Below are positions 1-64,000 of a DNA stretch of 64,000 nt, one piece after another. The DNA is from Streptomyces kanamyceticus. GTDB taxonomy: Bacteria > Actinomycetota > Actinomycetes > Streptomycetales > Streptomycetaceae. Every line of letters begins with the position of its first letter. Positions within the stretch are counted from its first letter, which is position 1. Location: assembly GCF_008704495.1 (NCBI RefSeq), contig NZ_CP023699.1, positions 1,612,001 to 1,676,000 of the forward strand. Direction: 5' to 3'. The notes under the pieces were generated by a model. That model saw nothing but the letters and a program-made list of their open reading frames with translations. It searched no databases and had not been told where the DNA came from. Both the position numbers and the translations under genes were made by a program.

Positions 1-1052
1 TGAACCTCATCGCCGCCGACGGCCCCATCACGGCGGTGGGCGGCAAGGACCGACCCGCCTGGCGCGGCGGGCCCGCCCGGCCGGGAGCCGCAGCCGACCT
101 CGCGCTACGGCCGTATGGGGTGCGCGACCTGTACACCTGGCAGTCGCGCCGCCTGCTGCTGCACGCGGACGCCGACGGAGTGCACGGCGTCGTACTCACC
201 TACGGTGATCCCCTCCCCCCGCAGAACCGGCAGGGGCTCGAGCCGATGTCCGGCTGGCGGCGCAGCCAGGCCCAGGAGAAGAAGCACCAGCAGGCTTTGG
301 TGTACATGCCGCAGGAGCACGACCCGGCCCGCGCTGCCTGGCGGGGCCTGGCCGCGCTCATCGCCCCGCGCGATCACAACACCGCGCCGCGCGGTGAGCC
401 GCCCTCCCGGCTGCGGCCCGGCCTGGTCGACTGGATCGCCCGTCTGATCAATGAACGGGTGCTGCCTGACCGGATGTTGATCCGGATACGCACCTACGGC
501 GTGGTGTACGGCACTCAGCAGTCCGTTGTCGACGAGATCACGGAGGACGCCGTCACGCTGTCCGTGGTCCTGCTCAGCGAGGCCGACCGCGGTCTGGGGC
601 AGTGCGCGGTGGATGCCGTGGCTGATGCGGAGACGGCCGTCACCGCGCTCGGCGCGCTGGCCGCCGCCCTCGCGCAGGCGTCCGGCAGCGAGGTGGAGGC
701 TCCCAAGGACACCGCCCGCGACCTGGGGTTCGGCGCCCTCGATGGCCCCTACCGGGCTTGGCTGGCCGCCCTCCACCCTGGCGATGATCCCCAGCAGGCC
801 CGCGCCCAGTGGCAACAGACGGCGCGCCGGACGCTCGCCCGCATTGGCGCCCAACTCGTCGCGCAGGCGGGCGAGGCCGCCCGGCAGGGGCGGGTCATCG
901 AGCTGGCTAAGGGCGGCCAGCTGTGGCTCAACTCAGCCTCGGCCGACCTGCGTTTCCGCACCAGGCTCAACGCATGTCTGCCGCTCGCCTCACCCCCCGC
1001 CCCCGGGTCCGAGGAGTCGCCGGGCGGCCGTCCCCGGAAGGTGTCCGCATGA
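1..1052 (+). CDS. cas8e: Type I-E Cascade large subunit Cas8e/Cse1, C-terminal part
   Basis: This is the C-terminal ~350 residues of the large subunit of the type I-E Cascade complex, which recognises the PAM and recruits Cas3. The reading frame is open from the first bases, so the N-terminus lies outside the window. Recognisable family stretches are RDLYTWQSRR, the PLPPQNRQGLEPMSGWRRS segment and a C-terminal helical domain. The stop codon overlaps the start of the next gene (ATGA), as is usual in cse operons. The family identity is clear from the sequence and from the five genes that follow. Confidence 0.93.
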   Translation, partial: NLIAADGPITAVGGKDRPAWRGGPARPGAAADLALRPYGVRDLYTWQSRRLLLHADADGVHGVVLTYGDPLPPQNRQGLEPMSGWRRSQAQEKKHQQALVYMPQEHDPARAAWRGLAALIAPRDHNTAPRGEPPSRLRPGLVDWIARLINERVLPDRMLIRIRTYGVVYGTQQSVVDEITEDAVTLSVVLLSEADRGLGQCAVDAVADAETAVTALGALAAALAQASGSEVEAPKDTARDLGFGALDGPYRAWLAALHPGDDPQQARAQWQQTARRTLARIGAQLVAQAGEAARQGRVIELAKGGQLWLNSASADLRFRTRLNACLPLASPPAPGSEESPGGRPRKVSA

Positions 1053-1708
1053 CCACCCAGACCTCATCCCGCGCCGCGCTCGGCAGCGTCGGCACTCTGG
1101 TGGACGGCCAGATCCGCCGTCTCCAGCAGGGCCACCTCGCCGACCGCTCCGACGCGGTCGCCACCCTGGCCCGGCTGCGCCGCGGTGCGGGCCGGGCTCC
1201 GATGGCCGTCCCCGACCTCTGGGCCCTGATCGACCTGACGGAGCTGTCCGCCGACCCCCAGTTCAGCGGCGAGGCCGCGCAGACCCGTGCCCAGAACGCC
1301 ACGTACGCCGCGTTGACCCTGTGGGCCCTGCATCAGCAGTCCCGCCAACGGCCCATGCACCGTCGGGACGGCCTTGGCCTGGGCGGGGCCGTGCGCCGCC
1401 TCATGCCCGGCAACGAGATTGACGACCCCGTCCGCAAACGCTTCGTACGGGTCGGCGCGGCACCCACCTGGGACGCCCTGGCCGTCCGGCTGCGGGAGGT
1501 GGTGACCCTGCTGCGGCGCGAGGAGATCAGCCTCGACTACGCCCTGCTGGCCGACCAGCTCCACACCTGGCAGTACCCCCACCGCCGCGCGGCCGTCCGG
1601 GATGCCTGGGGGCGCTCCTTCCACGCCTACCGCCCCCAGACAAGCACTCCCACCGACGGTGCCGACAACAGTGCCGTTGACGAGACCGACCCGAAGGACA
1701 CGCCGTGA
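1049..1708 (+). CDS. cse2: Type I-E Cascade small subunit Cse2 (Cas11)
   Basis: Small, mainly helical protein of 219 aa. In Cascade, two copies form the belly and help hold the non-target strand. The ATG at 1049 is chosen because it overlaps the cas8e stop (ATGA). Family-like features are the arginine-rich N-terminal helix with TLARLRRG, the LGGAVRRLMPGN segment and the repeated RLREVVTLLRREEISLDYALLADQL helices. It ends in a polar tail. Its stop overlaps the GTG of cas7e by 4 bases, so translation is probably coupled. Confidence 0.93.
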   Translation: MTTQTSSRAALGSVGTLVDGQIRRLQQGHLADRSDAVATLARLRRGAGRAPMAVPDLWALIDLTELSADPQFSGEAAQTRAQNATYAALTLWALHQQSRQRPMHRRDGLGLGGAVRRLMPGNEIDDPVRKRFVRVGAAPTWDALAVRLREVVTLLRREEISLDYALLADQLHTWQYPHRRAAVRDAWGRSFHAYRPQTSTPTDGADNSAVDETDPKDTP

Positions 1709-2901
1709 CCAGCCGCATCATCCTCGACGTGCACGCGCTGCAGAACGTCCCGCCGAGCAACCTCAACCGCGACGACACCGGGGCCCCGAAGTCCGCCGTC
1801 TATGGCGGGGTCACCCGCGCCCGGGTCTCCAGTCAGGCCTGGAAACGCGCCACCCGCCGCTACTTCGCCGCCCTCCTGGACCCGGCCGAACTGGGCGTGC
1901 GCACCAAGCGTGTCGCCGAGCTGCTCGCCGAGCACATCACCGCCCTGGATGAATCCATCGACCCCGCCCAGGCCCTGAAGATCGCCGCAGAGACGCTCCA
2001 GACCGCGACCGGCTCCAAGATCGAACCGCCCAAACGGCAGGCGGAGGCGGCGAAGAAGAACGGCACCGCCGAGCCCGCGCCCGCCTCCTCGTACCTGATG
2101 TTCCTCAGCGCCCGCCAGATCGGCGGGCTGGCCGAGCTGGCCGTCGAAGGCGCAGGCGACATCAAGGAGTTCTTCAAGAACAAGGAGCACAAGGCCCGCG
2201 CAAAGCAGATCGCCGACACCCAGCACTCCGTCGACATCGCCCTGTTCGGCCGCATGGTCGCCGACTCCACCGACATCAACGTCGACGCCGCGGCCCAGGT
2301 CGCCCATGCCCTCAGCGTCCACCGCGCCGAAGTGGAATCGGACTACTTCACCGCGGTCGATGACCGCAACACGGGCGCCGAGCCGGGCGCCGGAATGATC
2401 GGCACCGTCGACTTCAACTCCGCCACCCTCTACCGCTACGCCGCCGTCGACGTCGACCTGCTGGAACGCAATCTCGGCAAGGGCCTGGCCGCCGACAAGT
2501 CCCCGGCCACCCCCGTGCGCCGGGCCGTTGAGGCGTTCGTGGACGGCTTCGTCGCTTCCCTGCCCACCGGGAAGATCAACACGTTCGGCAACCACACGCT
2601 GCCCGACGCCGTCATCATCAAGCTCCGCGCGGCCCGCCCCATCAGCTTCGTCTCCGCCTTCGAAAAGCCCGTGCCCGCCGACGAGTCGGGCGGCCACATG
2701 GAGGGCGCCTGCACGCGCCTGGCCGACTACATCCCCGAGCTCGAACGCGCCTACGGCGACGAGAGCGCCGCCACCTGGGTGCTGCGCATCGGCTCGGCCA
2801 CTGCGAAGATCTCCGGCCTGGGCACCGAAGTCCCCAGCCTGAACAAGCTCGTGGAGAGCGTCGGTGCGGCCGTCGCCGAACGCCTGGAGCAGCGGGGATG
2901 A
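1705..2901 (+). CDS. cas7e: Type I-E Cascade backbone protein Cas7e/Cse4
   Basis: 398-aa RAMP-fold protein. Six copies coat the crRNA spacer as the Cascade backbone. Diagnostic stretches are the N-terminal LDVHALQNVPPSNLNRDDTG and the YGGVTRARVSSQAWKRATRR motif (crRNA-binding palm), followed by DIALFGRM and GTVDFNSATLYRYA. Length is normal for the family. It starts with GTG at 1705 overlapping the cse2 stop, and its own stop overlaps cas5e. No disruption is seen, so the interference backbone looks functional. Confidence 0.96.
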   Translation: MTSRIILDVHALQNVPPSNLNRDDTGAPKSAVYGGVTRARVSSQAWKRATRRYFAALLDPAELGVRTKRVAELLAEHITALDESIDPAQALKIAAETLQTATGSKIEPPKRQAEAAKKNGTAEPAPASSYLMFLSARQIGGLAELAVEGAGDIKEFFKNKEHKARAKQIADTQHSVDIALFGRMVADSTDINVDAAAQVAHALSVHRAEVESDYFTAVDDRNTGAEPGAGMIGTVDFNSATLYRYAAVDVDLLERNLGKGLAADKSPATPVRRAVEAFVDGFVASLPTGKINTFGNHTLPDAVIIKLRAARPISFVSAFEKPVPADESGGHMEGACTRLADYIPELERAYGDESAATWVLRIGSATAKISGLGTEVPSLNKLVESVGAAVAERLEQRG

Positions 2902-3635
2902 GTGTCCTGGCCCTGCAACTGGCCGGTCCCCTGCAGGCGTGGGGGGCCTCGGCCCGCTTCGCCCGGCGCACCACGGAGAACGCCCCCACCAAGAGCGGCG
3001 TGATCGGCCTGCTCGCCGCCGCCCAGGGCCTGGAGCGCACCGCCGACCTCACCGCGCTCACCGCCCTACGCTTCGGGGTGCGCATCGACCAACCGGGCAC
3101 GCGGATAAGGGACTTCCAGACCGCCCACCACCCCGACACCGGCCAGGCGATGCCTATCTCCGACCGCTACTACCTGGCCGACGCGGTCTTCGTCGCCGCC
3201 CTGGAAGGCACAGCCGACCTCATCGCGGAGCTGGACGCGGCACTGCGCTGCCCGCACTACCTGCCCTTCCTCGGCCGCCGCTCCTGCCCGCCCTCCCGCC
3301 CCCTCAACCTGGGCGTCCACTCCACCGGCGCCCTGGAGGACGTCTTGGCCGCGGAACCGTGGCACGCAGCCGAATGGCACCAAAGGCGGCACCGGCAGGA
3401 GACCACGGTGGCCCTGCCCGTCCTCACCGAGACCCGCGGCGGCGACACGGCCGACTCCCTCACCGCAGACACACTGCGCGACCAGCCCCTCAGCTTCGAC
3501 CCCCGCCACCGCCGCTACGCCCTGCGCACCGTGCAGAACCGCACCGTCACCGTCACCAATCCCCATGCCCAGCCGGCCACCGCCCGCCGCGGCGTTCCGC
3601 CGCACGATCCGACCAGCCTCCTGGAAGACGTCTGA
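2898..3635 (+). CDS. cas5e: Type I-E Cascade protein Cas5e
   Basis: 245-aa RAMP protein that caps the crRNA 5' handle in Cascade. It begins with the classic Cas5 start LQLAGPLQAWGASARFARR followed by TPTKSG-like ENAPTKSGVIGLLAAA. The middle contains the DFQTAHHPDTG and ISDRYYLADAVF segments typical of Cas5e. It overlaps cas7e and cas6e by ATGA or TGATG junctions. Cas5e contacts the 8-nt handle, which matters here because the array contains several different handle sequences. Confidence 0.95.
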   Translation: MSVLALQLAGPLQAWGASARFARRTTENAPTKSGVIGLLAAAQGLERTADLTALTALRFGVRIDQPGTRIRDFQTAHHPDTGQAMPISDRYYLADAVFVAALEGTADLIAELDAALRCPHYLPFLGRRSCPPSRPLNLGVHSTGALEDVLAAEPWHAAEWHQRRHRQETTVALPVLTETRGGDTADSLTADTLRDQPLSFDPRHRRYALRTVQNRTVTVTNPHAQPATARRGVPPHDPTSLLEDV

Positions 3636-4354
3636 TGTTCCTGACCCGATTCCGCGTCAACACCGCGCGCCCGGCCAGCAGGCAACTGCTCTCCTCACCG
3701 CAGGCCCTGCACGCGGGCGTGATGAGCTCCTTCCCGCAGATCCTGCCCAGTGCCCCCGATGCCCCGCGGATCCTGTGGCGCATCGACCGCAACGCGGCCG
3801 CCGAGGTCATGCTCTACGTCGTAGGCCCCCAGCGCCCCGACCTCACCCACCTCGTCGAGCAGGCGGGCTGGCCCGCCGCGGCCGCCGCCGGCACACCGGG
3901 CTGGCAGACCTACCACTACGCGCCCTTCCTCGACCGCCTCGAAAACAAGAGCGTGTGGAACTTCCGTCTCACCGCCAACCCCGTACACAGCATCCGCAAC
4001 CGCGACGGCGTACCCACCAAACGCACCGCGCACCTGACCCCCAAACACCAACTGGGCTGGCTGCTGCAGCGCCAGGAAGCCTCCGGATTCCGCGTGATCA
4101 CCAAACCCGCCGACCACCGGCACACCGAACACGGCGACGAACACCAGATCACCGTCAGCGACCAGCGCAGCCTCGACTTCGGCAAACGCAGCACCGACCA
4201 AAAGCGCCCCAACCGGGTCACCCTCACCACCGTCACCTACAACGGCCGCCTGGAAGTCACCGACCCCCCTGCGCTGCGCCGCATCCTCACCCAAGGCCTG
4301 GGCAAGGCCAAGGCGTATGGCTGTGGCCTGATGACGCTCGCCCCGGCGGAGTAG
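3635..4354 (+). CDS. cas6e: CRISPR pre-crRNA endoribonuclease Cas6e/Cse3
   Basis: 239-aa double-ferredoxin RNase that cuts each repeat at the base of its hairpin and stays on the crRNA 3' end. The ATG at 3635 overlaps the cas5e stop. A histidine sits at residue 26 (SSPQALHAGVMSSFP), the position of the catalytic His of the Thermus enzyme. The C-terminal glycine-rich loop GLGKAKAYGCGLMTL is intact. The repeats downstream keep the CCCCGC/GCGGGG stem it needs. It looks active. Confidence 0.95.
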   Translation: MFLTRFRVNTARPASRQLLSSPQALHAGVMSSFPQILPSAPDAPRILWRIDRNAAAEVMLYVVGPQRPDLTHLVEQAGWPAAAAAGTPGWQTYHYAPFLDRLENKSVWNFRLTANPVHSIRNRDGVPTKRTAHLTPKHQLGWLLQRQEASGFRVITKPADHRHTEHGDEHQITVSDQRSLDFGKRSTDQKRPNRVTLTTVTYNGRLEVTDPPALRRILTQGLGKAKAYGCGLMTLAPAE

Positions 4355-4358
4355 CCCG

Positions 4359-4760
4359 GTGAACACCCCCGGCCAGCGCCCGGCCAGCGGTCCGCGCGAC
4401 CTCACCCGCATCGCCGACCGAGCTTCCTTCGTCTACCTGGAACGCTGCACCATCCACCGCGACGCCAACGCCATCACCGCCAAGGACGCGGACGGCACCA
4501 CCCACATCCCCTCCGCGACCATCGGCACACTCCTCCTCGGCCCCGGCACCCGCATCACCCACCAGGCAATGAGCGTGCTCGGCGAGAGCGGCGCGGGCGT
4601 GGTGTGGGTCGGTGAACAGGGCGTGCGCTACTACGCCTCCGGGCGGGCCCTGACCAGCTCCTCCCACCTCACCGAGGCTCAAGCGGCACGCTGGGCCAAC
4701 CGCCGCAGCCGCCTGGACGTGGCCCGCGCCATGCACCGACTGCGCTTCCCCGACGACTAA
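4359..4760 (+). pseudogene. cas1: Truncated CRISPR integrase Cas1 (N-terminal third only)
   Basis: Cas1 with Cas2 inserts new spacers. This copy (GTG start 4 bases after cas6e) has the Cas1e N-terminal beta domain: RIADRASFVYLERCTIHRD, GTLLLGPGTRITHQAMSVLGESG and GVRYYASGRALTSSS. It stops at TAA after MHRLRFPDD, 133 aa instead of about 300. The break falls just before the segment with the first catalytic glutamate, so all metal-binding residues of the alpha domain are gone. No cas2 follows and the leader begins at once. I infer a deletion of the cas1 3' end and cas2, leaving an adaptation-dead locus. Confidence 0.9.
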
Positions 4761-4848
4761 CGGAGTCCCATTTTGGGTGACTACGCCTGTTTCGGTGAAA
4801 GCGTTGAGCCTTCAGACTCCGCTACGACAAACATGCAGGCCACCGAGC
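4761..4848 (+). promoter_or_regulatory. CRISPR leader
   Basis: 88-bp stretch between the truncated cas1 stop and the first repeat, less GC-rich than its surroundings. It contains CTGTTTCGGTGAAAGCG followed by a run reaching the first repeat, which resembles actinobacterial type I-E leaders. It should carry the array promoter and, originally, the integration site. The leader lies on the same side as the cas genes and fits the repeat orientation. Confidence 0.6.
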
Positions 4849-7741
4849 CTGCTCCCCGCACCCGCGGGGTTGGTCCCGGTCACCAGGTGTCCTCGTTGAG
4901 GGTGGCGTGCTGCTCCCCGCGCCCGCGGGGTTGGTCCCCGAACTGGAGTGTGACCATGCCCGACCCGCGCCTGCTCCCCGCGCCCGCGGGGTTGGTCCCT
5001 CGCCAAGAGCGTTGCGAACGCGGCCGCCTCCCTGCTCCCCGCGCCCGCGGGGTTGGTCCCCAACTGCAGCACCTGTTCCGTGTGCACGACCCTTGCTCCC
5101 TGCGCCCGCGGGGTTGGTCCCGGCGCGCACTACGCGGAGATCGTGCGGGCCAACTGCTCCCCGCGCCCGCGGGGATGGACCCGCCCTCTCCGTCTGGCAC
5201 GACAAGACCGGCGGCTGCTCCCCGCGCCCGCGGGGTTGGTCCCGCATCACCCTCAACGAGGCCGCCGCGAACAAGCTGCTCCCCGCGCGCGCGGGGCTGG
5301 TCCCAGCGGGGACAGCCTCAGCGCCGCCCTGCCCGCCTGCTCCCCGCGCCCGCAGGGTTGGTCCCCAGTCCGTGCGCGGCCTGCGGGACAACGCCCGCTG
5401 CTCCCCGCACCCGCGGGATTGGTCCCACGGCGGGCGGCACCGTCGGGTCCCAGATGCGCTGCTCCCCGCGTCCGCGGGGTTGGTCCCGGTCGAGGAAGAG
5501 CCGAACTCAACCTCGATGTCTGCTCCCCGCGCCCGCGGGGTTGCTCCCGCCCTTACCCTCCAGGCAACCCGCTGGTGGGTCTGCTCCCCGCGCCTGCGGG
5601 GTTGGTCCCGGCGGGGTGGTGTATGTCCACGCGTGGGTACGCTGCTCCCCGCGCCCGCGGGGATGGCCCCCATTCCCACCAGGTGGTGCCGGGGGTGAGG
5701 AGCTGCTCCCCGCGCCCGCGGGGTTGGTCCCACGGCGCTGATGACGGCGACGATGGCCGCTGCCTGCTCCCCGCGCCCGCGGGGTTGGTCCCACCACCGG
5801 CCGCCGCTGCTCCGGCACCAGCCCCTGCTCCCCGCGCCTGCGGGGTTGGTCCCCAGAACTGCTCGGTCTCGCCGTCCTCGTAGATCTGCTCCCCGCGCCC
5901 GCGGGGGTGTCCCCAAGACCTCCGCGTCCGGCCCCGGAGGGTTCGGCTGTTCCCCGCACCCGCGGGGATGGACCCGAATGCCGCCGGTGCGGAGCCGAGG
6001 CGGAGGAGCTGCTCCCCGCGCCCGCAGGGTTGGTCCCTGATCGAGGGCGGCGTGCCACTCGGCGAGCTACTGCTCCCCGCGCCTGCGGGGTTGGTCCCTT
6101 GCAGGTGGGATCGTGGATATCACTCAGAGTCTGCTCCCTGCGTCCGCGGGGTTGGTCCCAAGCCCCTCGCGCAGGGCCTGCTGACGGGCAACTGCTCCCC
6201 GCGCCCGCAGGGATGGACCCACGGTGCGCACGCGCGGCGGAGACCTCGTCGACTGCTCCCCGCGCCCGCGGGGATGGACCCTTCGGCATCTGGATCTGTC
6301 CCGCCTCGATCTGCTGCTCCCCGCGCCCGCGGGGTTGGTCCCCGCCACAGGTCCTCGTCTTCGATCCCGGTGTCCTGCTCCCCGCGCCCGCGAGGTTGGT
6401 CCCCCGCCCTCCGAGGGCGGCCGCGGATTCCGGCTCTGCTCCCCGCGCCCGCGGGGATGGACCCTGTCGTGACGAGTGAGACGCTGGGGAACCACCCTGC
6501 TCCCCGCGCCCGCGGGGATGGACCCGAGGAAGAGCGCCGGTCCTTCTCAGAGATCGACTGCTCCCCGCGCCTGCGGGGATGGACCCTGCTGGATCCGCAC
6601 GCGCGTGGTGCCCGGGGTCTGCTCCCCGCGCCCGCGGGGTTGGTCCCGCCTCCAAGTCGAGGCGTTCCTCCAGGGATTCCTGCTCCCCGCGCCCGCAGGG
6701 TTGGTCCCGCGAGCGCCAACTCGTCCTCCGCGTACGGCCCCTGCTCCCCGCGCCCGCGGGGATGGACCCTTACGCGGCGGTGACGTACTGCTGGGGCCGC
6801 TCTGCTCCCCCGCGCCCGCGAGGATGGACCCTTCGGCATCTGAATCTGTCCCGCCTCGATCTGCTGCTCCCCGCGCCCGCGGGGTTGGTCCCGCCTCCAA
6901 GTCGAGGCGTTCCTCCAGGGATTCCTGCTCCCCGCGCCCGCAGGGTTGGTCCCGCGAGCGCCAACTCGTCCTCCGCGTACGGCCCCTGCTCCCCGCGCCC
7001 GCGGGATGGACCCTTACGCGGCGGTGACGTACTGCTGGGGCCGCTCTGCTCCCCCGCGCCCGCGAGGATGGACCCTTCGGCATCTGAATCTGTCCCGCCT
7101 CGATCTGCTGCTCCCCGCGCCCGCGGGGTTGGTCCCTCGTCCCAGCCCACCGCCGCGTTGCGGCGCGCCTGCTCCCTGCGCCCGAAGGGTTGGTCCCCGT
7201 CGGCGCTGGCTTCGGACGGGGTGGGCTGCTCTCCGCGCCCGCAGGGCTGGTCCCCAGACCTGGCCTGCGCGATCCTCGTAGGAGGACTGCTCCCGCACCC
7301 GTGGGGTTGGCCCCCGGCCGAGCACGGTGCCCGTGCCGCGTGCGGTCTGTTCCCCGCGCCCGCGGGGATGTTCCCAAGACCTCCGCGTCCGGCCCCGGAG
7401 GGTTCGGCTGTTCCCCGCACCCGCGGGGATGTTCCCAGCGGGCCGATGCCGCCCGCGCCGGTGTCCTCCTGCTCCCCGCGCCCGCGGGGTTGGTCCCCGC
7501 CCTTCACTGTGCACCCCGCAGGGCCGGGGCTGCTCCCCGCGCCCGCGGGGTCGGTCCCCCGGTTGAGGGAGCCGGTCTCACGACCGGCTTACTGCTCCCC
7601 GCGCCCGCAGGGATGGCCCCGGGATGAGCTTGACGCGTCGCCACAGGCCATCCTGCTCCCCGCGCAGCGGGCATGAACCCACGATCGCGTGGATGTGCGG
7701 TTGCCAGCCTGACTGCTCTCCGTATTCGCGGGGATGGTCTA
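4849..7741 (+). CRISPR. Type I-E CRISPR array, about 48 repeats and 47 spacers
   Basis: Repeats of 29 nt recur every 61 nt, separated by mostly 32-nt spacers (starts at 4849, 4910, 4971, 5032 and so on to about 7713). The core is the hairpin CCCCGCGCCCGCGGGG, preceded by CTGCT and followed by an 8-nt handle, most often TTGGTCCC. Many repeats carry substitutions even near the leader (5093, 5276, 5398), and eleven have ATGGACCC handles. A few repeats are 27, 28 or 30 nt. Spacing slips at 6009, 7226 and 7592. The last two repeats (7653, 7713) are strongly decayed. Long open frames across the array are artefacts of the periodicity. Confidence 0.98.
6619..7107 (+). repeat. Tandem duplication of four repeat-spacer units inside the array
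   Basis: Bases 6619-6863 and 6864-7107 are copies of the same block of four repeats and four spacers. They differ only by one missing G in the third repeat of the second copy (6986). Even the rare 30-nt repeat with an extra C (6802 and 7046) is duplicated. The last spacer of the block also matches the spacer at 6282-6313 with one mismatch. Confidence 0.95.
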
Positions 7742-7781
7742 CCTGGCCTGACGGATCAGCGGTGGCCCCGTTTAGGAGCGG

Positions 7782-7839
7782 GTTTTGGCCCCACTTGGGC
7801 GTCGGAAAGGCGTTGATCACCAGTGAGTTTTGGCCCCAC
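7782..7839. mobile_element. IS21-like element end repeats
   Basis: Two direct copies of GTTTTGGCCCCAC lie at 7782-7794 and 7827-7839, 45 bases apart. A related GCGGTGGCCCCG lies just upstream. IS21-family elements carry multiple short repeats at each end, and an istB fragment follows at 8351. I therefore read this as one end of an IS21-like insertion beginning right after the last decayed CRISPR repeat. The exact terminal base cannot be fixed. Confidence 0.5.
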
Positions 7840-7898
7840 CTGGCGGTAGCTGTGAGGTGCCTGGAAGCGGATCTGACTGGCATGGCGGGAGTGTGACA

Positions 7899-8354
7899 GT
7901 GCATCGTGCGGTGGTGAATGAATCTGCCTTCGCCGAGCATGAGGACCGTTGGATCTTGGGCCTTCGGGGCCTGGAGGTCACCAAGATCAGCGTCGACTAT
8001 CAGCTGTCGCTTCAGCTGGGGTCGGATGCCTGGGTTGTTCTGGAAGGCCCGTGCCAGCTGTCTCAGGGCTCTGCTGGCGGGGGCAGTCCGCAACAAATGA
8101 TGGATCCGGGGCAGCAGGATGCGGCGGCGGCGCTGGCCTTGTTCGGAGCCAAGATCTTGTCGGCTGTGGCTTTCAAGACAGGAACCTTGCGGCTGGTCTT
8201 CGACAACGGGCTGCATCTGGTCTGCGTGGCCGATCCGGCGTTTGAAGCTTGGCAGGTGACCGGCCCAGGAGACTGGCGGTTCGTGTCGTTGCCGGGTGGG
8301 GAGCTTGCAGTGTGGTCCGACGTCGAGGCGGCCAGGGGGAATGAAACTGGTTAG
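7899..8354 (+). CDS. DUF6188-family protein
   Basis: 151-aa protein of unknown function resembling the actinobacterial DUF6188 family: LGLRGLEVTKISVDYQLSLQ at the N-terminus, then LFGAKILSAVAFKTGTLRL and a C-terminal LPGGELAVW. GTG at 7899 is preferred because GGCGGGAG lies 7 bases upstream. GTG at 7893 is also possible. No signal peptide or membrane segment is seen. It lies between the IS21-like end repeats and the istB fragment, converging with istB and overlapping its stop, so it may be a passenger of the element. Confidence 0.65.
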   Translation: MHRAVVNESAFAEHEDRWILGLRGLEVTKISVDYQLSLQLGSDAWVVLEGPCQLSQGSAGGGSPQQMMDPGQQDAAAALALFGAKILSAVAFKTGTLRLVFDNGLHLVCVADPAFEAWQVTGPGDWRFVSLPGGELAVWSDVEAARGNETG

Positions 8355-8587
8355 CCGTCGGCTTGTTGGGCTCGAGTCTGGGCGAGGCGGTAGGAGTCGG
8401 TTCCGGTCTCGATGATGTTGCTGCCGAAGGTGAGGCGGTCGACGATGGCGCCGCAGAGTCGTGGGTCGGTGAAGGTCTTGGTCCAGCCGGAGAAGGATTC
8501 GTTGGAGGCGATAGCGACGCTGTTCTTCTCCTCGCGTTCGGTTAGGACCTGAAAGAGGAGTTCGGCGCCTCGCCGGTCGAGTTCCAT
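8351..8587 (-). pseudogene. istB: IS21-family helper ATPase IstB, C-terminal fragment
   Basis: The last 78 residues of an IstB/IS21 transposition helper: LDRRGAELLFQVLTEREEKN, SVAIASNESFSGWTKTF, then DPRLCGAIVDRLTFGSNIIETGTDSYRL. The Walker A part is missing. Similarity ends abruptly upstream at 8587, where a group II intron 3' end begins. The gene was therefore probably split by the intron, and its 5' exon has been lost. Confidence 0.82.
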
Positions 8588-8690
8588 GTGTTGGGTCGGG
8601 GACGAGACGCCGTGCACCGTTTCCGGTGTCGGTTTTCCCATCCCCGCCCGCCGAACCGGACGTGCCCGTTGGCCGAGCATCCAGCTCTCC
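8588..8690 (-). mobile_element. Group II intron 3' end (domains V and VI)
   Basis: On the minus strand 8687-8653 folds as a textbook domain V. GAGCTGGAT pairs with GTCCGGTTC, leaving a 2-nt AC bulge, and a distal GCTCG/CGGGC helix has a 5-nt loop. The catalytic AGC triad is at the 5' base. A GC-rich domain VI-like hairpin follows to about 8590 (GGGGA pairing with TCCCC), and the junction to istB sequence reads AACAC/ATGG. No reverse-transcriptase gene is recognisable upstream, so this is a truncated intron inserted in istB. Confidence 0.72.
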
Positions 8691-9410
8691 ACGTGATCCG
8701 CTGGATCAGGCGAGGTATTCGCTGACCTGGCCGACGAAGGCCACATCGTCGTGGGTCGTCCGCCGGAAACGTGCTCCGTCGGGATCGACCTCGTCGATCG
8801 CGTCCGTCCCGGTGCCCGGCGGTGGCTGGCGGAGCCGCCTGCGGCGGAGTCGGCCAGCGGCGGTGAACGCACCGGGGCTTGTTGCTGTCGCCCCCGAAGG
8901 GGGTGTCCGCTTCCCTTTCGGGGCCTCGCCGGTCTGGAGGTGTTGCCCTCCTCCAGACCGGCCACCCGGGGCTACTTGGGATTCAGGGGACGCGGTTTCC
9001 GTGTCTCGACGGTGGTCACGTGGTCAACGCGGTTGTTCAGGAATCCTCGGGGGTCGGTGCATCGGACGTTGGTCAGCCTTCGTGGCTTGCCGTTGTTCCG
9101 GAACAGGTGCTCTTCGATGACGCCGGTCCAGTGGTCTTCGGGCCGGTGGCCGTCGCCGGGATGGACGGCGACAGCGGCACCTATAGGGAACTTGCGGGGC
9201 CTGCTGGTCCCTGCGGCGCGGTGCGCGAAGCTGGGACGGCCGATCGAGGAGGGAACCCCGCCCTTCACTTCGACCACGACGGCGCCGCAGCCGAACGACT
9301 CGCCCCTCCCCCTCCGAGGGAGGACCCGCCGGAGGCATGGAGGTCGTGAGGTCGGCGCCGATGACGCTTTCATGGGACTTCTTCCCGGCCCCGTGCTTAC
9401 CGTGCGCGCC
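8691..9410. other. Unassigned remnant DNA between intron end and next gene
   Basis: No gene can be supported in these 720 bases. On the minus strand a frame ending TGA at 8706 (..DEVDPDGARFRRTTHDD..SEYLA) lies directly upstream of domain V and could be the tail of an unrecognised protein. A perfect 12-bp stem (8929-8940 with 8950-8961, 9-nt loop) and a CCCCC/GGGGG hairpin at 8891-8903 are consistent with structured intron RNA or a terminator. The rest looks like decayed mobile DNA. Confidence 0.5.
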
Positions 9411-9665
9411 ATGAGCAGGCATTCCGAGCAGTATCGCGTCGAGATCGAGGAAGCCGTCCAGGCCCTGATCGGAGAGATGGAGGACGTCGTGCACCACCAG
9501 GTCGCCGACGGCCGCTGGCATCCGGCCTTCAAAGAGGTGGAGGACCTGACGGACGACGAATTGCGTGAAGCGGCCGATCAGTTGGCACGGCAGCTGATGA
9601 GGTCGGGCCTCAAGGTGCTCGCCGCGACTGCGCACGATCACGACTTCAACGGGGAGGGCCGATGA
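9411..9665 (+). CDS. Small helical protein of unknown function
   Basis: 84-aa acidic, mainly helical protein (MSRHSEQYRVEIEEAVQALI, then EDLTDDELREAADQLARQLM). No known domain is recognised. The ATG at 9411 is where coding-like composition begins; the open frame continues upstream only as low-information sequence. Its stop overlaps the next start (ATGA), so the two are probably co-translated. Together with the following gene and the HNH remnant it looks like a small accessory operon of the integrated element. Confidence 0.6.
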   Translation: MSRHSEQYRVEIEEAVQALIGEMEDVVHHQVADGRWHPAFKEVEDLTDDELREAADQLARQLMRSGLKVLAATAHDHDFNGEGR

Positions 9666-10108
9666 CCACCGCATCGTCAGCAGGGGTGAGTGCGGCCGAA
9701 CTCCGGCGCCGGGTACGGGCGATTGAGGCGCTCCAGGCAAAGACTCGTGAGCTGGCGGCAGCGAACGTCCTGACGGCGAGAAAGGCCGCGGCGGAGGCGG
9801 CAGCGACGAAGGAGTCGGCTGATGTGTCGGCCCGCGAAGCGGCAGCGGCGGCTCTACGGCTCTTCGACAACGACGCCAGGCTTGTCTCCGGGCTCCTCGG
9901 CGTACCGGCCGAGGAACTGGAGCGCGAGGCGAAGCCTGTTACCGCGGCCCGGGCCAAGGAGATCATCGAGTCACTGCGCGCTCGCGCAAAACGCCCGCGG
10001 ACCCGCCGCTCACGCACTGTTCGTTCCGCGGTGACAGCGGTGTCGGCTCCGGCAGCGGCCGCCGGGGAGGTCCAGGGTTCGGACGGCCGCCGGACCGATG
10101 CTGCCTGA
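9662..10108 (+). CDS. Alanine-rich helical protein of unknown function
   Basis: 148-aa protein, strongly helical and Ala/Arg-rich. The first ~75 residues (ELRRRVRAIEALQAKTRELA onward) look like a coiled coil, followed by LFDNDARLVSGLLGVPAEELE and a basic tail that could bind nucleic acid (RARAKRPRTRRSRTVR). No family is recognised. It overlaps the gene before it by 4 bases, and the HNH-like remnant begins inside its last codons. Confidence 0.6.
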   Translation: MTTASSAGVSAAELRRRVRAIEALQAKTRELAAANVLTARKAAAEAAATKESADVSAREAAAAALRLFDNDARLVSGLLGVPAEELEREAKPVTAARAKEIIESLRARAKRPRTRRSRTVRSAVTAVSAPAAAAGEVQGSDGRRTDAA

Positions 10109-10683
10109 AGACGGCGTCGGGCCCGGCCTGTTCCCGCCGTCGGCGGTGGACGAGTCCGGGCCCGCGCCAGAGGAGGAGCGGCCGGAGCAGCGCGCGCTGA
10201 TCGGTGAGCCGCCCTCGCTACTCATCCCTGCTGTGGAGTGGGAGTCTTGGCTCACTGATGAGTCGGTGCAAACCCGGTACTGGGCGAAGGTCCACCGCAC
10301 TCGTCCGTGTCGGGTTGTTGGTCCTGGATCGCCGGGCTCCAACACGGGGCACGCGAGATTCCACGCGGCGTCTTTGCCGGACGGGGCACGGTGCCGGGGC
10401 ACCTGTACGGGTTCCGGCTCGTGTACGGCGTGATTCCCCGCCCGGGCCCTGCCAGCAACCGAAGCACCCACAGCTCGGCACCCTGGCGGAGAACCGGGCT
10501 GGATGGCTGGCGCGGCGGCACAATCCCGACAGCCCTCTCGCCGACCTCCGCGGGCCCGCCGACCGGTCGCGGGCCTTCGGCTCAGCGATATGTGCTGGAC
10601 TCGCGCTCGGCGAATTCGAGGTTGACAGTGCCAGGCGACAAGCCCGCCGGGCTTCCCTGGGGGCGTCTAACAGATTCCGCTGA
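10098..10683 (+). pseudogene. HNH-endonuclease-like gene broken by frameshifts
   Basis: Fragments of one protein appear in successive frames. WESWLTDESVQTRYWAKVHR is in the first frame and CWSWIAG in another. SNTGHARFHAASLPD is back in the first, then GTVPGHLYGFRLVYGVIPR, and finally LGTLAENRAGWLARRHNPDS and PLADLRGPADRSRAF in a third. The order resembles actinobacterial HNH proteins (YWAKV...CW.W.GA...TGHG.F...PAH..GY..), but the Cys/His-rich HNH core itself is missing. At least three indels are needed, so the gene is dead. Confidence 0.55.
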
Positions 10684-10775
10684 CCCACGTACCTACCAGT
10701 GCCGGGCTGAATCCAACCGGCTCCATCCGGCCGGATCGGCGCGCCGGGGACAGCTACGGATATGCAAGGAAGACT

Positions 10776-10961
10776 ATGCCTCGCGGTGGTTCAAATTCAT
10801 TGTTGAGCTTCGAAACGATTGCCGAGCGGATGGAAGTAACAAAGCGCACCGTCCTCGATAACTACAGGAATTGGGACATCCCCGTCGTGCGCATCAGCGA
10901 CCGCATTCTCCGCGTGCGGGAGCGAGATTTCGAGGCATGGATCGACACGCGCACGGAGTGA
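10776..10961 (+). CDS. xis: Excisionase-like helix-turn-helix protein
   Basis: 61-aa MerR/Xis-type winged HTH protein: LLSFETIAERMEVTKRTVLD is the recognition HTH, followed by NWDIPVVRISDRILRVRERD and FEAWIDTRTE. Such proteins direct excision of integrative elements or bind att arms. The ATG at 10776 has AAGGAAGA upstream. G+C is visibly lower than in neighbouring chromosomal genes. It lies 165 bases upstream of the integrase on the same strand, the usual xis-int order in actinomycete integrative elements. Confidence 0.7.
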   Translation: MPRGGSNSLLSFETIAERMEVTKRTVLDNYRNWDIPVVRISDRILRVRERDFEAWIDTRTE

Positions 10962-11126
10962 ATTCACCACGCCGACAAGGGAGTTAGAACCGGAGGGGAA
11001 GGAGCACCATCGACCCCTCCGCCCCCTCCCGACGGGCTTGACCAGCCATGGCTGCACCTACGTAGAGTCCAACTCCCCTGGCCAGGGAGCCACCCGAGAA
11101 TCGATCAAGATCACGAAAGGCGCCCC

Positions 11127-12365
11127 GTGGCACGCAAGCCCACTGCCTATAGACGGTGCGACTGTCCCGACCAGAACAGACCCAAAAGGGGCGGCTGCGG
11201 TCACAGCTGGTCCTACAACCTCACGAACGATGAGGGCAAGCGCACCCGCGCCACGATTCCCGAGTCCGTCGGCCTAACTCAGGCTCAGGCTCAGGCAGTC
11301 CTGGACGGAATGGCTCCTGGCGTGGCCCTGGAACCCGTCGAAGCAAACCTCACCTTCCGACAGTGGGCGGCTGACTGGCTCAGCAGACGTCGGGCAAAGG
11401 GGACCACCCGTGAGAACTACGAAATAGCCATCCGCCTCCATCTCAATCCGCGCTGGGGCAACCAGCGCCTACGAGCTATCAAGAGGGCTCAGGTCGAAGC
11501 CTGGGTCCACGAGATGGAGGCCAACGAGCGCATCGCCAACTCCACTGCGGAGGGGCATTGGAAGGTCTTCCAGATGGTCATCAAGGATGCCCTGCAGAAC
11601 GGGAAGATCACTACCAACCCCACCTACGAGATCGACGGCCCCTACGTAGGCGAATCGACGTCATACGTCTTCAGCCCGGACGAGTGCTGGGCAATCTACG
11701 ACGCCTTTCCCGAGCGCTACCGCATCATCCCCATGCTCGGCTTCGCCTGTGGCACCCGGCAGGCAGAGGCGTTCGGTGTGTGTGACGACGTAATCGACTC
11801 CGGCCGAAGCCTGCTTACCCTGCGTCGACAGGTGCTCAGGAACAAGGAGACCAGCCACAAGCGCCTCCTCGTGGACCGCCTCAAGACCAGCCCGCGCCTC
11901 AGCTCGAAAGACGTACCGATGCCTCCGTACCTCCTGGAAGCCCTGCAGGAGTACATGGAGCGCTACCCGCCACGAGCCACGGAGACCGTTCTGTGGGCAC
12001 ACAAGAAGAAGATCGACGACTGCAAGCGTGGCTCGGCCCGCGCACTCTTCTGGACGCCGCGCAACTACCTTCTGGGCCGCACCTCCCTCAATGACGGCTT
12101 ATGGAAGCCCACACTGCTGAAGCTGGGCATCAAGGACGAGGAGGGCAACCTTCCGACCTTCCACGACCTCCGACACACCTTCATCTCCACATGCCTCCAG
12201 GGCGGAATCCCCGAGCACACCGTGGCCGCTTGGGTGGGCGACTCCGTTGTGGAGCTACGGCGTACGTACAGCCACCTTCTGAAGGACCACGCCGAGACGC
12301 ATGGTGCAGTGGCCGCTAGCCTGACAGCGCGGCCGAAGCCGCCCCTCGTCTACAACGCGGCGTAA
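11127..12365 (+). CDS. int: Tyrosine recombinase/integrase
   Basis: 412-aa phage-type integrase. Residues ~10-30 carry a Cys-rich N-terminus (CDCPDQNRPKRGGCGHSW). The core-binding domain is at ~70-165 (FRQWAADWLSRRRAKGTTREN). The catalytic domain has Arg211 (CGTRQAEAF), the HDLRH motif (His346, Arg349) and nucleophile Tyr381 (ELRRTYSHLL). All key residues are present, so it may be active. The start is GTG. Codon use is less GC-biased than the flanks, consistent with transfer. It marks the right end of the accessory region. Confidence 0.92.
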   Translation: MARKPTAYRRCDCPDQNRPKRGGCGHSWSYNLTNDEGKRTRATIPESVGLTQAQAQAVLDGMAPGVALEPVEANLTFRQWAADWLSRRRAKGTTRENYEIAIRLHLNPRWGNQRLRAIKRAQVEAWVHEMEANERIANSTAEGHWKVFQMVIKDALQNGKITTNPTYEIDGPYVGESTSYVFSPDECWAIYDAFPERYRIIPMLGFACGTRQAEAFGVCDDVIDSGRSLLTLRRQVLRNKETSHKRLLVDRLKTSPRLSSKDVPMPPYLLEALQEYMERYPPRATETVLWAHKKKIDDCKRGSARALFWTPRNYLLGRTSLNDGLWKPTLLKLGIKDEEGNLPTFHDLRHTFISTCLQGGIPEHTVAAWVGDSVVELRRTYSHLLKDHAETHGAVAASLTARPKPPLVYNAA

Positions 12366-12436
12366 CGACCGCACCCCCTCCGCACTCCCCCGCGGCTTCC
12401 CTCATAGGCACAGAGGCAAAGGGAGAATCTCCCCAG

Positions 12437-12463
12437 GGCTGAGGCTGGTCATCAGCCTCAGCC
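12437..12463 (+). terminator. Hairpin terminator after integrase
   Basis: GGCTGAGGCTG and CAGCCTCAGCC form a perfect 11-bp stem around the loop GTCAT, 72 bases after the integrase stop. There is no U-tract, as is common in Streptomyces. Confidence 0.75.
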
Positions 12464-12742
12464 CCGCTGCCGCGTTCCGCAGCCCTCTGGCCTTGCCGCC
12501 GCAGAACGCGCCACAGCCGTCGGCCGCACCTCTCACCAGCGGATCTCATTGATTGCCGCCACGCCGTTGACAGAGGCCGCATGCAATCGACTCAGCCGCG
12601 CCGACCCCCGTCTCAGGCCTCACCTTTCATGGCTACTCTCATGGCTACATACGTAGCCGCGCGGTCCGGTTTGTACCGGTGCGGAAAGGGGCGGCCGCGA
12701 CCCGCCGTAGGCTCGGAGACAGTCGCACGAAGGAGGAACCGG
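12464..12742. other. Non-coding junction between integrase and chromosome; att candidate
   Basis: No gene is seen. CATGGCTACATACGTAG at 12640-12656 resembles CATGGCTGCACCTACGTAG at 11047-11065 upstream of the integrase. Both combine CATGGCT with TACGTAG, and the second copy lies inside a GGCTAC/GTAGCC dyad. They may be recombinase-binding or attachment sequences. No tRNA gene is visible here. Confidence 0.3.
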
Positions 12743-13519
12743 GTGCCCGTCGAGGTCACATGGTGGGGCCACGCCACCTGCACGGTCGAGGACTCGGGCG
12801 TCCGCGTACTGACCGACCCCCTGTTCGCGCGCCGCCTGGCGCATCTGCGGCGCCGCAGGGGCGCACCGCCACCGCCGGGCGCCGCCGTCGCCGACGTCGT
12901 GCTCCTTTCGCATCTGCACGCCGATCATCTGCACGTACCGTCGCTCGCGCGGCTCACGCCGGGCACGCGTGCGCTGGTCCCGCGCGGGGCCGCGCGCTCG
13001 GTGCCGGGGCTCGCCCGCAGGCTGCCCCAGCTGCGCTTCACCGAGGTCGTGCCGGGCGACGAGGTACGGATCGCCGACGTCGTCGTACGCGTGGTCTCCG
13101 CGCTGCACGACGGACGGCGGCTGCCCGTGGGCCCGCACCACTCCCCCGCGCTGGGTTTCGTGGTGAGCGGTGAGGCCCGCACCTACTTCGCGGGCGACAC
13201 CGGGCTCTTCGACGGGATGGCGGCGGAGGTCGGCGAGGTGGACGTGGCGCTGCTGCCGGTCGGCGGCTGGGGCCCCTACCTCGGCCACGGCCATCTGAAC
13301 CCCTCCCGTGCCGCCGAGGCGCTCGCCCGGATCGCGCCGCGCAGCGCGGTCCCGGTGCACTACGGCACGTACTGGCCGATCGGGATGGACGCCGTGCGCC
13401 CCCATGAGTTCCACGCGCCGGGCCAGGAGTTCGTGCGCCAGGCGGCGCGTCTCGCGCCGGAGGTGAGCGTGCACCGGCTGGCGCACGGCGAGCGGGTCCG
13501 GCCGGAGGTCGCCAAGTGA
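12743..13519 (+). CDS. Metallo-beta-lactamase-fold hydrolase (UlaG-like)
   Basis: 258-aa MBL-fold protein. It opens with VEVTWWGHATCTVEDSGVRV and carries the metal motif SHLHADHL, then SALHDGRR, FAGDTGLF and VHYGTYWP, the set found in UlaG/NAPE-PLD-like MBL hydrolases. No signal peptide. GTG at 12743 is chosen because AAGGAGGAA lies 6 bases upstream. The upstream open frame belongs to the junction region. The stop overlaps the following DedA gene (GTGA). Substrate unknown. Confidence 0.85.
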   Translation: MPVEVTWWGHATCTVEDSGVRVLTDPLFARRLAHLRRRRGAPPPPGAAVADVVLLSHLHADHLHVPSLARLTPGTRALVPRGAARSVPGLARRLPQLRFTEVVPGDEVRIADVVVRVVSALHDGRRLPVGPHHSPALGFVVSGEARTYFAGDTGLFDGMAAEVGEVDVALLPVGGWGPYLGHGHLNPSRAAEALARIAPRSAVPVHYGTYWPIGMDAVRPHEFHAPGQEFVRQAARLAPEVSVHRLAHGERVRPEVAK

Positions 13520-14133
13520 TGTGGGCGGCGGCGTCCCAGGTGACGCCGGAGAGCACGCAGCAGGCGGTGGGCTATCCCTCGCTGTTCCTGTTGGTGGTCA
13601 TCGGCGCGCTGGTGCCCGTGGTGCCGACGGGCGCGCTGGTGAGTTCGGCGGCGGTGGTCGCCTTCCATCAGACGGCGCCGTTCGCGCTGCTGATCGTCTT
13701 CGGTGTGGCGGCGCTCGCGGCGTTCATCGGCGACATGGGCCTGTACTGGCTCGGGCAGCGCGGCATGCGTTCGAAGAACGGCTCGCGCTGGCTCGCGGCG
13801 ATCCGCGACCGGGCGCCGGAGGAGCGTCTGCGGCAGGCGCAGGAGAAGCTCGACGACCACGGCGTGCTCGTCCTCGTGCTGTCCCGGCTCGTCCCCGCGG
13901 GCCGGATCCCGGTGATGCTGGCGTGCCTGATGGCGAAGCTGCCGCTGCGCAGGTTCGCGCGCGGCAACGCGCCCGCGTGTCTGGCCTGGGCGGCGACGTA
14001 CCAGCTGATCGGCATCCTGGGCGGCTCCCTGTTCGAGGAGCCGTGGCAGGGCGTCGCGGTGGCGATCGGCCTGACGGTCCTGATCAGCGTGGCGCCCTCG
14101 GTGTGGCGCAGGCTCCGGAGGCACACGGCCTAG
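13516..14133 (+). CDS. DedA/VTT-family membrane protein
   Basis: 205-aa membrane protein with 4-5 hydrophobic segments. It has the DedA/VTT pattern: FLLVVIGALVPVVPTGALVS, an acidic residue in the second segment (FIGDMGLYWLG) and the conserved LSRLVPAGRIPVMLA motif. DedA proteins flip or scramble lipid carriers and support envelope homeostasis. It is translationally coupled to the MBL gene upstream (GTGA; GTG 13516 or ATG 13519). A second DedA gene lies at 16836. Confidence 0.88.
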   Translation: MMWAAASQVTPESTQQAVGYPSLFLLVVIGALVPVVPTGALVSSAAVVAFHQTAPFALLIVFGVAALAAFIGDMGLYWLGQRGMRSKNGSRWLAAIRDRAPEERLRQAQEKLDDHGVLVLVLSRLVPAGRIPVMLACLMAKLPLRRFARGNAPACLAWAATYQLIGILGGSLFEEPWQGVAVAIGLTVLISVAPSVWRRLRRHTA

Positions 14134-14135
14134 CG

Positions 14136-14169
14136 CCGGGCCCGGAGACCCCCGGGCCCCCGGGCCCGG
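14136..14169. terminator. Probable bidirectional terminator
   Basis: Two copies of the self-complementary CCGGGCCCGG (14136-14145 and 14160-14169) lie between the converging DedA and MBL genes and can pair with each other around a 14-nt loop. Confidence 0.5.
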
Positions 14170-14174
14170 AGACC

Positions 14175-15347
14175 TCAAGCGGCAAGCACCCGCGACGCCC
14201 CCACCGGCAGGTCCCACAGGTCCTCGCGGTCCAGGCCCGCCTTCTCCCATGCCGTACGCACCCTGGTGAGCGGTTCGAGCACCGGCTCGGCGGAGAGCAG
14301 GAACGTACCCCAGTGCATGGGCGCCATCCGCCGCGCTCCGAGGTCGATGGCGGCGCGGACCGCCTCCTCCGGGTCGCAGTGCACGTCGCTGAGCCACCAC
14401 CGCGGGTCGTACGCGCCGATCGGAAGGAGCGCGAGGTCGATGCCGGGGTAGCGGGCGCCGATCCGCTCGAACCAGTGGCCGTATCCGGTGTCGCCCGCGA
14501 AGTAGACCCGCTGCCCTCGCGCGTCGGTGAGCAGCCAGCCGCCCCACAGCGTGCGGCAGGTGTCCAGGAGGCTCCGCTTGGACCAGTGGTGCGCGGGCAC
14601 GAAGTCGAAGCGCACTCCGCCCAGTTCGGCCCCCTCCCACCAGTCGAGTTCGGTGACCCTGCTGAAGCGGCGGCGGGTGAACCAGCGGCCGAGTCCCGCG
14701 GGTACGAAGACGGGGGTGTCCCTGGGGAGTCTGCGCAGGGTCGGGGCGTCCAGGTGGTCGTAGTGGTTGTGGCTGATGACGACCGCGTCGACGCGCGGCA
14801 GGGCGCTCCAGGCGACGCCGACCGGGGTGACCCGGGCCGGGGTGCCGAGGATCTTGCGGGACCAGACGGGGTCGGTGAGGACGGTGAGCCCGCCGACGCG
14901 CAGCACCCAACTGGCGTGGCCCGCCCAGGTGACGGCGACGGTGCCCGCGTCGACGCGCGGCAGCGGGCCGGGGTCGTAGGGCAGTCGCTGGATGTCGGCG
15001 AGCCCGTCGGGGCGGGGCCGCAGGGCGCCCTCACGGGCGAAGCGCGCGAAGGCGCGAAGGCCGGGCAGGGGGGCGGTGAGCCGGTCGGCGAACGACTTCG
15101 GCCACCGGCGGATCCCGCCGGGGGCGTGCGGCGGGGCGGGCGCGTGCGGGGAGACCGGCCGCACGGCCGTCTGCAGCTGCGCCTCTTGCACCTGCTGTGC
15201 CTCTTGCGCCCCCTGTGTCTGCCACGTCTGCTGCATCTGCTGCATCTGCTGCGCCTGCTGTGTCTCCTGCACTCGCTGTGCCTCTTGCGCCTGCTGCGCT
15301 TGTTGCGCCTGCTGCATCTGCTGCGTCCGTTGCGCCTGCTGAGTCAC
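14175..15347 (-). CDS. MBL-fold hydrolase (NAPE-PLD-like) with Q-rich N-terminus
   Basis: 390-aa protein. Residues 2-58 are a Gln/Ala-rich low-complexity tract (QQAQ, QQMQ, EAQQVQEAQ units) likely to form a coiled coil. The rest is an MBL domain of the NAPE-PLD/UlaG type: VTWAGHASWVLRVGGLTVLT, metal motif SHNHYDHLD, PAHHWSKRS, FAGDTGYGHW and MHWGTF. The GTG at 15347 overlaps the stop of the aminotransferase-fold gene (GTGA), so the two are translationally coupled. Relatives with this MBL domain usually lack the Q tract. Confidence 0.85.
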   Translation of the reverse strand: MTQQAQRTQQMQQAQQAQQAQEAQRVQETQQAQQMQQMQQTWQTQGAQEAQQVQEAQLQTAVRPVSPHAPAPPHAPGGIRRWPKSFADRLTAPLPGLRAFARFAREGALRPRPDGLADIQRLPYDPGPLPRVDAGTVAVTWAGHASWVLRVGGLTVLTDPVWSRKILGTPARVTPVGVAWSALPRVDAVVISHNHYDHLDAPTLRRLPRDTPVFVPAGLGRWFTRRRFSRVTELDWWEGAELGGVRFDFVPAHHWSKRSLLDTCRTLWGGWLLTDARGQRVYFAGDTGYGHWFERIGARYPGIDLALLPIGAYDPRWWLSDVHCDPEEAVRAAIDLGARRMAPMHWGTFLLSAEPVLEPLTRVRTAWEKAGLDREDLWDLPVGASRVLAA

Positions 15348-16591
15348 CGAGGAGGCTCCATTCGCTGGGCTTCTGCGCGGAGATCGTCGAAGGCCGATCC
15401 GAACCTGCTCAACGCCCGTTCCACATGCGGCAATTCCAGTGGGTCGGGTGCGGCGAGGGACGCCATGCGTTCGTCGGGTGTCGAGCCGAGCAGCGGCCCC
15501 GTGACCAGGCGTACGCGCAGGGCGTCGATCTCGTCGCCGAAGCGGTGGCCGCCCGGTGCGGGCATGCCGAGCCGTTCGCCGAGGAAGTCCTCCAGGTCCT
15601 GCGCGTCGCCGACGCCGCGTGCGGCGAGCGCGGGGCGCAGCGGGCCGAGGTCGGCGTAGAGGTGACGGCCCGCCTGCGGGGGCCGGGCCAGGCCCCCCGC
15701 GGCGAGCACGGCGCGCTGCGCGGCGGCGGCCACGCGCGCGTGCAGGCGGACGGCCGAGGTGAGGCGTTCGCCGATCTCGTCCGGTTCCCCGAGCGCGTAC
15801 GTCGCGGCCGCGGCGGCCGGGCCCCCGGGCACGGCGCCGAGCGCGGCGAGGACGTCCAGGGTGCGGGCCCGAAGGGCGCTGCCCGCCGCGGTGTCGGGGA
15901 AGCGCGCCACGGCCGCGGGCAGTGCCGGGGGCAGGAAGGCGCCGGAGAGGTCGGAGAGGACGGTCACGCGCGCGTGGTCCATCTCCGCCGGGCCGATCAG
16001 GACGGTGTCGCGCGGCCGGTGCAGGGTGTCGCGCCAGGTCTCGTCGCTGATCACGTGCAGGCCCTCGTCGGCGGCCGCTTCGACGGCCTCGTGCAGGACG
16101 TCGGGGGGCGGCACGGTGGCGGTCGGGTCGTCGGCGACGGAGAGCACGAGGAGCCGGGGTCTGCCGCCTTCGGCGCGGACGCGGCGGACGGTCTCCAGGA
16201 GTGCGTACGGGTCGGGGACGCCGCCGCACTCCGCGGGGGTCGGCACGTGGTAGACCGCGCGGCCGAGCAGCCGTGCCTGGGGCGCCCACCAGGCCGGGCA
16301 GGGGCGGGGCAGCAGGACGTCGCCGCCGATGGCCGCGGTCAGGGCGAGCAGCAGGGTGGGGGCGCCGGGGGCCGCGACGACGTGGTCGCGCTCGGCGGGC
16401 AGGCCGCGCCTGGCCCAGTAGCCGCAGGCGGCGTCGAGGAGTACGGGGCTCCCGCCCGGTGGTTCGCCGTGGGACCTGCCCGCGGCCGCGGCGGCGGCCG
16501 CCGCCAGCTCGGGCAGGACCGGAAGGCCCGGCTCCGGTGGGGGCGGCCCGTACCGGACGGGCCCGTGCCCTTCGGGGTCCGTCCGCCGCAT
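15344..16591 (-). CDS. Aminotransferase class I/II-fold protein without lysine
   Basis: 415-aa protein with the fold signature of PLP aminotransferases: GAPTLLLALTAAIGGDVLLP (cofactor-phosphate region), PRPCPAWW, VADDPTATVPP in place of the NPTGxxxP motif, and VISDETWRD. Where the Schiff-base lysine should lie the sequence is VTVLSDLSGAFLPPALPAA. I find no lysine anywhere in the protein, so an internal aldimine cannot form. It may be a non-catalytic or PLP-sensing homologue. It is coupled to the MBL gene downstream. Confidence 0.75.
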   Translation of the reverse strand: MRRTDPEGHGPVRYGPPPPEPGLPVLPELAAAAAAAAGRSHGEPPGGSPVLLDAACGYWARRGLPAERDHVVAAPGAPTLLLALTAAIGGDVLLPRPCPAWWAPQARLLGRAVYHVPTPAECGGVPDPYALLETVRRVRAEGGRPRLLVLSVADDPTATVPPPDVLHEAVEAAADEGLHVISDETWRDTLHRPRDTVLIGPAEMDHARVTVLSDLSGAFLPPALPAAVARFPDTAAGSALRARTLDVLAALGAVPGGPAAAAATYALGEPDEIGERLTSAVRLHARVAAAAQRAVLAAGGLARPPQAGRHLYADLGPLRPALAARGVGDAQDLEDFLGERLGMPAPGGHRFGDEIDALRVRLVTGPLLGSTPDERMASLAAPDPLELPHVERALSRFGSAFDDLRAEAQRMEPPR

Positions 16592-16822
16592 GCGTACCTC
16601 CGTGCGCTCACGTGACGTTCTGCCCCTTCGCCGCTGTGCGTACCCAGGACCTGGCCGTATGAGCCCATCAGAGCGCGCCCGGGGCCCTCCCGCGCGCGCT
16701 TGCCCCCCGCCCGGGTGAGGGTCGGGGTCCTCCTTAAGGCCTGCGGCGGGCCGCCGGGCACTCGACGAAAGTCAGGGGTAAGTCGTGCCGATCGTGCGCA
16801 GCGGGGGGCCGGTCCCGATTCC

Positions 16823-16828
16823 TACGCT
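16823..16828 (+). promoter_or_regulatory. Candidate -10 box of a leaderless transcript
   Basis: TACGCT ends 7 bases before the ATG at 16836, the spacing of leaderless Streptomyces promoters. No ribosome binding site precedes this start, which supports the reading. Confidence 0.4.
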
Positions 16829-16835
16829 GGTGGTC

Positions 16836-17492
16836 ATGAACGACGCGATCATCCATGCAGTCGAAGGCTTCGTCACCTCTCCGTGGGTGTACGCGGTGCT
16901 CTTCGGCATCGCCGCACTGGACGGCTTCTTCCCGGTGGTCCCCAGCGAGACGCTGGTGATCACCCTGGGAGTGTTCGCCGCCTCGACCGGTGATCCCCAG
17001 CTCGTGCTCGTGATCGTCGTGGCCGCGCTCGGTGCCTTCACCGGTGACCACATCTCCTACTGGATCGGGCGCAAGTCCGGACAGAAGATCTTCGCCAAAC
17101 TCAAGCCCGAGAGCCGCAGCCGCAAGGCGTACGACCGGGTGGGCAAGATGCTGGAGGAGCGCGGCGGCCTCGTCCTCGTCGTCGCCCGCTACATCCCCGG
17201 CGGCCGCACCGCGGCGACGCTGACCACCGGCGCCACCGGCTTCCCGCGCCGTTCCTTCACCTTCTTCGACGCGATCGCCGCGTCGTCCTGGGCGATCTAC
17301 TCGGCCTGCCTCGGCTACGTCGGCGGCGCCGCCTTCGAGGACACGCCCCTGCTCGGTGTCGCGCTCGGCCTCGGCATCGCCTTCTCGATCACGCTGCTGC
17401 ACGAGGGCGTCCGCTGGCTCCGGCACCGCCGCGCGCCCCAGCCCGAGGCACAGGAGACGCCCGCCGCGCAGGAGACGCGGAGCGCCGCCTGA
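16836..17492 (+). CDS. DedA/VTT-family membrane protein
   Basis: 218-aa DedA protein with about five membrane segments. It has the canonical motifs FFPVVPSETLVITLGVFAA, GDHISYWIGRKSG and VVARYIPGGRTAATLTTG. This copy is closer to the family consensus than the one at 13516. The ATG at 16836 is probably leaderless. The C-terminal tail is polar and faces the cytoplasm. It converges with the sigma-factor gene across a strong hairpin. Confidence 0.9.
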   Translation: MNDAIIHAVEGFVTSPWVYAVLFGIAALDGFFPVVPSETLVITLGVFAASTGDPQLVLVIVVAALGAFTGDHISYWIGRKSGQKIFAKLKPESRSRKAYDRVGKMLEERGGLVLVVARYIPGGRTAATLTTGATGFPRRSFTFFDAIAASSWAIYSACLGYVGGAAFEDTPLLGVALGLGIAFSITLLHEGVRWLRHRRAPQPEAQETPAAQETRSAA

Positions 17493-17510
17493 CGCGCCAA
17501 CCGGCTTGAC

Positions 17511-17539
17511 GGCGGCCCCCGTTGGGAACGGGGGCCGCC
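17511..17539. terminator. Bidirectional hairpin terminator
   Basis: GGCGGCCCCCGTT pairs with AACGGGGGCCGCC around a GGG loop, between converging DedA and sigma-factor genes. Confidence 0.85.
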
Positions 17540-17566
17540 GCGCGTCGTGCGGCAGGACCTCGCGCG

Positions 17567-18403
17567 TTACGCGGCGTCCCGCATGACCTGGTCGCGCAGC
17601 CGGTCGCAGCAGCGGCTGATCAGCCGCGAGACGTGCATCTGCGAGATGCCCATCTCATCGGCGATGCGGCTCTGGGTCATGTCGCCGAAGAACCGCATGT
17701 AGAGGATGGTGCGTTCGCGCTCTGGCAGCTGCGCGATGCGCGGTTTGACGGACTCGCGGTCGATGACGACGTCGAGCGCGGGGTCGGGTCCGCCGAGGGC
17801 GTCGCTCAGTGAGTAGCCGTCCTCGCTGCCCGGGAGTTCCGCGTCAAGGGAGAGGGCGGTGAAGCTGTCGAGCGCCTCCAGGCCCGCCTTCGCGTCCTCC
17901 TCGCTCATCTGCGCGCGTTCGGCGATCTCGGCGGTGGTCGGGGCGCGCCCCGACACCGTCTGGGCGAGGTCCTGGCGGGCGAAGCGCACGCGGTTGCGCA
18001 GGTCCTGGACGCGCCGCGGTACGTGCAGGGTCCACATGTGGTCGCGGAAGTGACGCTTGATCTCACCGGTGACGGTGGGTACGGCGTAGCTCTCGAACGC
18101 GGTGCCGCGGCGCGGGTCGTAGCGGTCCACGGCCTTGACGAGCCCGAGGGCCGCGACCTGGCGCAGGTCGTCGAGGGACTCGCCGCGGTTGCGGAAGCGC
18201 CCCGCGAGACGCTCGGACATGGGCAGCCAGACCTCGACGACTTCCTGACGCAGGGTGTCCCGCTCGGGACCCTCCTCCATCTCGACGAGCCGCTCGAAGG
18301 CGGCCGCCGTGTCCGGGGCGTCGTCGTGCGGATGTCGCTTGGTCCTGGCAGGGGCGGCGGCCGCGGTCCTGGTCGCCTGGACAGTGGTCGTGTGGGATCG
18401 CAT
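17567..18403 (-). CDS. SigB/SigF-family RNA polymerase sigma factor
   Basis: 278-aa group 3 sigma factor of the SigB/SigF/SigG type that directs stress or developmental genes in Streptomyces. Region 2 includes DLRQVAALGLVKAVDRYDPR and FESYAVPTVTGEIKRHFRD, followed by HVPRRVQDLRNRV. Region 3 is at TTAEIAERAQMSEED. Region 4 is LPERERTILYMRFFGDMTQS with the HTH IADEMGISQMHVSRLISR. ATG 18403 is chosen; an upstream in-frame TTG is less likely. No anti-sigma factor is adjacent, so control is probably by a distant partner. Which paralogue this is cannot be told from the window. Confidence 0.92.
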   Translation of the reverse strand: MRSHTTTVQATRTAAAAPARTKRHPHDDAPDTAAAFERLVEMEEGPERDTLRQEVVEVWLPMSERLAGRFRNRGESLDDLRQVAALGLVKAVDRYDPRRGTAFESYAVPTVTGEIKRHFRDHMWTLHVPRRVQDLRNRVRFARQDLAQTVSGRAPTTAEIAERAQMSEEDAKAGLEALDSFTALSLDAELPGSEDGYSLSDALGGPDPALDVVIDRESVKPRIAQLPERERTILYMRFFGDMTQSRIADEMGISQMHVSRLISRCCDRLRDQVMRDAA

Positions 18404-18666
18404 GGTGCGTCGCAACTCCCTCAATAGGTGAGTGCCTTGACTGGGCGGTCACCGTGGGAGCGCGTGCACGTGTCGAAAGACCACGAGACACACCCGGGGC
18501 CGACGAAACCGCCACTCCCACGGACGTGCCTCCTGTCCGAAGCACTCCTCTTCGCTTGCCCCGCACTTGTGAGGACAAACACCGCGAGGTTTCCGCCGGG
18601 CCGTGCCGGACACCCGGACATCAGGACTCAACGTATGCAGGAACGTACGCAGGAAGGGCCGAAGCC

Positions 18667-19107
18667 ATGGCTGATTACGTAAGGGACGTCATGACGACCG
18701 GCGTCGTGGTGGTGCGTCCCGATGCCTCACTCGTCGAAGCCGCCCAGCTCATGCGCGCACAGGACATCGGCGATGTGCTCGTCGCCGTCGGGGGCCGGAT
18801 CCTCGGTGTGCTCACCGACCGGGACATCACGCTGCGCGCCGTGGCCGACGGCGCCGACCCGCTGACGGTCAGCGCACAGGCGATCTGCACGCCCAATCCG
18901 GTGGTGGTGACGCCCGACGACGCGGTGTCCGCCGCCGTCGATCTGATGCGCGACCACGCCGTCCGCAGGCTGCCCGTCGTCGAGGACGGCCGCCCGGTGG
19001 GCATGGTCAGCCTCGGCGACCTGGCGCTCGCCCGGGATCCGTCCTCCGCGCTCGCCGACATCAGCGGCGCGGATCCGGACACCTGGCCGGACATCGCGCG
19101 ACCCTGA
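18667..19107 (+). CDS. CBS-domain protein
   Basis: 146-aa protein made of two tandem CBS domains: VRDVMTTGVVVVRPDASLVE to GVLTDRDITLRAV, then ICTPNPVVVTPDDAVSAAVD to PVGMVSLGDLAL. Such stand-alone pairs bind adenine nucleotides and are common stress-responsive proteins in Streptomyces. The ATG at 18667 has GCAGGAAGGG upstream. It is divergent from the sigma-factor gene with 263 bases between them, where the promoters of both should lie. Confidence 0.92.
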   Translation: MADYVRDVMTTGVVVVRPDASLVEAAQLMRAQDIGDVLVAVGGRILGVLTDRDITLRAVADGADPLTVSAQAICTPNPVVVTPDDAVSAAVDLMRDHAVRRLPVVEDGRPVGMVSLGDLALARDPSSALADISGADPDTWPDIARP

Positions 19108-19165
19108 GAGCGGGTCCGTCGGCGCGATGACCGAACGCGATGACCGAACGCGATGACCGAAGGCG

Positions 19166-19807
19166 TCACGCTCGGCGGCCGAGGAGTCCCAGCAGCCTCG
19201 TCTGCGCGTCGGCCTCCGGGGGCGGTTCGACCGCGGGGGCGAAGAGGCCGCTCTTCGCCAACTCGGCCGCGTACGGCTCGACTTCGCGTACGGAGAAGTC
19301 GACGAGCGCGGCGGGCAGCGCCTCGTCGGAGCCGATCGCCCGGGAGAGGTCCCAGGCGTGCACCACGAGGTCGGTCGTCATCTGCCCGCAGTAGAACGCG
19401 GCGGAGGTGTCGCCGAAGGAGAGGTGCACGGTGCGGTCCAGGGCGCCCGGTTCGCGGAACGCCGCGCGGGACGCGGCGGCCGCGGTGTCCCAGGAGGCGA
19501 CGGGGTCGGGGCCGAGCACATCGCCGTCGAAGGCGTCCCCGACCGAGGCGGTGGTGGCGCCGTCGCGGACGAGCGAGGGCACCCACAGCTGTTCGCCGGT
19601 GAGGTGGGCGACGAGGTCCCGCACGGTCCAGTCCGTGCAGGGCGTCGGCGCGTCCCACAGGTCGGCGCGGACGGCGTGCACCCGGTCGGTGAAGAGGTCG
19701 AGGGCCGCCGCGTGCCGGTCGAGCAGCGCCGGATCGGCCGCCCCGCCCGTGTCGCTCGCCTCACCCGTGCCGCTCGCGCTGCTCGTGTCGTGCCGCTCGT
19801 CCGTCAT
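19166..19807 (-). CDS. TIGR03086-type DinB/maleylpyruvate isomerase-like protein
   Basis: 213-aa protein of the DinB/mycothiol-dependent maleylpyruvate isomerase superfamily. It shows the TIGR03086 pattern PTPCTDWTVRDLVAHLTGEQ with the metal-binding His, and MTTDLVVHAWDLSRAIG with a second His. The N-terminal ~30 residues are a Thr/Ser/Gly-rich linker. Probably a metal-dependent mycothiol transferase; substrate unknown. It overlaps the DUF6158 gene upstream by 4 bases. Confidence 0.8.
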   Translation of the reverse strand: MTDERHDTSSASGTGEASDTGGAADPALLDRHAAALDLFTDRVHAVRADLWDAPTPCTDWTVRDLVAHLTGEQLWVPSLVRDGATTASVGDAFDGDVLGPDPVASWDTAAAASRAAFREPGALDRTVHLSFGDTSAAFYCGQMTTDLVVHAWDLSRAIGSDEALPAALVDFSVREVEPYAAELAKSGLFAPAVEPPPEADAQTRLLGLLGRRA

Positions 19808-20043
19808 GAGTCGCCGTTTCCCCTCTCCCGCTCCCGCGCGCCCGCGCGCGTCCGCCCCGCCGCGACCGACCTGCGCGGGTGGCGGCGCAGGTACTCGCCC
19901 TCGAGCACCGCCATGCGTTCGTTGTGCGCCCGCAGGGCGTCGTTCGAGCCGTGCAGCAGCGTGGTGTGGCGGGTGCGGTGGATCGTCTCCAGCTCCTTGA
20001 TGAGCTCCTTGTCGTCCAGCCGTACCGGGTCGACTCCGTTCAT
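19804..20043 (-). CDS. DUF6158-family small protein
   Basis: 79-aa conserved Streptomyces protein. The core DDKELIKELETIHRTRHTTL with NDALRAHNERMAVLEGEYLR is the DUF6158 signature, a helical hairpin, followed by a basic disordered tail. Function unknown. It is translationally coupled (ATGA) to the TIGR03086 gene. The bases just upstream contain short TCGATCGCTCCG and CGGTCGTTC repeats. Confidence 0.78.
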   Translation of the reverse strand: MNGVDPVRLDDKELIKELETIHRTRHTTLLHGSNDALRAHNERMAVLEGEYLRRHPRRSVAAGRTRAGARERERGNGDS

Positions 20044-20162
20044 CGATCGCTCCGATCGCTCCGGTCGTTCCGGTCGTTGCGTCACGTCGCTCCCCGCGCC
20101 CCGGGTACCCGATCGGGCCGTCCTACCCAGGATGCACCGCGTACGGCCCCGGCGCTCCCGGG

Positions 20163-21782
20163 CTACCGCTTGCGCTCGACCCGTCGCTCGTCCCACACCG
20201 GCTCGGGGGTCTCCCTGACCTTGCCGTCGCTGCCGAAGACCAGGTACCGGTCGAAGGAGCGGGCGAACCAGCGGTCGTGGGTGACGGCGAGGACCGTGCC
20301 CTGGAACGCCTCGAGGCCGTCCTGCAGCGCCTCGGCCGACTCCAGGTCGAGGTTGTCGGTCGGCTCGTCGAGGAGCAGGGCCGTACAGCCCTCCAGTTCC
20401 AGGAGCAGGATCTGGAAGCGGGCCTGCTGGCCGCCGGAGAGCCGCTCGAAGTTCTGCTCGGCCTGGGCCGTCAGCTCGTACCTCCGCAGGCGCGACATGG
20501 CGGCCCCGCGGTCCTGTGCGTGCTCGCGCCACAGGATGTCGAGCAGCGGGCGGCCGAGCAGCTCGGGGTGGGCGTGGGTCTGCGCGAAGTGGCCCGCCAC
20601 GACGCGCGCGCCGAGCTTCCAGGCGCCGGTGTGCGCCACCTCGCCGCCCGCGAGCAGCCGCAGGAAGTGCGACTTGCCCGAGCCGTTCGAGCCGAGGACG
20701 GCGACCCGCTCGCCGTAGAAGACCTCCAGGTCGAAGGGTTTCATCAGCCCGGTGAGCTCCAGGCCCTGGCAGGTCACGGCGCGCACGCCGGTGCGGCCGC
20801 CCTGGAGGCGCATGGTGATGTCCTGCTCGCGCGGCGGCTCGGGCGGCGGTCCCGCCTCCTCGAACTTGCGCAGCCGGGTCTGGGCCGCCTGGTACCGCGA
20901 TGCGAGCTCGTGGCTGATCTCGGCGGCCTGGCGCAGGTTGCGGACCAGCTTCTTCAGTTGCTCGTGCTTCTCGTCCCAGCGCCTGCGCAGCTCCTCGAAG
21001 CGCGCGAAGCGCTCCTTGCGGGCCTCGTGGTACGTCGCGAAGCCGCCGCCGTGCACCCACGCGTCGGCGCCGCCGGGGCTCTGCTCGACGCTGACGATCT
21101 TCTCGGCGGCTCGGGCGAGCAGTTCCCGGTCGTGGGAGACGAAGAGGACGGTCTTGCGGGTCTCCTTGAGCCGCTCCTCCAGCCAGCGCTTGCCGGGTAC
21201 GTCGAGGTAGTTGTCCGGCTCGTCCAGGAGCAGGACCTCGTCGGAGCCGCGCAGCAGGGACTCCAGGACGAGCCGCTTCTGCTCACCGCCGGAGAGCGTG
21301 CGGACCTCGCGGAACTGCGCCTTGTCGTAGGGGACGCCGAGCGCGGCCGTGGTGCAGATGTCCCACAGCGTCTCGGCCTCGTACCCCTGGACCTCCGCCC
21401 AGTCCGAGAGCGCCTGGGCGTACTGGAGCTGGGCGGCCTCGTCGTCGACCGTCATGATCTTGTGCTCGGCGGCGTCCACGGCCTTCGCGGCCTCGCGGAT
21501 GCGCGGCGTGGAGACGGAGACGAGCAGGTCGCGCACGGTGGTCTCGTCGCGCACGGAGCCGACGAACTGCGGCATCACGCCGAGCCCGCCGCTGACGTTG
21601 ACGCTGCCGCCGTGCGGCTGGAGCTCACCGGAGATCAGCCGGAGCAGCGTGGTCTTGCCCGCGCCGTTCGCCCCGACCAGGGCGACGACCGCGCCCTCGC
21701 CGACCCGGAAGGAGACATCACCGAGCAGCGCCCGCCCGTCCGGCAAGTAGTACTCGAGGTGCGCGGCTTCCAGATGTCCCAT
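20163..21782 (-). CDS. ABC-F family ATPase
   Basis: 539-aa duplicated-ATPase protein without membrane segments. The first domain has Walker A GANGAGKTT, signature LSGGEQKR and LLLDEPDNYLD. A basic linker (residues ~245-320) separates it from the second domain with GSNGSGKSH, LSGGQQAR and LLLDEPTDNLD. This is the layout of ribosome-associated ABC-F proteins such as EttA or antibiotic-resistance factors. There is no specific evidence for resistance. ATG 21782 is used. It ends in a short basic tail. Confidence 0.92.
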   Translation of the reverse strand: MGHLEAAHLEYYLPDGRALLGDVSFRVGEGAVVALVGANGAGKTTLLRLISGELQPHGGSVNVSGGLGVMPQFVGSVRDETTVRDLLVSVSTPRIREAAKAVDAAEHKIMTVDDEAAQLQYAQALSDWAEVQGYEAETLWDICTTAALGVPYDKAQFREVRTLSGGEQKRLVLESLLRGSDEVLLLDEPDNYLDVPGKRWLEERLKETRKTVLFVSHDRELLARAAEKIVSVEQSPGGADAWVHGGGFATYHEARKERFARFEELRRRWDEKHEQLKKLVRNLRQAAEISHELASRYQAAQTRLRKFEEAGPPPEPPREQDITMRLQGGRTGVRAVTCQGLELTGLMKPFDLEVFYGERVAVLGSNGSGKSHFLRLLAGGEVAHTGAWKLGARVVAGHFAQTHAHPELLGRPLLDILWREHAQDRGAAMSRLRRYELTAQAEQNFERLSGGQQARFQILLLELEGCTALLLDEPTDNLDLESAEALQDGLEAFQGTVLAVTHDRWFARSFDRYLVFGSDGKVRETPEPVWDERRVERKR

Positions 21783-21941
21783 GGCGGTGATTCTCCGTGT
21801 CCGGACGCCGCTCGGGCAAACCGTTTCCCTGCGGGGACGCACGGGGTCCCCCTCCGCTCCTCCTTCCCTCTCCCTCCGCTCCCACCTGCGGTTGCGCGGT
21901 CCCGTGGCCTGAATCGCGGCGCCCTGGGTACGCGAGCGTCC

Positions 21942-23498
21942 ATGCGCCCTGACTCCTCGGACGTCTCCGACCTCGATCTGTCCCTGTCCCTGCCCCCGTC
22001 CTCAGCCGGGCACCGCCCGGTCAAGTCCCGCCTGGTCGGGCTCGACCGCCGCCTGTTCGAAGCGGTCGCCGCCCGGCACTGGCCCGGCGGCGACCGCGTG
22101 CTGCCCGGGCTCAGCCGGAGCGCCAACCACGGCGTGCTGTGGTTCGCCGCGGCGGCGGGCATCGCCGCGACCCGCACCCCGCGGGCCCGGCGTGCCGCGC
22201 TGCGCGGTGTGGCCTCGCTGGCCCTCGCCTCCGCTGCCATCAACACCCTGGGCAAGCGTTCGGTGCGCCGCCCCCGGCCGCTGCTCGACGCGGTACCGCT
22301 GATCAGGCAGCTCAAGCGCCAACCGATCACCACGTCCTTCCCCTCGGGCCACTCGGCGTCCGCCGTCGCCTTCGCGACCGGTGTGGCGCTGGAGTCGCGG
22401 GCCTGGGGCGCGGCCGTCGCGCCGCTCGCGGCCGCCGTCGCGGCGTCCCGCGTCTACACCGGGGCGCACTTTCCGAGCGACGTCCTGGTGGGCGGGGCGC
22501 TCGGCGCGGGCGCGGCGTTCGCGGTGCGCGGTCTGGTGCCGACGCGGTCCCAGCTCGCGCCGCCGGGACGACCCCGCGTCGCGGCTCCCGCCCTGCCGGG
22601 CGGCGCGGGCCTCGTCCTGGTCGCCAATGCCGGGGCGGGCACCGCGGACCGCGTCAAGTCGCTCCACGCCGCGCTGCCGGACGCGGAGGTCGTCCTCGCC
22701 GAACCGGACGAGCTGGTCGCCGAGTTGGGCAAGGCGGCGGCCCGCGCGCGGGTCCTCGGCGTGTGCGGCGGCGACGGCACGGTCAACGCCGCGGCGACGG
22801 TCGCCCTGCAGCACGGGATACCGCTCGCGGTGCTGCCCGGCGGCACGCTCAACCACTTCGCGTACGACCTCGGGGTCGAGGACGCCCGCGATCTGTCGAG
22901 CGCGGTGGAGGGCGGGGAGGCGGTCGCCGTCGACGTGGGCCGCTTCAGGAGCGATGGCCCGGAGGGGGCCACCGCGACGGAGGACGCCGTGGAGGGGTAC
23001 TTCCTCAACACGTTCAGCCTGGGCGTGTACCCGGAGCTGGTGCGGCTGCGCGAGCACTGGTCGCCGCGCATCGGCGGCAAGCCCGCGTCCGTACTCGCGG
23101 CGCTGAAGGTGCTGCGCTCCGACGAACGGCCGATGGTCGCCCAGTTCCGGGGCAAGGACCGGGCGTTGTGGCTGCTCTTCGCGGGCAACTGCACCTATCA
23201 CAGGCCCGGCTTCACCCCGGGCCGCAGGCTCGACCTGGCGGACGGGCTGCTCGACGTGCGGATCGTGCACGGCGGGCGCAGGCCCGGCACGCGGCTCCTC
23301 GCCGCCGCCCTGACGGGACCCGAGGTGCGCTCCCCCGCGCAGGCGGCCTCGCGGCTGCCCCGGCTGCGGGTGGACGGCCTCGGCCCGGGCACGGCGGTCG
23401 CGTACGACGGTGAGGTGCGGCACGTCCACGGCTCGCTGCTCCTCGACAAGCTGCCGGAGGCGCTGACCGTCTACCGGCCGCTGACGGCCACCCGCTGA
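21942..23498 (+). CDS. PAP2 phosphatase-diacylglycerol kinase fusion
   Basis: 518-aa bifunctional lipid enzyme. Residues ~20-205 form a PAP2 phosphatase with the KRSVRRPRP, PSGHSASA and SRVYTGAHFPSD motifs in a multi-helix membrane domain. Residues ~225-515 form a lipid-kinase catalytic domain (LCB5/DagK type) with CGGDGTVNAAATV and PGGTLNHFAYDLG. It probably interconverts phosphatidate or sphingoid-type lipids at the membrane. The fusion is known in actinobacteria. The ATG at 21942 is chosen because coding-like sequence begins there; no strong RBS is visible. Confidence 0.9.
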   Translation: MRPDSSDVSDLDLSLSLPPSSAGHRPVKSRLVGLDRRLFEAVAARHWPGGDRVLPGLSRSANHGVLWFAAAAGIAATRTPRARRAALRGVASLALASAAINTLGKRSVRRPRPLLDAVPLIRQLKRQPITTSFPSGHSASAVAFATGVALESRAWGAAVAPLAAAVAASRVYTGAHFPSDVLVGGALGAGAAFAVRGLVPTRSQLAPPGRPRVAAPALPGGAGLVLVANAGAGTADRVKSLHAALPDAEVVLAEPDELVAELGKAAARARVLGVCGGDGTVNAAATVALQHGIPLAVLPGGTLNHFAYDLGVEDARDLSSAVEGGEAVAVDVGRFRSDGPEGATATEDAVEGYFLNTFSLGVYPELVRLREHWSPRIGGKPASVLAALKVLRSDERPMVAQFRGKDRALWLLFAGNCTYHRPGFTPGRRLDLADGLLDVRIVHGGRRPGTRLLAAALTGPEVRSPAQAASRLPRLRVDGLGPGTAVAYDGEVRHVHGSLLLDKLPEALTVYRPLTATR

Positions 23499-23579
23499 CC
23501 ACATATTGATACGCGGGTCTCATTATTCGGCATGGCGGCGTACGGTTCCTGACACACGCACACCGAAGGAGCTGCCGCC

Positions 23580-24389
23580 ATGCCGAAGGAGACCGCCGTC
23601 TACACGCACGGGCACCACGAGTCCGTGCTGCGTTCGCACACCTGGCGCACGGCCGCCAACTCAGCCGCGTACCTGGTCGGTTCGCTCAAGCCGCACATGC
23701 GGGTCCTCGACATCGGCTGCGGCCCCGGCACCATCACCGCCGACCTGGCGGCGCTCGTCCCGGAGGGGCACGTCACGGGCGTGGACCACGCGCCGGGGAT
23801 TTTGGACCAGGCGCGCGCGACCGCCGCCGAACGCGGCCTGGACAACGTGGAGTTCGCCGTCGCCGACGTGCACGACCTGGACTACCCCGACGACAGCTTC
23901 TGCGTGGTCCACGCGCACCAGGTGCTCCAGCACGTGGGCGATCCGGTGCGGGCGCTGCGCGAGATGCGGCGGGTCTGCAAGCCGGGCGGCATCGTGGCCG
24001 TGCGCGACTCGGACTACGCGGCGATGACCTGGTACCCCAACACCCCGGCCATGGACGACTGGCTGGACCTCTACCGGCGCGTGGCCCGCGCGAACGGCGG
24101 CGAGCCCGACGCGGGGCGCCGCCTCAAGTCCTGGGCCCTGGAGGCCGGTTTCACGGACATCACCGCCACGGCGGCCACCTGGTGCTATGCCTCGGAGGAG
24201 GAGCGCGCCTGGTGGAGCGGCCTGTGGGCGGACCGCACCCTCGCCTCCGCCTACGCCGAGCGCGCGGTCGAGGGCGGCCACGCGGACGGGGAACTCCTGC
24301 GGACCGTCTCCGACGCCTGGCGGGAGTGGGGGAAGCAGGACGACGCCTGGTTCGCGGTGCTGCACGGCGAGATCCTCTGCCGGAAGTAG
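23580..24389 (+). CDS. SAM-dependent class I methyltransferase
   Basis: 269-aa methyltransferase. SAM-binding motif I is VLDIGCGPGTITADLAAL, the acidic residue of motif II is TGVDHAPGIL, and motif III is VEFAVADVHDLDYPDDSF. The UbiE/Methyltransf_11 layout is clear, with HVGDPVRALREMRRVCKPGG. The ATG has GAAGGAG upstream. The Trp-rich C-terminus (WWSGLWADRT) may form the substrate lid. Substrate unknown. It stands alone and is followed by a hairpin. Confidence 0.88.
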   Translation: MPKETAVYTHGHHESVLRSHTWRTAANSAAYLVGSLKPHMRVLDIGCGPGTITADLAALVPEGHVTGVDHAPGILDQARATAAERGLDNVEFAVADVHDLDYPDDSFCVVHAHQVLQHVGDPVRALREMRRVCKPGGIVAVRDSDYAAMTWYPNTPAMDDWLDLYRRVARANGGEPDAGRRLKSWALEAGFTDITATAATWCYASEEERAWWSGLWADRTLASAYAERAVEGGHADGELLRTVSDAWREWGKQDDAWFAVLHGEILCRK

Positions 24390-24406
24390 CGGGCGGCACC
24401 GCCCCT

Positions 24407-24425
24407 CGAACCGAAAGGCGGTTCG
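24407..24425 (+). terminator. Hairpin terminator after methyltransferase
   Basis: CGAACCG/CGGTTCG 7-bp stem with loop AAAGG, 18 bases after the methyltransferase stop. Confidence 0.6.
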
Positions 24426-24485
24426 GCTCGACGGGGCGCGTAGAACTGCCGTTTGGGGACACCCGGTCGGCAGGAGGTAGACACT

Positions 24486-24656
24486 ATGGTTCCTATTCTG
24501 CTGGTCCTTCTGCTGGCGCTGCTCCTCTTCGGAGCGGGATTCGCCGTGAAGGTTCTCTGGTGGATCGCCATCGCCGTGCTCGTCATCTGGCTGCTCGGCT
24601 TCGTGATGCGCAGTTCGACCGCCACGGGGTCGAGGTCCCGCTGGTACAGGTGGTAG
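24486..24656 (+). CDS. Small hydrophobic membrane protein
   Basis: 56-aa protein with two membrane segments (VPILLVLLLALLLFGAGFAV and LWWIAIAVLVIWLLGFVM) and a short basic tail, the layout of the conserved small hydrophobic proteins of Streptomyces. The ATG has a strong AGGAGG 7 bases upstream, which decides the start. Function unknown; such proteins are often stress-induced. Confidence 0.78.
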   Translation: MVPILLVLLLALLLFGAGFAVKVLWWIAIAVLVIWLLGFVMRSSTATGSRSRWYRW

Positions 24657-24697
24657 TCAGTTCCCCCCGTCAGCCCCTGGGAAGCAGGGGGCCCAGC

Positions 24698-24728
24698 GGC
24701 CCGAGGACCAGATTCAGGTCCTCGGGCC
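24698..24728 (-). terminator. Perfect 12-bp hairpin, possibly inside a gene remnant
   Basis: GGCCCGAGGACC pairs with GGTCCTCGGGCC around AGATTCA. On the minus strand the surrounding frame (24670 to about 24770) reads EDRMAELRDRYGLRPEDLNL then VLGPLGPLLPRG and a stop, which looks like the tail of a lost protein. The stretch from 24657 to 24951 holds no intact gene. Confidence 0.5.
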
Positions 24729-24951
24729 GCAGCCCGTACCGGTCCCTGAGCTCGGCCATCCGGTCCTCCGGTATTCACCCTGGTGGGGAGGGTGGCTGGC
24801 ACCACCAGGAAGTGGGGGGACGGCGGGCGTGTGCCGGGGCGCGGCGGCCGGAAGGATCTGCGATGTCGGACAACCGTCCGACATCAGTGACCCGCAGGAC
24901 CGGCGCCCAGGGCGGCGCCCCTGCGGACCGGACCCACCCATGAGGCCCGCC

Positions 24952-25500
24952 ATGAACCAGAACGCCGATCTGCACCACGCGCCCCGCCCCCGGCCGCTCC
25001 CGCACACCAAGGAGTCGCGGCTACTGCCCCGCATGCTCCTCGGTCCTGACGAGCCACCGGCCCCCACCGCCGTCAGGGCGGCCTTCGCGCTCTGGCTCAC
25101 GGCGGTCGCCGCGGGCGTCTTCGAGACGGTGCTCGCCGTCGCCGGGGCGGTGGCCGAAGGGGACGCGTCCGGCGGCGGCATCGCGGGCGGTCTGGTGCTG
25201 CGCATGGCCGTGTTCTCGGCGGCCGTCCTGGTCGCGGTGCGGATGCGCCGCGGCGCGAACTGGGCGCGCCTGACGCTGGCCGGTGGACTCGGCGTACTCG
25301 GCACGCTGTCCCTGGTGATCGGCCCCGTCGAGTGGCTGGCCGACGGGCACTCACCGGGCGACGTCTTCCGTGACCTGAACGTCCTCGACGTGCTGTTCGG
25401 CGCGAGCCGCGTGCTGCATCTGGCGGCGGTCCTCACGGCGGTGGCGCTGATGTTCCGCCCCGCGGCGAACGCCTGGTTCAGGGCGGCTCGGCACGCCTGA
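24952..25500 (+). CDS. Four-helix membrane protein of unknown function
   Basis: 182-aa protein. A 40-residue polar, proline-rich N-terminus precedes about four membrane segments (ALWLTAVAAGVFETVLAVAG, VLRMAVFSAAVLVAVRM, LTLAGGLGVLGTLSLVIGP, VLHLAAVLTAVALMF). No family is recognised with certainty; similar small integral membrane proteins are common in Streptomyces. ATG 24952 is used because GAGG lies 6 bases upstream; ATG 24940 is possible. It converges with the transketolase gene with a 6-base gap. Confidence 0.65.
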   Translation: MNQNADLHHAPRPRPLPHTKESRLLPRMLLGPDEPPAPTAVRAAFALWLTAVAAGVFETVLAVAGAVAEGDASGGGIAGGLVLRMAVFSAAVLVAVRMRRGANWARLTLAGGLGVLGTLSLVIGPVEWLADGHSPGDVFRDLNVLDVLFGASRVLHLAAVLTAVALMFRPAANAWFRAARHA

Positions 25501-25506
25501 GCCCGC

Positions 25507-27357
25507 TCACCGCACCACCCCCTGCTCCACGAGGAGCCGCGCCGCCGCCGCGATCGAGTCGGCGTCGATGCCCGCCGCGCGCAACTGTTCGGCGGGCGAG
25601 GCCGAGCCCGGCATCCTCCGCACCGCGAGCCGTACCAGGCGCGGCACCGGCCTGCCGTCGGTGAACGCGTCGAGCACCGCGTCACCGATGCCGCCCTCGG
25701 GCCTGTGGTCCTCGACGGTGAGCAGACAGCCGGTGCGCTCGGCCGCCTCGCGCAGGGTCGTCCTGTCGACGGGCTTGACCGAGTACAGGTCGATGACGCG
25801 GACCTGGATGCCCGCGCCGTCGAGCGTCTCCGCGGCGGCCAGCGCCTCGTGGACGGTCACCCCGGCGGCGACGACGGTGAGGCGGTCCGCGTCGCTGGCG
25901 CGCAGGACCTTGGAGCCGCCGACGGGGAACTCCTCGCCGGGACCGTAGATGACGGGTGTGTCGCCGCGCGACGTACGCAGATAGCGCACCCCTTCGAGCC
26001 CCGCCATCTCCGCCACCAGGCGCCCCGTCTGGTGGGCGTCGCACGGGTAGAGGACGGTGGAGCCGTGCACGGCGCGGAAGACCGCCAGGTCCTCCAGGCC
26101 CATCTGGGAGGGGCCGTCCTGGCCGATGGCCACGCCCGCGTGCGAGCCGACCAGGTTGATTCCCGCGCCGCTGATCGCCGCCATGCGGACGAAATCGTGG
26201 GCGCGGGTGAGGAACGCGGCGAACGTCGACGCGTACGGCACCCAGCCGCGCGCCGCCAACCCGACGGCGGCCGCGACGAGTTGCTGCTCGGCGATGTAGC
26301 ACTCGAAGAAGCGGTCGGGGTGCTCCTTGGCGAAGTACTCGGCCCGGGTCGAGTCGCCGACCTCGCCGTCCAGGGCGACGACGTCGCCGCGCGCGGTGCC
26401 GAGCGCGGCGAGCGCCTGGCCGTAGGCGGTGCGGGTGGCCACGGCGTCGCCCACCTCGTGGCGCGGCAGTTCCAGGTGTCCGCTGCGCACGGCGTGCATC
26501 GCGCGCGCGGCGGCGGGTTCGCGCACCTCGACGCGGACGTCGCGCACCCCGCCCAGTTCCTGGATCGCCGCTTCGGGGTCCCGCAGCGGCTTGCCGTGCA
26601 GGCCCTCGCGGTCCTCGACGGCGGCGACACCCTTGCCCTTGAGGGTGCGCGCGAGGATCACGGTGGGCTGGCCCGCGGTGGACGCGGCCTCGTCGTAGGC
26701 GCGGCCGATGTCGTCGATGTCGTGCCCGTCGATCTCGACGACGTGCCAGCCGGAGGCGGCGAAGCGGTCGGCGTAGGCGGCCAGGCGCCACTCGTGGCGG
26801 GTCGGGCCGCGCTGGCCGAGGCGGTTGACGTCGACGATCGCGGTGAGGTTGTCGAGGTGTTCGTACCCGGCGTGCTCGGCCGCCTCCCAGACCGAACCCT
26901 CGGCCAGTTCGCTGTCGCCGCACAGCACCCAGACGCGGTAGGGGATCCGGTCGAGCCGCTTGCCGGAGAGCGCCATGCCGACGCCGACGGGCAGCCCCTG
27001 CCCGAGCGACCCGGTGGCGACCTCGACCCAGGGCAGGGCCCGCGGCGTCGGATGCCCTTCGAGCCTGCTGCCCTCCTTGCGGAAGGTGAGGAGTTCCTCG
27101 TCGGTGAGGGCGCCCGCCGCCTTGTACGCGGCGTAGAGCAGCGGCGAGGCGTGCCCCTTGGAGAGGATGAACCGGTCGTTGCCGGGGTGGGCGGGCCGCT
27201 CGAAGTCGTAGCGGAAGTGGCCGCCGATGAGCACCGCCATCAGATCGGCCGCGGACATCGACGAGGTGGGGTGCCCGGAGCCCGCGGCGGCCGCGGCCCG
27301 GATCGAGTCGACGCGCAACTGACGCGCGACGTCTGCGAGTTCACTGATGCTGGTCAT
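25507..27357 (-). CDS. tkt: Transketolase
   Basis: 616-aa thiamine-diphosphate enzyme of the non-oxidative pentose phosphate pathway, somewhat shorter than TktA (~660 aa). N-terminal motifs are GSGHPTSSMSAADLMAVL, LSKGHASPLLYAAY and the ThDP/Mg motif around LCGDSELAEGSVWEAAE. The pyrimidine domain has DSTRAEYFAKEHPDRFFECY, IAEQQLVAAAVGLA and GSHAGVAIGQDGPSQ. The C-terminal domain ends near GIDADSIAAAARLLVEQGVV. It is divergent from the enolase-superfamily gene and may be a second, pathway-specific transketolase. Confidence 0.93.
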   Translation of the reverse strand: MTSISELADVARQLRVDSIRAAAAAGSGHPTSSMSAADLMAVLIGGHFRYDFERPAHPGNDRFILSKGHASPLLYAAYKAAGALTDEELLTFRKEGSRLEGHPTPRALPWVEVATGSLGQGLPVGVGMALSGKRLDRIPYRVWVLCGDSELAEGSVWEAAEHAGYEHLDNLTAIVDVNRLGQRGPTRHEWRLAAYADRFAASGWHVVEIDGHDIDDIGRAYDEAASTAGQPTVILARTLKGKGVAAVEDREGLHGKPLRDPEAAIQELGGVRDVRVEVREPAAARAMHAVRSGHLELPRHEVGDAVATRTAYGQALAALGTARGDVVALDGEVGDSTRAEYFAKEHPDRFFECYIAEQQLVAAAVGLAARGWVPYASTFAAFLTRAHDFVRMAAISGAGINLVGSHAGVAIGQDGPSQMGLEDLAVFRAVHGSTVLYPCDAHQTGRLVAEMAGLEGVRYLRTSRGDTPVIYGPGEEFPVGGSKVLRASDADRLTVVAAGVTVHEALAAAETLDGAGIQVRVIDLYSVKPVDRTTLREAAERTGCLLTVEDHRPEGGIGDAVLDAFTDGRPVPRLVRLAVRRMPGSASPAEQLRAAGIDADSIAAAARLLVEQGVVR

Positions 27358-27746
27358 GCGGGTCCTCCTTGGTGCGCGGGGTCTCGTGACGGCTCGCGAC
27401 GGACCGGGGCGTCAGCTTGACGGTGAGGCCCAGGTCACGGTGGCTGCAGGGGGCGGGGGTGCGCCTCCGGCGGTGGTCGGGTGCGGTGCGGTGGCAGGCG
27501 GTGCGGTGCGGTCGGGGCTTCCCGCGTGCCCCTGCGCGGCGGCCGCCAAACTCCGGGGCGGCGGACACCGGAGCCGTTTGCCCCCGCGCGTCGGGGTTAC
27601 CCGGAGCCGTATCCGCATCGGCACACGCAGCCGCGTTCGTGGCACGCCGTGAGCAGGACCACGACCCGACGCCACGCCCCGCGGCAGACCGACCGGCCCG
27701 CCGCGTACGCACCGCGCACCGCACACCACGACCGGGGAAAGATCCG
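27358..27746. other. Divergent intergenic region, transketolase / enolase-superfamily gene
   Basis: 389 bases of very GC-rich sequence with short GCGGTGCGGTG-type repeats at about 27480-27515. No gene is supported. Promoters for both flanking genes should lie here, but no convincing operator is seen. Confidence 0.5.
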
Positions 27747-28841
27747 ATGAAGGACGCAGTCTCCATCGAACGGCCCGCCGTCTCCGCCTACACCGTGCCC
27801 GCCGACGCGCCGGAGGCCGACGGCACCTTCGCCTGGGACACCACGACCATCGTCGTCGCCGAGATCACCGCGGGCGACGCGACGGGCACGGGCTGGACCT
27901 ACGCGCCCGCCGCCGCGGCCGCGCTCGTGGCCGAGCAACTCGGCCCCGCCGTCATGGGACTCGACGCCCTCGACATCCCCGCCGCGCACGACGCGATGAC
28001 GAAGGCGGTCCGCGACACCGGCCGTCCGGCCGCCGCCTGCGCGATCTCGGCGGTGGACATCGCCCTGTGGGACCTCAAGGCCCGCCTTCTCGAACTCCCC
28101 CTCGTACGCCTGCTCGGCGCGGCCCGCGACGAGGTCCCGGTCTACGGGAGCGGCGGCTTCACGACGTACCACGACACCCATCTCGCCGCGCAGCTGAACG
28201 GCTGGGTGCACGGCCAGCACATCCCGCGCGTGAAGATAAGGATCGGTGAGAGCCGGGGCCGCGCGGCGGCCCGCGACGTGTTCCGGGTGCGCACCGCGCG
28301 CGAAGTCATCGGCCCGCAGGCCGAGTTGTACGTCGATGCCGGTGGCGGCTACACGCGCAAGCAGGCGGTACGGGTGGGCAGGGTGCTCGCCGAGCACGGT
28401 GTCGGCTGGTTCGAGGAGCCGGTGCCGTCGGACGACCTGCGCGGGCTCGCGCTGATCAGGGACGCGCTGGTGTGCGACGTGGCGGCGGGCGGGTACGGCT
28501 ACGACCTGCCCTGCTTCGCGCGCACGATCCCCTCGGTGGACTGCCTGCAGGCCGACGCGACGCGCTGCGGCGGGCTCACCGAATGGCTGCGCGTCGCGGC
28601 CCTCGCCCAGGCCCACGGCCTGGAGGTCTCGGCGCACCGCGCGCCGCACGCGCACGCCGCAGTGGCCGCGTGCGTGCCGAACCTGCGGCACGTCGAGTGG
28701 TTCCACGACCACGTGCGGATCGAGTCGATGTTCTTCGCGGGGGCGCTCGACCCGACCGGCGGCTCCGTCCGTCCGGACGGCGGCATCGGGCACGGCCTCG
28801 CCCTGCGCACGGACGACGTGGAGGAATTCCGGGTCGCGTGA
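27747..28841 (+). CDS. Enolase-superfamily (mandelate racemase-type) protein
   Basis: 364-aa protein with the enolase-superfamily capping domain and barrel. Visible active-site elements are Lys163 (VKIRIGE), metal ligands Asp197 (YVDAGGGY) and Glu223 (WFEEPVPSDD), Asp270 (LQADATRCGG) and His297 (VSAHRAPHAHA). The expected third metal ligand, glutamate in the AAGEYGYD motif, is glycine here (AAGGYGYD, residue 249). A single gag-to-ggg change would explain it. Substrate unknown, probably a sugar acid. ATG 27747 has GGGGAAAG upstream. Confidence 0.85.
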   Translation: MKDAVSIERPAVSAYTVPADAPEADGTFAWDTTTIVVAEITAGDATGTGWTYAPAAAAALVAEQLGPAVMGLDALDIPAAHDAMTKAVRDTGRPAAACAISAVDIALWDLKARLLELPLVRLLGAARDEVPVYGSGGFTTYHDTHLAAQLNGWVHGQHIPRVKIRIGESRGRAAARDVFRVRTAREVIGPQAELYVDAGGGYTRKQAVRVGRVLAEHGVGWFEEPVPSDDLRGLALIRDALVCDVAAGGYGYDLPCFARTIPSVDCLQADATRCGGLTEWLRVAALAQAHGLEVSAHRAPHAHAAVAACVPNLRHVEWFHDHVRIESMFFAGALDPTGGSVRPDGGIGHGLALRTDDVEEFRVA

Positions 28842-28869
28842 GCGCCCTCGCGCCTGGCACGCTCCGCGC

Positions 28870-29490
28870 ATGGAGAACCCGCACATGGAGAACCCGCGCG
28901 TGGAGAACGCAGAAGTACTGCTCATCGGGGGCCGGTCCGGGGTCGGCAAGACGTCCGTCGGCCTGGAAGTCGCGGCACGGCTCCGGGCCGCGGACATCGG
29001 CCACGCGCTGATCGAGGGCGACCTGCTCGACCTGGTCCACCCGGCGCCGAGGGACGATCCGGACCGCTCGCGGATCACCGAGCGGAACCTGGCGGCGCTC
29101 TGGGCCAACTACACGGAGCTCGGCTGCCGTCGGCTCGTGTACACGAACACGGCGAGCGTGCTCGGCAGCGAGGAGCGGCTGTTCACACGTGCCCTCGATG
29201 GACCGCGCATCATCCGCGTCCTGCTCACGGCCACGGACGCGACGGTGGAACAGCGTCTGACGGCCCGCGAGCAGGGCTCGGAACTCGAACAGCAGCTGCG
29301 CCGCAGCGAGTTCATGGCCCGCCACCTGAGCGCGCACACTCCACCGGACGCCCACCGCATCGCCACGGACGGCCGCGACGTACGCGACATCGCGGCGCGG
29401 GTGGTGGCGGCGACGGGCTGGGCAACGGGAAGCACCCCACGGGGAACATGTGACGAAGGCCACACCATGGGCGGGTTTCCTCCGGGGTAG
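28870..29490 (+). CDS. P-loop nucleotide kinase-like protein
   Basis: 206-aa AAA/kinase-fold protein with Walker A GGRSGVGKTSVGLEV. Other visible stretches are ALIEGDLLDLVHP, TNTASVLG and a lid-like RLTAREQGSELEQQLRR segment. It resembles adenylylsulfate-, gluconate- or shikimate-kinase-like proteins of Streptomyces. The phosphoryl acceptor is unknown. ATG 28870 or 28885 can start it. A repeated ATGGAGAACCC word marks both starts. Confidence 0.75.
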   Translation: MENPHMENPRVENAEVLLIGGRSGVGKTSVGLEVAARLRAADIGHALIEGDLLDLVHPAPRDDPDRSRITERNLAALWANYTELGCRRLVYTNTASVLGSEERLFTRALDGPRIIRVLLTATDATVEQRLTAREQGSELEQQLRRSEFMARHLSAHTPPDAHRIATDGRDVRDIAARVVAATGWATGSTPRGTCDEGHTMGGFPPG

Positions 29491-29550
29491 GCGGCGCGTG
29501 ATCGCTCGGGTTCGCACCCGGGAAGCACCATCGGAAACACGGAGGTATCC

Positions 29551-29628
29551 ATGTCCTCGAAGCGACGCCGCAAGAAGAAGGCCCGCCGCAAGAACGGCGC
29601 GAACCACGGCAGCCGTCCCCAGTCGTAG
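29551..29628 (+). CDS. Ribosomal protein bL37
   Basis: A 25-aa highly basic protein (MSSKRRRKKKARRKNGANHG then SRPQS). It matches the actinobacterial 50S protein bL37, first seen in mycobacterial ribosomes, by length, its Lys/Arg core and the C-terminal NxANHGxRP motif. The ATG has CGGAGG 6 bases upstream, and one of the strongest hairpins in the window follows. It is short enough to be missed by most gene callers. Confidence 0.85.
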   Translation: MSSKRRRKKKARRKNGANHGSRPQS

Positions 29629-29639
29629 GGCGGGCGTGA

Positions 29640-29677
29640 CCGTCGGGGGCGGCACCGGACGGTGCCGCCCCCGACGG
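29640..29677 (+). terminator. Very strong hairpin terminator
   Basis: A perfect 17-bp stem (29640-29656 with 29661-29677) closes on a GGAC loop, 11 bases after the bL37 stop. Confidence 0.9.
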
Positions 29678-29810
29678 GCTTGCGGGGCCCGGGAGTTGAC
29701 CGGAGGAGTCGGCGGAACGCGGTCGCCGATGGCGGTGGCGGGAGCACGGGCAATCATGAAATCGTTGCGGGGCCGGTGGGGCTGGTCGAAGAGGTGAGGG
29801 CGTTCCAATC

Positions 29811-30167
29811 ATGGAGATCCTGGGAACCACGCTGCGGATCTGCGTCGAGGACCTGGAGTCCTCGGTCGTGTTCTACGAGCGGCTCGCGGGCGGCAAGGCC
29901 ATGCGCTTCGAACGCGGCGGCGTGTCCGTGGCCGCGGTCGGCTGCTTCCTGCTGATGAGCGGGCCCGAGGCGGAGCTCGAAGTGCTCCGCAAGGTCTCGG
30001 CGACCATCGCGGTGCGGGACGTGGACGAGGCGTACGCCGTCCTGAACGCCTCCGGCGCGCGCGTCATCGCGGGCCCGGTCCCGACCCCGGTCGGCCGCAA
30101 CCTGATCGCGATGCACCCGGACGGCGCCGTCTTCGAGTACGTGGACCGCCGCGGCGGCACGGACTGA
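29811..30167 (+). CDS. VOC-family (glyoxalase-fold) protein
   Basis: 118-aa single vicinal-oxygen-chelate domain. It has paired beta-alpha-beta-beta-beta modules: TTLRICVEDLESSVVFYERL and SATIAVRDVDEAYAVLNASG, ending AMHPDGAVFEYVDR with the C-terminal acidic ligand. Likely a metal-binding lyase, dioxygenase or resistance-type VOC protein; substrate unknown. ATG 29811 is used. It precedes the GntR regulator by 55 bases on the same strand. Confidence 0.85.
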   Translation: MEILGTTLRICVEDLESSVVFYERLAGGKAMRFERGGVSVAAVGCFLLMSGPEAELEVLRKVSATIAVRDVDEAYAVLNASGARVIAGPVPTPVGRNLIAMHPDGAVFEYVDRRGGTD

Positions 30168-30222
30168 CCCGTATCCTCCACGGCGGGGCAGGCTGCCCCG
30201 GACCGAACGGAGGACGGTGCGC

Positions 30223-30957
30223 GTGGCGAGCGGTACGGCGGGCGGTACGTCAGGCGGTGCGGAACGGACGTCGCTCAGCGCCCAGGCGCGCGAGGCCGTC
30301 CGGCAGCGCATCGTCGACCGCCGCTACGCGCTTGGCGCGCGCCTGGTCGAGCGTGAGGTCGCCGAGGAGCTGCGGATGTCCCGCGTCCCGGTCCGGGAGG
30401 CGCTGCGGGCGCTGGTCGCCGAGGGCCTCCTCGAACTCCTGCCGCACAGCGGCGTACGGGTGCGGCGCCTCGAACCCGCCGACGTGCAGCATCTGTACGA
30501 GGTGTGGGAGCCGCTGGCCGTCCAGGCGTCCCGGCTCGCGGCCCGCCAGGTGGCGGAGAGCTCCCCGGCCGAGCCGCCGGGGCTCGCCGCGCTGCGGGCC
30601 ACCCTCGACCACGCGGAGGCGGCGTCGCGGGCCGACGACGGCCCGCGCGAGACCGCCGCGCACACGGCGTTCCACGAGGGCATCGTGGCACTCACCGGCA
30701 ACCCCCTGCTCGCGCGCACCATGGAACAGCTGAGCTGGCAGCTCCAACTACTCTTCGGCATGCACGCGGAACCGGACCACATGCGCTCCCAGCACCGCCT
30801 CGTCTACCGGCACATCGCCGCGGGCGACGAGGAAACATCGGCGGCGAGCACGCTGCTACACGTCCGGGACAGCAGGGCGGTGGCGCTGCGGGCGCTGGGC
30901 CTGGGCGGGGGCCTGGGCGGCGGGCCTGAGCGGGCGGGCTCCAGCGGCCGGGCCTGA
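30223..30957 (+). CDS. GntR-family (FadR/FCD) transcriptional regulator
   Basis: 244-aa regulator. The winged HTH is at residues ~20-80 (YALGARLVEREVAEELRMSR then VPVREALRALVAEGLLELLP). The FCD ligand domain follows, with VQHLYEVWEPLAVQASRLAA and the metal-binding His-rich segment AAHTAFHEGIVAL. GTG 30223 is preferred over 30217 because GGAGG then lies 9 bases away. The two downstream genes are amidohydrolases, and GGTATAC operator candidates precede them, so it probably controls their use of an acidic or amide substrate. Confidence 0.88.
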   Translation: MASGTAGGTSGGAERTSLSAQAREAVRQRIVDRRYALGARLVEREVAEELRMSRVPVREALRALVAEGLLELLPHSGVRVRRLEPADVQHLYEVWEPLAVQASRLAARQVAESSPAEPPGLAALRATLDHAEAASRADDGPRETAAHTAFHEGIVALTGNPLLARTMEQLSWQLQLLFGMHAEPDHMRSQHRLVYRHIAAGDEETSAASTLLHVRDSRAVALRALGLGGGLGGGPERAGSSGRA

Positions 30958-31503
30958 ACGGGAGGTCCCAGCCGCGCGGGGGCGCGGGGGCCTGAGCGGC
31001 AGGCTTGAGCGGGCAAGCCCCAGCAGCCGGGCCTCAGCAACCCGCCCTTAGCAGCAGGCCGCAGCCGGGCGGTAGCGCTGCAGGCGCCTTTCTAGGAAAA
31101 CGGGAGCCTGAGCAGCACGCCTCAGCAGCCCCACCCGCGCAGCCACAGCCCATCAGCCGGGCCCCAGCGGGCAGGCCCCAGCCGCGCGGCGGCACTGCGG
31201 GCGCCCTTCGAGGACAGCGGGGGCCCGAGCGGGCAGGCCTGAACAGCCGCACCCGAGCGACACGCCTCAGCGGGCGAGCCTCAGCAGCCCCACCCGCGCC
31301 GCCACGCCCCATCAGGCGGACCCGCGCAGCCCGGCCTCAGCGGGCAGGCCCCAGCCGGGCGGGGCGCAGCGGGCGCTCTTTGAGGGGACCCGCAGGCCTG
31401 AGCGGGCGAGCCCTAGCAATCCCCCCCCCGCAGCCCAGCCCCAGCCTCCACGCCTCGGCACCAGCCGCCCAGCTCTCCCCTCAAGGGAGGAGCAACCTCT
31501 TGC
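30958..31503. repeat. GC-rich degenerate tandem repeat tract
   Basis: About 540 bases are built from related words such as GCCTGAGCGGGCAGGC, CCTCAGCAGCCCCACCCGCG, GGCCCCAGCC and GGGCGCCCTTCGAGGA, with imperfect long units near 31082, 31198 and 31370. An open frame runs through it only because TGA/TAG words are rare, not because it codes. No function is evident. It separates the GntR gene from the amidohydrolase operon. Confidence 0.7.
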
Positions 31504-31511
31504 GGTATACC
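31504..31511. promoter_or_regulatory. Candidate GntR operator 1
   Basis: GGTATACC is a perfect 8-bp palindrome (context TGCGGTATACCAGC), the core seen in several FadR-subfamily GntR operators. It lies 145 bases upstream of the first amidohydrolase gene. Confidence 0.45.
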
Positions 31512-31598
31512 AGCGACAACTTCCCCACCTCACCCCTGCCCGGAATTACCTCCCAATACCTCGCAAGCCCCTCCCCCACCCTTGCAGGCACCCCACCA

Positions 31599-31610
31599 TT
31601 GGTATACAAA
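31599..31610. promoter_or_regulatory. Candidate GntR operator 2
   Basis: TTGGTATACAAA repeats the GGTATAC core 95 bases after operator 1 and 46 bases before the ATG at 31656. In very GC-rich DNA two such AT-rich cores upstream of the same gene are unlikely by chance. The adjacent GntR gene is the natural ligand-responsive partner. Confidence 0.5.
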
Positions 31611-31655
31611 CTGGCGGACGCGTCCACTCCGCTCGCCCTCCCCAGGAGTCACCAG

Positions 31656-32936
31656 ATGTGCGTTGAGAACACCCCGCCACCCGCCTCCCGCCTCACCCGG
31701 CGCGGCATCCTCGCGGGTGCCGCGGCGCTGGCGGGCACCACGGCGGCGCTCTCGGCGGCGGCGCCGGCCGCATCGGCGAGTCCGCAGCGGGCCGAGCGTC
31801 GCGGAGTCGGCGGCGATCTCGTCATCGACGGCGGCACCCTGCTCGACCCCGCGACCGGCGACGTCACCGAGGACGCGGTGGTCGTCATCGTCGGCGGCGT
31901 GGTCCGCTCGGCGGGCGCGCGCGGCAGGGCACGGGTGCCCGAGGGCATCGACGTGCTCGACGCGCACGGCACGTGGGTCCTGCCGGGGCTCGTCGAGGCG
32001 CACATCCACCTGAACACCGCGGCCGAGGCGCGGGACGCCGTGCTCAAGGGCGCGACCACCGCCCGCAGCGGTTCGACCAACTTCTACCAGGACATCGCCG
32101 TACGGGAACTGGCCCGCCAGGCGCCCGAGCTCGCGCCCCGGCTGCGCGCCGCGGGCATCTTCGTCACGCCCGACCTCGGCGACACGATCCTCGCCGACCC
32201 GGACCTGACCCCGCTCGCCAGGCTCCGGGACGGCGTGCGCTCACCCGAGGCGCTGCGCCGCGTCGTCGAGGTCAATCTCGCCCGGGGCGCCGACGTCATC
32301 AAGACCCGCGTGAACGAGCGCGCCGGGCTGCCCGAGCAGGACCCGCTCGCCCAGGTGTACGACCGCGAGCAGCTGTCCACCGTCGTCGCGGCAGCCCGCC
32401 GCGGCGGCAAGGGCGTGCTCTGCCACAGCTACAGCGAGAAGGGCTGTCACGACGCGGTCAGGGCGGGCATCCGCTCGCTGGAGCACGGCGTGTTCGTCGG
32501 CGAGCGCACCCTGCGCGAGATGCGGCGCAGGGGTACGTACTTCACGCCGACGCTCACCGCCATCGCCGGTCTCGCCGACTCCGACGACCCCGTGCTCGCC
32601 GAGCGCGGCCGCACCTACCTGCCGGTGCTCAAGCGCGCGGTGCGCGCCGCCCACGAGCTCGGGGTGCCGCTCGCCGCGGGCACGGACTCGTCCGGCGGCA
32701 CCGTGGACCCGATCGGCGGCGAGGTGGAACTGATGCGCGCGGCGGGCCTGCCCGCGCTCGACGCGATCCGCACGGCCACCACGGGCGCCGCGCGCCTCCT
32801 GGGTCTGCAGGGCACCTCGGGCCGCATCGCGCGCGGCTTCGCCGGTGACGCGATCCTCCTCGACGGCGACCCCCTGACAGACGTGTCGGTCCTCAAGAAG
32901 CCCGTCCGCGTGATCCGCGCGGGCATCCCGGTCTGA
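31656..32936 (+). CDS. Tat-exported metal-dependent amidohydrolase
   Basis: 426-aa protein. Residues ~10-45 are a twin-arginine signal (TRRGILAGAAALAGTTAALS). The amidohydrolase barrel has GTWVLPGLVEAHIHLN (HxH metal pair), the lysine of DVIKTRVNERAG, CHSYSEKG, SLEHGVFVGE and the AAGTDSSGG aspartate, and ends in the PVRVIRAG composite-domain tail. It looks like an imidazolonepropionase/prolidase-type hydrolase acting outside the cell. ATG 31656 has AGGAG 7 bases upstream; the longer upstream frame is repeat sequence. Substrate unknown. Confidence 0.88.
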   Translation: MCVENTPPPASRLTRRGILAGAAALAGTTAALSAAAPAASASPQRAERRGVGGDLVIDGGTLLDPATGDVTEDAVVVIVGGVVRSAGARGRARVPEGIDVLDAHGTWVLPGLVEAHIHLNTAAEARDAVLKGATTARSGSTNFYQDIAVRELARQAPELAPRLRAAGIFVTPDLGDTILADPDLTPLARLRDGVRSPEALRRVVEVNLARGADVIKTRVNERAGLPEQDPLAQVYDREQLSTVVAAARRGGKGVLCHSYSEKGCHDAVRAGIRSLEHGVFVGERTLREMRRRGTYFTPTLTAIAGLADSDDPVLAERGRTYLPVLKRAVRAAHELGVPLAAGTDSSGGTVDPIGGEVELMRAAGLPALDAIRTATTGAARLLGLQGTSGRIARGFAGDAILLDGDPLTDVSVLKKPVRVIRAGIPV

Positions 32937-32965
32937 CCGCACCCACACACCCCGAAGGAGTCCCC

Positions 32966-34264
32966 ATGACGCCACTGTCCCGCCGCGGCATGCTCGCCGG
33001 AGCCGCCGCCCTGGCCGGCACGGGAGCCGCCGCCTCGTCCGCCTCGCCCGCCGCGGCCGCGTCCGGCGCGCGCGACGACAGGCGCCGCAAGGCCGTGGTC
33101 TTCCGCGACGTACGCCCCCTCGGCGCGCGGAAGGCCGTGGACCTGACGGTGGTCGACGGCAGGATCACCGGCGGCCGCGCGCCGCACGGCGCCGAGGTGG
33201 TCGACTGCGACGGACGCATCGCACTGCCCTCGCTCGTGGACGCCCACATCCACCCGGACAAGACCACCTGGGGCGGGGACTGGGTGACGCGGAAGCCCGC
33301 GAGCGGCATCGCCGACTACTGCGCGCAGGACGTGGAGCTGTTCAAGAGCCAGTCCCGTCCGGTCGGCGAGCGCGCGTACGGCCTGATGGCGCACGCCGTG
33401 ACCCGTGGCACCCGCGCGATGCGCGCCCACGTGGACGTGGCGCCCGCCTACGACCTGGCCGGTGTGGAGGGCGTCAACACGGCCCGTGAACGCCTGCGGC
33501 ACGCGCTCGACGTACAGATCGTGGCGTTCCCCCAGCACGGCGTCGTACGGACCCCGGGCACGGCCGAGCTCCTAGAGGAGGCGGCCCGCTCGGGGCAGGT
33601 CGACCTGGTCGGCGGCATCGACCCGATCAGCTTCGACCACGCCATGGACGAGCAGCTCGACCTGGTCTTCGGCCTCGCGGACCGGCACGGCGTGGGCGTG
33701 GACATCCACCTGCACGACCGGGACGAGAAGGGCACGAAGGTCCTGCGGGCCATCATCGACCGCACCCGCGCGCTGTCCCTGCGCGGCAAGGTCACGGTCA
33801 GTCACGTCTTCTGCCTGCCGAACCTGTCCGACCGCGAACTGGACGTCATGGCCGCCGACTTGGGCGACCTGGACATCTCCCTGACCACCGTGGCGCCCAA
33901 CGAGTCACTGGTCCTGCCCATCGCGAAACTGCGCGAGCACGGGGTGCGGGTCGGGCTCGGTTCGGACGGGGTGCGCGACTCGTGGAGCCCGTTCGGCAAC
34001 GCGGACATGCTGCACCGCACGCACATCCTCGGCTGGGTCACCGACGTGCGCCTGGACGAGGAACTCGCGGACTGCTACCGCGTGGGCGCGCACGGCGGCT
34101 CGGACGTCATGGGCCTGGACCGCGCCGACCTGGAGCCGGGCGCCCCGGCCGACTTCGTCCTGGTCCGCGCCGAGTGCCTGCCGCAGGTCGTGGTGGACAT
34201 GCCGCAGCGGGACATGGTGGTGCACGGCGGCCGCGTCGTGGCCAGGAACGGGAAGCTGGTGTAA
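32966..34264 (+). CDS. Tat-exported cytosine-deaminase-like amidohydrolase
   Basis: 432-aa protein with a twin-arginine signal (LSRRGMLAGAAALAGTGAAA). The barrel motifs are PSLVDAHIHPDKT, GVDIHLHDRDEKG, VSHVFCLPNLSD and VGLGSDGVRDSWSPFGNADM, the pattern of the cytosine deaminase/N-isopropylammelide group. It follows the first amidohydrolase by 29 bases with its own AAGGAG. The two signals are almost the same sequence, suggesting shared origin or recombination. The pair probably processes an extracellular cyclic amide or amine. Confidence 0.87.
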   Translation: MTPLSRRGMLAGAAALAGTGAAASSASPAAAASGARDDRRRKAVVFRDVRPLGARKAVDLTVVDGRITGGRAPHGAEVVDCDGRIALPSLVDAHIHPDKTTWGGDWVTRKPASGIADYCAQDVELFKSQSRPVGERAYGLMAHAVTRGTRAMRAHVDVAPAYDLAGVEGVNTARERLRHALDVQIVAFPQHGVVRTPGTAELLEEAARSGQVDLVGGIDPISFDHAMDEQLDLVFGLADRHGVGVDIHLHDRDEKGTKVLRAIIDRTRALSLRGKVTVSHVFCLPNLSDRELDVMAADLGDLDISLTTVAPNESLVLPIAKLREHGVRVGLGSDGVRDSWSPFGNADMLHRTHILGWVTDVRLDEELADCYRVGAHGGSDVMGLDRADLEPGAPADFVLVRAECLPQVVVDMPQRDMVVHGGRVVARNGKLV

Positions 34265-34289
34265 CTCCGCGAGTTCCGGCAGCGGTTCC

Positions 34290-34315
34290 GGGGCCCCACC
34301 GCCAGGTGGGGCCCC
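34290..34315. terminator. Bidirectional hairpin terminator
   Basis: GGGGCCCCACC and GGTGGGGCCCC form an 11-bp stem around GCCA, between the converging amidohydrolase and DUF5107 genes. Confidence 0.85.
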
Positions 34316-34322
34316 GCCCGCC

Positions 34323-36299
34323 TCACTCCCCCGGCGGCCGCATCCGGAAGTCGTACCGCGCCGCTATCTCCTCGCCGGTCGCCGCGGCCCACAGTTCGCC
34401 CACGGTCTCCGCGCCCTCCCGCAGGTCGGCCGCCTCGAAGCCCTCGTCGAAGACCGCCCGCACGCCGTCCATGTCGCCCTCGGCGAAGAGCAGTTGGGCC
34501 TCGGCGAGGCGGAACCTTCCTTCGGTCCGCGTCCGCGCGTGGAGCCGCTCCCACACCGCGCGGGCCGCCTCGGTCCGGCCCACCGCGAGCAGCGCGGCCA
34601 TCGCCTCCCTGCCGAGCGCCGCGGTGGCCGCCGTCCAGAGTTCGCCGTCGTCCCTGCGCTCCTCGCAGAGGTCGTCGAAGGCGGCCGCGTAACTGTCCGC
34701 GGCCCGTTCCGCGTGCCCCTCGGTCTGGTCGGCGACGGCGAGACAGCGCAGCAACGGCCAGCGGGACGGGGCCAGTTCGAGGCCGCGCTCCCAGCTGCGG
34801 ACGGCCTGCGCCCGGTCGCCCGCGTGCCACTGCGCGATCCCGAGGTGGTACTCGGCCTGCGGACGCGCGGGCGCGGTCTCCAGCATGTCGCGCCAGTGCG
34901 GCGACACCAGGGTCGGTCCCGGCGGGGCGACACGGCGCGGCTCGGGCACGGCCCCGGTGTGCAGCAGTTCGAGCCACGGCGCCTGCTCGGGGCCCAGCGT
35001 CGACTCGGCGAAGGGCGTGCCCGACAGCTTGTACTCGGCGCGCAGCACTTCGAGGGCGCCCCAGCCCGAGCCGGTGGCGAGCGACTCGCCCGGCTCGGTG
35101 TCGGCGCAGGTCAGCCACGCCTCGTAGGCGGCGTCGACGGCCTCGCGGGGCAGCGCTTCGGCGAGCCGCGCCGCGGCTTCGCCCCGCGCGCCGTCCCAGT
35201 CGTCGCCGTGCACCAGGTCGGGCCGCGCGGACAGCGGCCCGTACGACTCCAGCCAGCTGAACTCGCTCTCGGCGTCGAGGCGTACGTGTTCGAGCTGGGT
35301 GCGCGCGAGGCCCGCCTGGATCTCGGCGTAGCCCGGGGTGCCCGGCTCGGTGAGCCACTCCTGCCAGCGTCCGCCGCCGGTGCCGGTGCCCCAGACGAAG
35401 AGCTTGCGGCCGCGCAGCCGGTCCGTCGAGGTCTGCGCGAGCCCGTGCCCCTCGGCGTCGAGCGCGGCGATCCAGCGCCGGGTGTCGTCCGGCACGTCGT
35501 AGAAGTAGTCGGCGGGGTACTCGCTGCGCGTCGGGTACGTCCGGTCGACCCCGTCGCACTCCGGCACCGGCACCCGGTCGAGGCCGCCCGCGTACGCGAA
35601 CCGCCACGCCTCGTCGGCGGGCGCGAGCACCCTGCGCTCCTGGGGCACGGCGATGTTCGACCACCAGTAGACGGGCACGGCCCTCTCGTGCGGATTGCGG
35701 ATCCGCACGCCGACGTGCAGGAAGTCGGAGCCTTCCGGCAGCCACAGGTCCACCTGGAAGGGCACGTCGCGCAGCCGCTCCCACTCCCACAGGCGCAGCA
35801 TCTCGCCGCCGTCGGGCGCGGTCACACGCGCGGCGTGCAGCGGCGCGCAGGACAGCGTGGTGTGCCCCGTGGCGCCGATGTTCCACTCGATGCCACCGGA
35901 GAACCAGGCGCCGTTGAGCGCGAAGGCGGCGGGCTGCAACACCGGGTTGCGGTAGAGGAGTTCGCGCCCTGTGGGTTTGTGGAAGAGGGAGTGGACGCGG
36001 CCGCCGTAGCCGGGCAGGACGGTGGCGCGCAGCCGGTCGTTCTCGATGACGATCGTGTCGATCGGCGTCTCGGTGCGGTCCCGGCCGTACCCGTCGACGA
36101 GCCGCACGGGCAGGATGCCGCGCAGCGGCTCGTAGCCGAGCTGGCGCGCCATGTCGCGCGGCAGCCCTTCCTTGGCACGCTCGTCCAGTGTGTGCACTTC
36201 GTCGAGCGGCCGCAGCGCGGGCAGGGGGTTCTCCGGACCCAACGGGGCGGCGGGCAGGGTCAGTACGTCACGGCGCACGGTGGTCTTCACGATCACCAT
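34323..36299 (-). CDS. DUF5107 / TPR protein
   Basis: 658-aa protein. The first ~400 residues form a galactose-mutarotase-like DUF5107 beta-sandwich (TVLPGYGGRVHSLFHKPTGR, NGAWFSGGIEWNIGATGHT, YWWSNIAVPQ). The C-terminal ~270 residues are helical tetratricopeptide-like repeats (AEYHLGIAQWHAGDRAQAVR, SWERGLELAPSRWPLL). Such proteins occur beside sugar catabolic genes and may bind or epimerise oligosaccharides. No signal peptide. ATG 36299 is chosen where conserved sequence begins (MVIVKTTVRRDVLTLP). Confidence 0.85.
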   Translation of the reverse strand: MVIVKTTVRRDVLTLPAAPLGPENPLPALRPLDEVHTLDERAKEGLPRDMARQLGYEPLRGILPVRLVDGYGRDRTETPIDTIVIENDRLRATVLPGYGGRVHSLFHKPTGRELLYRNPVLQPAAFALNGAWFSGGIEWNIGATGHTTLSCAPLHAARVTAPDGGEMLRLWEWERLRDVPFQVDLWLPEGSDFLHVGVRIRNPHERAVPVYWWSNIAVPQERRVLAPADEAWRFAYAGGLDRVPVPECDGVDRTYPTRSEYPADYFYDVPDDTRRWIAALDAEGHGLAQTSTDRLRGRKLFVWGTGTGGGRWQEWLTEPGTPGYAEIQAGLARTQLEHVRLDAESEFSWLESYGPLSARPDLVHGDDWDGARGEAAARLAEALPREAVDAAYEAWLTCADTEPGESLATGSGWGALEVLRAEYKLSGTPFAESTLGPEQAPWLELLHTGAVPEPRRVAPPGPTLVSPHWRDMLETAPARPQAEYHLGIAQWHAGDRAQAVRSWERGLELAPSRWPLLRCLAVADQTEGHAERAADSYAAAFDDLCEERRDDGELWTAATAALGREAMAALLAVGRTEAARAVWERLHARTRTEGRFRLAEAQLLFAEGDMDGVRAVFDEGFEAADLREGAETVGELWAAATGEEIAARYDFRMRPPGE

Positions 36300-36339
36300 G
36301 GAACACGTTCGACCGGGCGGCGACCAGGGGTTCTCCCGG

Positions 36340-37236
36340 TCAGGATTCCGCAAAGGCCGCCACGAGCAGATCCGCGAGGAGGTCACCGGCCGTGCCCTGC
36401 GGGTCGAGGTCGGGGTCGTAGATGGTGAGGTTGAGGCCGACGCAGCGCGGCGAGTTCACCAACGGCCGCAGCAGCGCGAGGAGTTCGTCGGGCAGGAGGC
36501 CGCCCGCGTCGGGGCTGTCGACGGCGGGCATCACGGTCGGGTCGAGTACGTCGGCGTCCAGGTGCACCCAGAAGCCGTCCAGGACGTCCACTTCGAGGGT
36601 CTCCACGACGGCGCGGGCGATGACCTCGGGGCCCCACTGCCTGATCTCGCCGACGGTGGCGTTGGAGATCTTCAGGTCCCTGAACTCGGCGCGGTCCTCG
36701 TCGTCGTCCCGCATCCCGAAGAGGCGTACGTCCTCGTCGCGCAGGTAGGGCCGCAGCCCCTCGATGTCGGTGAGGTCGTCCTGGCCGCGCCCGGTGGCGA
36801 TGGCCAGCTCCTCACCGCCCGCGGCGCCGACCCCGCCGGAGTTCCCGGTGTGCCGGAAGTCCGCGGAGCCGTCGACAGCCGCGATGCCGTACCGCCCGAC
36901 GCGGCGCAGCGCGAGTGCCGCGCCGAGCTGGATGGAACAGTCACCGCCGAGCACGACGAGGAAGTCCCCCGCGCGCACGTGGTGTTCGACGCGGTCGGCG
37001 AGCCGCACCGTGTAGGAGGCGATGGCGGCCGCGTTGAAGACGCCGTCGCCCTCTTGCCAGTCCCCGCGGTCGTAGCGCGGCGGCACCACGACCCCGCCCT
37101 CGAAGGCGCCGAGCCTGCGCAGGATCCCCCGCTCGCGCATGGCCCCCGCCAGCTTGTAGCAGCCGGGCACGGTGCCGGGGGCGGGCGGGCGCAGGCCCAG
37201 GTTCGAGGGGGCGTCGACGACCACGATGTTTCGCAT
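36340..37236 (-). CDS. Arginase/agmatinase-fold protein with altered metal site
   Basis: 298-aa ureohydrolase-fold protein. The fold motifs are present, but two manganese-binding histidines are replaced. GGDHS is GGDCS (Cys100), and DAHAD is DGSAD (Ser124). The third motif DxD is kept (VHLDADVLDP). Canonical arginase or agmatinase chemistry is therefore doubtful. It may use another metal, another amide, or be inactive. ATG 37236 is preferred because GAGG lies 8 bases upstream. It lies 12 kb from the agmatine deiminase-urease cluster. Confidence 0.82.
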   Translation of the reverse strand: MRNIVVVDAPSNLGLRPPAPGTVPGCYKLAGAMRERGILRRLGAFEGGVVVPPRYDRGDWQEGDGVFNAAAIASYTVRLADRVEHHVRAGDFLVVLGGDCSIQLGAALALRRVGRYGIAAVDGSADFRHTGNSGGVGAAGGEELAIATGRGQDDLTDIEGLRPYLRDEDVRLFGMRDDDEDRAEFRDLKISNATVGEIRQWGPEVIARAVVETLEVDVLDGFWVHLDADVLDPTVMPAVDSPDAGGLLPDELLALLRPLVNSPRCVGLNLTIYDPDLDPQGTAGDLLADLLVAAFAES

Positions 37237-37269
37237 GCGGCTCATCCTCGGCGACGCGGGCCGCTGTCT

Positions 37270-37815
37270 TCAAGACCTTTCGGGACCGGCGGTGACGGCC
37301 CAGCGTTCGTGGTCGCGCCAGGCCCCGTCGATGAAGAGGAAGTCCGGCGAGAAGCCCTCGAGCCGGAAGCCGCCGCGTCGGACGAGCGCGATGGAGGCGG
37401 CGTTCCCCGGCTGGATGTTGGCCTCCAGGCGGTGCAGGTCGAGGGCTCCGAAGGCGTACGCCGTGACGAGGTCGAGCCCCTCGGACATCAGACCGCGCCC
37501 CGCGGCGTGCGCGAACGCGCCGTATCCCAGGGCGCCGCAGCGGAACGCGCTCCGGACGATGTTGTTGATGTTGATGAAGCCGCCGATGGCGCCGCTGTCG
37601 CGCTCGCAGACCAGGAACCCGGCCTTCGTCGGGTCCTCGATGAGCACCCGGGCGTACGCGCGGTAGGCGTCGTCGCCCGACGGCGGAAAGAGCCAGGGCC
37701 TGTGCAGGTCCTGGCTCTCTCGCGTACGGGCGGTGAACTCGGCGGAGTCCGCGTGGGTGAAGTGACGTATGCCCACGCGGGGGCCTTCGGCGAGATAACT
37801 TGCGTGGTCGGACAT
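37270..37815 (-). CDS. GNAT acetyltransferase (RimJ-like)
   Basis: 181-aa N-acetyltransferase. RVGIRHFTHADSAEFTART is the N-terminal strand-helix, and VCERDSGAIGGFININNIV leads to the acetyl-CoA loop region FAHAAGRGLMSEGLDLVTAY. LHRLEANIQPGNAASIALVR with RGGFRLEGF is the typical RimJ/RimL C-terminal motif. Targets may be ribosomal protein N-termini or small amines. It precedes the arginase-like gene by 33 bases on the same strand. Confidence 0.87.
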   Translation of the reverse strand: MSDHASYLAEGPRVGIRHFTHADSAEFTARTRESQDLHRPWLFPPSGDDAYRAYARVLIEDPTKAGFLVCERDSGAIGGFININNIVRSAFRCGALGYGAFAHAAGRGLMSEGLDLVTAYAFGALDLHRLEANIQPGNAASIALVRRGGFRLEGFSPDFLFIDGAWRDHERWAVTAGPERS

Positions 37816-37858
37816 CCGGCCACGCTATCCACTGCCCGCCGGGGTCACACGGCGGCGG

Positions 37859-38356
37859 TCACTCCGGGGGCATCTTCCAGAACTGCCAGGCCACGTTCGC
37901 GCAGTCCCGCACGTTGATTCCCGCGTGCTCGCTCGGGTCGCCGTTCTCCTGGATGCTCAGACACTGGCGGTTCACTCCGGAGCGCAGCCACGAACCCTCC
38001 AGCTTCCACTGCTGGTTGGCCAGGCCGTGGCAGTCGCCGACCGCCTGGGCCGGGGCGTCGATCTCTCCGTTGCGTACGTCCAGGCAGTGCAGCTCCGCGC
38101 GATTGCGCAGCTTTCCGCCCTCCCAGAACCAGAGCTGATTGCCGGTGCCCCGGCAGGTCTGCACTTCTACGTTGTCGCCGTTGGTGGCCAGGCACTTGTC
38201 GTGCAGGGCGCTGCGGATGTCGAAGTCGGCCCGTGGCCCGGCCGCGGACGCGTGTTCCGGCGCGTGATCGGCCGCGTAGCCGGACTGTGAGGTGGCGAGG
38301 AGGGGCAGGGCGGCGAAGGCGAGCGCGGCGGTGCCGCGCATCAGGTTCTTTGTCAC
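37859..38356 (-). CDS. Secreted ricin-type beta-trefoil lectin
   Basis: 165-aa exported protein. It has a Sec-type signal (ALAFAALPLLATSQSGYA) and then one ricin-B trefoil (residues ~45-165). The QxW-type repeats are GNQLWFW, NQQWKLE and AWQFWK, with three Cys-containing subdomains. It should bind sugars outside the cell and has no catalytic domain. GTG 38356 (MTKNLMRGTAAL) is chosen as it gives the signal peptide a normal basic start. Confidence 0.85.
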   Translation of the reverse strand: MTKNLMRGTAALAFAALPLLATSQSGYAADHAPEHASAAGPRADFDIRSALHDKCLATNGDNVEVQTCRGTGNQLWFWEGGKLRNRAELHCLDVRNGEIDAPAQAVGDCHGLANQQWKLEGSWLRSGVNRQCLSIQENGDPSEHAGINVRDCANVAWQFWKMPPE

Positions 38357-38494
38357 GGAGCAGGGTGTATCGGGCAAAGGGCGGGTTCTGGAATGCCCAG
38401 GAACCGGAACCCACCCGTCCGAGTGAAGGATTTCACCGCCGAAACGACCCTGCGCACAGCCGCCGAAACGACCCTGCACGACCGCTCCGACCAG

Positions 38495-38821
38495 CTACTT
38501 CTTCGGGCACCTCTCGCCGTTCTTCACGACGCCGATGGCGACGGGACCTCGGTCGAACTGCTGACCGGCGGCCGGGGACTGCGTGCACACCTTCCAGCTC
38601 AGCGGCCACAGGACGTGCCGGTGGGCGCCGCTGACGTCCCGCACGTCGACGCGCGTGCGGTAGTCGAGGGTCGAGAAGACGTGCATCAGGCCCCGCCCCC
38701 GGAGCTCCGGCATCGGCGGCCCCGCCGCGGCCGCCGTGGTCACCGCCAGCAGGGTCGCCGCGGCCGCGCCGCCCACCACCACGCCCGCGCGCCGCAGCCG
38801 CGGCTTCACTGACACCCTCAC
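38495..38821 (-). CDS. Exported single-PASTA-domain protein
   Basis: 108-aa protein with a signal peptide (RRAGVVVGGAAAATLLAVTT, ending AAAA). One PASTA-like domain follows: PELRGRGLMHVFSTLDYRTR, DVSGAHRHVLWPLSWKVC and TQSPAAGQQFDRGPVAIGVV. PASTA domains bind peptidoglycan fragments or beta-lactams. The GTG at 38821 overlaps the stop of the LapA gene (GTGA), so the pair is translationally coupled. Confidence 0.75.
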   Translation of the reverse strand: MRVSVKPRLRRAGVVVGGAAAATLLAVTTAAAAGPPMPELRGRGLMHVFSTLDYRTRVDVRDVSGAHRHVLWPLSWKVCTQSPAAGQQFDRGPVAIGVVKNGERCPKK

Positions 38822-39063
38822 TTGCGCCTCCTGACGAAGTAGGCCCCGCACAGAGCACCGATCAGGGCCGTGCCGAGCAGCGCCATCCACAGCGGCAGAG
38901 TCACTTCGGGGATCAGCAGTCGGATCTTGGTGCTGCGGGTGTTCTCGAAGATGAAGACCAGGGTGAGGACGGCGATCGCGGCGACGGCCACCCTGCCGGG
39001 TGTCATCAGCCCGCCGCCCTGGCCGCTGCTCTTGGAGCCGCCCGTGGAGGTGTTGGGGCTCAT
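38818..39063 (-). CDS. LapA/DUF1049-family small membrane protein
   Basis: 81-aa protein with a Ser/Gly-rich N-terminus and two membrane segments (VAVAAIAVLTLVFIFENTRS and LWMALLGTALIGALCGAYFV). The TRSTKIRLLIPEVTLPLW link between them is the LapA/DUF1049 pattern. It ends in a basic stop-transfer tail. Coupled to the PASTA gene. Confidence 0.82.
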   Translation of the reverse strand: MSPNTSTGGSKSSGQGGGLMTPGRVAVAAIAVLTLVFIFENTRSTKIRLLIPEVTLPLWMALLGTALIGALCGAYFVRRRK

Positions 39064-39184
39064 GGTGTGGACCCTTCCGTCGGAGGTACGTCCGGCCTCC
39101 CCCGGCACCAGCATGGGCAGCTGGGCCGGGTTCGCGCGCGGTGGGTGTGTCTCCGGGGTGGGCCGGTGGGCCAAGCGGGTGACG

Positions 39185-39328
39185 TCAGTGGTTGACGACG
39201 GGCAGGTCGAGGACGCCGGTGCCCTCGGGCGCGCCGGTCACCGTGACCGGCTTGACTCCCTTGTTCCCGCCGTACGCCCCGTCGCGCCCGCCGGTGCGGG
39301 CGTGGCGACGGGACAAGGGGACCTCCAC
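39185..39328 (-). CDS. Possible small protein of 47 aa
   Basis: A short GTG-started frame (VEVPLSRRHARTGGRDGAYG onward, ending GVLDLPVVNH). It has codon bias like a gene, but I recognise no family and see no clear RBS. It could also be the tail of a lost larger gene. The stretch 39064-39397 is otherwise non-coding. Confidence 0.3.
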   Translation of the reverse strand: MEVPLSRRHARTGGRDGAYGGNKGVKPVTVTGAPEGTGVLDLPVVNH

Positions 39329-39336
39329 GCGGCAGC

Positions 39337-39352
39337 TACTGACCGGTCAGTA
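39337..39352. promoter_or_regulatory. 16-bp perfect palindrome, TetR-type operator candidate
   Basis: TACTGACCGGTCAGTA is fully self-complementary, of the size and kind bound by TetR/AcrR regulators. It lies just upstream of the 47-aa frame on the minus strand and downstream of the S66 peptidase gene. No TetR gene is adjacent. Confidence 0.5.
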
Positions 39353-39397
39353 CCGGCCGAAGTCATGCTCCGTGAAGGGACCGGACCTCGGTAGGGG

Positions 39398-40342
39398 TCA
39401 CACGAGCGCGGGCACGTCCAGCGTCAACGTCCCCGCGTCCGCGTCCAGTTCGCCCGGCACCCCGAACGGCACCGTCAGCGCCCCGTCGCAGTGCCCGAAC
39501 CCGAACTCCGAAAGCACCGGCACGCCGAGGCCGCCGAGCCGGTCGGCGAGGAGCGCCCGCACCTCGTCGTGGGGCTCGCACTCCTTCCAGGAGCCGAGCA
39601 CGATGCCCGCGACGCCCTCCAGCCAGCGGGCGCGCAGGAGTTGGGTGAGGATTCGGTCCAGGCTGTACGCCTCTTCCCCGATGTCCTCGATGCAGAGCAG
39701 GCCGCCGCGCGCGGACGCCCGCGCGTGCGGGGTGGCGAGTTCGGCGGCGAGCAGCGACACGCAGCCGCCGAGCGTGACGCCCCTGGCCCGGCCGCCGACC
39801 AGCGCGCGGGCGTCCGGGGACGCGGCGCGGATCACCTGGGCGTCCCGCGGCGCGAACAGCGTGGTGCGCAGGTGCTCCTGGGTCCGCGCGTTCTTGAGGA
39901 AGTCGAGCACGCCCGTCATGGGCCCGTGCAGCGTGGCGACACCGAGCCGGTTGGCGAAGGCCTCGTGCAGCGGGGTGATGTCGCTGTAGCCGAGGAACAC
40001 CTTCGGCCCGCCGCTCCGCGTCGCCTCCCGCATCGCGGACCAGTCGACGAGGTCCACCATCCGCTGCGATCCGTACCCGCCCTTGGCGCAGAACACGGCG
40101 GACACCGACGGGTCGCACCACGCCCGCGTCAGGTCCTCGGCGCGGGCGGCGTCCGCGCCAGCGAGATAGTCGAACTCCGGGTGCCGGTCCAGGACATGGG
40201 GCATGACGAGCGGGTCGAGGTCCCAGCCGCGCAGGATGTCCAGGCCCGCCTGGAGCGCGTCCTCGGGCACCGGACCGCTGGGCGCCACGACGGCCACCCG
40301 CGCGCCGGGAACGAGGCGCGCGGGCCGGTCGAGCGGTCTCAC
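39398..40342 (-). CDS. LD-carboxypeptidase (S66, LdcA/MccF type)
   Basis: 314-aa serine peptidase that trims D-amino-acid-containing peptides such as murein tetrapeptides. The S66 catalytic residues are visible: Ser in FLGYSDITPLHEAFANRLG, Glu in LLCIEDIGEEAYSLDRIL and His in FGFGHCDGALTVPFG. The N-terminal AKGGYGSQRMVDLVDW is also typical. The GTG at 40342 overlaps the stop of the S9 peptidase gene. It is the last gene of a four-peptidase operon and probably acts in the cytosol. Confidence 0.92.
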   Translation of the reverse strand: MRPLDRPARLVPGARVAVVAPSGPVPEDALQAGLDILRGWDLDPLVMPHVLDRHPEFDYLAGADAARAEDLTRAWCDPSVSAVFCAKGGYGSQRMVDLVDWSAMREATRSGGPKVFLGYSDITPLHEAFANRLGVATLHGPMTGVLDFLKNARTQEHLRTTLFAPRDAQVIRAASPDARALVGGRARGVTLGGCVSLLAAELATPHARASARGGLLCIEDIGEEAYSLDRILTQLLRARWLEGVAGIVLGSWKECEPHDEVRALLADRLGGLGVPVLSEFGFGHCDGALTVPFGVPGELDADAGTLTLDVPALV

Positions 40343-42339
40343 TTGGCGAGCTCCAGGGTCGGCACGCGTCCGGCGAGGTCGATCCTGAACACCTGGGCGT
40401 ACAGGGACAGTTCGGCCTCCAGGGCGCGGATCATGGTGTCGGCGCGGCGGAAACCGTGCCCCTCCCCCTCGAAGGCGATGTAGGCGTGCGGGACGCCGCG
40501 CCCCTCGATCCTGGCGAGGAACCGCTCGGCCTGCGCGGGCGGGCAGATCACGTCGTCGAGCCCCTGGAGGAGCAGGAACGGCGTGGTGATCCGGTCGGCC
40601 CTGGTCACCGGCGAGCGCTCCGCGTACCGCCCCGGCACCTCGTCGAGCGGGCCCACGATGGAGTGCAGGTACCGCGACTCGAAGTCGTGGGTCTCCCCGG
40701 ACGCGAACGCGGTGAGGTCGAGGACCGGGTAGATGATGGTGCCGCAGGCGTAGACGTCGGTGCTGGTCAGCGAGGCCGCCGTGGTCCAGCCGCCCGCGCT
40801 GCCGCCGCGGATCGCGAGGCGGCTGCGGTCGGCGGTCCCCTCGTCGGCGAGGGCGAGGGCGACGGCCGCGCAGTCGTCGACGTCGACGCTGCCCCACTGC
40901 TCGCGCAGCCGGTTGCGGTAGGCACGCCCGTACCCGGTGGAGCCGCCGTAGTTGACCTCGGCGACGCCGATGCCGCGCGAGGTGAAGTAGGCGATGGCCA
41001 GGTCGAGCACGAGCGGCGAGCGGCTGGTGGGCCCGCCGTGCGCCCACACCACGTAGGGCGGCAGTTCGTCGTCGGGGGCGACGTGGCCCGGGTGGTGCGG
41101 CGGGTAGACGTGGGCGTGGATCTCGCGTCCCGCGGGGCCCGCGAAGGTGCGGATCCGCGGTTCCGGGTAGTACGTGGCGTCCACCGGGTCGTCGTGGGCG
41201 GCGCCGATCACGCGGGCGCGTCCTGTGCCGGTGTCCAGTTCCACCACTTCGTACGCGCTGCGCGGGCTCGCCGCGATGCCGACGACGCGGGACCCGTGCG
41301 CGGCGACGGTGGCCGCCCACTCCGTCCAGGGGCCCGCCGCGTCGACGACCTCGCCGGTCTCGGGGTCGAGTATGCCGAGCGCGGTGGCGCCCTTGCCGTG
41401 CACGACGGCGATCAGACCGCTCTCCAGCGGCGCGAACCAGCTCAGGCCGATCATCCAGAGCGGCCCCGCGAACTCCTCCTGGCGCGGACAGAGCGCGTGG
41501 GCGCGGGCGCTGTCGTCGGGTGCCGCGCGGTACAGGTTCCACCAGCCGGTGCGGTCGCTGGCGAAGAGCAGCCGCCCGTCCGGCGCCCACTCCACCTGGG
41601 CGACGGACTCCTCGGGGCCGCCCGCGAACACGCGCGCCGCACCGAAGGTGCCGTCGGGCCGCAGCTCGGCGAGCATCAGCTCGGTGCCGTCCCACGGCAT
41701 CCGCGGATGGTCCCAGGCGAGCCAGGCCGCGTGGGTGCCGTCGGGCGAGATCCGCGGTCCGGTGACGAACCGGTGCCGGTCGTCGGAGAGTTCGCGCACC
41801 GCGCCCCGGTCGTCGGCCGCCGAGCCGTCGAGCGGCACCGCGGCGATGACGCGGCGCACGTCGGTGGGCGCGGGACCGGTGAACTCCTCCAGGACGCACC
41901 ACACTTCGCCACGCTCCGCGCGCAGCACCGGATCGGCCCAGCGCAGCCCGCCGCCCACGGCGGAGAGCGGGGTCAGGGGGCGCGGTCCCGCACCGCGGCC
42001 GCCACCTGGGGCATCGGGTTCGTACGCGTACAGGCGCTGGTCGGCGAAGTTCACGAAGACCACGAGCGGGCCTTCGGGCCCCTCGGCGCCCGCCCAGGGG
42101 CGGCCGCCGTACTCGATGACCCTGCTGCGCACGTTCCACGGGGCCGGCAGCACGGACTGCTCCGTTCCGTCGGGCAGCCGCCGCACCAGCGCGCGCCGTC
42201 CGGCCTCGACGGGCCGTGGCTCGGTCCACCACGCCTCGGCGCCGACGAATCCCGCGAACCCCGGCGCGCCGTCGTGGGCGGCGGCGAGCTCGGCGTCGAT
42301 GGGTGACGGCCATGATCCGTACGCCCGGGTCTGCATCAT
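40339..42339 (-). CDS. S9 family prolyl-oligopeptidase-like peptidase
   Basis: 666-aa peptidase. The N-terminal beta-propeller (~residues 30-400) carries repeats such as RISPDGTHAAWLAWDHPRMP and VEWAPDGRLLFASDRTGWW. The C-terminal alpha/beta hydrolase has the nucleophile RGGSAGGWTT, LQGLDDVICPP (Asp) and FEGEGHGFRR (His). It lacks a signal peptide. It probably removes dipeptides or acyl residues from short peptides. It sits 23 bases after the M20 gene and overlaps the S66 gene. Confidence 0.92.
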   Translation of the reverse strand: MMQTRAYGSWPSPIDAELAAAHDGAPGFAGFVGAEAWWTEPRPVEAGRRALVRRLPDGTEQSVLPAPWNVRSRVIEYGGRPWAGAEGPEGPLVVFVNFADQRLYAYEPDAPGGGRGAGPRPLTPLSAVGGGLRWADPVLRAERGEVWCVLEEFTGPAPTDVRRVIAAVPLDGSAADDRGAVRELSDDRHRFVTGPRISPDGTHAAWLAWDHPRMPWDGTELMLAELRPDGTFGAARVFAGGPEESVAQVEWAPDGRLLFASDRTGWWNLYRAAPDDSARAHALCPRQEEFAGPLWMIGLSWFAPLESGLIAVVHGKGATALGILDPETGEVVDAAGPWTEWAATVAAHGSRVVGIAASPRSAYEVVELDTGTGRARVIGAAHDDPVDATYYPEPRIRTFAGPAGREIHAHVYPPHHPGHVAPDDELPPYVVWAHGGPTSRSPLVLDLAIAYFTSRGIGVAEVNYGGSTGYGRAYRNRLREQWGSVDVDDCAAVALALADEGTADRSRLAIRGGSAGGWTTAASLTSTDVYACGTIIYPVLDLTAFASGETHDFESRYLHSIVGPLDEVPGRYAERSPVTRADRITTPFLLLQGLDDVICPPAQAERFLARIEGRGVPHAYIAFEGEGHGFRRADTMIRALEAELSLYAQVFRIDLAGRVPTLELAK

Positions 42340-42362
42340 GTCCTTTACTTCCCCCATTTTTC

Positions 42363-43733
42363 CTAGGCCGTACGCAGATAGCGGTCGAGGACACGGACGC
42401 CGAAGTGCAGTGCGTCGACGGGGACGCATTCGTCGACCCCGTGGAAGAGCGCCTGGTAGTCGAAGTCCTCCGGTGTCCTCAGCGGCGAGAAGCCGTAGCC
42501 GGTGATGCCGAGCCGAGAGAACTGCTTGGCGTCCGTGCCGCCCGACATGCAGTACGGCACGACGTGCCCCTCTGGCGCGAACTCCTCGACGGCCGCACGC
42601 ATCTTCGCGTACGTCGGCGAGTCGACCGGCGCCTGCAGTGCCACCTCGCGGTGGTGGAACTCCCAGTCGACGTCAGGGCCCGTGAGCCGGTCAAGCGTGC
42701 GGCGGAACTCTTCCTCGCCGCCGGGCAGAAAGCGGCCGTCGACATAGGCCACGGCTTCCCCGGGGACCACATTGACCTTGTAGCCCGACTGCAGCATCGT
42801 CGGGTTGGCGCTGTTGCGGACGGTCGGCTCGACGAGGTCGGCGGTCGTTCCGAGCTTCTCGAGCAGCGCGTCGACGTCGAATCCGGGCGCCTCCGGGTCG
42901 GTCTCCAGGCCGTAGAGCGTGGCGAGTTCGACCAGCGAGGCCCGCACGGTCGGGGTGAGCCGCACCGGCCAGCGGTACTCCCCGATGCGGGTGACGGCGG
43001 CGGCGAGCCTGCTCACGGCGTTGGCGCGGTTGACCTTCGAGCCGTGGCCCGCGGTGCCGCGCGCGGTGAGTTTGAGCCAGCCGGTGCCGCGCTCGCCCGC
43101 CGCGATGGGGTAGATCTGGTTGCCACGCCCGTCGTGGAAGGTGAAGGCCCCCGACTCGCTGATGCCTTCCGTACAGCCTTCGAAGAGCGAGGCGTGCTGG
43201 TCGGCGAGGAATCCCGAGCCGTCCTCGGCGCTGGCCTCCTCGTCGGCGGTGAAGGCGATCACGATGTCCCGCCTGGGCCGCACTCCGGCGCGTGCCCAGC
43301 CCCGTACGACGGAGAGGATCATCGCGTCCATGTTCTTCATGTCGATCGCGCCGCGGCCCCAGACGACGCCGTCGCGGATCTCCCCGGAGAAGGGGTCCAC
43401 GCTCCAGTCGGCGGCCTGCGCGGGCACCACGTCCAGGTGGCCGTGGACGAGCAGCGCGTCGGCCGACGGGTCGGTGCCCTCGATGCGGGCGACGACGTTG
43501 GTGCGTCCCGGGGTGCGCTCCAGGAGGACGGGGGCCAGGCCCGCGTCGGCGAGCCGCTCGGCGCAGTACTCGGCGGCGGGCCGCTCGCGGCAGTCGCCGC
43601 TGCCGCGGTTGGTGGTGTCGATGCGGATGAGCTCGGAGGTGAACGCCACGACCTCGTCGAGGGCGCGGGCGTCCACCGAGGGGTCGTGGTCCGACTCCTG
43701 AGCCTGCTCCTGATCCTGCTGCTGGTCAGCCAT
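42363..43733 (-). CDS. M20 family metallopeptidase
   Basis: 456-aa dinuclear zinc peptidase. It has LVHGHLDVVPA, GRGAIDMKNMDAMIL with the bridging Asp, and TADEEASAEDG with the catalytic Glu. The dimerisation domain spans ~200-320, and the C-terminal metal His lies in HFGVRVLDRYLR. The Q/D-rich first 20 residues are disordered. ATG 43733 overlaps the M55 stop by 8 bases. Likely a dipeptidase or carboxypeptidase downstream of the D-aminopeptidase. Confidence 0.92.
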   Translation of the reverse strand: MADQQQDQEQAQESDHDPSVDARALDEVVAFTSELIRIDTTNRGSGDCRERPAAEYCAERLADAGLAPVLLERTPGRTNVVARIEGTDPSADALLVHGHLDVVPAQAADWSVDPFSGEIRDGVVWGRGAIDMKNMDAMILSVVRGWARAGVRPRRDIVIAFTADEEASAEDGSGFLADQHASLFEGCTEGISESGAFTFHDGRGNQIYPIAAGERGTGWLKLTARGTAGHGSKVNRANAVSRLAAAVTRIGEYRWPVRLTPTVRASLVELATLYGLETDPEAPGFDVDALLEKLGTTADLVEPTVRNSANPTMLQSGYKVNVVPGEAVAYVDGRFLPGGEEEFRRTLDRLTGPDVDWEFHHREVALQAPVDSPTYAKMRAAVEEFAPEGHVVPYCMSGGTDAKQFSRLGITGYGFSPLRTPEDFDYQALFHGVDECVPVDALHFGVRVLDRYLRTA

Positions 43734-44559
43734 ACTGCTCCTCCACGGCGGCAGAGGCGATCGTGGTAACCGCCTTGAAGGTACGGATCCCCTCGTACAT
43801 CGTCTCGCTGACATAGGCGACCTTGCGCTCCCCCGTACGGCGCACACCGGGCACCACGGTCGCCGCCATCGACAGGTGTTCCGCGTCGAACTCGACCTCC
43901 ACGGTGAACGGCCCGTCGGCCGCCGGTTCCCCGCGTACCGCGAGTCCCGCCGCCTCCTTCGCCGCCGACCTGATGTCGGCGGCGGTGCGGGCCGGGGTGC
44001 GGCAGACCGCCGCGTACCGCGAGACGTGGTCCTTCACGGCGACCTTCAGCGCGCCCGGCGCGTAGCCGAGCGCGTCCTCGCAGGCGAGGTCGTCGCCGGT
44101 GACGAGCACGACGGGGACGCCGTACTCGGCGACGACGCGCGCGTTCAGGAGCCCCTCGCTGGCGCGCACGCCGTTGAGCCACACGCCGGTGATCTGGTTG
44201 GCCAGGTAGGTGTGCGCGAGGACGCCCTCCATGCCGGCGCCCGCGTGGTAGCCGATGAACGCGATGCCGTCCACGTCACCGTGCTGCACGCCCTCCACCA
44301 TGGACAGCGACTTGTGCCGCCCGGTGAGCATCTCGGCCCGCTCGTCCAGCTCTTCGAGGAGCAGGTTGCGCATGGTCCAGTGCGCCTCGTTGATGAGCAC
44401 CTCGTCGGCGCCGCCGTCGAAGAAGCCGAGCACGGCGGCGTTGACGTCCGAGGTGAACATCGCCCTGCACCGCTCCCATTGAGCGGTGCCCGGCAGCACG
44501 TCGGCCGGCCAGGTCACTCCCGTGGCGCCCTCCATGTCGGCGCTGATGAGGATCTTCAT
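43726..44559 (-). CDS. M55 D-aminopeptidase (DppA-like)
   Basis: 277-aa peptidase of the DppA family, which hydrolyses D-Ala-D-Ala-type peptides. It has the metal motif ISADMEGATGV, INEAHWTMRNLLLEEL, FIGYHAGAGMEG and LVTGDDLACEDALGYAPG. It is the first gene of the peptidase operon M55-M20-S9-S66. In Bacillus, dppA sits with a dipeptide transporter; here a comparable transporter lies 2-7 kb away in another operon. Confidence 0.93.
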   Translation of the reverse strand: MKILISADMEGATGVTWPADVLPGTAQWERCRAMFTSDVNAAVLGFFDGGADEVLINEAHWTMRNLLLEELDERAEMLTGRHKSLSMVEGVQHGDVDGIAFIGYHAGAGMEGVLAHTYLANQITGVWLNGVRASEGLLNARVVAEYGVPVVLVTGDDLACEDALGYAPGALKVAVKDHVSRYAAVCRTPARTAADIRSAAKEAAGLAVRGEPAADGPFTVEVEFDAEHLSMAATVVPGVRRTGERKVAYVSETMYEGIRTFKAVTTIASAAVEEQYG

Positions 44560-44616
44560 GGCGCCCCACCGTACCCGCCGCCGGATGCCCGGGCCATGGG
44601 CGGCGTGGACACCCCC

Positions 44617-44648
44617 GTCAGCGGTTCACCTCCCCGTGATCCGCTGAC
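44617..44648 (-). terminator. Hairpin downstream of the small secreted protein gene
   Basis: GTCAGCGG and CCGCTGAC pair across a 16-nt loop, 13 bases past the stop of the minus-strand gene at 44661. Confidence 0.45.
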
Positions 44649-44660
44649 GAGGGATCATGC

Positions 44661-44930
44661 TCAGCGCATCCACTCCGAATAGAAGTTGGGCAGGCCGGGC
44701 TGGGGGTCGCTGACGCAGGTGGCCTCGTGGTACTTGGGGTTCTGTGCCAGGTCGCTCTGCATCTGGTCGTAGCAGGCCTGCCAGGAGTCGAACGACTCTC
44801 CCCCGACGGGCTGCCAGCCGTCACCGGGCGGCGGGCCCGCGGCGAAGGCGGTGGAGCTGGTCAGCGGAATGGCGATCGCCGCTGCTCCGACAGCGAGACC
44901 GATACCGACACGAGTACGCCAGGACTTCAT
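44661..44930 (-). CDS. Small secreted protein of unknown function
   Basis: 89-aa protein with a clear Sec signal (MKSWRTRVGIGLAVGAAAIA, cleavage after STAFA). The mature part is ~52 aa, Trp/Tyr-rich with two cysteines (WQACYDQMQSDL, EATCVSDPQPG) that could form a disulfide. ATG 44930 is chosen because AGGAG lies 6 bases upstream. No family is recognised. Confidence 0.75.
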   Translation of the reverse strand: MKSWRTRVGIGLAVGAAAIAIPLTSSTAFAAGPPPGDGWQPVGGESFDSWQACYDQMQSDLAQNPKYHEATCVSDPQPGLPNFYSEWMR

Positions 44931-45105
44931 GGTTGACTCCTTGCTCATCGGCCCGTTCCGAGCTGGTCATGCTCAGAAATGGGGCGAACCGACCGTTCCA
45001 TCGTGTCGCATCGGGCTCGCGCCCCTCCAGGGACTCAGGGGCACCCTGGGGGAACGAACGGGCACAAAAAGACTGACCTGGCGTACGCCCGTCCAACTGT
45101 CCGGG

Positions 45106-46269
45106 TCACGGCGCGGGCTGCTGCTGGGTGACGCAGTGGATTCCGCCGCCGCCCGCGCCGAGCCTGTCGATGTCGATCTGTTCGACGGTCCGCCCCGGGT
45201 ACAGCCGGGCGAGCGCCGCCTTCGCCGCCGCGTCCGCCGTGGAATCGCCGAAGTGCGCGCAGATCACCGCGTCGTTGCAGAGGTAGTAGTTGGCGTACGA
45301 GGCGAGGAACTTCGGGTCCCTGGAACGGATCTTGTCGTAGTCGGGGCCCTGCAGCTTGGTCGCCGCGATCGGCTGTCCTTCGGCGTTCGTGGCGGCGGAC
45401 AGGACCCGGAACTGTGCGCGGGCGTCCTTGGCGTACGCGTCGTCGTCCGCGTCCAGGGGCCACTGCACGAGCGCCCTGCCGGAGGCGAGGAAGCGCGAGG
45501 TGGCGTCGACGTGGTCGTCGGTGATGTCCTGGCCGCGCACGCCGTCGAACCAGATGACCTGGTCGGCGCCGTACGCCTCGCACATCGCGTCGGTAAGGTG
45601 CGCCTCGGACATCCCGGGGTTGCGGTTGCCGTTGAGGAGGCTGCTGCGCGTGGCCATCAGGGTGCCCGCGCCGTCCTGCTCGATCGCGCCGCCCTCGCCC
45701 ACCAGGCCCGCGCCGGTGAACCTCACCCCGGCCAGGGCGGCGATCCGCTCGGCGACGCGCGCGTCCTTGGCGTGCTGCTGCTTGCCGCCCCAGCCGTTGA
45801 AGTGCAGCCCGACCGCGTCGAGGCCGCCCGCGCCGTCGGTGCGGAACACCGGTCCCGAGTCGCGCATCCAGCAGTCGTCGACCGGCACGGAGGTGATGAT
45901 CTCGACCGAACTCCCGCATAGGGAGCGGGCCTTGGCGGCGCTCGCCGGGTTGGCGCACAGGGTGACGGGCTCGTGCTTGGCGACCGTCCGCGCGATGAGG
46001 GCTATGTCGGCCTGGACCCCGCCGAGTTGGCGCCCCCAGATCGCGCTGCTGTCCGGCCAGGCCATCCACGTCTTGGTGTGCCTGACGTCCTCGGCGGGGA
46101 CGGCGAAGGAGCCCGCCCGGGCCGCCCCGCGCGGCCCCGGCGTGGATCCGGCCCAGGCCTCGGCGCCCACCAGGGCCGCGCCCGCGGTGGCCGCCGCGGC
46201 CGCCGTCAGGAACGTGCGCCTGCTCGGGGACGGCCTCTTGTGGCGAGGTGTTGTGGGATGGTCGTTCAC
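45106..46269 (-). CDS. Tat-exported agmatine deiminase-family protein (ADI 1)
   Basis: 387-aa guanidine-modifying enzyme. A twin-arginine signal (SRRTFLTAAAAATAGAALVG) is followed by the agmatine deiminase propeller: TKTWMAWPDSSAIWG, DDCWMRDSGPVF, VGEGGAIEQDGAGT, GNRNPGMS and DDHVDATSRF. The nucleophile is Cys379 in GAGGGGIHCVTQQ. It should convert agmatine to N-carbamoylputrescine plus ammonia outside the membrane. GTG 46269 has AGGAGG upstream. It lies downstream of the ABC transporter, separated by a 10-bp repeat tract. Substrate not proven. Confidence 0.9.
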   Translation of the reverse strand: MNDHPTTPRHKRPSPSRRTFLTAAAAATAGAALVGAEAWAGSTPGPRGAARAGSFAVPAEDVRHTKTWMAWPDSSAIWGRQLGGVQADIALIARTVAKHEPVTLCANPASAAKARSLCGSSVEIITSVPVDDCWMRDSGPVFRTDGAGGLDAVGLHFNGWGGKQQHAKDARVAERIAALAGVRFTGAGLVGEGGAIEQDGAGTLMATRSSLLNGNRNPGMSEAHLTDAMCEAYGADQVIWFDGVRGQDITDDHVDATSRFLASGRALVQWPLDADDDAYAKDARAQFRVLSAATNAEGQPIAATKLQGPDYDKIRSRDPKFLASYANYYLCNDAVICAHFGDSTADAAAKAALARLYPGRTVEQIDIDRLGAGGGGIHCVTQQQPAP

Positions 46270-46281
46270 TGGTGCCTCCTT

Positions 46282-46331
46282 GGTTGGACGGGGTTGGACG
46301 GGGTTGGACGGTGTTGGACGGGGTTGGACGG
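46282..46331. repeat. Five tandem copies of a 10-bp unit
   Basis: GGTTGGACGG is repeated head to tail five times (the fourth copy is TGTTGGACGG), between the ATPase stop and the RBS of ADI 1. It occupies the whole intercistronic gap. Confidence 0.95.
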
Positions 46332-46341
46332 AGTGTGCGGG

Positions 46342-47175
46342 TCAGAGGGTGAGGGCCCGGCGGGCCGCCGCGATGCGCTCCGGGTCCCAGCCCGGGTGCG
46401 GGACGGAGTCCAGGAGCAGCCGGGTGTACGGGTGCGCGGGCGCGGCGAGGACGTCGGCGGTGGCGCCCGCCTCGACCACGGCGCCGTGGCGCATCACGAT
46501 GACGTCGTCCGTGACGCAGCGGACCACGCCGAGGTCGTGGGTGATGAAGAGGTAGCCGATCGGGGTGCGTTCGCGGATGTCGGCGAGCAGGTTGAGGATC
46601 TGTGCCTGCACCGACACGTCGAGCGCGGCGACCGCCTCGTCCAGGACGAGCACCGCGGGCTCCACGGCCAGGGCCCGCGCGATGGCGACGCGCTGGCGCT
46701 GCCCGCCGGAGAGCTGGCGGGGCAGCGCGTCGGCGGCGCGGGTGCCGAGGCCGACCTGGTCGAGGAGTTCGCGCACCCGCCGGGCGTGGTCGATGCGGGG
46801 GAAGTGCAGGCGCAGCGTTTCGCGCAGCACCGACTCGACGCTCGTGCGCGGGTCGAGGGAGAGGTAGGGGTCCTGGAAGACCATCTGCACCTCGCGGGCC
46901 CTGGCCAGACGCTGCGCGCGGCCGCGGACGCGTGCGGTGCGGGGCCTGCCGCGCACCTGGATCTCCCCCGCGTCGGCCCGCTCCAGGCCGACGATGATCC
47001 GGGCCGTGGTGGTCTTGCCGGAGCCGGACTCCCCGACGACGCCGAGGGACCCGCCATCGGGCACCGCGAAGGACACGTCGTCCACGGCCGCGACCTCGCC
47101 GAAGCTGCGCCGCAGTCCGCGCACCTCAAGCACGTGCGCGTCGGCGGGCCGAGAGGTCTCGGTGGGCTCAGGCAT
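46342..47175 (-). CDS. Oligopeptide/dipeptide-type ABC transporter ATPase (DppF-like)
   Basis: 277-aa ATPase with Walker A GESGSGKTTTARIIVGL, Q-loop QMVFQDPYLSLDPRTSVES, signature QLSGGQRQRVAIARALA and Walker B VLVLDEAVAALDVS. PHPGWDPERI ends a shortened C-terminal region. The usual Asp-Glu-Pro after Walker B is DEAVAALD here. It energises uptake together with the DppD-like ATPase. It overlaps that gene by 8 bases. Confidence 0.92.
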   Translation of the reverse strand: MPEPTETSRPADAHVLEVRGLRRSFGEVAAVDDVSFAVPDGGSLGVVGESGSGKTTTARIIVGLERADAGEIQVRGRPRTARVRGRAQRLARAREVQMVFQDPYLSLDPRTSVESVLRETLRLHFPRIDHARRVRELLDQVGLGTRAADALPRQLSGGQRQRVAIARALAVEPAVLVLDEAVAALDVSVQAQILNLLADIRERTPIGYLFITHDLGVVRCVTDDVIVMRHGAVVEAGATADVLAAPAHPYTRLLLDSVPHPGWDPERIAAARRALTL

Positions 47176-48172
47176 CGGCGGCGCTCCCTTCGAGCCGGTC
47201 GCTGTGGTGGCAGGCGGCGAGGTGCTCCGGGCGTCCCGGGGCGGTCCTGGGCCGTGGCGCCCGCTCGTCGCACACCTCGGTGGCGATCGCGCAGCGGGCG
47301 GCGAAGGCGCAGCCGGTCAGGGCCGTGCGCAGATCGGGTGGCTGGCCCTCGATGGCGCTGAGCCGTCCCTTCGCCGTCTCCAGACGCGGCGTGGCGGCCA
47401 GCAGGGCCGCGGTGTAGGGGTGCCTGGGGTGGGCGAACAGCTCGTCGGCGGGGCCCTGTTCGGCGATCCGGCCCGCGTACATGACGTAGACGCGGTCGCT
47501 GATGGCCGCGGCCAGGTCGAGGTCGTGGGTGACGAAGAGCAGTCCGGTGCCGAACCGTTCGCGCAGCCGGGCGAGGAGGGCGACGACCTCGGCCTGGGTG
47601 GTGACGTCCAGGGCGGTGGTGGGTTCGTCGGCGAGCAGCAGGGCGGGGTCGCCCATGAGGGCCGCGGCGATCATGACGCGCTGCAGCATGCCGCCGGACA
47701 CCTGGCCGGGGTACTTGTGCAGGACACTCGCGTCCAGGCCGACGGCGTGGAGGAGTTCGGTGGCACGGGCGGTGGCGTCGGCGCGGCGCGTCGTGCGGAC
47801 GCTCTCGGTCCGGACGCTCTCGGTGAGGAAGTCGCCGATGCGGCGCAGCGGGTTGAGGGCGGCGCGCGGGTCCTGGAAGACCATGGCGGCGGTGCCGGTG
47901 CGCAGGGCCCGCAGCCGTCCTTCGTCCATCGTGAGGACGTCGTCGCCGTTGACGCGGACGGCGCCCTCGGTGACGGCGCCGGGCGGCAGCAGGCGCAGCG
48001 CGCTGCGCGAGGTGAGGGTCTTTCCCGAGCCCGACTCGCCCACGAGGGAGACGGTCTCGCCCGCGGCGACGGTGAGGTCGACGCCGTCCAGGACGGGGCG
48101 GGCCGTGCCGGGCAGGGTGATGCGAAGGCCTTGGATGTCGAGCACGTGCTCCGGGATGGGCGCGGTGGTCAT
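47168..48172 (-). CDS. Oligopeptide/dipeptide-type ABC transporter ATPase (DppD-like)
   Basis: 334-aa ATPase. Walker A GESGSGKTLTSRSALRLLP, Q-loop AMVFQDPRAALNPLRRIG, signature QVSGGMLQRVMIAAALMG and LLLADEPTTALDVTTQAEVV. The C-terminal oligopeptide-transporter extension has GCAFAARCAIATEVC cysteines. An internal direct repeat (TESVRTESVRT) is present near residue 118. It overlaps both neighbours. Confidence 0.93.
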   Translation of the reverse strand: MTTAPIPEHVLDIQGLRITLPGTARPVLDGVDLTVAAGETVSLVGESGSGKTLTSRSALRLLPPGAVTEGAVRVNGDDVLTMDEGRLRALRTGTAAMVFQDPRAALNPLRRIGDFLTESVRTESVRTTRRADATARATELLHAVGLDASVLHKYPGQVSGGMLQRVMIAAALMGDPALLLADEPTTALDVTTQAEVVALLARLRERFGTGLLFVTHDLDLAAAISDRVYVMYAGRIAEQGPADELFAHPRHPYTAALLAATPRLETAKGRLSAIEGQPPDLRTALTGCAFAARCAIATEVCDERAPRPRTAPGRPEHLAACHHSDRLEGSAADA

Positions 48173-49023
48173 CGGTCCCTCCTGGCGACCTGGTCGGCCC
48201 AGCGTTCGCCGACGACGTTGAAGGCGACCACGGTCAGCACGATGAACACGCAGGGCAGCACGGCGGAGAGCGGGTAGCCGTGCTGGATCGCGGTCTGGCC
48301 GTCGAAGACCATGCGGCCCCAGTCGGGGGTGAGCGGGGGCACGCCGAGTCCGAGGAAGGACAGGCCCGCGAGGTCCATCAGGGCGTAGCCGAAGTTGATG
48401 GTGGCCTGGGCGAGGACGACGGGTGCGATGTTGGGCAGGACGTGGCGCAGGCAGATCTGGAGCGCCGAGTGGCCCTGGACCTGGTGGGCGCTGACGTAGG
48501 GGCGGGCCCGTTCGGCGAGCACCAGGGCGCGGGTGAGGCGGCTGACGTAGGGCAGGTAGGCGATGGCGAGGGCGAGGACCGGGGCGAGCAGGCCCTCTCC
48601 GTAGACGGAGATGATGAGGATCGCGAGGAGCAGTCCGGGGAAGGCGAAGACCAGTTCGGTGCTGCGGGAGAGCACGGAGTCGAGCCAGCCGCCCCGCCAG
48701 GCGGCGGCCGTGCCGATGGCGACCCCGGCGATGGTGGAGAAGGCCACCACTCCGAGGGGGCCGAGCAGTGAGGTGCGGGCGCCGAGGAGCAGCCGCGAGA
48801 GGGTGTCGCGCCCGGCGGCGTCCACGCCGAGCGGATGCTCGGCGGAGGGTCCGGCGAGTGCTCCGCCGAGGTCGACGGCGTTGGGGTCGTGCGGCACCAC
48901 CCAGGGGGCGAGCAGCGCGGCGGCGACGATGAGGGCGACGAGGGCCAGGCAGAGTACGTGGAGGGGTGAGCCACCGGCGCGGATCCTGGCCAGGCCGGGG
49001 CGGCGGGTGAGGACGGCGGTCAT
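48169..49023 (-). CDS. ABC transporter permease (DppC-like)
   Basis: 284-aa permease with about six membrane segments, an N-terminal oppC-type segment (LHVLCLALVALIVAAALLAP) and the HPLGVDAAGRDTLSRLLLGA motif of DppC/OppC. The EAA-type loop is HQVQGHSALQICLRHVLPNI. It overlaps the DppD and DppB genes by 4 bases each. Confidence 0.93.
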   Translation of the reverse strand: MTAVLTRRPGLARIRAGGSPLHVLCLALVALIVAAALLAPWVVPHDPNAVDLGGALAGPSAEHPLGVDAAGRDTLSRLLLGARTSLLGPLGVVAFSTIAGVAIGTAAAWRGGWLDSVLSRSTELVFAFPGLLLAILIISVYGEGLLAPVLALAIAYLPYVSRLTRALVLAERARPYVSAHQVQGHSALQICLRHVLPNIAPVVLAQATINFGYALMDLAGLSFLGLGVPPLTPDWGRMVFDGQTAIQHGYPLSAVLPCVFIVLTVVAFNVVGERWADQVARRDR

Positions 49024-49979
49024 GCGGCGGACCCCCTGGTGCCGAGTGTGAGCCGCGGGTCGACCAGCGGAAGGAGCAGGTCGACGATCAGGTTCACGGC
49101 CATGAACAGGGCGACGATGATCAGTGCGATGGCCTGGACGGTCGGGAAGTCCTTGGTGGTGGTGGAGAGTTCGAGGAGCTGGCCGATGCCGCCGACGCTG
49201 AAGGCGGTCTCGACGAGGATCGTGCAGACCAGGAGCGTGGAGACGACGAGCCCTGTGGTGGTCAGGACGGTGCCGAGCGAGTTGCGGAACACGTGGCGGC
49301 GGATCACCTGGCGTTCCGGCACGCCCCTGCTGCGGGCGACGGTGACGTGCTCACCGGCGAGCGCCTCGACCATCGCCGAGCGGGTGACCCGGGCCAGCAT
49401 CCCGATCAGATAGAGGGCGAGGGCGAGCGCGGGCAGCGTCAGGTGCCAGATCATGTCGCCGATGCCGTCGCCCGCGCCGCCGCTGGGGAACCAGCCGAGG
49501 CGTACGGCGAACAGGCCCTGGAGCAGCACGGCCGCGACGAAGGAGGGCGTGCCGACGGCGAACGTCGTGGCGAGAAGGATCGCGGAGTCGACGCGTCCGC
49601 CGCGCACGGCGGCGATCCTGCCGAGCAGCAGCCCGCCCGCCACGACCACGGCGAGCGCCATGGCGATGAGCAGCAGGGTGGTGGGCAGCCGGTCGGCGAG
49701 GAGGCGCGACACGTCGGTGCGGTAGGTGATGGACCGGCCGAAGTCGCCGCGCAGGACGCCACCGAGCCAGTCGAAGTACCGCACGGCGAACGGATCGTCC
49801 AGGTGGTACTGGGAGTTGATCGCCGCCACCGCTTCCGGCGACGCCGACCGGCCCGAGAGCAGGAAGCTCGCGGGGCTGCCCGGCGCCAGGTACATCGCGC
49901 CGAAGACCACGAACGACGCGGCGAGCAGGGTGGCGGCCATCTCGGCGACGCGCCGCGCCGCGAATCTGAGGAAGGTCAT
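49020..49979 (-). CDS. ABC transporter permease (DppB-like)
   Basis: 319-aa permease with six membrane segments. Typical DppB features are FLRFAARRVAEMAATLLAAS at the N-terminus, AINSQYHLDDPFAVRYFDWL, GDFGRSITYRTDVSRLLADR and the EAA loop VARSRGVPERQVIRRHVFRN. ATG 49979 overlaps the SBP stop (ATGA). Confidence 0.94.
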   Translation of the reverse strand: MTFLRFAARRVAEMAATLLAASFVVFGAMYLAPGSPASFLLSGRSASPEAVAAINSQYHLDDPFAVRYFDWLGGVLRGDFGRSITYRTDVSRLLADRLPTTLLLIAMALAVVVAGGLLLGRIAAVRGGRVDSAILLATTFAVGTPSFVAAVLLQGLFAVRLGWFPSGGAGDGIGDMIWHLTLPALALALYLIGMLARVTRSAMVEALAGEHVTVARSRGVPERQVIRRHVFRNSLGTVLTTTGLVVSTLLVCTILVETAFSVGGIGQLLELSTTTKDFPTVQAIALIIVALFMAVNLIVDLLLPLVDPRLTLGTRGSAA

Positions 49980-51661
49980 CGCGCGGCCCCCACATCGGCG
50001 GCCCACGGGTAGTACATGTACGCGATGGAGGTGGGCGCGCCCGTGATCCGCTTGTTGAGGAAGACGGCGGTGGGCCACTCCGCGACGGGGATCCAGGGCA
50101 GTTGCCCGTTGGCGCGCCGGTGGATCCTCGCCTCGATCGCGAGGCGCCGCTCGGGATCGTCGACGGCGGTGGCGCGCTCGACCAGTTCGTCGTACGCCTT
50201 GTCGCCGCGGCCCGCGAAGTTCAGATAGGCGCCGGTCTTGAAGTTCGTCAGGAAGTCGAGCGGATCGGTGATCGAGTCGTAGTACGTGAGCGGGAACATG
50301 TCGATGCCCTCGCGCGCGCCGGGGTCGGTGAACAGCGCGGTGAACGCGTTGGGGGCGATGGACTTGAGCCGGATGTCCAGGCCGATGCGGGTGCCCGCGT
50401 CCTGCACGGCGGTGGCGAGGAGCGAGACGTCCTGGCCGACCGAACTGGTCGCGATCGTCAGGGACTTGCCGGTGGCGCCCGCCTTCTTGATCAGCGCCTT
50501 GGCCCGGGCGAGGTCCGGGGCACCGGGCCTGGCCCCGTCGAAGGCCCGCTTCCTGGTCCGCTCGGGCGCACCCGCCCAGGCCGCGCGGGTGGTGAGCGCT
50601 CCGGTGGGGGTGCCCGCGCCGCCGAGACCGACCTGGACGAACCCGGCGCGGTCCAGGGCAAGGGAGAGGGCGCGCCGTACGCGGAGGTCGCCGAGCGCGC
50701 CCTTCATGTTGGTGATGGCGACGTTGACCGTGCTCAGGCCCTCGCCGAAGTACAGCTTGCCGACGCCGCTGCCGCGCAGCCTGGCGTAGCTCTCGGTCGG
50801 GATCAGATAGCCGCCGTCGGCGTCGCCGCTCAGCAGGGCGTTGGTGCGGGCCGACGCGTCGGGCAGGAAGCTGAAGACGACCTTGCCCGCCTTGGCGCGC
50901 CTGCCCCAGTAGCCGTCGAAGCGGTCGAGTTCGATGGACTGGCCCTTGTTCCAGGTGCCGAGTGCGAACGGGCCCGTGCAGGCCAGGCCGCCCGAGGTGC
51001 CGTAGTCCTTGCCCGCCGCCTCGACCCCGGCTTTGGACGCCACCACTCCGGCGGCGCTCGCCATGTACTGGGGGAACTGCGAGTCGGGCTTCTTGAGCCT
51101 GACGGTGACCTGGAGCGGTCCCGTCTTCCTGACCGAGGAGACGTTCTGGAAGACCTGCGCCCACGCGGCCGCGTTGTCCGGGTCCCGCTGCCGGTCGAGG
51201 CTGAACACCACGTCGTCGGCGGTCATCGTCCGGCCGTCGTGAAAACGCACGCCGCTTCGCAGGTCGTAGACCCAGGTGGTGCGGTCGGGGTGCGACGCCC
51301 GGCGGGCCAGGCCCGGCTCGGTGGTGAGCTCCGGCGTCCAGCGCAGGAGGCTCTCGCACACGTTGGAGAGCACCATGTTCTGCGGGTAGTCGAACGCCAC
51401 CGTGTAGTCGAGCGTGGGCGGTTCGGCGTACAGGGCCCAGGTGAAGGAGTCGATGTCGCCCTTGGCCCGGGGCGTCGAAGCCGACAGGGCGAAGTCGATT
51501 CCGGAGGCGTTCCTCGGCGGGCCAGCGCACGCCGCGAGCGCGACGAGCGAGGCCAGGGCAGCGGCCGCGGCGGCCAGCCGCCGGATCCGGATCCTGCCGC
51601 GTCTCGCGGCGCGGCAGGAGAGTGTTTTTCCCCTTGGTGGAGTGGTCATGGGGGCGCTCAC
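49976..51661 (-). CDS. ABC transporter substrate-binding lipoprotein (SBP_bac_5)
   Basis: 561-aa family-5 solute-binding protein. It has a lipoprotein signal (IRRLAAAAAALASLVALAAC), then the SBP_bac_5 body: PPTLDYTVAFDYPQNMVLSN, ESLLRWTPELTTEPGLA, GVRFHDGRTMTADDVVFSLD and DLRVRRALSLALDRAGF. These proteins bind peptides or other cations such as polyamine-like ligands. GTG 51661 lies 7 bases after the agmatine deiminase stop; ATG 51649 is an alternative. Its position between two agmatine deiminases suggests a guanidino or cationic peptide ligand. Confidence 0.93.
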   Translation of the reverse strand: MSAPMTTPPRGKTLSCRAARRGRIRIRRLAAAAAALASLVALAACAGPPRNASGIDFALSASTPRAKGDIDSFTWALYAEPPTLDYTVAFDYPQNMVLSNVCESLLRWTPELTTEPGLARRASHPDRTTWVYDLRSGVRFHDGRTMTADDVVFSLDRQRDPDNAAAWAQVFQNVSSVRKTGPLQVTVRLKKPDSQFPQYMASAAGVVASKAGVEAAGKDYGTSGGLACTGPFALGTWNKGQSIELDRFDGYWGRRAKAGKVVFSFLPDASARTNALLSGDADGGYLIPTESYARLRGSGVGKLYFGEGLSTVNVAITNMKGALGDLRVRRALSLALDRAGFVQVGLGGAGTPTGALTTRAAWAGAPERTRKRAFDGARPGAPDLARAKALIKKAGATGKSLTIATSSVGQDVSLLATAVQDAGTRIGLDIRLKSIAPNAFTALFTDPGAREGIDMFPLTYYDSITDPLDFLTNFKTGAYLNFAGRGDKAYDELVERATAVDDPERRLAIEARIHRRANGQLPWIPVAEWPTAVFLNKRITGAPTSIAYMYYPWAADVGAAR

Positions 51662-51668
51662 CCGGTCG

Positions 51669-52682
51669 TCACGCGCTGGGGCGGGCGGCGGGGATCTGCT
51701 GGGTGATGCAGTGGACTCCCCCGCCGCCGTAGGCGACGGCGGCCGCCCGCACGCCGACGACCTTGCGGCCGGGGTACGCGGCGGCGATCACCGCGAGCGC
51801 GTCCTCGTCGGCGGGCAGCCCGGCGACCGGCACGACGACACCGCCGTTGGCGACGTAGTAGTTGAGGTACGACACCTCGACCTCGCCACCGGTCACCTCG
51901 GTGAACACGGTCTGCGGCACGTCGACGATCTCCAGGGGGCGGCCCTTGGCGTCGGTGCTGGCCGCCAGGACGGCGCGGTTGGCGCGCATCCGGGCGTGGT
52001 CGGCGTGTGCCGGGTCCGCGGGCAGGGAGACGACGACCTTGCCGGGGGCGGCGAACGCGCAGACCCCGTCGACGTGCCCGTCCGTCTCGGTGTCGAGCAG
52101 CCCGCCGTACGGAAGCCAGATCACCTTCTCGACCCCGAGCAGGGACTTCAGTTCGGCCTCGATCTCCGCGCGGCTCAGGTCCGGGTTGCGGTTGGGGTGG
52201 AGCAGGCACTGCTCGGTGGTGATCAGCGTGCCCTCGCCGTCGACGGTGATCGCGCCGCCCTCCAGGATCATGTCGGAGGGCAGGCGCTCGACGCCGAGGT
52301 GGTCGAGCAGCAGCGCGCTGATCCGGTCGTCGGAGTCGTACGGGTGGTGCTTGCGGCCCCACGCGTTGAAGCGGAAGTCGACCCCGGCGCGGTGGCCGTC
52401 CCCGTCGAGGACGAACAGCGGCGCCGAGTCGCGGAACCACGAGTCGTCCAGGGGCAGTTCGAGCACGTCGACACCGTCACCGCACCGGGCACGGGCAGCG
52501 TCCCCGTACCCCGGCGGGGCGACCATGGTGACCGGCTCGAACTCGGCTATGGCGCGGGCGACTTGGGCGTACTCGCCCTGCACCTGGTCGAGCACGCCGT
52601 CCCACAGGTCGACGCGGGTGGGCCAGGCCATCAGACAGCCCTCGTGCTCGGACCATTCGGCGGGCATGCGGTACGCGGTCAT
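51669..52682 (-). CDS. aguA: Agmatine deiminase, cytosolic (ADI 2)
   Basis: 337-aa enzyme with no signal peptide, the usual length of bacterial AguA. Motifs are MPAEWSEHEGCLMAWPTRVD, DDSWFRDSAPLFVLDGDG, ILEGGAITVDGEGTLITTEQ, NRNPDLSR, TDGHVDGVCAF and the nucleophile Cys325 in GGGGVHCITQQ. It should release ammonia from agmatine to give N-carbamoylputrescine. It lies 52 bases after ureC and directly before the transporter genes, so it is probably in the urease operon. Confidence 0.93.
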   Translation of the reverse strand: MTAYRMPAEWSEHEGCLMAWPTRVDLWDGVLDQVQGEYAQVARAIAEFEPVTMVAPPGYGDAARARCGDGVDVLELPLDDSWFRDSAPLFVLDGDGHRAGVDFRFNAWGRKHHPYDSDDRISALLLDHLGVERLPSDMILEGGAITVDGEGTLITTEQCLLHPNRNPDLSRAEIEAELKSLLGVEKVIWLPYGGLLDTETDGHVDGVCAFAAPGKVVVSLPADPAHADHARMRANRAVLAASTDAKGRPLEIVDVPQTVFTEVTGGEVEVSYLNYYVANGGVVVPVAGLPADEDALAVIAAAYPGRKVVGVRAAAVAYGGGGVHCITQQIPAARPSA

Positions 52683-52734
52683 CGGGTGTCTCTTTTCTTC
52701 GCAGAGGTTCAGCGGGACGGGAAGTACGGAGAGG

Positions 52735-54483
52735 TCAGAGGAAGTAGAGGCGGCTCAGGGAGACCTCCTGCGCGGGCTCGGAGCGCACGGGGGCGCCGTC
52801 GAGGGTGACCAGGCCGGTCCGCGCGTCGACGTCGACCTGCCCGATCCGGTTGTTGCCGACCATGTCCGCGGGCCCGATGCCACGGGTGCCGCGCACGGCG
52901 ACGCGGCGGCGCCGGGTGGCCATCGCGTCGTGCGACCGCCCGAAGGAGCCCGATTCTGCGGCGGCCCGCGCGACGAAGGCCACGGAGATGTCGGCGGGCA
53001 CGGCGCCGTGCGCGCCGAACAGCGGTCCGAGTACGAGCGGTTCGCAGCTGTCGGTGGCGGCGTTGGGGTCACCGGTCACGCCATAGGCGGGCACGCCGGA
53101 CTTGAGGACCATCTGCGGCTTGGCGCCGAAGAACGGCGGGCGCCAGAGCACGACGTCGGCCATCTTGCCGACTTCGAGGGAGCCGACCTCGTGGGCAAGG
53201 CCGTGGGCCAGGGCGGGGTTGATGGTCAGCTTGGCGATGTAGCGCAGCACGCGCGCGTTGTCGTCCCGCTCGCCGTCGCCCTCCATCGGGCCCAGCTCGG
53301 CCTTCATCTTCCCGGCCATCGCGAAGGTCCGGCGCACGGTCTCGCCCGCCCGCCCCATGCCCTGCGCGTCCGAGGAGGTGATCCCGATGGCCCCCAGATC
53401 GTGCAGCACGTCCTCCGCGCCCATCGTCCCGGCCCGGATCCGGTCCCGGGCCATCGCCGCGTCACCGGGCAGATCCGTCTTCAGGTCATGGACCGAGACG
53501 ATCATCCCGTAGTGCTCGGCGACCGCGTCACGGCCGAACGGCAGCGTCGGATTGGTCGAGGAACCGATCACGTTCGGCACACCCGCCATCTTCAGCACGT
53601 TCGGCACGTGCCCGCCGCCGCAGCCCTCGATGTGGAAGGCGTGGATGGTACGCCCGTCGAGCACGCTGAGCGTGTCCTCCACCGACAGGCACTCGTTCAA
53701 CCCGTCACTGTGCAGCGCGACTTGGACGTCATGCTCCTCCGCCACCCGCAACGCCGTATCGAGCGCCCTGGTGTGCGCGCCGAGGTCCTCGTGCACCTTG
53801 AACCCGCAGGCACCGCCCTCGGCGAGCGCCTCCACGAGCGGTGCGGCGTCCGAGGACGAACCTCGCGCCAGGAAGCCGATGTTGACAGGCCAGGCGTCGA
53901 AGGCGTTGAACGCGTGACGCAGCGCCCAGGGCGAGTTGACACCCACGCCCCACATCGGGCCGAACTCCTGCCCGATGATCGTGGTCACACCGGACGCCAG
54001 CGACGCCTCCATGATCCGCGGCGACAGCAGGTGCACGTGGGTGTCGATCGCACCCGCGGTGGCGATGAGGCCCTCGCCGGAGATGATCGTGGTCCCGGTG
54101 CCGACGACGACGTCGACGCCGTCGAGGGTGTCGGGATTCCCCGCCCGCCCGATGGAAGCGATCCGCCCTTCCCGGATCCCGATCGACACCTTGCGAATGC
54201 CCTGCACGGCATCGATCACGACGACATTGCTGATCACGACGTCACACGTCTCACGCACCGCGGCGGCCTTCAGATGCAGCCCGTCACGCGCCGTCTTGCC
54301 GAAACCGGCGAGGAATTCGTCGCCGTGCTTCTGCGCGTCGGACTCGACCCGGATCACCAGACCCGAGTCGCCGAGCCGGACCCGGTCGCCCGCGCGCGGG
54401 CCGTGGACGGTGGCGTATTCGTACGGATCGATGTGCCGACTGCCCGGCGCGCAGTGATCGGCATGCCTGGTGGGCCTGCTCAT
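52735..54483 (-). CDS. ureC: Urease subunit alpha
   Basis: 582-aa catalytic subunit. Nickel ligands and the carbamylated lysine are all present: His149 and His151 (DTHVHLL), Lys229 (CGFKVHED), His258 (ALHSDGLNE), His284 (FHIEGCGGGH) and Asp372 (ITSSDAQGMGR). The mobile flap keeps the catalytic His332, but the usual Cys before it is Val (SVHDL). It pairs with the fused gamma-beta subunit upstream (ATGA overlap). No ureE, F, G or D genes are nearby, so maturation would need accessory proteins encoded elsewhere. It belongs to the second, AB-fused urease type of actinobacteria. Confidence 0.95.
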   Translation of the reverse strand: MSRPTRHADHCAPGSRHIDPYEYATVHGPRAGDRVRLGDSGLVIRVESDAQKHGDEFLAGFGKTARDGLHLKAAAVRETCDVVISNVVVIDAVQGIRKVSIGIREGRIASIGRAGNPDTLDGVDVVVGTGTTIISGEGLIATAGAIDTHVHLLSPRIMEASLASGVTTIIGQEFGPMWGVGVNSPWALRHAFNAFDAWPVNIGFLARGSSSDAAPLVEALAEGGACGFKVHEDLGAHTRALDTALRVAEEHDVQVALHSDGLNECLSVEDTLSVLDGRTIHAFHIEGCGGGHVPNVLKMAGVPNVIGSSTNPTLPFGRDAVAEHYGMIVSVHDLKTDLPGDAAMARDRIRAGTMGAEDVLHDLGAIGITSSDAQGMGRAGETVRRTFAMAGKMKAELGPMEGDGERDDNARVLRYIAKLTINPALAHGLAHEVGSLEVGKMADVVLWRPPFFGAKPQMVLKSGVPAYGVTGDPNAATDSCEPLVLGPLFGAHGAVPADISVAFVARAAAESGSFGRSHDAMATRRRRVAVRGTRGIGPADMVGNNRIGQVDVDARTGLVTLDGAPVRSEPAQEVSLSRLYFL

Positions 54484-55190
54484 GCGCGTACTCCTGCCGG
54501 GCTTTCGGTACTGCTCGCACCCAGGTAGCCGCAGGCCACCGCCTTGCGCAGGGCGTCTTTCTTCGCGCCCGGCGCATCCAGCGGGCCGTCCACCAGACCC
54601 GCGAAACCGATCGCGATCCGCTCGCCGCCGATGGGCAACAGCCCCACCTCAACACTCTCGCCGGGACCGAAACGCACCGAGGAGCCCGCGGGCACCGCAA
54701 GCCGCATCCCGTACGCCGCCGCACGGTCGAAGTCGAGCCGCGGATTGGCCTCGAAGAAGTGGAAGTGCGACGTCACGGAGACGGGCACGGTCGCGGTGTT
54801 GCGCACGCCCAGCGTCACGACCGGCTCGGGCGCAGCGACCTCCGTCGCCGGGAGTACGGCACCGGGGGCGTCGTCGCGCCGGGGCCACGCACCGAACGGT
54901 TCGCTGATGACCGCCAGCCGCGTGCCGTCGTCGAAGACGGCCTCGACCTGGATCTCGGTGACCACGTCGGCGACGCCGGGCAGGACGTCGTCGGGGCGGA
55001 GGACGGCACGGCCGCGCTCGACGGCCTCGGCGAGGCGGAGCCCGTCCCGCGCGGCCTCGCAGACGGTGTCGGCGATCAGCGCGGTGGCCTCGGGGACGTT
55101 GAGCCCGAGGCCGCGGGCGTGCCGGGACCGCGCGAGTTCGGCGGCCGTGAACAGCAGGAGCCGGTCACGTTCGGTGGGGGTCAGCGGCAT
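54480..55190 (-). CDS. ureAB: Urease gamma-beta fusion subunit
   Basis: 236-aa fusion. Residues 1-100 are UreA (PLTPTERDRLLLFTAAELAR, LNVPEATALIADTVCEAARD, PGVADVVTEIQVEAVFDDG). Residues ~105-230 are UreB (VRNTATVPVSVTSHFHFFEA, NPRLDFDRAAAYGMRLAVPA, IGFAGLVDG). ATG 55190 starts with the canonical UreA sequence; ATG 55238 would add a non-conserved extension. It is the first gene after the TGACTGAATTTTCAGTCA operator, 77 bases away. Confidence 0.94.
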   Translation of the reverse strand: MPLTPTERDRLLLFTAAELARSRHARGLGLNVPEATALIADTVCEAARDGLRLAEAVERGRAVLRPDDVLPGVADVVTEIQVEAVFDDGTRLAVISEPFGAWPRRDDAPGAVLPATEVAAPEPVVTLGVRNTATVPVSVTSHFHFFEANPRLDFDRAAAYGMRLAVPAGSSVRFGPGESVEVGLLPIGGERIAIGFAGLVDGPLDAPGAKKDALRKAVACGYLGASSTESPAGVRA

Positions 55191-55266
55191 GGGTGCATCA
55201 CTCGCTCCGGGAAGTTCGGCATGGCCTCGGCCGCTCATCGGCGGGCCAGCGGCATCACTGTGACAC

Positions 55267-55284
55267 TGACTGAATTTTCAGTCA
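55267..55284. promoter_or_regulatory. TetR-type operator upstream of the urease-deiminase-transporter operon
   Basis: TGACTGAATTTTCAGTCA is an 8-bp perfect inverted repeat (TGACTGAA/TTCAGTCA) with a TT centre. It lies between the end of a TetR gene and ureAB. The same element recurs at 58519 and in half-conserved form at 57841, both next to a paralogous TetR gene. Confidence 0.7.
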
Positions 55285-55340
55285 ATGACTTGGAGACAAC
55301 GAAACCCACTGGTGACACCAGTGGGGAACGAGGCGGCGGG

Positions 55341-55922
55341 CTACTTCCCGCGCAGCAGCGCCAGCTCGGCGTCGATGGCGCCGCGCACCAGGTCGCGCGC
55401 GTGATCGAGCTGGAGTCCACCGCTGAGCCAGCGCATGCTGAGCCCCTCCAGGAGCGCGGTGAGCCGCTCGCCCGCCGCGGCGAGAGCGGGCGCCGGGGTC
55501 ATCGGCCGCACCTGCCCGAGCAGGGCGGCGACCTCCTGCACCCACACCAGCGTCGCCCTGGCGAGGTCCTCGCGAAGCACCTCGTCGAAGACGGCGCTGG
55601 CCCGCAGCTCGCCCCAGGCGGAGCTGTTCTCCCTGACCTCCGGGGTGTCCTGCAGTTCGAGCAGGAGGATCTCCTCCAACTCCTCGCGGGGGGCCAGGGG
55701 TTCGGCCTCGGGGTCGCGCCCCGTGGTGTAGCGCTCGGCGCGGTCGTTGATGAACTCCAGGGTGTGGCGCAGGATCCCCGTGCGGTCCTTGAAGTGGTAG
55801 TAGATCAACCCGGTCGAGACGCCCGCTTCGGCCGCGAGTTCTTCGACGCGCAGGCCGCGGACACCGCGACGGGCGATCAGCCGTGCGGCCGCTTCGAGGA
55901 TCTGAGTAGTGCGAGGCGCCAT
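55341..55922 (-). CDS. TetR/AcrR-family regulator 1
   Basis: 193-aa regulator. The HTH is at residues 5-50 (ILEAAARLIARRGVRGLRVE, ELAAEAGVSTGLIYYHFKDR). The ligand domain includes LLLELQDTPEVRENSSAWGE and LTALLEGLSMRWLSGGL. It is a close paralogue of the TetR at 57914, sharing VSTxLxYYHFKDRxGIL and RAERYTxG. It lies directly upstream of the operator and ureAB on the same strand, so it is the likely repressor of that operon. Confidence 0.92.
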   Translation of the reverse strand: MAPRTTQILEAAARLIARRGVRGLRVEELAAEAGVSTGLIYYHFKDRTGILRHTLEFINDRAERYTTGRDPEAEPLAPREELEEILLLELQDTPEVRENSSAWGELRASAVFDEVLREDLARATLVWVQEVAALLGQVRPMTPAPALAAAGERLTALLEGLSMRWLSGGLQLDHARDLVRGAIDAELALLRGK

Positions 55923-56010
55923 GGATCCGAACCCTACCGGGCAGGGCCCGGCCCCGTGATCTCGGCCTTTCGGCGGGCGCAGGGGGCCGGGGCGCCGGCG
56001 TGGCCGGGCG

Positions 56011-57732
56011 TCAGCCGCCCTGGTTGTGGCGGCTCATGACCACCGTGACGGGCCCTTCGCCGGGCACGGCCTCGACGAGGCGCGCGATGACGACGCTCTT
56101 CCCGTCCGGGCTGCGGACGCAGAAGGGACGTTCGTCGGCGAGGTCGTCGAAGGGGAGCTCGGTCACCGGTTCCGTCTCGATCCCGCGTACGCAGTCGGCG
56201 GGACTCAGCACGTATCCGGCGGCCACGAAGGCGTCGCTGTCGTCGGACAGGACGAACTCGGTGTCGGTCCGCTCCAGGTACCAGTCCGCGGTCTCGGCGG
56301 GAACGACCTTGCCCGCCGAGAGGTCGAACTCGTAGTCGGGGTCGGGGGCGGTGAGTTCGGCGTCCGTGTAGTCCGGCACGTACGCGCCCTCGGACGAGGG
56401 GGCGGGCGACGACGGCTTCGACGAGGGCCGGGGGGACGGCGTGTGGGGTTGGTGGGAGGTGTCGGAGGAATCGGCGGAATCCGAGGAACCGGAGGGGTCT
56501 CGTGCCGGGTCTCCGCGACGGTCGAGGAAGTAGTACGCCGCGCCGCCGACCGAGACGAGGAGCACCGCCGCGACCACCAGGGCCGCCCCGGCCCCGCGCC
56601 GTCGGCCGCCGCGGCCACGGCGGGTCCGGCGCGGTTCGGGGCCGGTGGCGGGTTCGGCAGAGGCGGCAGAGGCGGCGGAGGCAGCGGCGAGTGTCGGCTG
56701 GGCGTGCGTCGGCGCGTGACCGCCGGGCCCAGGACCGGGACCGGACCCAGGACCCGGACCGGGCCCAGAGCCGGGACCAGGCCCCGGTGCCGGTTCCGGC
56801 GCCCCGTCGCGCCCGGCGAGTTCGCTGCTGACCCCCCGCGGCAGCCACCCCTCCGTGAATTCGGGACGTGCTCCCATGACGGGATGCGCCCGCGCCGCCG
56901 TGATCAGTTCGGCCGGGTCAGGGCGGTCCTCCGGGCGCTTGGCCAGGCAGCGTCCCAGCAGCTCGTGCAGGTCGTGGGGCACCCTGGACAGGTCGGGCGC
57001 CTCGTGGACCACCCGGTACAGCGCTGCCGATTCGGGCCCGTCCCCGAAGGCGAGCACTCCCCCGGCCACGTACGCGGCGAGCGCGCCGAGCGCGAAGACG
57101 TCGGTCGCCGGGGTCACGGCCAAGCCCCGCGCCTGCTCGGGCGCCATGTACGCGGCGGTGCCGATCCGCAGTCCGGTGCCGGTCAGGCCCGTGGCATCGG
57201 CCGCGCGTGCGATGCCGAAGTCGATGACGCGGGGGCCGTCCTCGGCGATCAGCACGTTGGCCGGTTTGAGGTCCCGGTGGACGACCCCGGCCCAGTGGAT
57301 GGCCTGGAGCGCCTCCGCGATGCCCGCGACGAGCAGGAGCACCGTCCGTACGGGCAGCGGGCCGTGTCGTCGTACCACCTCCTGGAGGGAGAGTCCGGGT
57401 ACGTACGCGGTGGCGAGCCACGGTGTGGGGGCGTCCACTCCGGAGTCGACCACCTGCGCGGTGAACAGCCCGTGGATGCTCCGTGCGCTGGCCACTTCGT
57501 GGGCGAAGCGCCTGCGGAACTCGGGGTCGGCGGCGAACTCGTCCCGCACCGCTTTCAGGGCGATGGGCCGCCCGCCCGGCGTGTGGGCGAGGTACACGAC
57601 CCCCATGCCACCGGCGCCGAGCCTGGCGTGCAGGCGGTAGCCGCCGATCTCGCGGGGGTCGTCGGCCGACAGGGGCGCGTGGGCGGTCGGCGCGCCGGGC
57701 GGGCCGGGCACGCCGGGAGGCTGAGGGGACAT
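56011..57732 (-). CDS. Membrane-anchored Ser/Thr protein kinase (PknB-type)
   Basis: 573-aa protein. The kinase domain (residues ~30-290) has the G-loop LGAGGMGVVYLAHT, IALKAV lysine, VVHRDLKPANVLIAEDG, VIDFGIARA and YMAPEQARG. A Pro/Gly repeat linker (~325-360) leads to one membrane segment (GAALVVAAVLLVSVGGAAYY) and an extracytoplasmic domain of ~165 aa after a Ser/Pro stalk. The sensor domain matches no PASTA repeat and is unassigned. ATG 57732 is used. It is divergent from TetR 2, with the degenerate operator between them. Confidence 0.93.
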   Translation of the reverse strand: MSPQPPGVPGPPGAPTAHAPLSADDPREIGGYRLHARLGAGGMGVVYLAHTPGGRPIALKAVRDEFAADPEFRRRFAHEVASARSIHGLFTAQVVDSGVDAPTPWLATAYVPGLSLQEVVRRHGPLPVRTVLLLVAGIAEALQAIHWAGVVHRDLKPANVLIAEDGPRVIDFGIARAADATGLTGTGLRIGTAAYMAPEQARGLAVTPATDVFALGALAAYVAGGVLAFGDGPESAALYRVVHEAPDLSRVPHDLHELLGRCLAKRPEDRPDPAELITAARAHPVMGARPEFTEGWLPRGVSSELAGRDGAPEPAPGPGPGSGPGPGPGSGPGPGPGGHAPTHAQPTLAAASAASAASAEPATGPEPRRTRRGRGGRRRGAGAALVVAAVLLVSVGGAAYYFLDRRGDPARDPSGSSDSADSSDTSHQPHTPSPRPSSKPSSPAPSSEGAYVPDYTDAELTAPDPDYEFDLSAGKVVPAETADWYLERTDTEFVLSDDSDAFVAAGYVLSPADCVRGIETEPVTELPFDDLADERPFCVRSPDGKSVVIARLVEAVPGEGPVTVVMSRHNQGG

Positions 57733-57840
57733 GCGGTGGCTCTTTCGGCGAGAGGGCAGGGCCGAGGCACGAGACGAGACGAGACGAGTCGAGTCGGTGG
57801 CGCGGCGGCCGCGGGCCGCCACGAGGGATGATCGTGCCGC

Positions 57841-57858
57841 TAACTAAAGTTTCAGTCA
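57841..57858. promoter_or_regulatory. Half-conserved TetR-type operator
   Basis: TAACTAAAGTTTCAGTCA keeps the right half of the TGACTGAATTTTCAGTCA element exactly and has three changes in the left half plus one in the centre. It lies between the divergent kinase and TetR 2 genes, fitting autoregulation. Confidence 0.55.
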
Positions 57859-57913
57859 ATGTGAGACGATGCGTGCCGTCGATCAGCAGGCACAGCAGGC
57901 ACACCGGGAAGGC

Positions 57914-58525
57914 ATGGACGTGGGGGCGGACCGCAGGACGGTCATCCTGAGAGGGGCGGCCCGGGTCATCGCCCGGCACGGCGTACGGGGCCTGCGGGTG
58001 TCGGAGGTCGCCGCCGAAGCGGGCGTCTCCACGGCGCTCGTCTACTACCACTTCAAGGACCGCGCGGGCATCCTGCACCGGACCCTGGAGTTCATCAGCG
58101 ACCGGGCCGAGCGCTACACCGCGGGACATCCGCGGCGGGAGCGCGACAGCGACCCGCGCCGCGACCTCGAAAGCTCCCTGCTCCTTGAGTTCCAGGACCG
58201 GCCCGAGGTGCGCGAGAACAGCACCGCCTGGGGCGAGTTGCAGGCCACCTCGGTCTTCGACCCCGAGCTCCGCGACGCGCTCGCGGAGGCCCGGCTGATC
58301 TGGATCGGCGAGCTGACCCACACCCTCGGCCGCATCCAGCCGACCGCTCCCGCGCCCGCGCTCACCGAGTCCGCCGAGCGGCTCACCGCCACCTTGGAGG
58401 GGCTCAGCACGCGCTGGCTCAGCGAGCTGCTGCCCTTGGGGCACGCGCGTGAGCTGATGCGGGACGCCATGGCGGTGGAGCTCGCCCAGTTGGCCAGGCG
58501 CGCCAGTCCCACACTTTTTGACTGA
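57914..58525 (+). CDS. TetR/AcrR-family regulator 2
   Basis: 203-aa regulator with the HTH VILRGAARVIARHGVRGLRV then SEVAAEAGVSTALVYYHFKD, and a ligand domain like that of TetR 1 (LLLEFQDRPEVRENSTAWGE, LEGLSTRWLSELLPLGHARE). ATG 57914 gives the family-typical N-terminus; ATG 57869 would add 15 residues. The stop codon lies within the next operator (58519-58536), which precedes the third agmatine deiminase gene. Confidence 0.9.
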   Translation: MDVGADRRTVILRGAARVIARHGVRGLRVSEVAAEAGVSTALVYYHFKDRAGILHRTLEFISDRAERYTAGHPRRERDSDPRRDLESSLLLEFQDRPEVRENSTAWGELQATSVFDPELRDALAEARLIWIGELTHTLGRIQPTAPAPALTESAERLTATLEGLSTRWLSELLPLGHARELMRDAMAVELAQLARRASPTLFD

Positions 58526-58536
58526 ATTTTCAGTCC
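58519..58536. promoter_or_regulatory. TetR-type operator upstream of agmatine deiminase 3
   Basis: TGACTGAATTTTCAGTCC matches the ureAB operator at 17 of 18 positions. It overlaps the end of TetR 2 and lies 185 bases upstream of the deiminase gene at 58721. Confidence 0.65.
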
Positions 58537-58720
58537 GTGCCACAGTGGACGGAAGAACACCGGCCGAGCCGGTGCCGCACCGCACCGTTCCCGGTGCCGC
58601 ATCCCCCCACCGGCTCGCGGACATCACGCCCGCGGCCTCCCCGCCACCCGCGCCGCGCTCACCGAGCGGCCTCGCGCACCGGCGGCTAGCTTGTCCCCAT
58701 CACGATGATCGGAGTTCACC

Positions 58721-59875
58721 GTGTCCCACCTCCTCCCCTCCCGCCGTTCCGCCCTCCGCGCGATCGCCGGAATCGGCGCCGTCGTCCTGGGCGCTTCGGC
58801 CTGCGGACCCGGCGACTCCGTGGCCGGGGCGAGCACCGCGGGCGACGAGGACGCGGTGACCGAGGGACGCCGGATGGGCGCCGAGTGGGAGAGCCACGCG
58901 CGCACCTTCATGTCGTGGCCCGCCCTGGAGTCGGTGTGGGAGGACGACCTGCGCTACGTGCGCGAGGACATCGCCCGCATCGCCCGCTCCATCGCGGAGT
59001 ACGAGTACGTCGTGATGATGGCGAGGCCCGACCAGCTGAAGGCCGCCCAGAAGGCGTGCGGGCGCGACGTCGAGGTCATCCCGCTCGCCGTGGACGACCT
59101 GTGGGCCCGCGACACGGTGCCGGTGTTCGTGGAGGACGACGGCAAGGTCACCGGCATCGACTTCAACTTCAACGGGTGGGGCAACAAGCAGGAGCACGAC
59201 AACGACGGCCAGGTGGGCCGCAAGCTCCTGGCCGAGTACGACATCCCCCGCAAGAAGGCCCCGCTGGTCGCCGAGGGCGGCTCGTTCGAGACCGACGGCG
59301 AGGGCACGCTCCTGATCACCGAGAGCTCGATCGTCAACGACAACCGCAACCGCGGCAAGAGCCGGGACCAGATCGAGGACGAGCTCAAGCGGACGCTCGG
59401 GATCAAGAAGGTCATCTGGCTGGCCGGTGTGCGCGGGCAGGACATCACCGACGCGCACGTGGACAGCCTCGTACGGTTCACCGCGCCGGGCGTGGTGCTC
59501 CTGGACCGGGCGCACCCCGACACGCCCGCCGACTCCTGGTCGCGCGCGGCTGACCAAGCGAAGTCCGTGCTGAGCGAGGCGACCGACGCCAGAGGCAAGC
59601 CCTTCGAGATCATCGACCTGCCGCAGCCCGACCTGTACGAGATCACCGGCGAGGGCGACGACTTCGTGTCGACGTACGCCAACTTCTACGTCGCCAACGA
59701 CTCGGTGTTCATCCCCAAGTTCGGCGACCGCAAGGCCGACAAGCGGGCGAAGAGCATCCTCCAGGAGCACTTCCCCAAGCGTGACGTGGTGCAGATCAAC
59801 ATCGACACCATCGCCTCCGGTGGCGGCGGCATCCACTGCTCCACGCACGACGAGCCGGGCAAGCCGGTCGACTGA
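58721..59875 (+). CDS. Lipoprotein agmatine deiminase-family protein (ADI 3)
   Basis: 384-aa enzyme. The N-terminus combines a twin arginine (PSRRSALRAIAGIGAVVLGA) with a lipobox ending in SAC, so it is probably a Tat-exported lipoprotein. The body has SHARTFMSWPALESVWEDDL, DDLWARDTVPVFVEDDGKV, VAEGGSFETDGEGTLLITES, NRNRGKSR, TDAHVDSLVRF and nucleophile Cys373 in SGGGGIHCSTHD. GTG 58721 is used. It is a paralogue of ADI 1 and ADI 2, in a separate transcription unit under a matching operator. Confidence 0.9.
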   Translation: MSHLLPSRRSALRAIAGIGAVVLGASACGPGDSVAGASTAGDEDAVTEGRRMGAEWESHARTFMSWPALESVWEDDLRYVREDIARIARSIAEYEYVVMMARPDQLKAAQKACGRDVEVIPLAVDDLWARDTVPVFVEDDGKVTGIDFNFNGWGNKQEHDNDGQVGRKLLAEYDIPRKKAPLVAEGGSFETDGEGTLLITESSIVNDNRNRGKSRDQIEDELKRTLGIKKVIWLAGVRGQDITDAHVDSLVRFTAPGVVLLDRAHPDTPADSWSRAADQAKSVLSEATDARGKPFEIIDLPQPDLYEITGEGDDFVSTYANFYVANDSVFIPKFGDRKADKRAKSILQEHFPKRDVVQINIDTIASGGGGIHCSTHDEPGKPVD

Positions 59876-59901
59876 CCGAGTCCCCCACACATGGAGCGGC
59901 C

Positions 59902-60783
59902 GTGGCCATGATGCGACGCCCCACCCGGTCCCGCGGCAGACTGCTGATCGCGGGCCTGGTGCTCTGCGCCGTGGCGGCGGCCGTCACCGTCGGGGTCTGG
60001 CTCCAGTTCGGCGAACGCCATGACCTGGACACCCGCTACCGCGCGGGCGGCGATGCCCCCGACCGGGTGGACATCACCGCGTCGGTCCAGCGGGTCGACG
60101 CGGCGGGCCGGGAGCTGACCCTGCGCCTCCTGGTCACCCCGCGCGGAGACCTGGCGGAGGCGGGCGGCGTCGCCCCCGCCGAGTCCCTGACCCTGCAGAC
60201 GTCGGCCGACGTGCGGGGAGATCTCACCTTCCCCGCGCACAGCCGGATCTCGACGGTGGACGTGCCGGTCACCCTGACGGCGGGCTCGATCACCGACTAT
60301 CCGTTCGACGCGTACGACACGGATCTCGAATTCGGCGCCGTACAGGGTGGCGAGGCCGTGCCCGTCCGCATGACGCTGACCAACAACGACGCGCTGTTCG
60401 CGGCCACGGTCGAGGCCTCCGAGGCGAACGGCGCCGCCGTCTTCTACGTCGGGATCGGCCGCTCCACCAGCGTCCTGATCTTCGCCGTCTTCATGATGGC
60501 CGCGATGTGGGCGCTGGCCATCGCCGTACTCATCGGCGCGTGGTTCCTGCTCTCCCGGCGCAAGGGCCTGACCTGGCCCGCGCTCGGCTGGATGGCCGCC
60601 ACGCTCTTCGCGCTCGCCGCCTTCCGCAACACCGCGCCCGGCGCACCGCCCATCGGCTCCCTCCTCGACTACATCGCCTTCCTGTGGGCGGAGACGGTCA
60701 TCGCGTTCTGCGTCATCACGGTGGTCGTCATGGGGATGCGGGCGGAGTCCCACCCGTCGCCGGATCCGCCCGCGTCCCCCTGA
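59902..60783 (+). CDS. DUF4436-family membrane protein
   Basis: 293-aa protein. An N-terminal anchor (LLIAGLVLCAVAAAVTVGVW) is followed by an extracytoplasmic beta domain (~35-190; ITDYPFDAYDTDLEFGAV) and three C-terminal membrane segments (VLIFAVFMMAAMWALAIAVL, ALGWMAATLFALAAF, AETVIAFCVITVVVMG). This is the DUF4436 layout. Function unknown. GTG 59902 has GGAG 5 bases upstream. It follows ADI 3 by 26 bases and may be co-transcribed. Confidence 0.82.
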   Translation: MAMMRRPTRSRGRLLIAGLVLCAVAAAVTVGVWLQFGERHDLDTRYRAGGDAPDRVDITASVQRVDAAGRELTLRLLVTPRGDLAEAGGVAPAESLTLQTSADVRGDLTFPAHSRISTVDVPVTLTAGSITDYPFDAYDTDLEFGAVQGGEAVPVRMTLTNNDALFAATVEASEANGAAVFYVGIGRSTSVLIFAVFMMAAMWALAIAVLIGAWFLLSRRKGLTWPALGWMAATLFALAAFRNTAPGAPPIGSLLDYIAFLWAETVIAFCVITVVVMGMRAESHPSPDPPASP

Positions 60784-60800
60784 CGGCCGATGACGGAGCG

Positions 60801-61232
60801 TCAGCCGATGCGGGCGCCGTACACGTGGTCGACGGTCATCACCATGAGCACCCTGCGGTCGGCCACCATGACCGACCGGTACTCGTCCCAGTCCGGGTGC
60901 TCACCCGCGGCGAGGCGGTAGTAGTCCACCAGCGCCTCGACCTCGGGCCCTCGCGGATCCTCCGAGGGTCCTGTCAGGGTCGCGACGCCCTCGGCGGTGG
61001 CCCACTCCCGGCCGTCGGGCCCCGTCACCTCCAGGGTGGCCCGGGGGTCCCTGCGCAGGTTCGCGGTCTTGGCCCGCCCCTCGGTCATCGAGACGTAGAG
61101 GAGGCCCGCCTTCTCGTCGTAGAAGGGCAGGACGGGCGAGAGCTGGGGGCGGCCGTCGGACTTGATCGTGGCGAGCACGCCGAGCCTGCTCTCGGCGAGC
61201 AGGGTGCGCGGGCTGAAGGGTGTCGAGGTCAT
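60801..61232 (-). CDS. PPOX-class F420-dependent oxidoreductase
   Basis: 143-aa split-barrel flavin/F420 protein: RLGVLATIKSDGRPQLSPVL and TANLRRDPRATLEVTGPDG with WATAEGVATLTGPSED. It ends DEYRSVMVADRRVLMVMTVD. This matches PPOX-class F420-dependent enzymes of actinobacteria. Substrate unknown. ATG 61232 lies 2 bases after the stop of the NAD(P)-dependent oxidoreductase, so the two form an operon. Confidence 0.85.
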   Translation of the reverse strand: MTSTPFSPRTLLAESRLGVLATIKSDGRPQLSPVLPFYDEKAGLLYVSMTEGRAKTANLRRDPRATLEVTGPDGREWATAEGVATLTGPSEDPRGPEVEALVDYYRLAAGEHPDWDEYRSVMVADRRVLMVMTVDHVYGARIG

Positions 61233-61234
61233 GA

Positions 61235-62134
61235 TCACTTCCCTGAGTGCGTGCGGAACTGTTCGATCAGCGCCGGGTAGCCGCTGCCGCCGTGCCCGTC
61301 GGCCACGGCCCGGTCGGCGAGGGCCTTGATGAACCTGGGGAGTTCGGCGTTCACTCCGAGGAACTCGCTCTCGTGGATGAGGTGTTCCATGGTGGCCAGA
61401 TGGGTGTCGATGGCGGCGTCGTCGGCGGGGTACGCGCCGTCGTCGATCTGTCGCGCGTAGCCGGGCAACCAGTCGGCGACGGTTCCTATTCCCTGGGTGA
61501 TGAACGGGGCGAACGTCGTGGCGTCCACACCGGCCGTGCCGAGCAGCGCGGCGCCTTGCAGGAAGCCGTTCAGGATGCTCCACATCATGACGAGGCCCGC
61601 CGCGTCGTACAGCGACGCGAGACCGTGGTCGGCGCCGAGGTACGTCGTTCCCGCGCCGAGGCCGCCGAGGGCAGACGCGTGCGGGTCGAAGGCCGACCGG
61701 GGCCCGCTGAGGAGGACGACGGCGTCCGCCGTGCCGATCGCGGCGGGTCCCGCCAGGATCGCGCCGTCGAGGTAGTCGGCGCCGCGGCCGTCCGCCCACG
61801 CGGCGCGCTCGCGGGCCTGGGCCGAGGTGCCGGAGGTCAGGTTCACCAGGGTGCGCCCCTGGAGGGCCGTGCCGTCGAGCGGGTCGAGGAGCGCGTGCAC
61901 GGCGTCGTAGTCCGAGACGCAGACGACCACCAGCGGGCTCGCGGCGACCGCTTCGGCGACCGATCCCGCGCTCTTCGCGCCCCGGGCGACGAGCGGTTCG
62001 GCCTTCGCCGCCGTCCGGTTCCACACGGTCGTGGGGTGTCCCGCGCCCAGGAACGCCCCGGCGAGGGCCTGGCCCATGAGGCCGAGGCCGATGACCGTCA
62101 CAGGGGTGTGCTCTGCCTGCTGGTTCCGCATCAT
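61235..62134 (-). CDS. NAD(P)-dependent oxidoreductase (beta-hydroxyacid dehydrogenase/imine reductase type)
   Basis: 299-aa protein. The Rossmann motif is VTVIGLGLMGQALAGAFLGA with NRTAAKAEPLVARGA. YLDGAILAGPAAIGTADAVV and the helical C-terminal domain (FLGVNAELPRFIKALADRAV) follow the 6-phosphogluconate/3-hydroxyisobutyrate dehydrogenase layout. Its position next to a MerR gene resembles imine-reductase-like enzymes. ATG 62134 or 62131 starts it. It is divergent from merR across a dyad. Confidence 0.86.
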   Translation of the reverse strand: MMRNQQAEHTPVTVIGLGLMGQALAGAFLGAGHPTTVWNRTAAKAEPLVARGAKSAGSVAEAVAASPLVVVCVSDYDAVHALLDPLDGTALQGRTLVNLTSGTSAQARERAAWADGRGADYLDGAILAGPAAIGTADAVVLLSGPRSAFDPHASALGGLGAGTTYLGADHGLASLYDAAGLVMMWSILNGFLQGAALLGTAGVDATTFAPFITQGIGTVADWLPGYARQIDDGAYPADDAAIDTHLATMEHLIHESEFLGVNAELPRFIKALADRAVADGHGGSGYPALIEQFRTHSGK

Positions 62135-62177
62135 GCGCCCTTTCGTAGAGGGGTTGTCGGGCATGGCAGAATCGTCA

Positions 62178-62199
62178 ACCTTCACACCGGTATGAAGGT
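62178..62199. promoter_or_regulatory. MerR-type dyad operator
   Basis: ACCTTCACACC and GGTATGAAGGT form a 22-bp dyad with one mismatched pair, between the divergent oxidoreductase and merR genes. On the minus strand TTGACC precedes it, as in MerR promoters with the operator in the spacer. Confidence 0.6.
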
Positions 62200-62214
62200 C
62201 AAGGGGGAAGTGGC

Positions 62215-62574
62215 GTGCTGATCGGAGAACTGAGCGGACGGACCGGCGTGCACACGCACCAACTGCGGTACTACGAGGCCCAGGGCCTGCTCACACCCGA
62301 CCGCGGCAGCAACGGCTACCGCGACTACGGCGAGGACGCCGTGCTGACCGTGCGGCAGATCAGGAGCCTGCTCGAAGCCGGTCTCTCGACGCAGGAGATC
62401 GCGTACATGCTGCCCTGCGCCGTGGGCACAGGACCCGACTTCTACTTCTGCCCCGATCTCCTGGACGTGCTGCGGGGGCGCCTGCGCGGCCTCGACGACA
62501 ACATCGACACGCTCACGCGCTCGCGCGACGTGCTCCACGACTTCATCGACGCGACCGAGCGGCGGGCGGCGTAG
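62215..62574 (+). CDS. MerR-family transcriptional regulator
   Basis: 119-aa regulator. The winged HTH is at residues 1-70 (LIGELSGRTGVHTHQLRYYE, AQGLLTPDRGSNGYRDYGED, VLTVRQIRSLLEAGLSTQEI). A coiled-coil dimerisation helix ends the protein (LDDNIDTLTRSRDVLHDFID). Two cysteines (Cys66 and Cys78 region) might sense redox or metals. GTG 62215 is used. It probably regulates the divergent oxidoreductase. Confidence 0.9.
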   Translation: MLIGELSGRTGVHTHQLRYYEAQGLLTPDRGSNGYRDYGEDAVLTVRQIRSLLEAGLSTQEIAYMLPCAVGTGPDFYFCPDLLDVLRGRLRGLDDNIDTLTRSRDVLHDFIDATERRAA

Positions 62575-62679
62575 CCCCGTACGGCCGAGATCGCGCCCGC
62601 GCGGGCGTGGCCAGATCCTTGCGGACCATGTCCATCTGGCCGGTCGTCGCCGTGCGGGCGCCCCGCGCAGGATCGGGGC

Positions 62680-63465
62680 ATGAAGATTCTCTGGATATCC
62701 GCCCACCCCGAACAGCGCTCCCTGAACGGCCGCCTGATGACCGAGGGACTGCGCGTGCTGACCGAGCTCGGGCACGAGCGCCGCGTCAGCGATCTGTACG
62801 CCATGGACTGGAAGCCGATCGTGGACGCCGGTGACTTCGGGGGCGCGTCGCGCGAGCGGCTCTTCATCGGGCGCGAGCAGGAACGCGCGTACGGCAGCGG
62901 GGAGTTGAGCGAGGACATCCGCGCCGAGCAGGAGAAGCTCGCCTGGGCGGACGTGGTCGTCTTCCAGTTCCCGCTCTGGTGGCTCGGACCGCCCGCGATC
63001 CTCAAGGGCTGGTTCGACCGCGTCCTGGTCCAGGGCTTCGGATTCGGCATCAAGGATCCCGAAGGGCAGGCGCTGCGGTACGGCGACGGGGGCCTGGCAG
63101 GGAAGCGCGCCCTGGTCGTCACGTCCATCGGTGCCCGGGAGTCCAGCTTCGGCCCGCGCGGCATCCACGGACCCCTTGAGGAGGTCCTGTTCCCGCTGCT
63201 GCACGGCACGTTCTGGTACACCGGCATGGCCGCGCTCCCGCCGTTCGCGGTGTACGGCGCCGACCGGCTCACGGCGGCGGGCTTCTCGCGCGCCACGGCG
63301 GACCTGCGCGAACGCCTGCGCACCCTGGACACCACGGAGCCCCTGCCCTTCCGGCACGAGAACGGCGGGGAGTACGACGAGGATCTGACACTGCGGCCGG
63401 ACGTCGCGGCGGGGCTCACGGGCGTCGGAGTGCACCGCGCGCAGGACGGCCGCGCACACCGCTGA
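62680..63465 (+). CDS. NAD(P)H quinone oxidoreductase-like flavodoxin-fold protein
   Basis: 261-aa NQO1/MdaB-type protein: LWISAHPEQRSLNGRLMTEG, WADVVVFQFPLWWLGPPAIL with KGWFDRVLVQGFGFG, and GLAGKRALVVTSIGARESSF. The PLWW-x-PA-x-KGW motif is the FMN-binding signature of the family. It reduces quinones or electrophiles by two electrons. It lies 105 bases after merR on the same strand and may belong to the same stress response. Confidence 0.9.
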   Translation: MKILWISAHPEQRSLNGRLMTEGLRVLTELGHERRVSDLYAMDWKPIVDAGDFGGASRERLFIGREQERAYGSGELSEDIRAEQEKLAWADVVVFQFPLWWLGPPAILKGWFDRVLVQGFGFGIKDPEGQALRYGDGGLAGKRALVVTSIGARESSFGPRGIHGPLEEVLFPLLHGTFWYTGMAALPPFAVYGADRLTAAGFSRATADLRERLRTLDTTEPLPFRHENGGEYDEDLTLRPDVAAGLTGVGVHRAQDGRAHR

Positions 63466-63466
63466 G

Positions 63467-64000
63467 TCACGAACCCGGACCGCCCCCGGTGCGAAAGCTC
63501 AGGGTCCGGTAGACCTGCACGCCCCCGCCGCCGCACCCACCGCCCGTCAGTTCCTCGCACGCCTGGGCCGCCGCCGTGACGCGTCGCGTGTACGAGGGGT
63601 CCGTGGCGTCGAGCAGTACGCCCAGTGTCGTACCGCTGTGTCCGACCGCTACGCCCAGGCCGCCGACCTCGCGGCAGATCGCCCGCATCGGCTCCAACGA
63701 GCGCTTGTGCCTGAGGCGTTGGTTCAGCAGGGCGCTGCGGGTCGCGATCCTGCCGACCTCCGCGAGGTCGTGCGTGCGCACCGCGTCGGTGAGCCGTGCG
63801 AGCAGCTCCGCGTAGGCGCGCCGGTCGGCGGGCGTGAACGGCTTGGGGATGCGGTTGAAGTCCACCGTGTCGACCGACCCGCCCTCGTCGATGCCGACCA
63901 CGGCCATGGCGGGCAGCGCGCCGAGGACCGCGCGAAGGCGGACGGCGCGGTGGTGGAAGGCGACGATCGCGGGGTAGAGCACGCCGTCGGTGGGTTCTAT
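63467..64000 (-). CDS. GHMP kinase-like protein, C-terminal part
   Basis: The frame is open to the window edge, so only the last ~178 residues are seen. Features are VVGIDEGGSVDTVDFNRIPK, a helical ARLTDAVRTHDLAEVGRIAT segment, and the C-terminal glycine-rich GGLGVAVGHSGTTLGVLLD motif. These resemble the PduX/L-threonine-kinase branch of GHMP kinases. The ATP-binding N-terminus lies outside the window. The gene converges with the quinone reductase with no gap. Confidence 0.65.
   Translation of the reverse strand: MEPTDGVLYPAIVAFHHRAVRLRAVLGALPAMAVVGIDEGGSVDTVDFNRIPKPFTPADRRAYAELLARLTDAVRTHDLAEVGRIATRSALLNQRLRHKRSLEPMRAICREVGGLGVAVGHSGTTLGVLLDATDPSYTRRVTAAAQACEELTGGGCGGGGVQVYRTLSFRTGGGPGS

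Follow-up and report, generated by a model that had tools for sequence, protein, structure and literature searches.

The genes described here probably work as one co-regulated unit dedicated to guanidino compounds, a conclusion well supported by conservation among relatives and by a common operator. They lie within a 64,000-nucleotide stretch of the Streptomyces kanamyceticus genome (hereafter the window) and code for a urease-like pair (the fused UreAB, and UreC2), three deiminases, a five-gene ABC importer and two TetR proteins. Our best explanation, to which we assign a probability of about 0.4, is that this TetR-controlled unit uses guanidino compounds (agmatine or relatives) as a nitrogen source, with UreC2 acting on the ureido products; here we infer the substrates as well as the reaction and the metal of UreC2.

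Gene layout and the importer

The core of the unit is a run of minus-strand genes (window positions 45106-55284):

54480-55238, minus: UreAB, fused urease gamma/beta subunit (NF009671, 311.7 bits; cut-off 243)
52735-54483, minus: UreC2, urease-alpha-like amidohydrolase of an accessory-free branch (TIGR01792, 644.8 bits, below the cut-off of 680)
51669-52682, minus: ADI2, deiminase without export signal (PF04371)
49976-51661, minus: SBP, family-5 solute-binding protein of the importer (SBP_bac_5)
49020-49976, minus: ABC permease, DppB/NikB-like
48169-49023, minus: ABC permease, DppC/NikC-like
47168-48172, minus: ABC ATPase, DppD/NikD-like
46342-47175, minus: ABC ATPase, DppF/NikE-like
45106-46269, minus: ADI1, deiminase with Tat-like export signal (PF04371)

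Coordinates and domain matches bear out the original prediction that every gene from ureAB to ADI1 is present on the minus strand. Its statement that the genes mostly overlap by 4-8 bases applies to four of the eight junctions: UreAB and UreC overlap by 4 bases, and the last three importer junctions by 4, 4 and 8, while the remainder consist of gaps of 52 (UreC-ADI2), 7 (ADI2-SBP) and 72 bases (last ATPase-ADI1) and a 1-base overlap between SBP and the first permease. No terminator-like site was found in the ATPase-ADI1 gap. A different, opposite-strand TetR gene is present in this region in 23 of 64 related loci (e.g. L017, 15392-16045), directly before ADI1 in 20 of the 23, which suggests separate control of ADI1.

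Downstream of the cluster lie two peptidase genes (42363-44559, minus), one of family M20 and one of the D-aminopeptidase family M55. These were considered as members of the unit and rejected, as tblastn gave no match to them in the fetched stretches of the 64 relatives; one relative, L063, carries another M20-family gene. Between M55 and ADI1 there is a small protein (44661-44930, minus) that matches no Pfam family and whose start looks, by eye, like a signal peptide. Elsewhere in the window, an Rfam group II intron domain match (8590-8689, minus) barely exceeds its threshold (41.4 bits, cut-off 40).

The predicted dipeptide-type ABC transporter is present as a five-gene importer of the Dpp/Nik family, all the expected domain families (SBP_bac_5, BPD_transp_1, ABC_tran and oligo_HPY) being found. 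The best-scoring models for the permeases are NikC and the 'nickel' model Opp2B, and for the SBP Opp5A/NikA, so one might suppose that the importer supplies nickel, free or chelated, to the adjacent urease and that the deiminases are unrelated passengers. All the importer genes nevertheless score below the Nik equivalog cut-offs, and far below them for these best models; UreC2, moreover, is found without ureG or ureD over cut-off. Above all, ADI2 and the transporter remain together in loci that lack a linked urease, and we therefore consider a nickel importer very unlikely.

Conservation among relatives

This last point emerges from 64 loci obtained by a scan for the SBP, which are by design close SBP relatives and for which misses include truncated contigs. 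ADI2 is directly upstream of SBP in 59 of the 64, the two permeases are each present in 62, and the two ATPases in 62 and 63. UreC2 occurs in the same locus in 41, leaving 23 (some truncated) with the importer and no linked urease; ureG or ureD was found in none of the 64. Deiminase genes or gene pieces number two to seven in 61 loci, with one in a single locus and none in two. A gene for an NCS1-family permease precedes an ADI1-class deiminase in 13 of the 64, with an operator of its own in 12 of the 13 (e.g. L036, 15438-16889); this would be a second transporter type in the regulon.

A shared operator on both strands

The following features complete the cluster:

55267-55284: operator 1, perfect 18-bp palindrome upstream of ureAB, recurring in 60 of 64 relatives
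57841-57858: operator 2, upstream of TetR2, 2 mismatches
58519-58536: operator 3, upstream of ADI3, 1 mismatch
55341-55922, minus: TetR1, TetR_N plus BetI-type C-terminal domain, candidate repressor
57869-58525, plus: TetR2, with the same domain pair as TetR1
58721-59875, plus: ADI3, deiminase with Tat-like and lipobox-like signal (PF04371)
59902-60783, plus: DUF4436 membrane protein behind ADI3, possible member (homologue in 17 of 64 relatives)

Operator 1 reads TGACTGAA-NN-TTCAGTCA. The claim that the run stands behind one operator is correct in that this palindrome precedes ureAB, but two further copies serve the plus-strand genes TetR2 and ADI3; three operators on two strands rule out a single operator for a single operon. 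The window holds three sites where 0.04 would be expected (at most 3 mismatches), and the whole S. kanamyceticus genome (one contig, 10.13 Mb) has only three with at most 2 mismatches, all in the cluster, against 0 sites for the reversed pattern.

Among the relatives, 191 sites (at most 2 mismatches) were found in 60 of the 64 loci. Sorted by the nearest gene downstream within 450 bp, 115 precede a deiminase, 19 UreAB, 16 the NCS1 permease, 15 a kinase, 15 a TetR1-like gene, 7 a TetR2-like gene and 1 UreC, with no such gene for 3. The reversed pattern gave 32 matches in these loci which, among those listed, are the same sites offset by two bases, so shuffled palindromes were chosen as the control: 40 of these gave a mean of 0.0 matches and a maximum of 1. 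As the operator stays with the deiminase, UreAB and other genes across loci, the set is best described as a regulon whose member genes shift position. We infer that a TetR protein binds the operator and responds to a ligand. The operator was not found in the second UreC2-deiminase locus of S. kanamyceticus (L011).

Between the two TetR genes lies a Ser/Thr protein kinase gene (56011-57822, minus), a homologue of which occurs in 29 of the 64 relatives; an operator copy is found at most 450 bp upstream of 24 of 33 kinase genes or pieces in these loci.

Three deiminases, two of them with putative export signals

The original prediction named two agmatine deiminases. The cluster holds three, and none reaches the agmatine deiminase equivalog cut-off (TIGR03380, 381.8 bits): ADI1 scores 234.9, ADI2 337.6 and ADI3 270.5, and the homologue at L011 (303.0) is likewise below. 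A genome search with ADI2 matched four deiminase genes, one of which lies at 3.115 Mb and the other three in the window. All three window proteins belong to PF04371 and have the Asp, Glu, His, Asp and Cys that we take to be the catalytic residues. These are almost invariant across all deiminase classes in an alignment of 260 of 278 sequences or pieces (310-480 residues; 18 dropped).

With classes assigned by the best-matching window protein and signals called by a simple script, Tat-like signals are seen in 64 of 78 ADI1-class and 69 of 76 ADI3-class sequences (43 of the latter with a lipobox-like motif), but in only 1 of 75 of the ADI2 class and 0 of 31 of the L011 class. Among proteins of solved structure, ADI1 and ADI2 come closest to agmatine deiminases, although some of the closer solved entries carry peptidylarginine deiminase as depositor name. 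To the 4yt9/5ak7 group of peptidylarginine deiminases, ADI2 matches weakly (E about 1e-14) and ADI1 gives no match at E 0.001.

A distinct urease-like enzyme

The original prediction assumed urea hydrolysis. The catalytic and metal residues of urease are indeed kept, but UreC2 belongs to a branch distinct from the canonical ureases sampled and may act on another substrate. S. kanamyceticus has three ureC genes: that of the window, a second UreC2 copy (L011) and a canonical gene (L012). On the urease-alpha model TIGR01792 (cut-off 680 bits) the two UreC2 proteins fall below the threshold (644.8 and 639.8) and the canonical protein is well above it (868.7), whereas the broader subfamily model NF009686 is passed by the window UreC2 (744.4 versus 354).

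A UreC search of 150 Streptomyces genomes gave, among the matches listed, two classes with 77-94% or 46-49% identity to the window UreC2, the former in at least 88 of the 150 genomes. Of 20 picked UreC2 loci in the genus, all 20 have a deiminase and none has ureG or ureD; 17 are in one syntenic block adjoining leuB/ilvE, which is the position of L011. Of 20 picked canonical loci, by comparison, 0 have a deiminase and 19 have ureG. Over all UreC2 loci collected, a same-strand deiminase lies within 400 bp in 72 of 91; outside the genus, the fetched stretch contains a deiminase in only 8 of 22, which speaks against the route proposed below.

The UreC alignment retained 90 of 115 pieces (480-700 residues), 71 UreC2 and 19 canonical, and a tree of 55 of the 90 separates the two classes with 100/100 support, though branches on both sides are long. 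H134, H136, K217, H246, H272, D360 and H320 (presumably the metal ligands and catalytic His of urease) are each kept in at least 70 of the 71 UreC2 sequences. In most UreC2, compared with the 19 canonical sequences, the loop GGGTGP, in a region which we assume lines the substrate pocket, reads GQEFGP (G157Q, G158E) and is followed by a 4-residue deletion. A276C (71/71), A363G (70/71) and loss of C319 (69/71) also mark the class; S361A is present in 70 of 71 UreC2 and in 2 of 19 canonical sequences as well. The window set thus shares UreA, UreB and UreC architecture and metal ligands with the canonical ureABC of S. kanamyceticus, which is accompanied by ureG and ureD (L012), but is 46% identical to it, has the altered loop, lacks C319 and adjoins a deiminase instead of accessory genes. 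Predicted structures were set aside, mean pLDDT (33.0 for UreC2 from 11 rows, 50.2 for SBP from 15 rows) being too poor for use as evidence. A second accessory-linked urease class was also seen (L104-L110 and L112), 53-54% identical to the L012 UreC and with a ureG match in each.

Both UreD and UreG are present in the S. kanamyceticus genome, and UreG is over cut-off in 81 of the 88 UreC2 Streptomyces genomes (among the matches listed). The other 7 of the 88 (G017, G046, G088, G094, G102, G112 and G148) have no UreG over cut-off, and UreD is also below cut-off in 6 of them, G046 being the one with UreD; G094, with two contigs and rated 100% complete, has neither over cut-off. In 22 UreC2 genomes from other genera of the same taxonomic class, UreD is over cut-off in 6; UreG, sought in 17 of the 22, is over cut-off in one, and a second has a partial match where a contig ends. 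Searches for UreD and UreG in 25 UreC2 genomes, several of them drafts and the set chosen mainly for a missing accessory protein, found neither over cut-off in 21, with some weak matches of 24-46 bits.

An AguB-like amidase in two Nonomuraea loci

In both Nonomuraea loci there is no linked urease, and an AguB-like carbon-nitrogen hydrolase is located between ADI2 and SBP. This apparent replacement speaks for UreC2 acting on ureido compounds; against it, the replacement concerns two loci of one genus, and a UreC2 is encoded elsewhere in the N. endophytica genome, although none was matched in N. spiralis. The two AguB-like genes score 222 and 234 bits (cut-off 410). The window unit has no N-carbamoylputrescine amidase, and these two of the 64 relatives are the ones with an AguB-like gene, below cut-off in each.

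The best of six AguB-like matches in S. kanamyceticus (260 bits) scores above both Nonomuraea genes. A dihydropyrimidinase scoring over its own cut-off is encoded alongside it, and it contains a CYDRHFPEG motif, which we take as a mark of beta-ureidopropionase-like enzymes; given motif and neighbour, we read it as such and rejected it as AguB. Since it outscores the Nonomuraea genes, S. kanamyceticus itself may nonetheless have AguB activity.

From the 23 loci without linked UreC2, 19 genomes were followed up, four short or truncated loci being left out. UreC2 is present elsewhere in 14 and absent from 5, and all 5 have a canonical urease; in 4 of the 5 the fetched locus has no AguB-like gene either, and these 4, with canonical urease only, count against a ureido route.

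On deeper branches, UreAB/UreC2 is found beside spermidine/putrescine-type ABC genes, which share its strand in L139 but converge with it in L130 and L133. The convergence in two of these three loci slightly lowers the probability that UreC2 cleaves ureido products, as does the score of the S. kanamyceticus AguB-like gene. When pot-type families were tested in L130 and L139, only the L130 ATPase was over a cut-off; a basic-amino-acid-type SBP gene nearby in L135 is below cut-off. An amidohydrolase-like gene (by eye) is near UreC2 in L130, L133, L135 and L139, with no NCBIfam match at E 1e-10 for those of L130, L135 and L139.

A proposed route and its alternatives

Under our best explanation, exported ADI1 and ADI3 and cytoplasmic ADI2 would convert a guanidino to a ureido group with release of ammonia, the ABC importer would take up the guanidino compound, the ureido compound or both, and UreAB/UreC2 would hydrolyse the ureido (N-carbamoyl) group, with amine, CO2 and ammonia as products, standing in for AguB of the AguA-AguB route. 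That UreC2 cleaves the ureido products of the deiminases is a tentative element of this scheme. More tentatively still, UreAB/UreC2 could be a ureido (N-carbamoyl-amine) hydrolase on a urease scaffold rather than a urease, maturing without UreD/UreG, perhaps with another metal; the protein annotated as urease in Streptomyces and its relatives would then be the missing second enzyme of their guanidino deiminase pathways.

With the catalytic urease residues kept, UreC2 may also hydrolyse urea, and this leads to the main rival, which we consider rather unlikely: a deiminase of the set would turn free guanidine into urea, and UreAB/UreC2, as a true urease, would complete nitrogen release. Deimination of free guanidine does yield urea, and all five genomes that have the unit but no UreC2 have a canonical urease. 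Guanidinase-urease pairs are known elsewhere, according to the portions of PMC12186494 and PMC11410670 covered. On the other hand, the window contains no ykkC-type guanidine riboswitch (Rfam, gathering thresholds), the active-site loop of UreC2 is altered, and many genomes would have little need of a second, divergent urease, UreG being a sign of a canonical urease in those 81 of 88 UreC2 genomes (among the matches listed). The AguB-like amidase occupying the same slot in Nonomuraea also fits a ureido compound better than urea.

Two further alternatives concern the substrate. The original prediction of a dedicated nitrogen-scavenging route for guanidino compounds or arginine-rich peptides is well supported for the former by conservation and operator, and looks less likely for the latter. 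In a peptide route, exported deiminases would citrullinate arginine peptides, the importer would take these up, and M55 and M20 would degrade them; the importer family, the Tat-like signals of ADI1 and ADI3, the downstream peptidase genes and the M20-family gene of L063 are all compatible with this. We judge it improbable, however, in that the window M55 and M20 genes are unmatched in the relatives, the solved structures nearest to ADI1 and ADI2 are agmatine deiminases, with ADI1 failing to match 4yt9 or 5ak7, and UreC2 is left unexplained. Scarcely more probable is that the unit handles one particular guanidino natural product or antibiotic and does not scavenge nitrogen generally. The presence of as many as seven deiminase genes or pieces in one locus, of two export-signal classes and of dedicated TetR proteins would suit such a role, but none of the recurrent neighbours inspected, part of which are named, was recognised as a gene for biosynthesis or resistance.

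Should our best explanation be correct, the second 'urease' of at least 88 of 150 sampled Streptomyces genomes (among the matches listed) carries the wrong assignment, dedicated chaperones are not needed for a urease-type metal site to mature, and a handful of purified proteins would suffice to test a regulated guanidino-nitrogen route in soil bacteria. Should UreC2 turn out to hydrolyse urea, the support for the co-regulated deiminase-transporter unit and for its operator remains good.

Comparison with known systems

The original prediction knew of no such set as a described system, and in the open-access literature, itself weak evidence of absence, we likewise found no description of a deiminase-transporter-urease set or of the operator, nor a paper joining ure(AB)C to a deiminase. 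Papers of 2008 (PMC2492869) and 2017 (PMC5489568), in the parts covered, already point out that Streptomyces has a ure(AB)C lacking accessory genes. SCO5525-5526, with SCO5527, has, as described, the same gene layout (fused AB, UreC and no accessory genes). The covered text of PMC3293853 calls SCO5525-5526 urea-utilising and counts both SCO5527 and SCO6414 as arginine-decarboxylase pathway homologues; in that of PMC4991794, SCO5526-SCO5524 are given as nrdABS, which conflicts with the urease naming. Within the text covered, the papers on SCO5525-5526 treat ure(AB)C as urea-utilising or as urease, with no link to a deiminase or another substrate.

The guanidine carboxylase and guanidinase systems, as far as the covered parts of PMC12186494 and PMC11410670 describe them, also obtain nitrogen from guanidino compounds and involve ABC or APC transporters. 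The window differs from them in having no guanidine riboswitch, and in its unit only the PF04371 deiminases are recognised as guanidino-acting. Another close parallel is the AguA-AguB agmatine pathway of Pseudomonas aeruginosa, described in the part of PMC9397018 covered. A PF04371 deiminase is the first step in both, and an AguB-like amidase is in the gene run of the two Nonomuraea loci. The present unit differs in usually having several deiminases, with two export-signal classes, a dedicated ABC importer and a TetR operator, and, in the window, a urease-like enzyme in the place of AguB.
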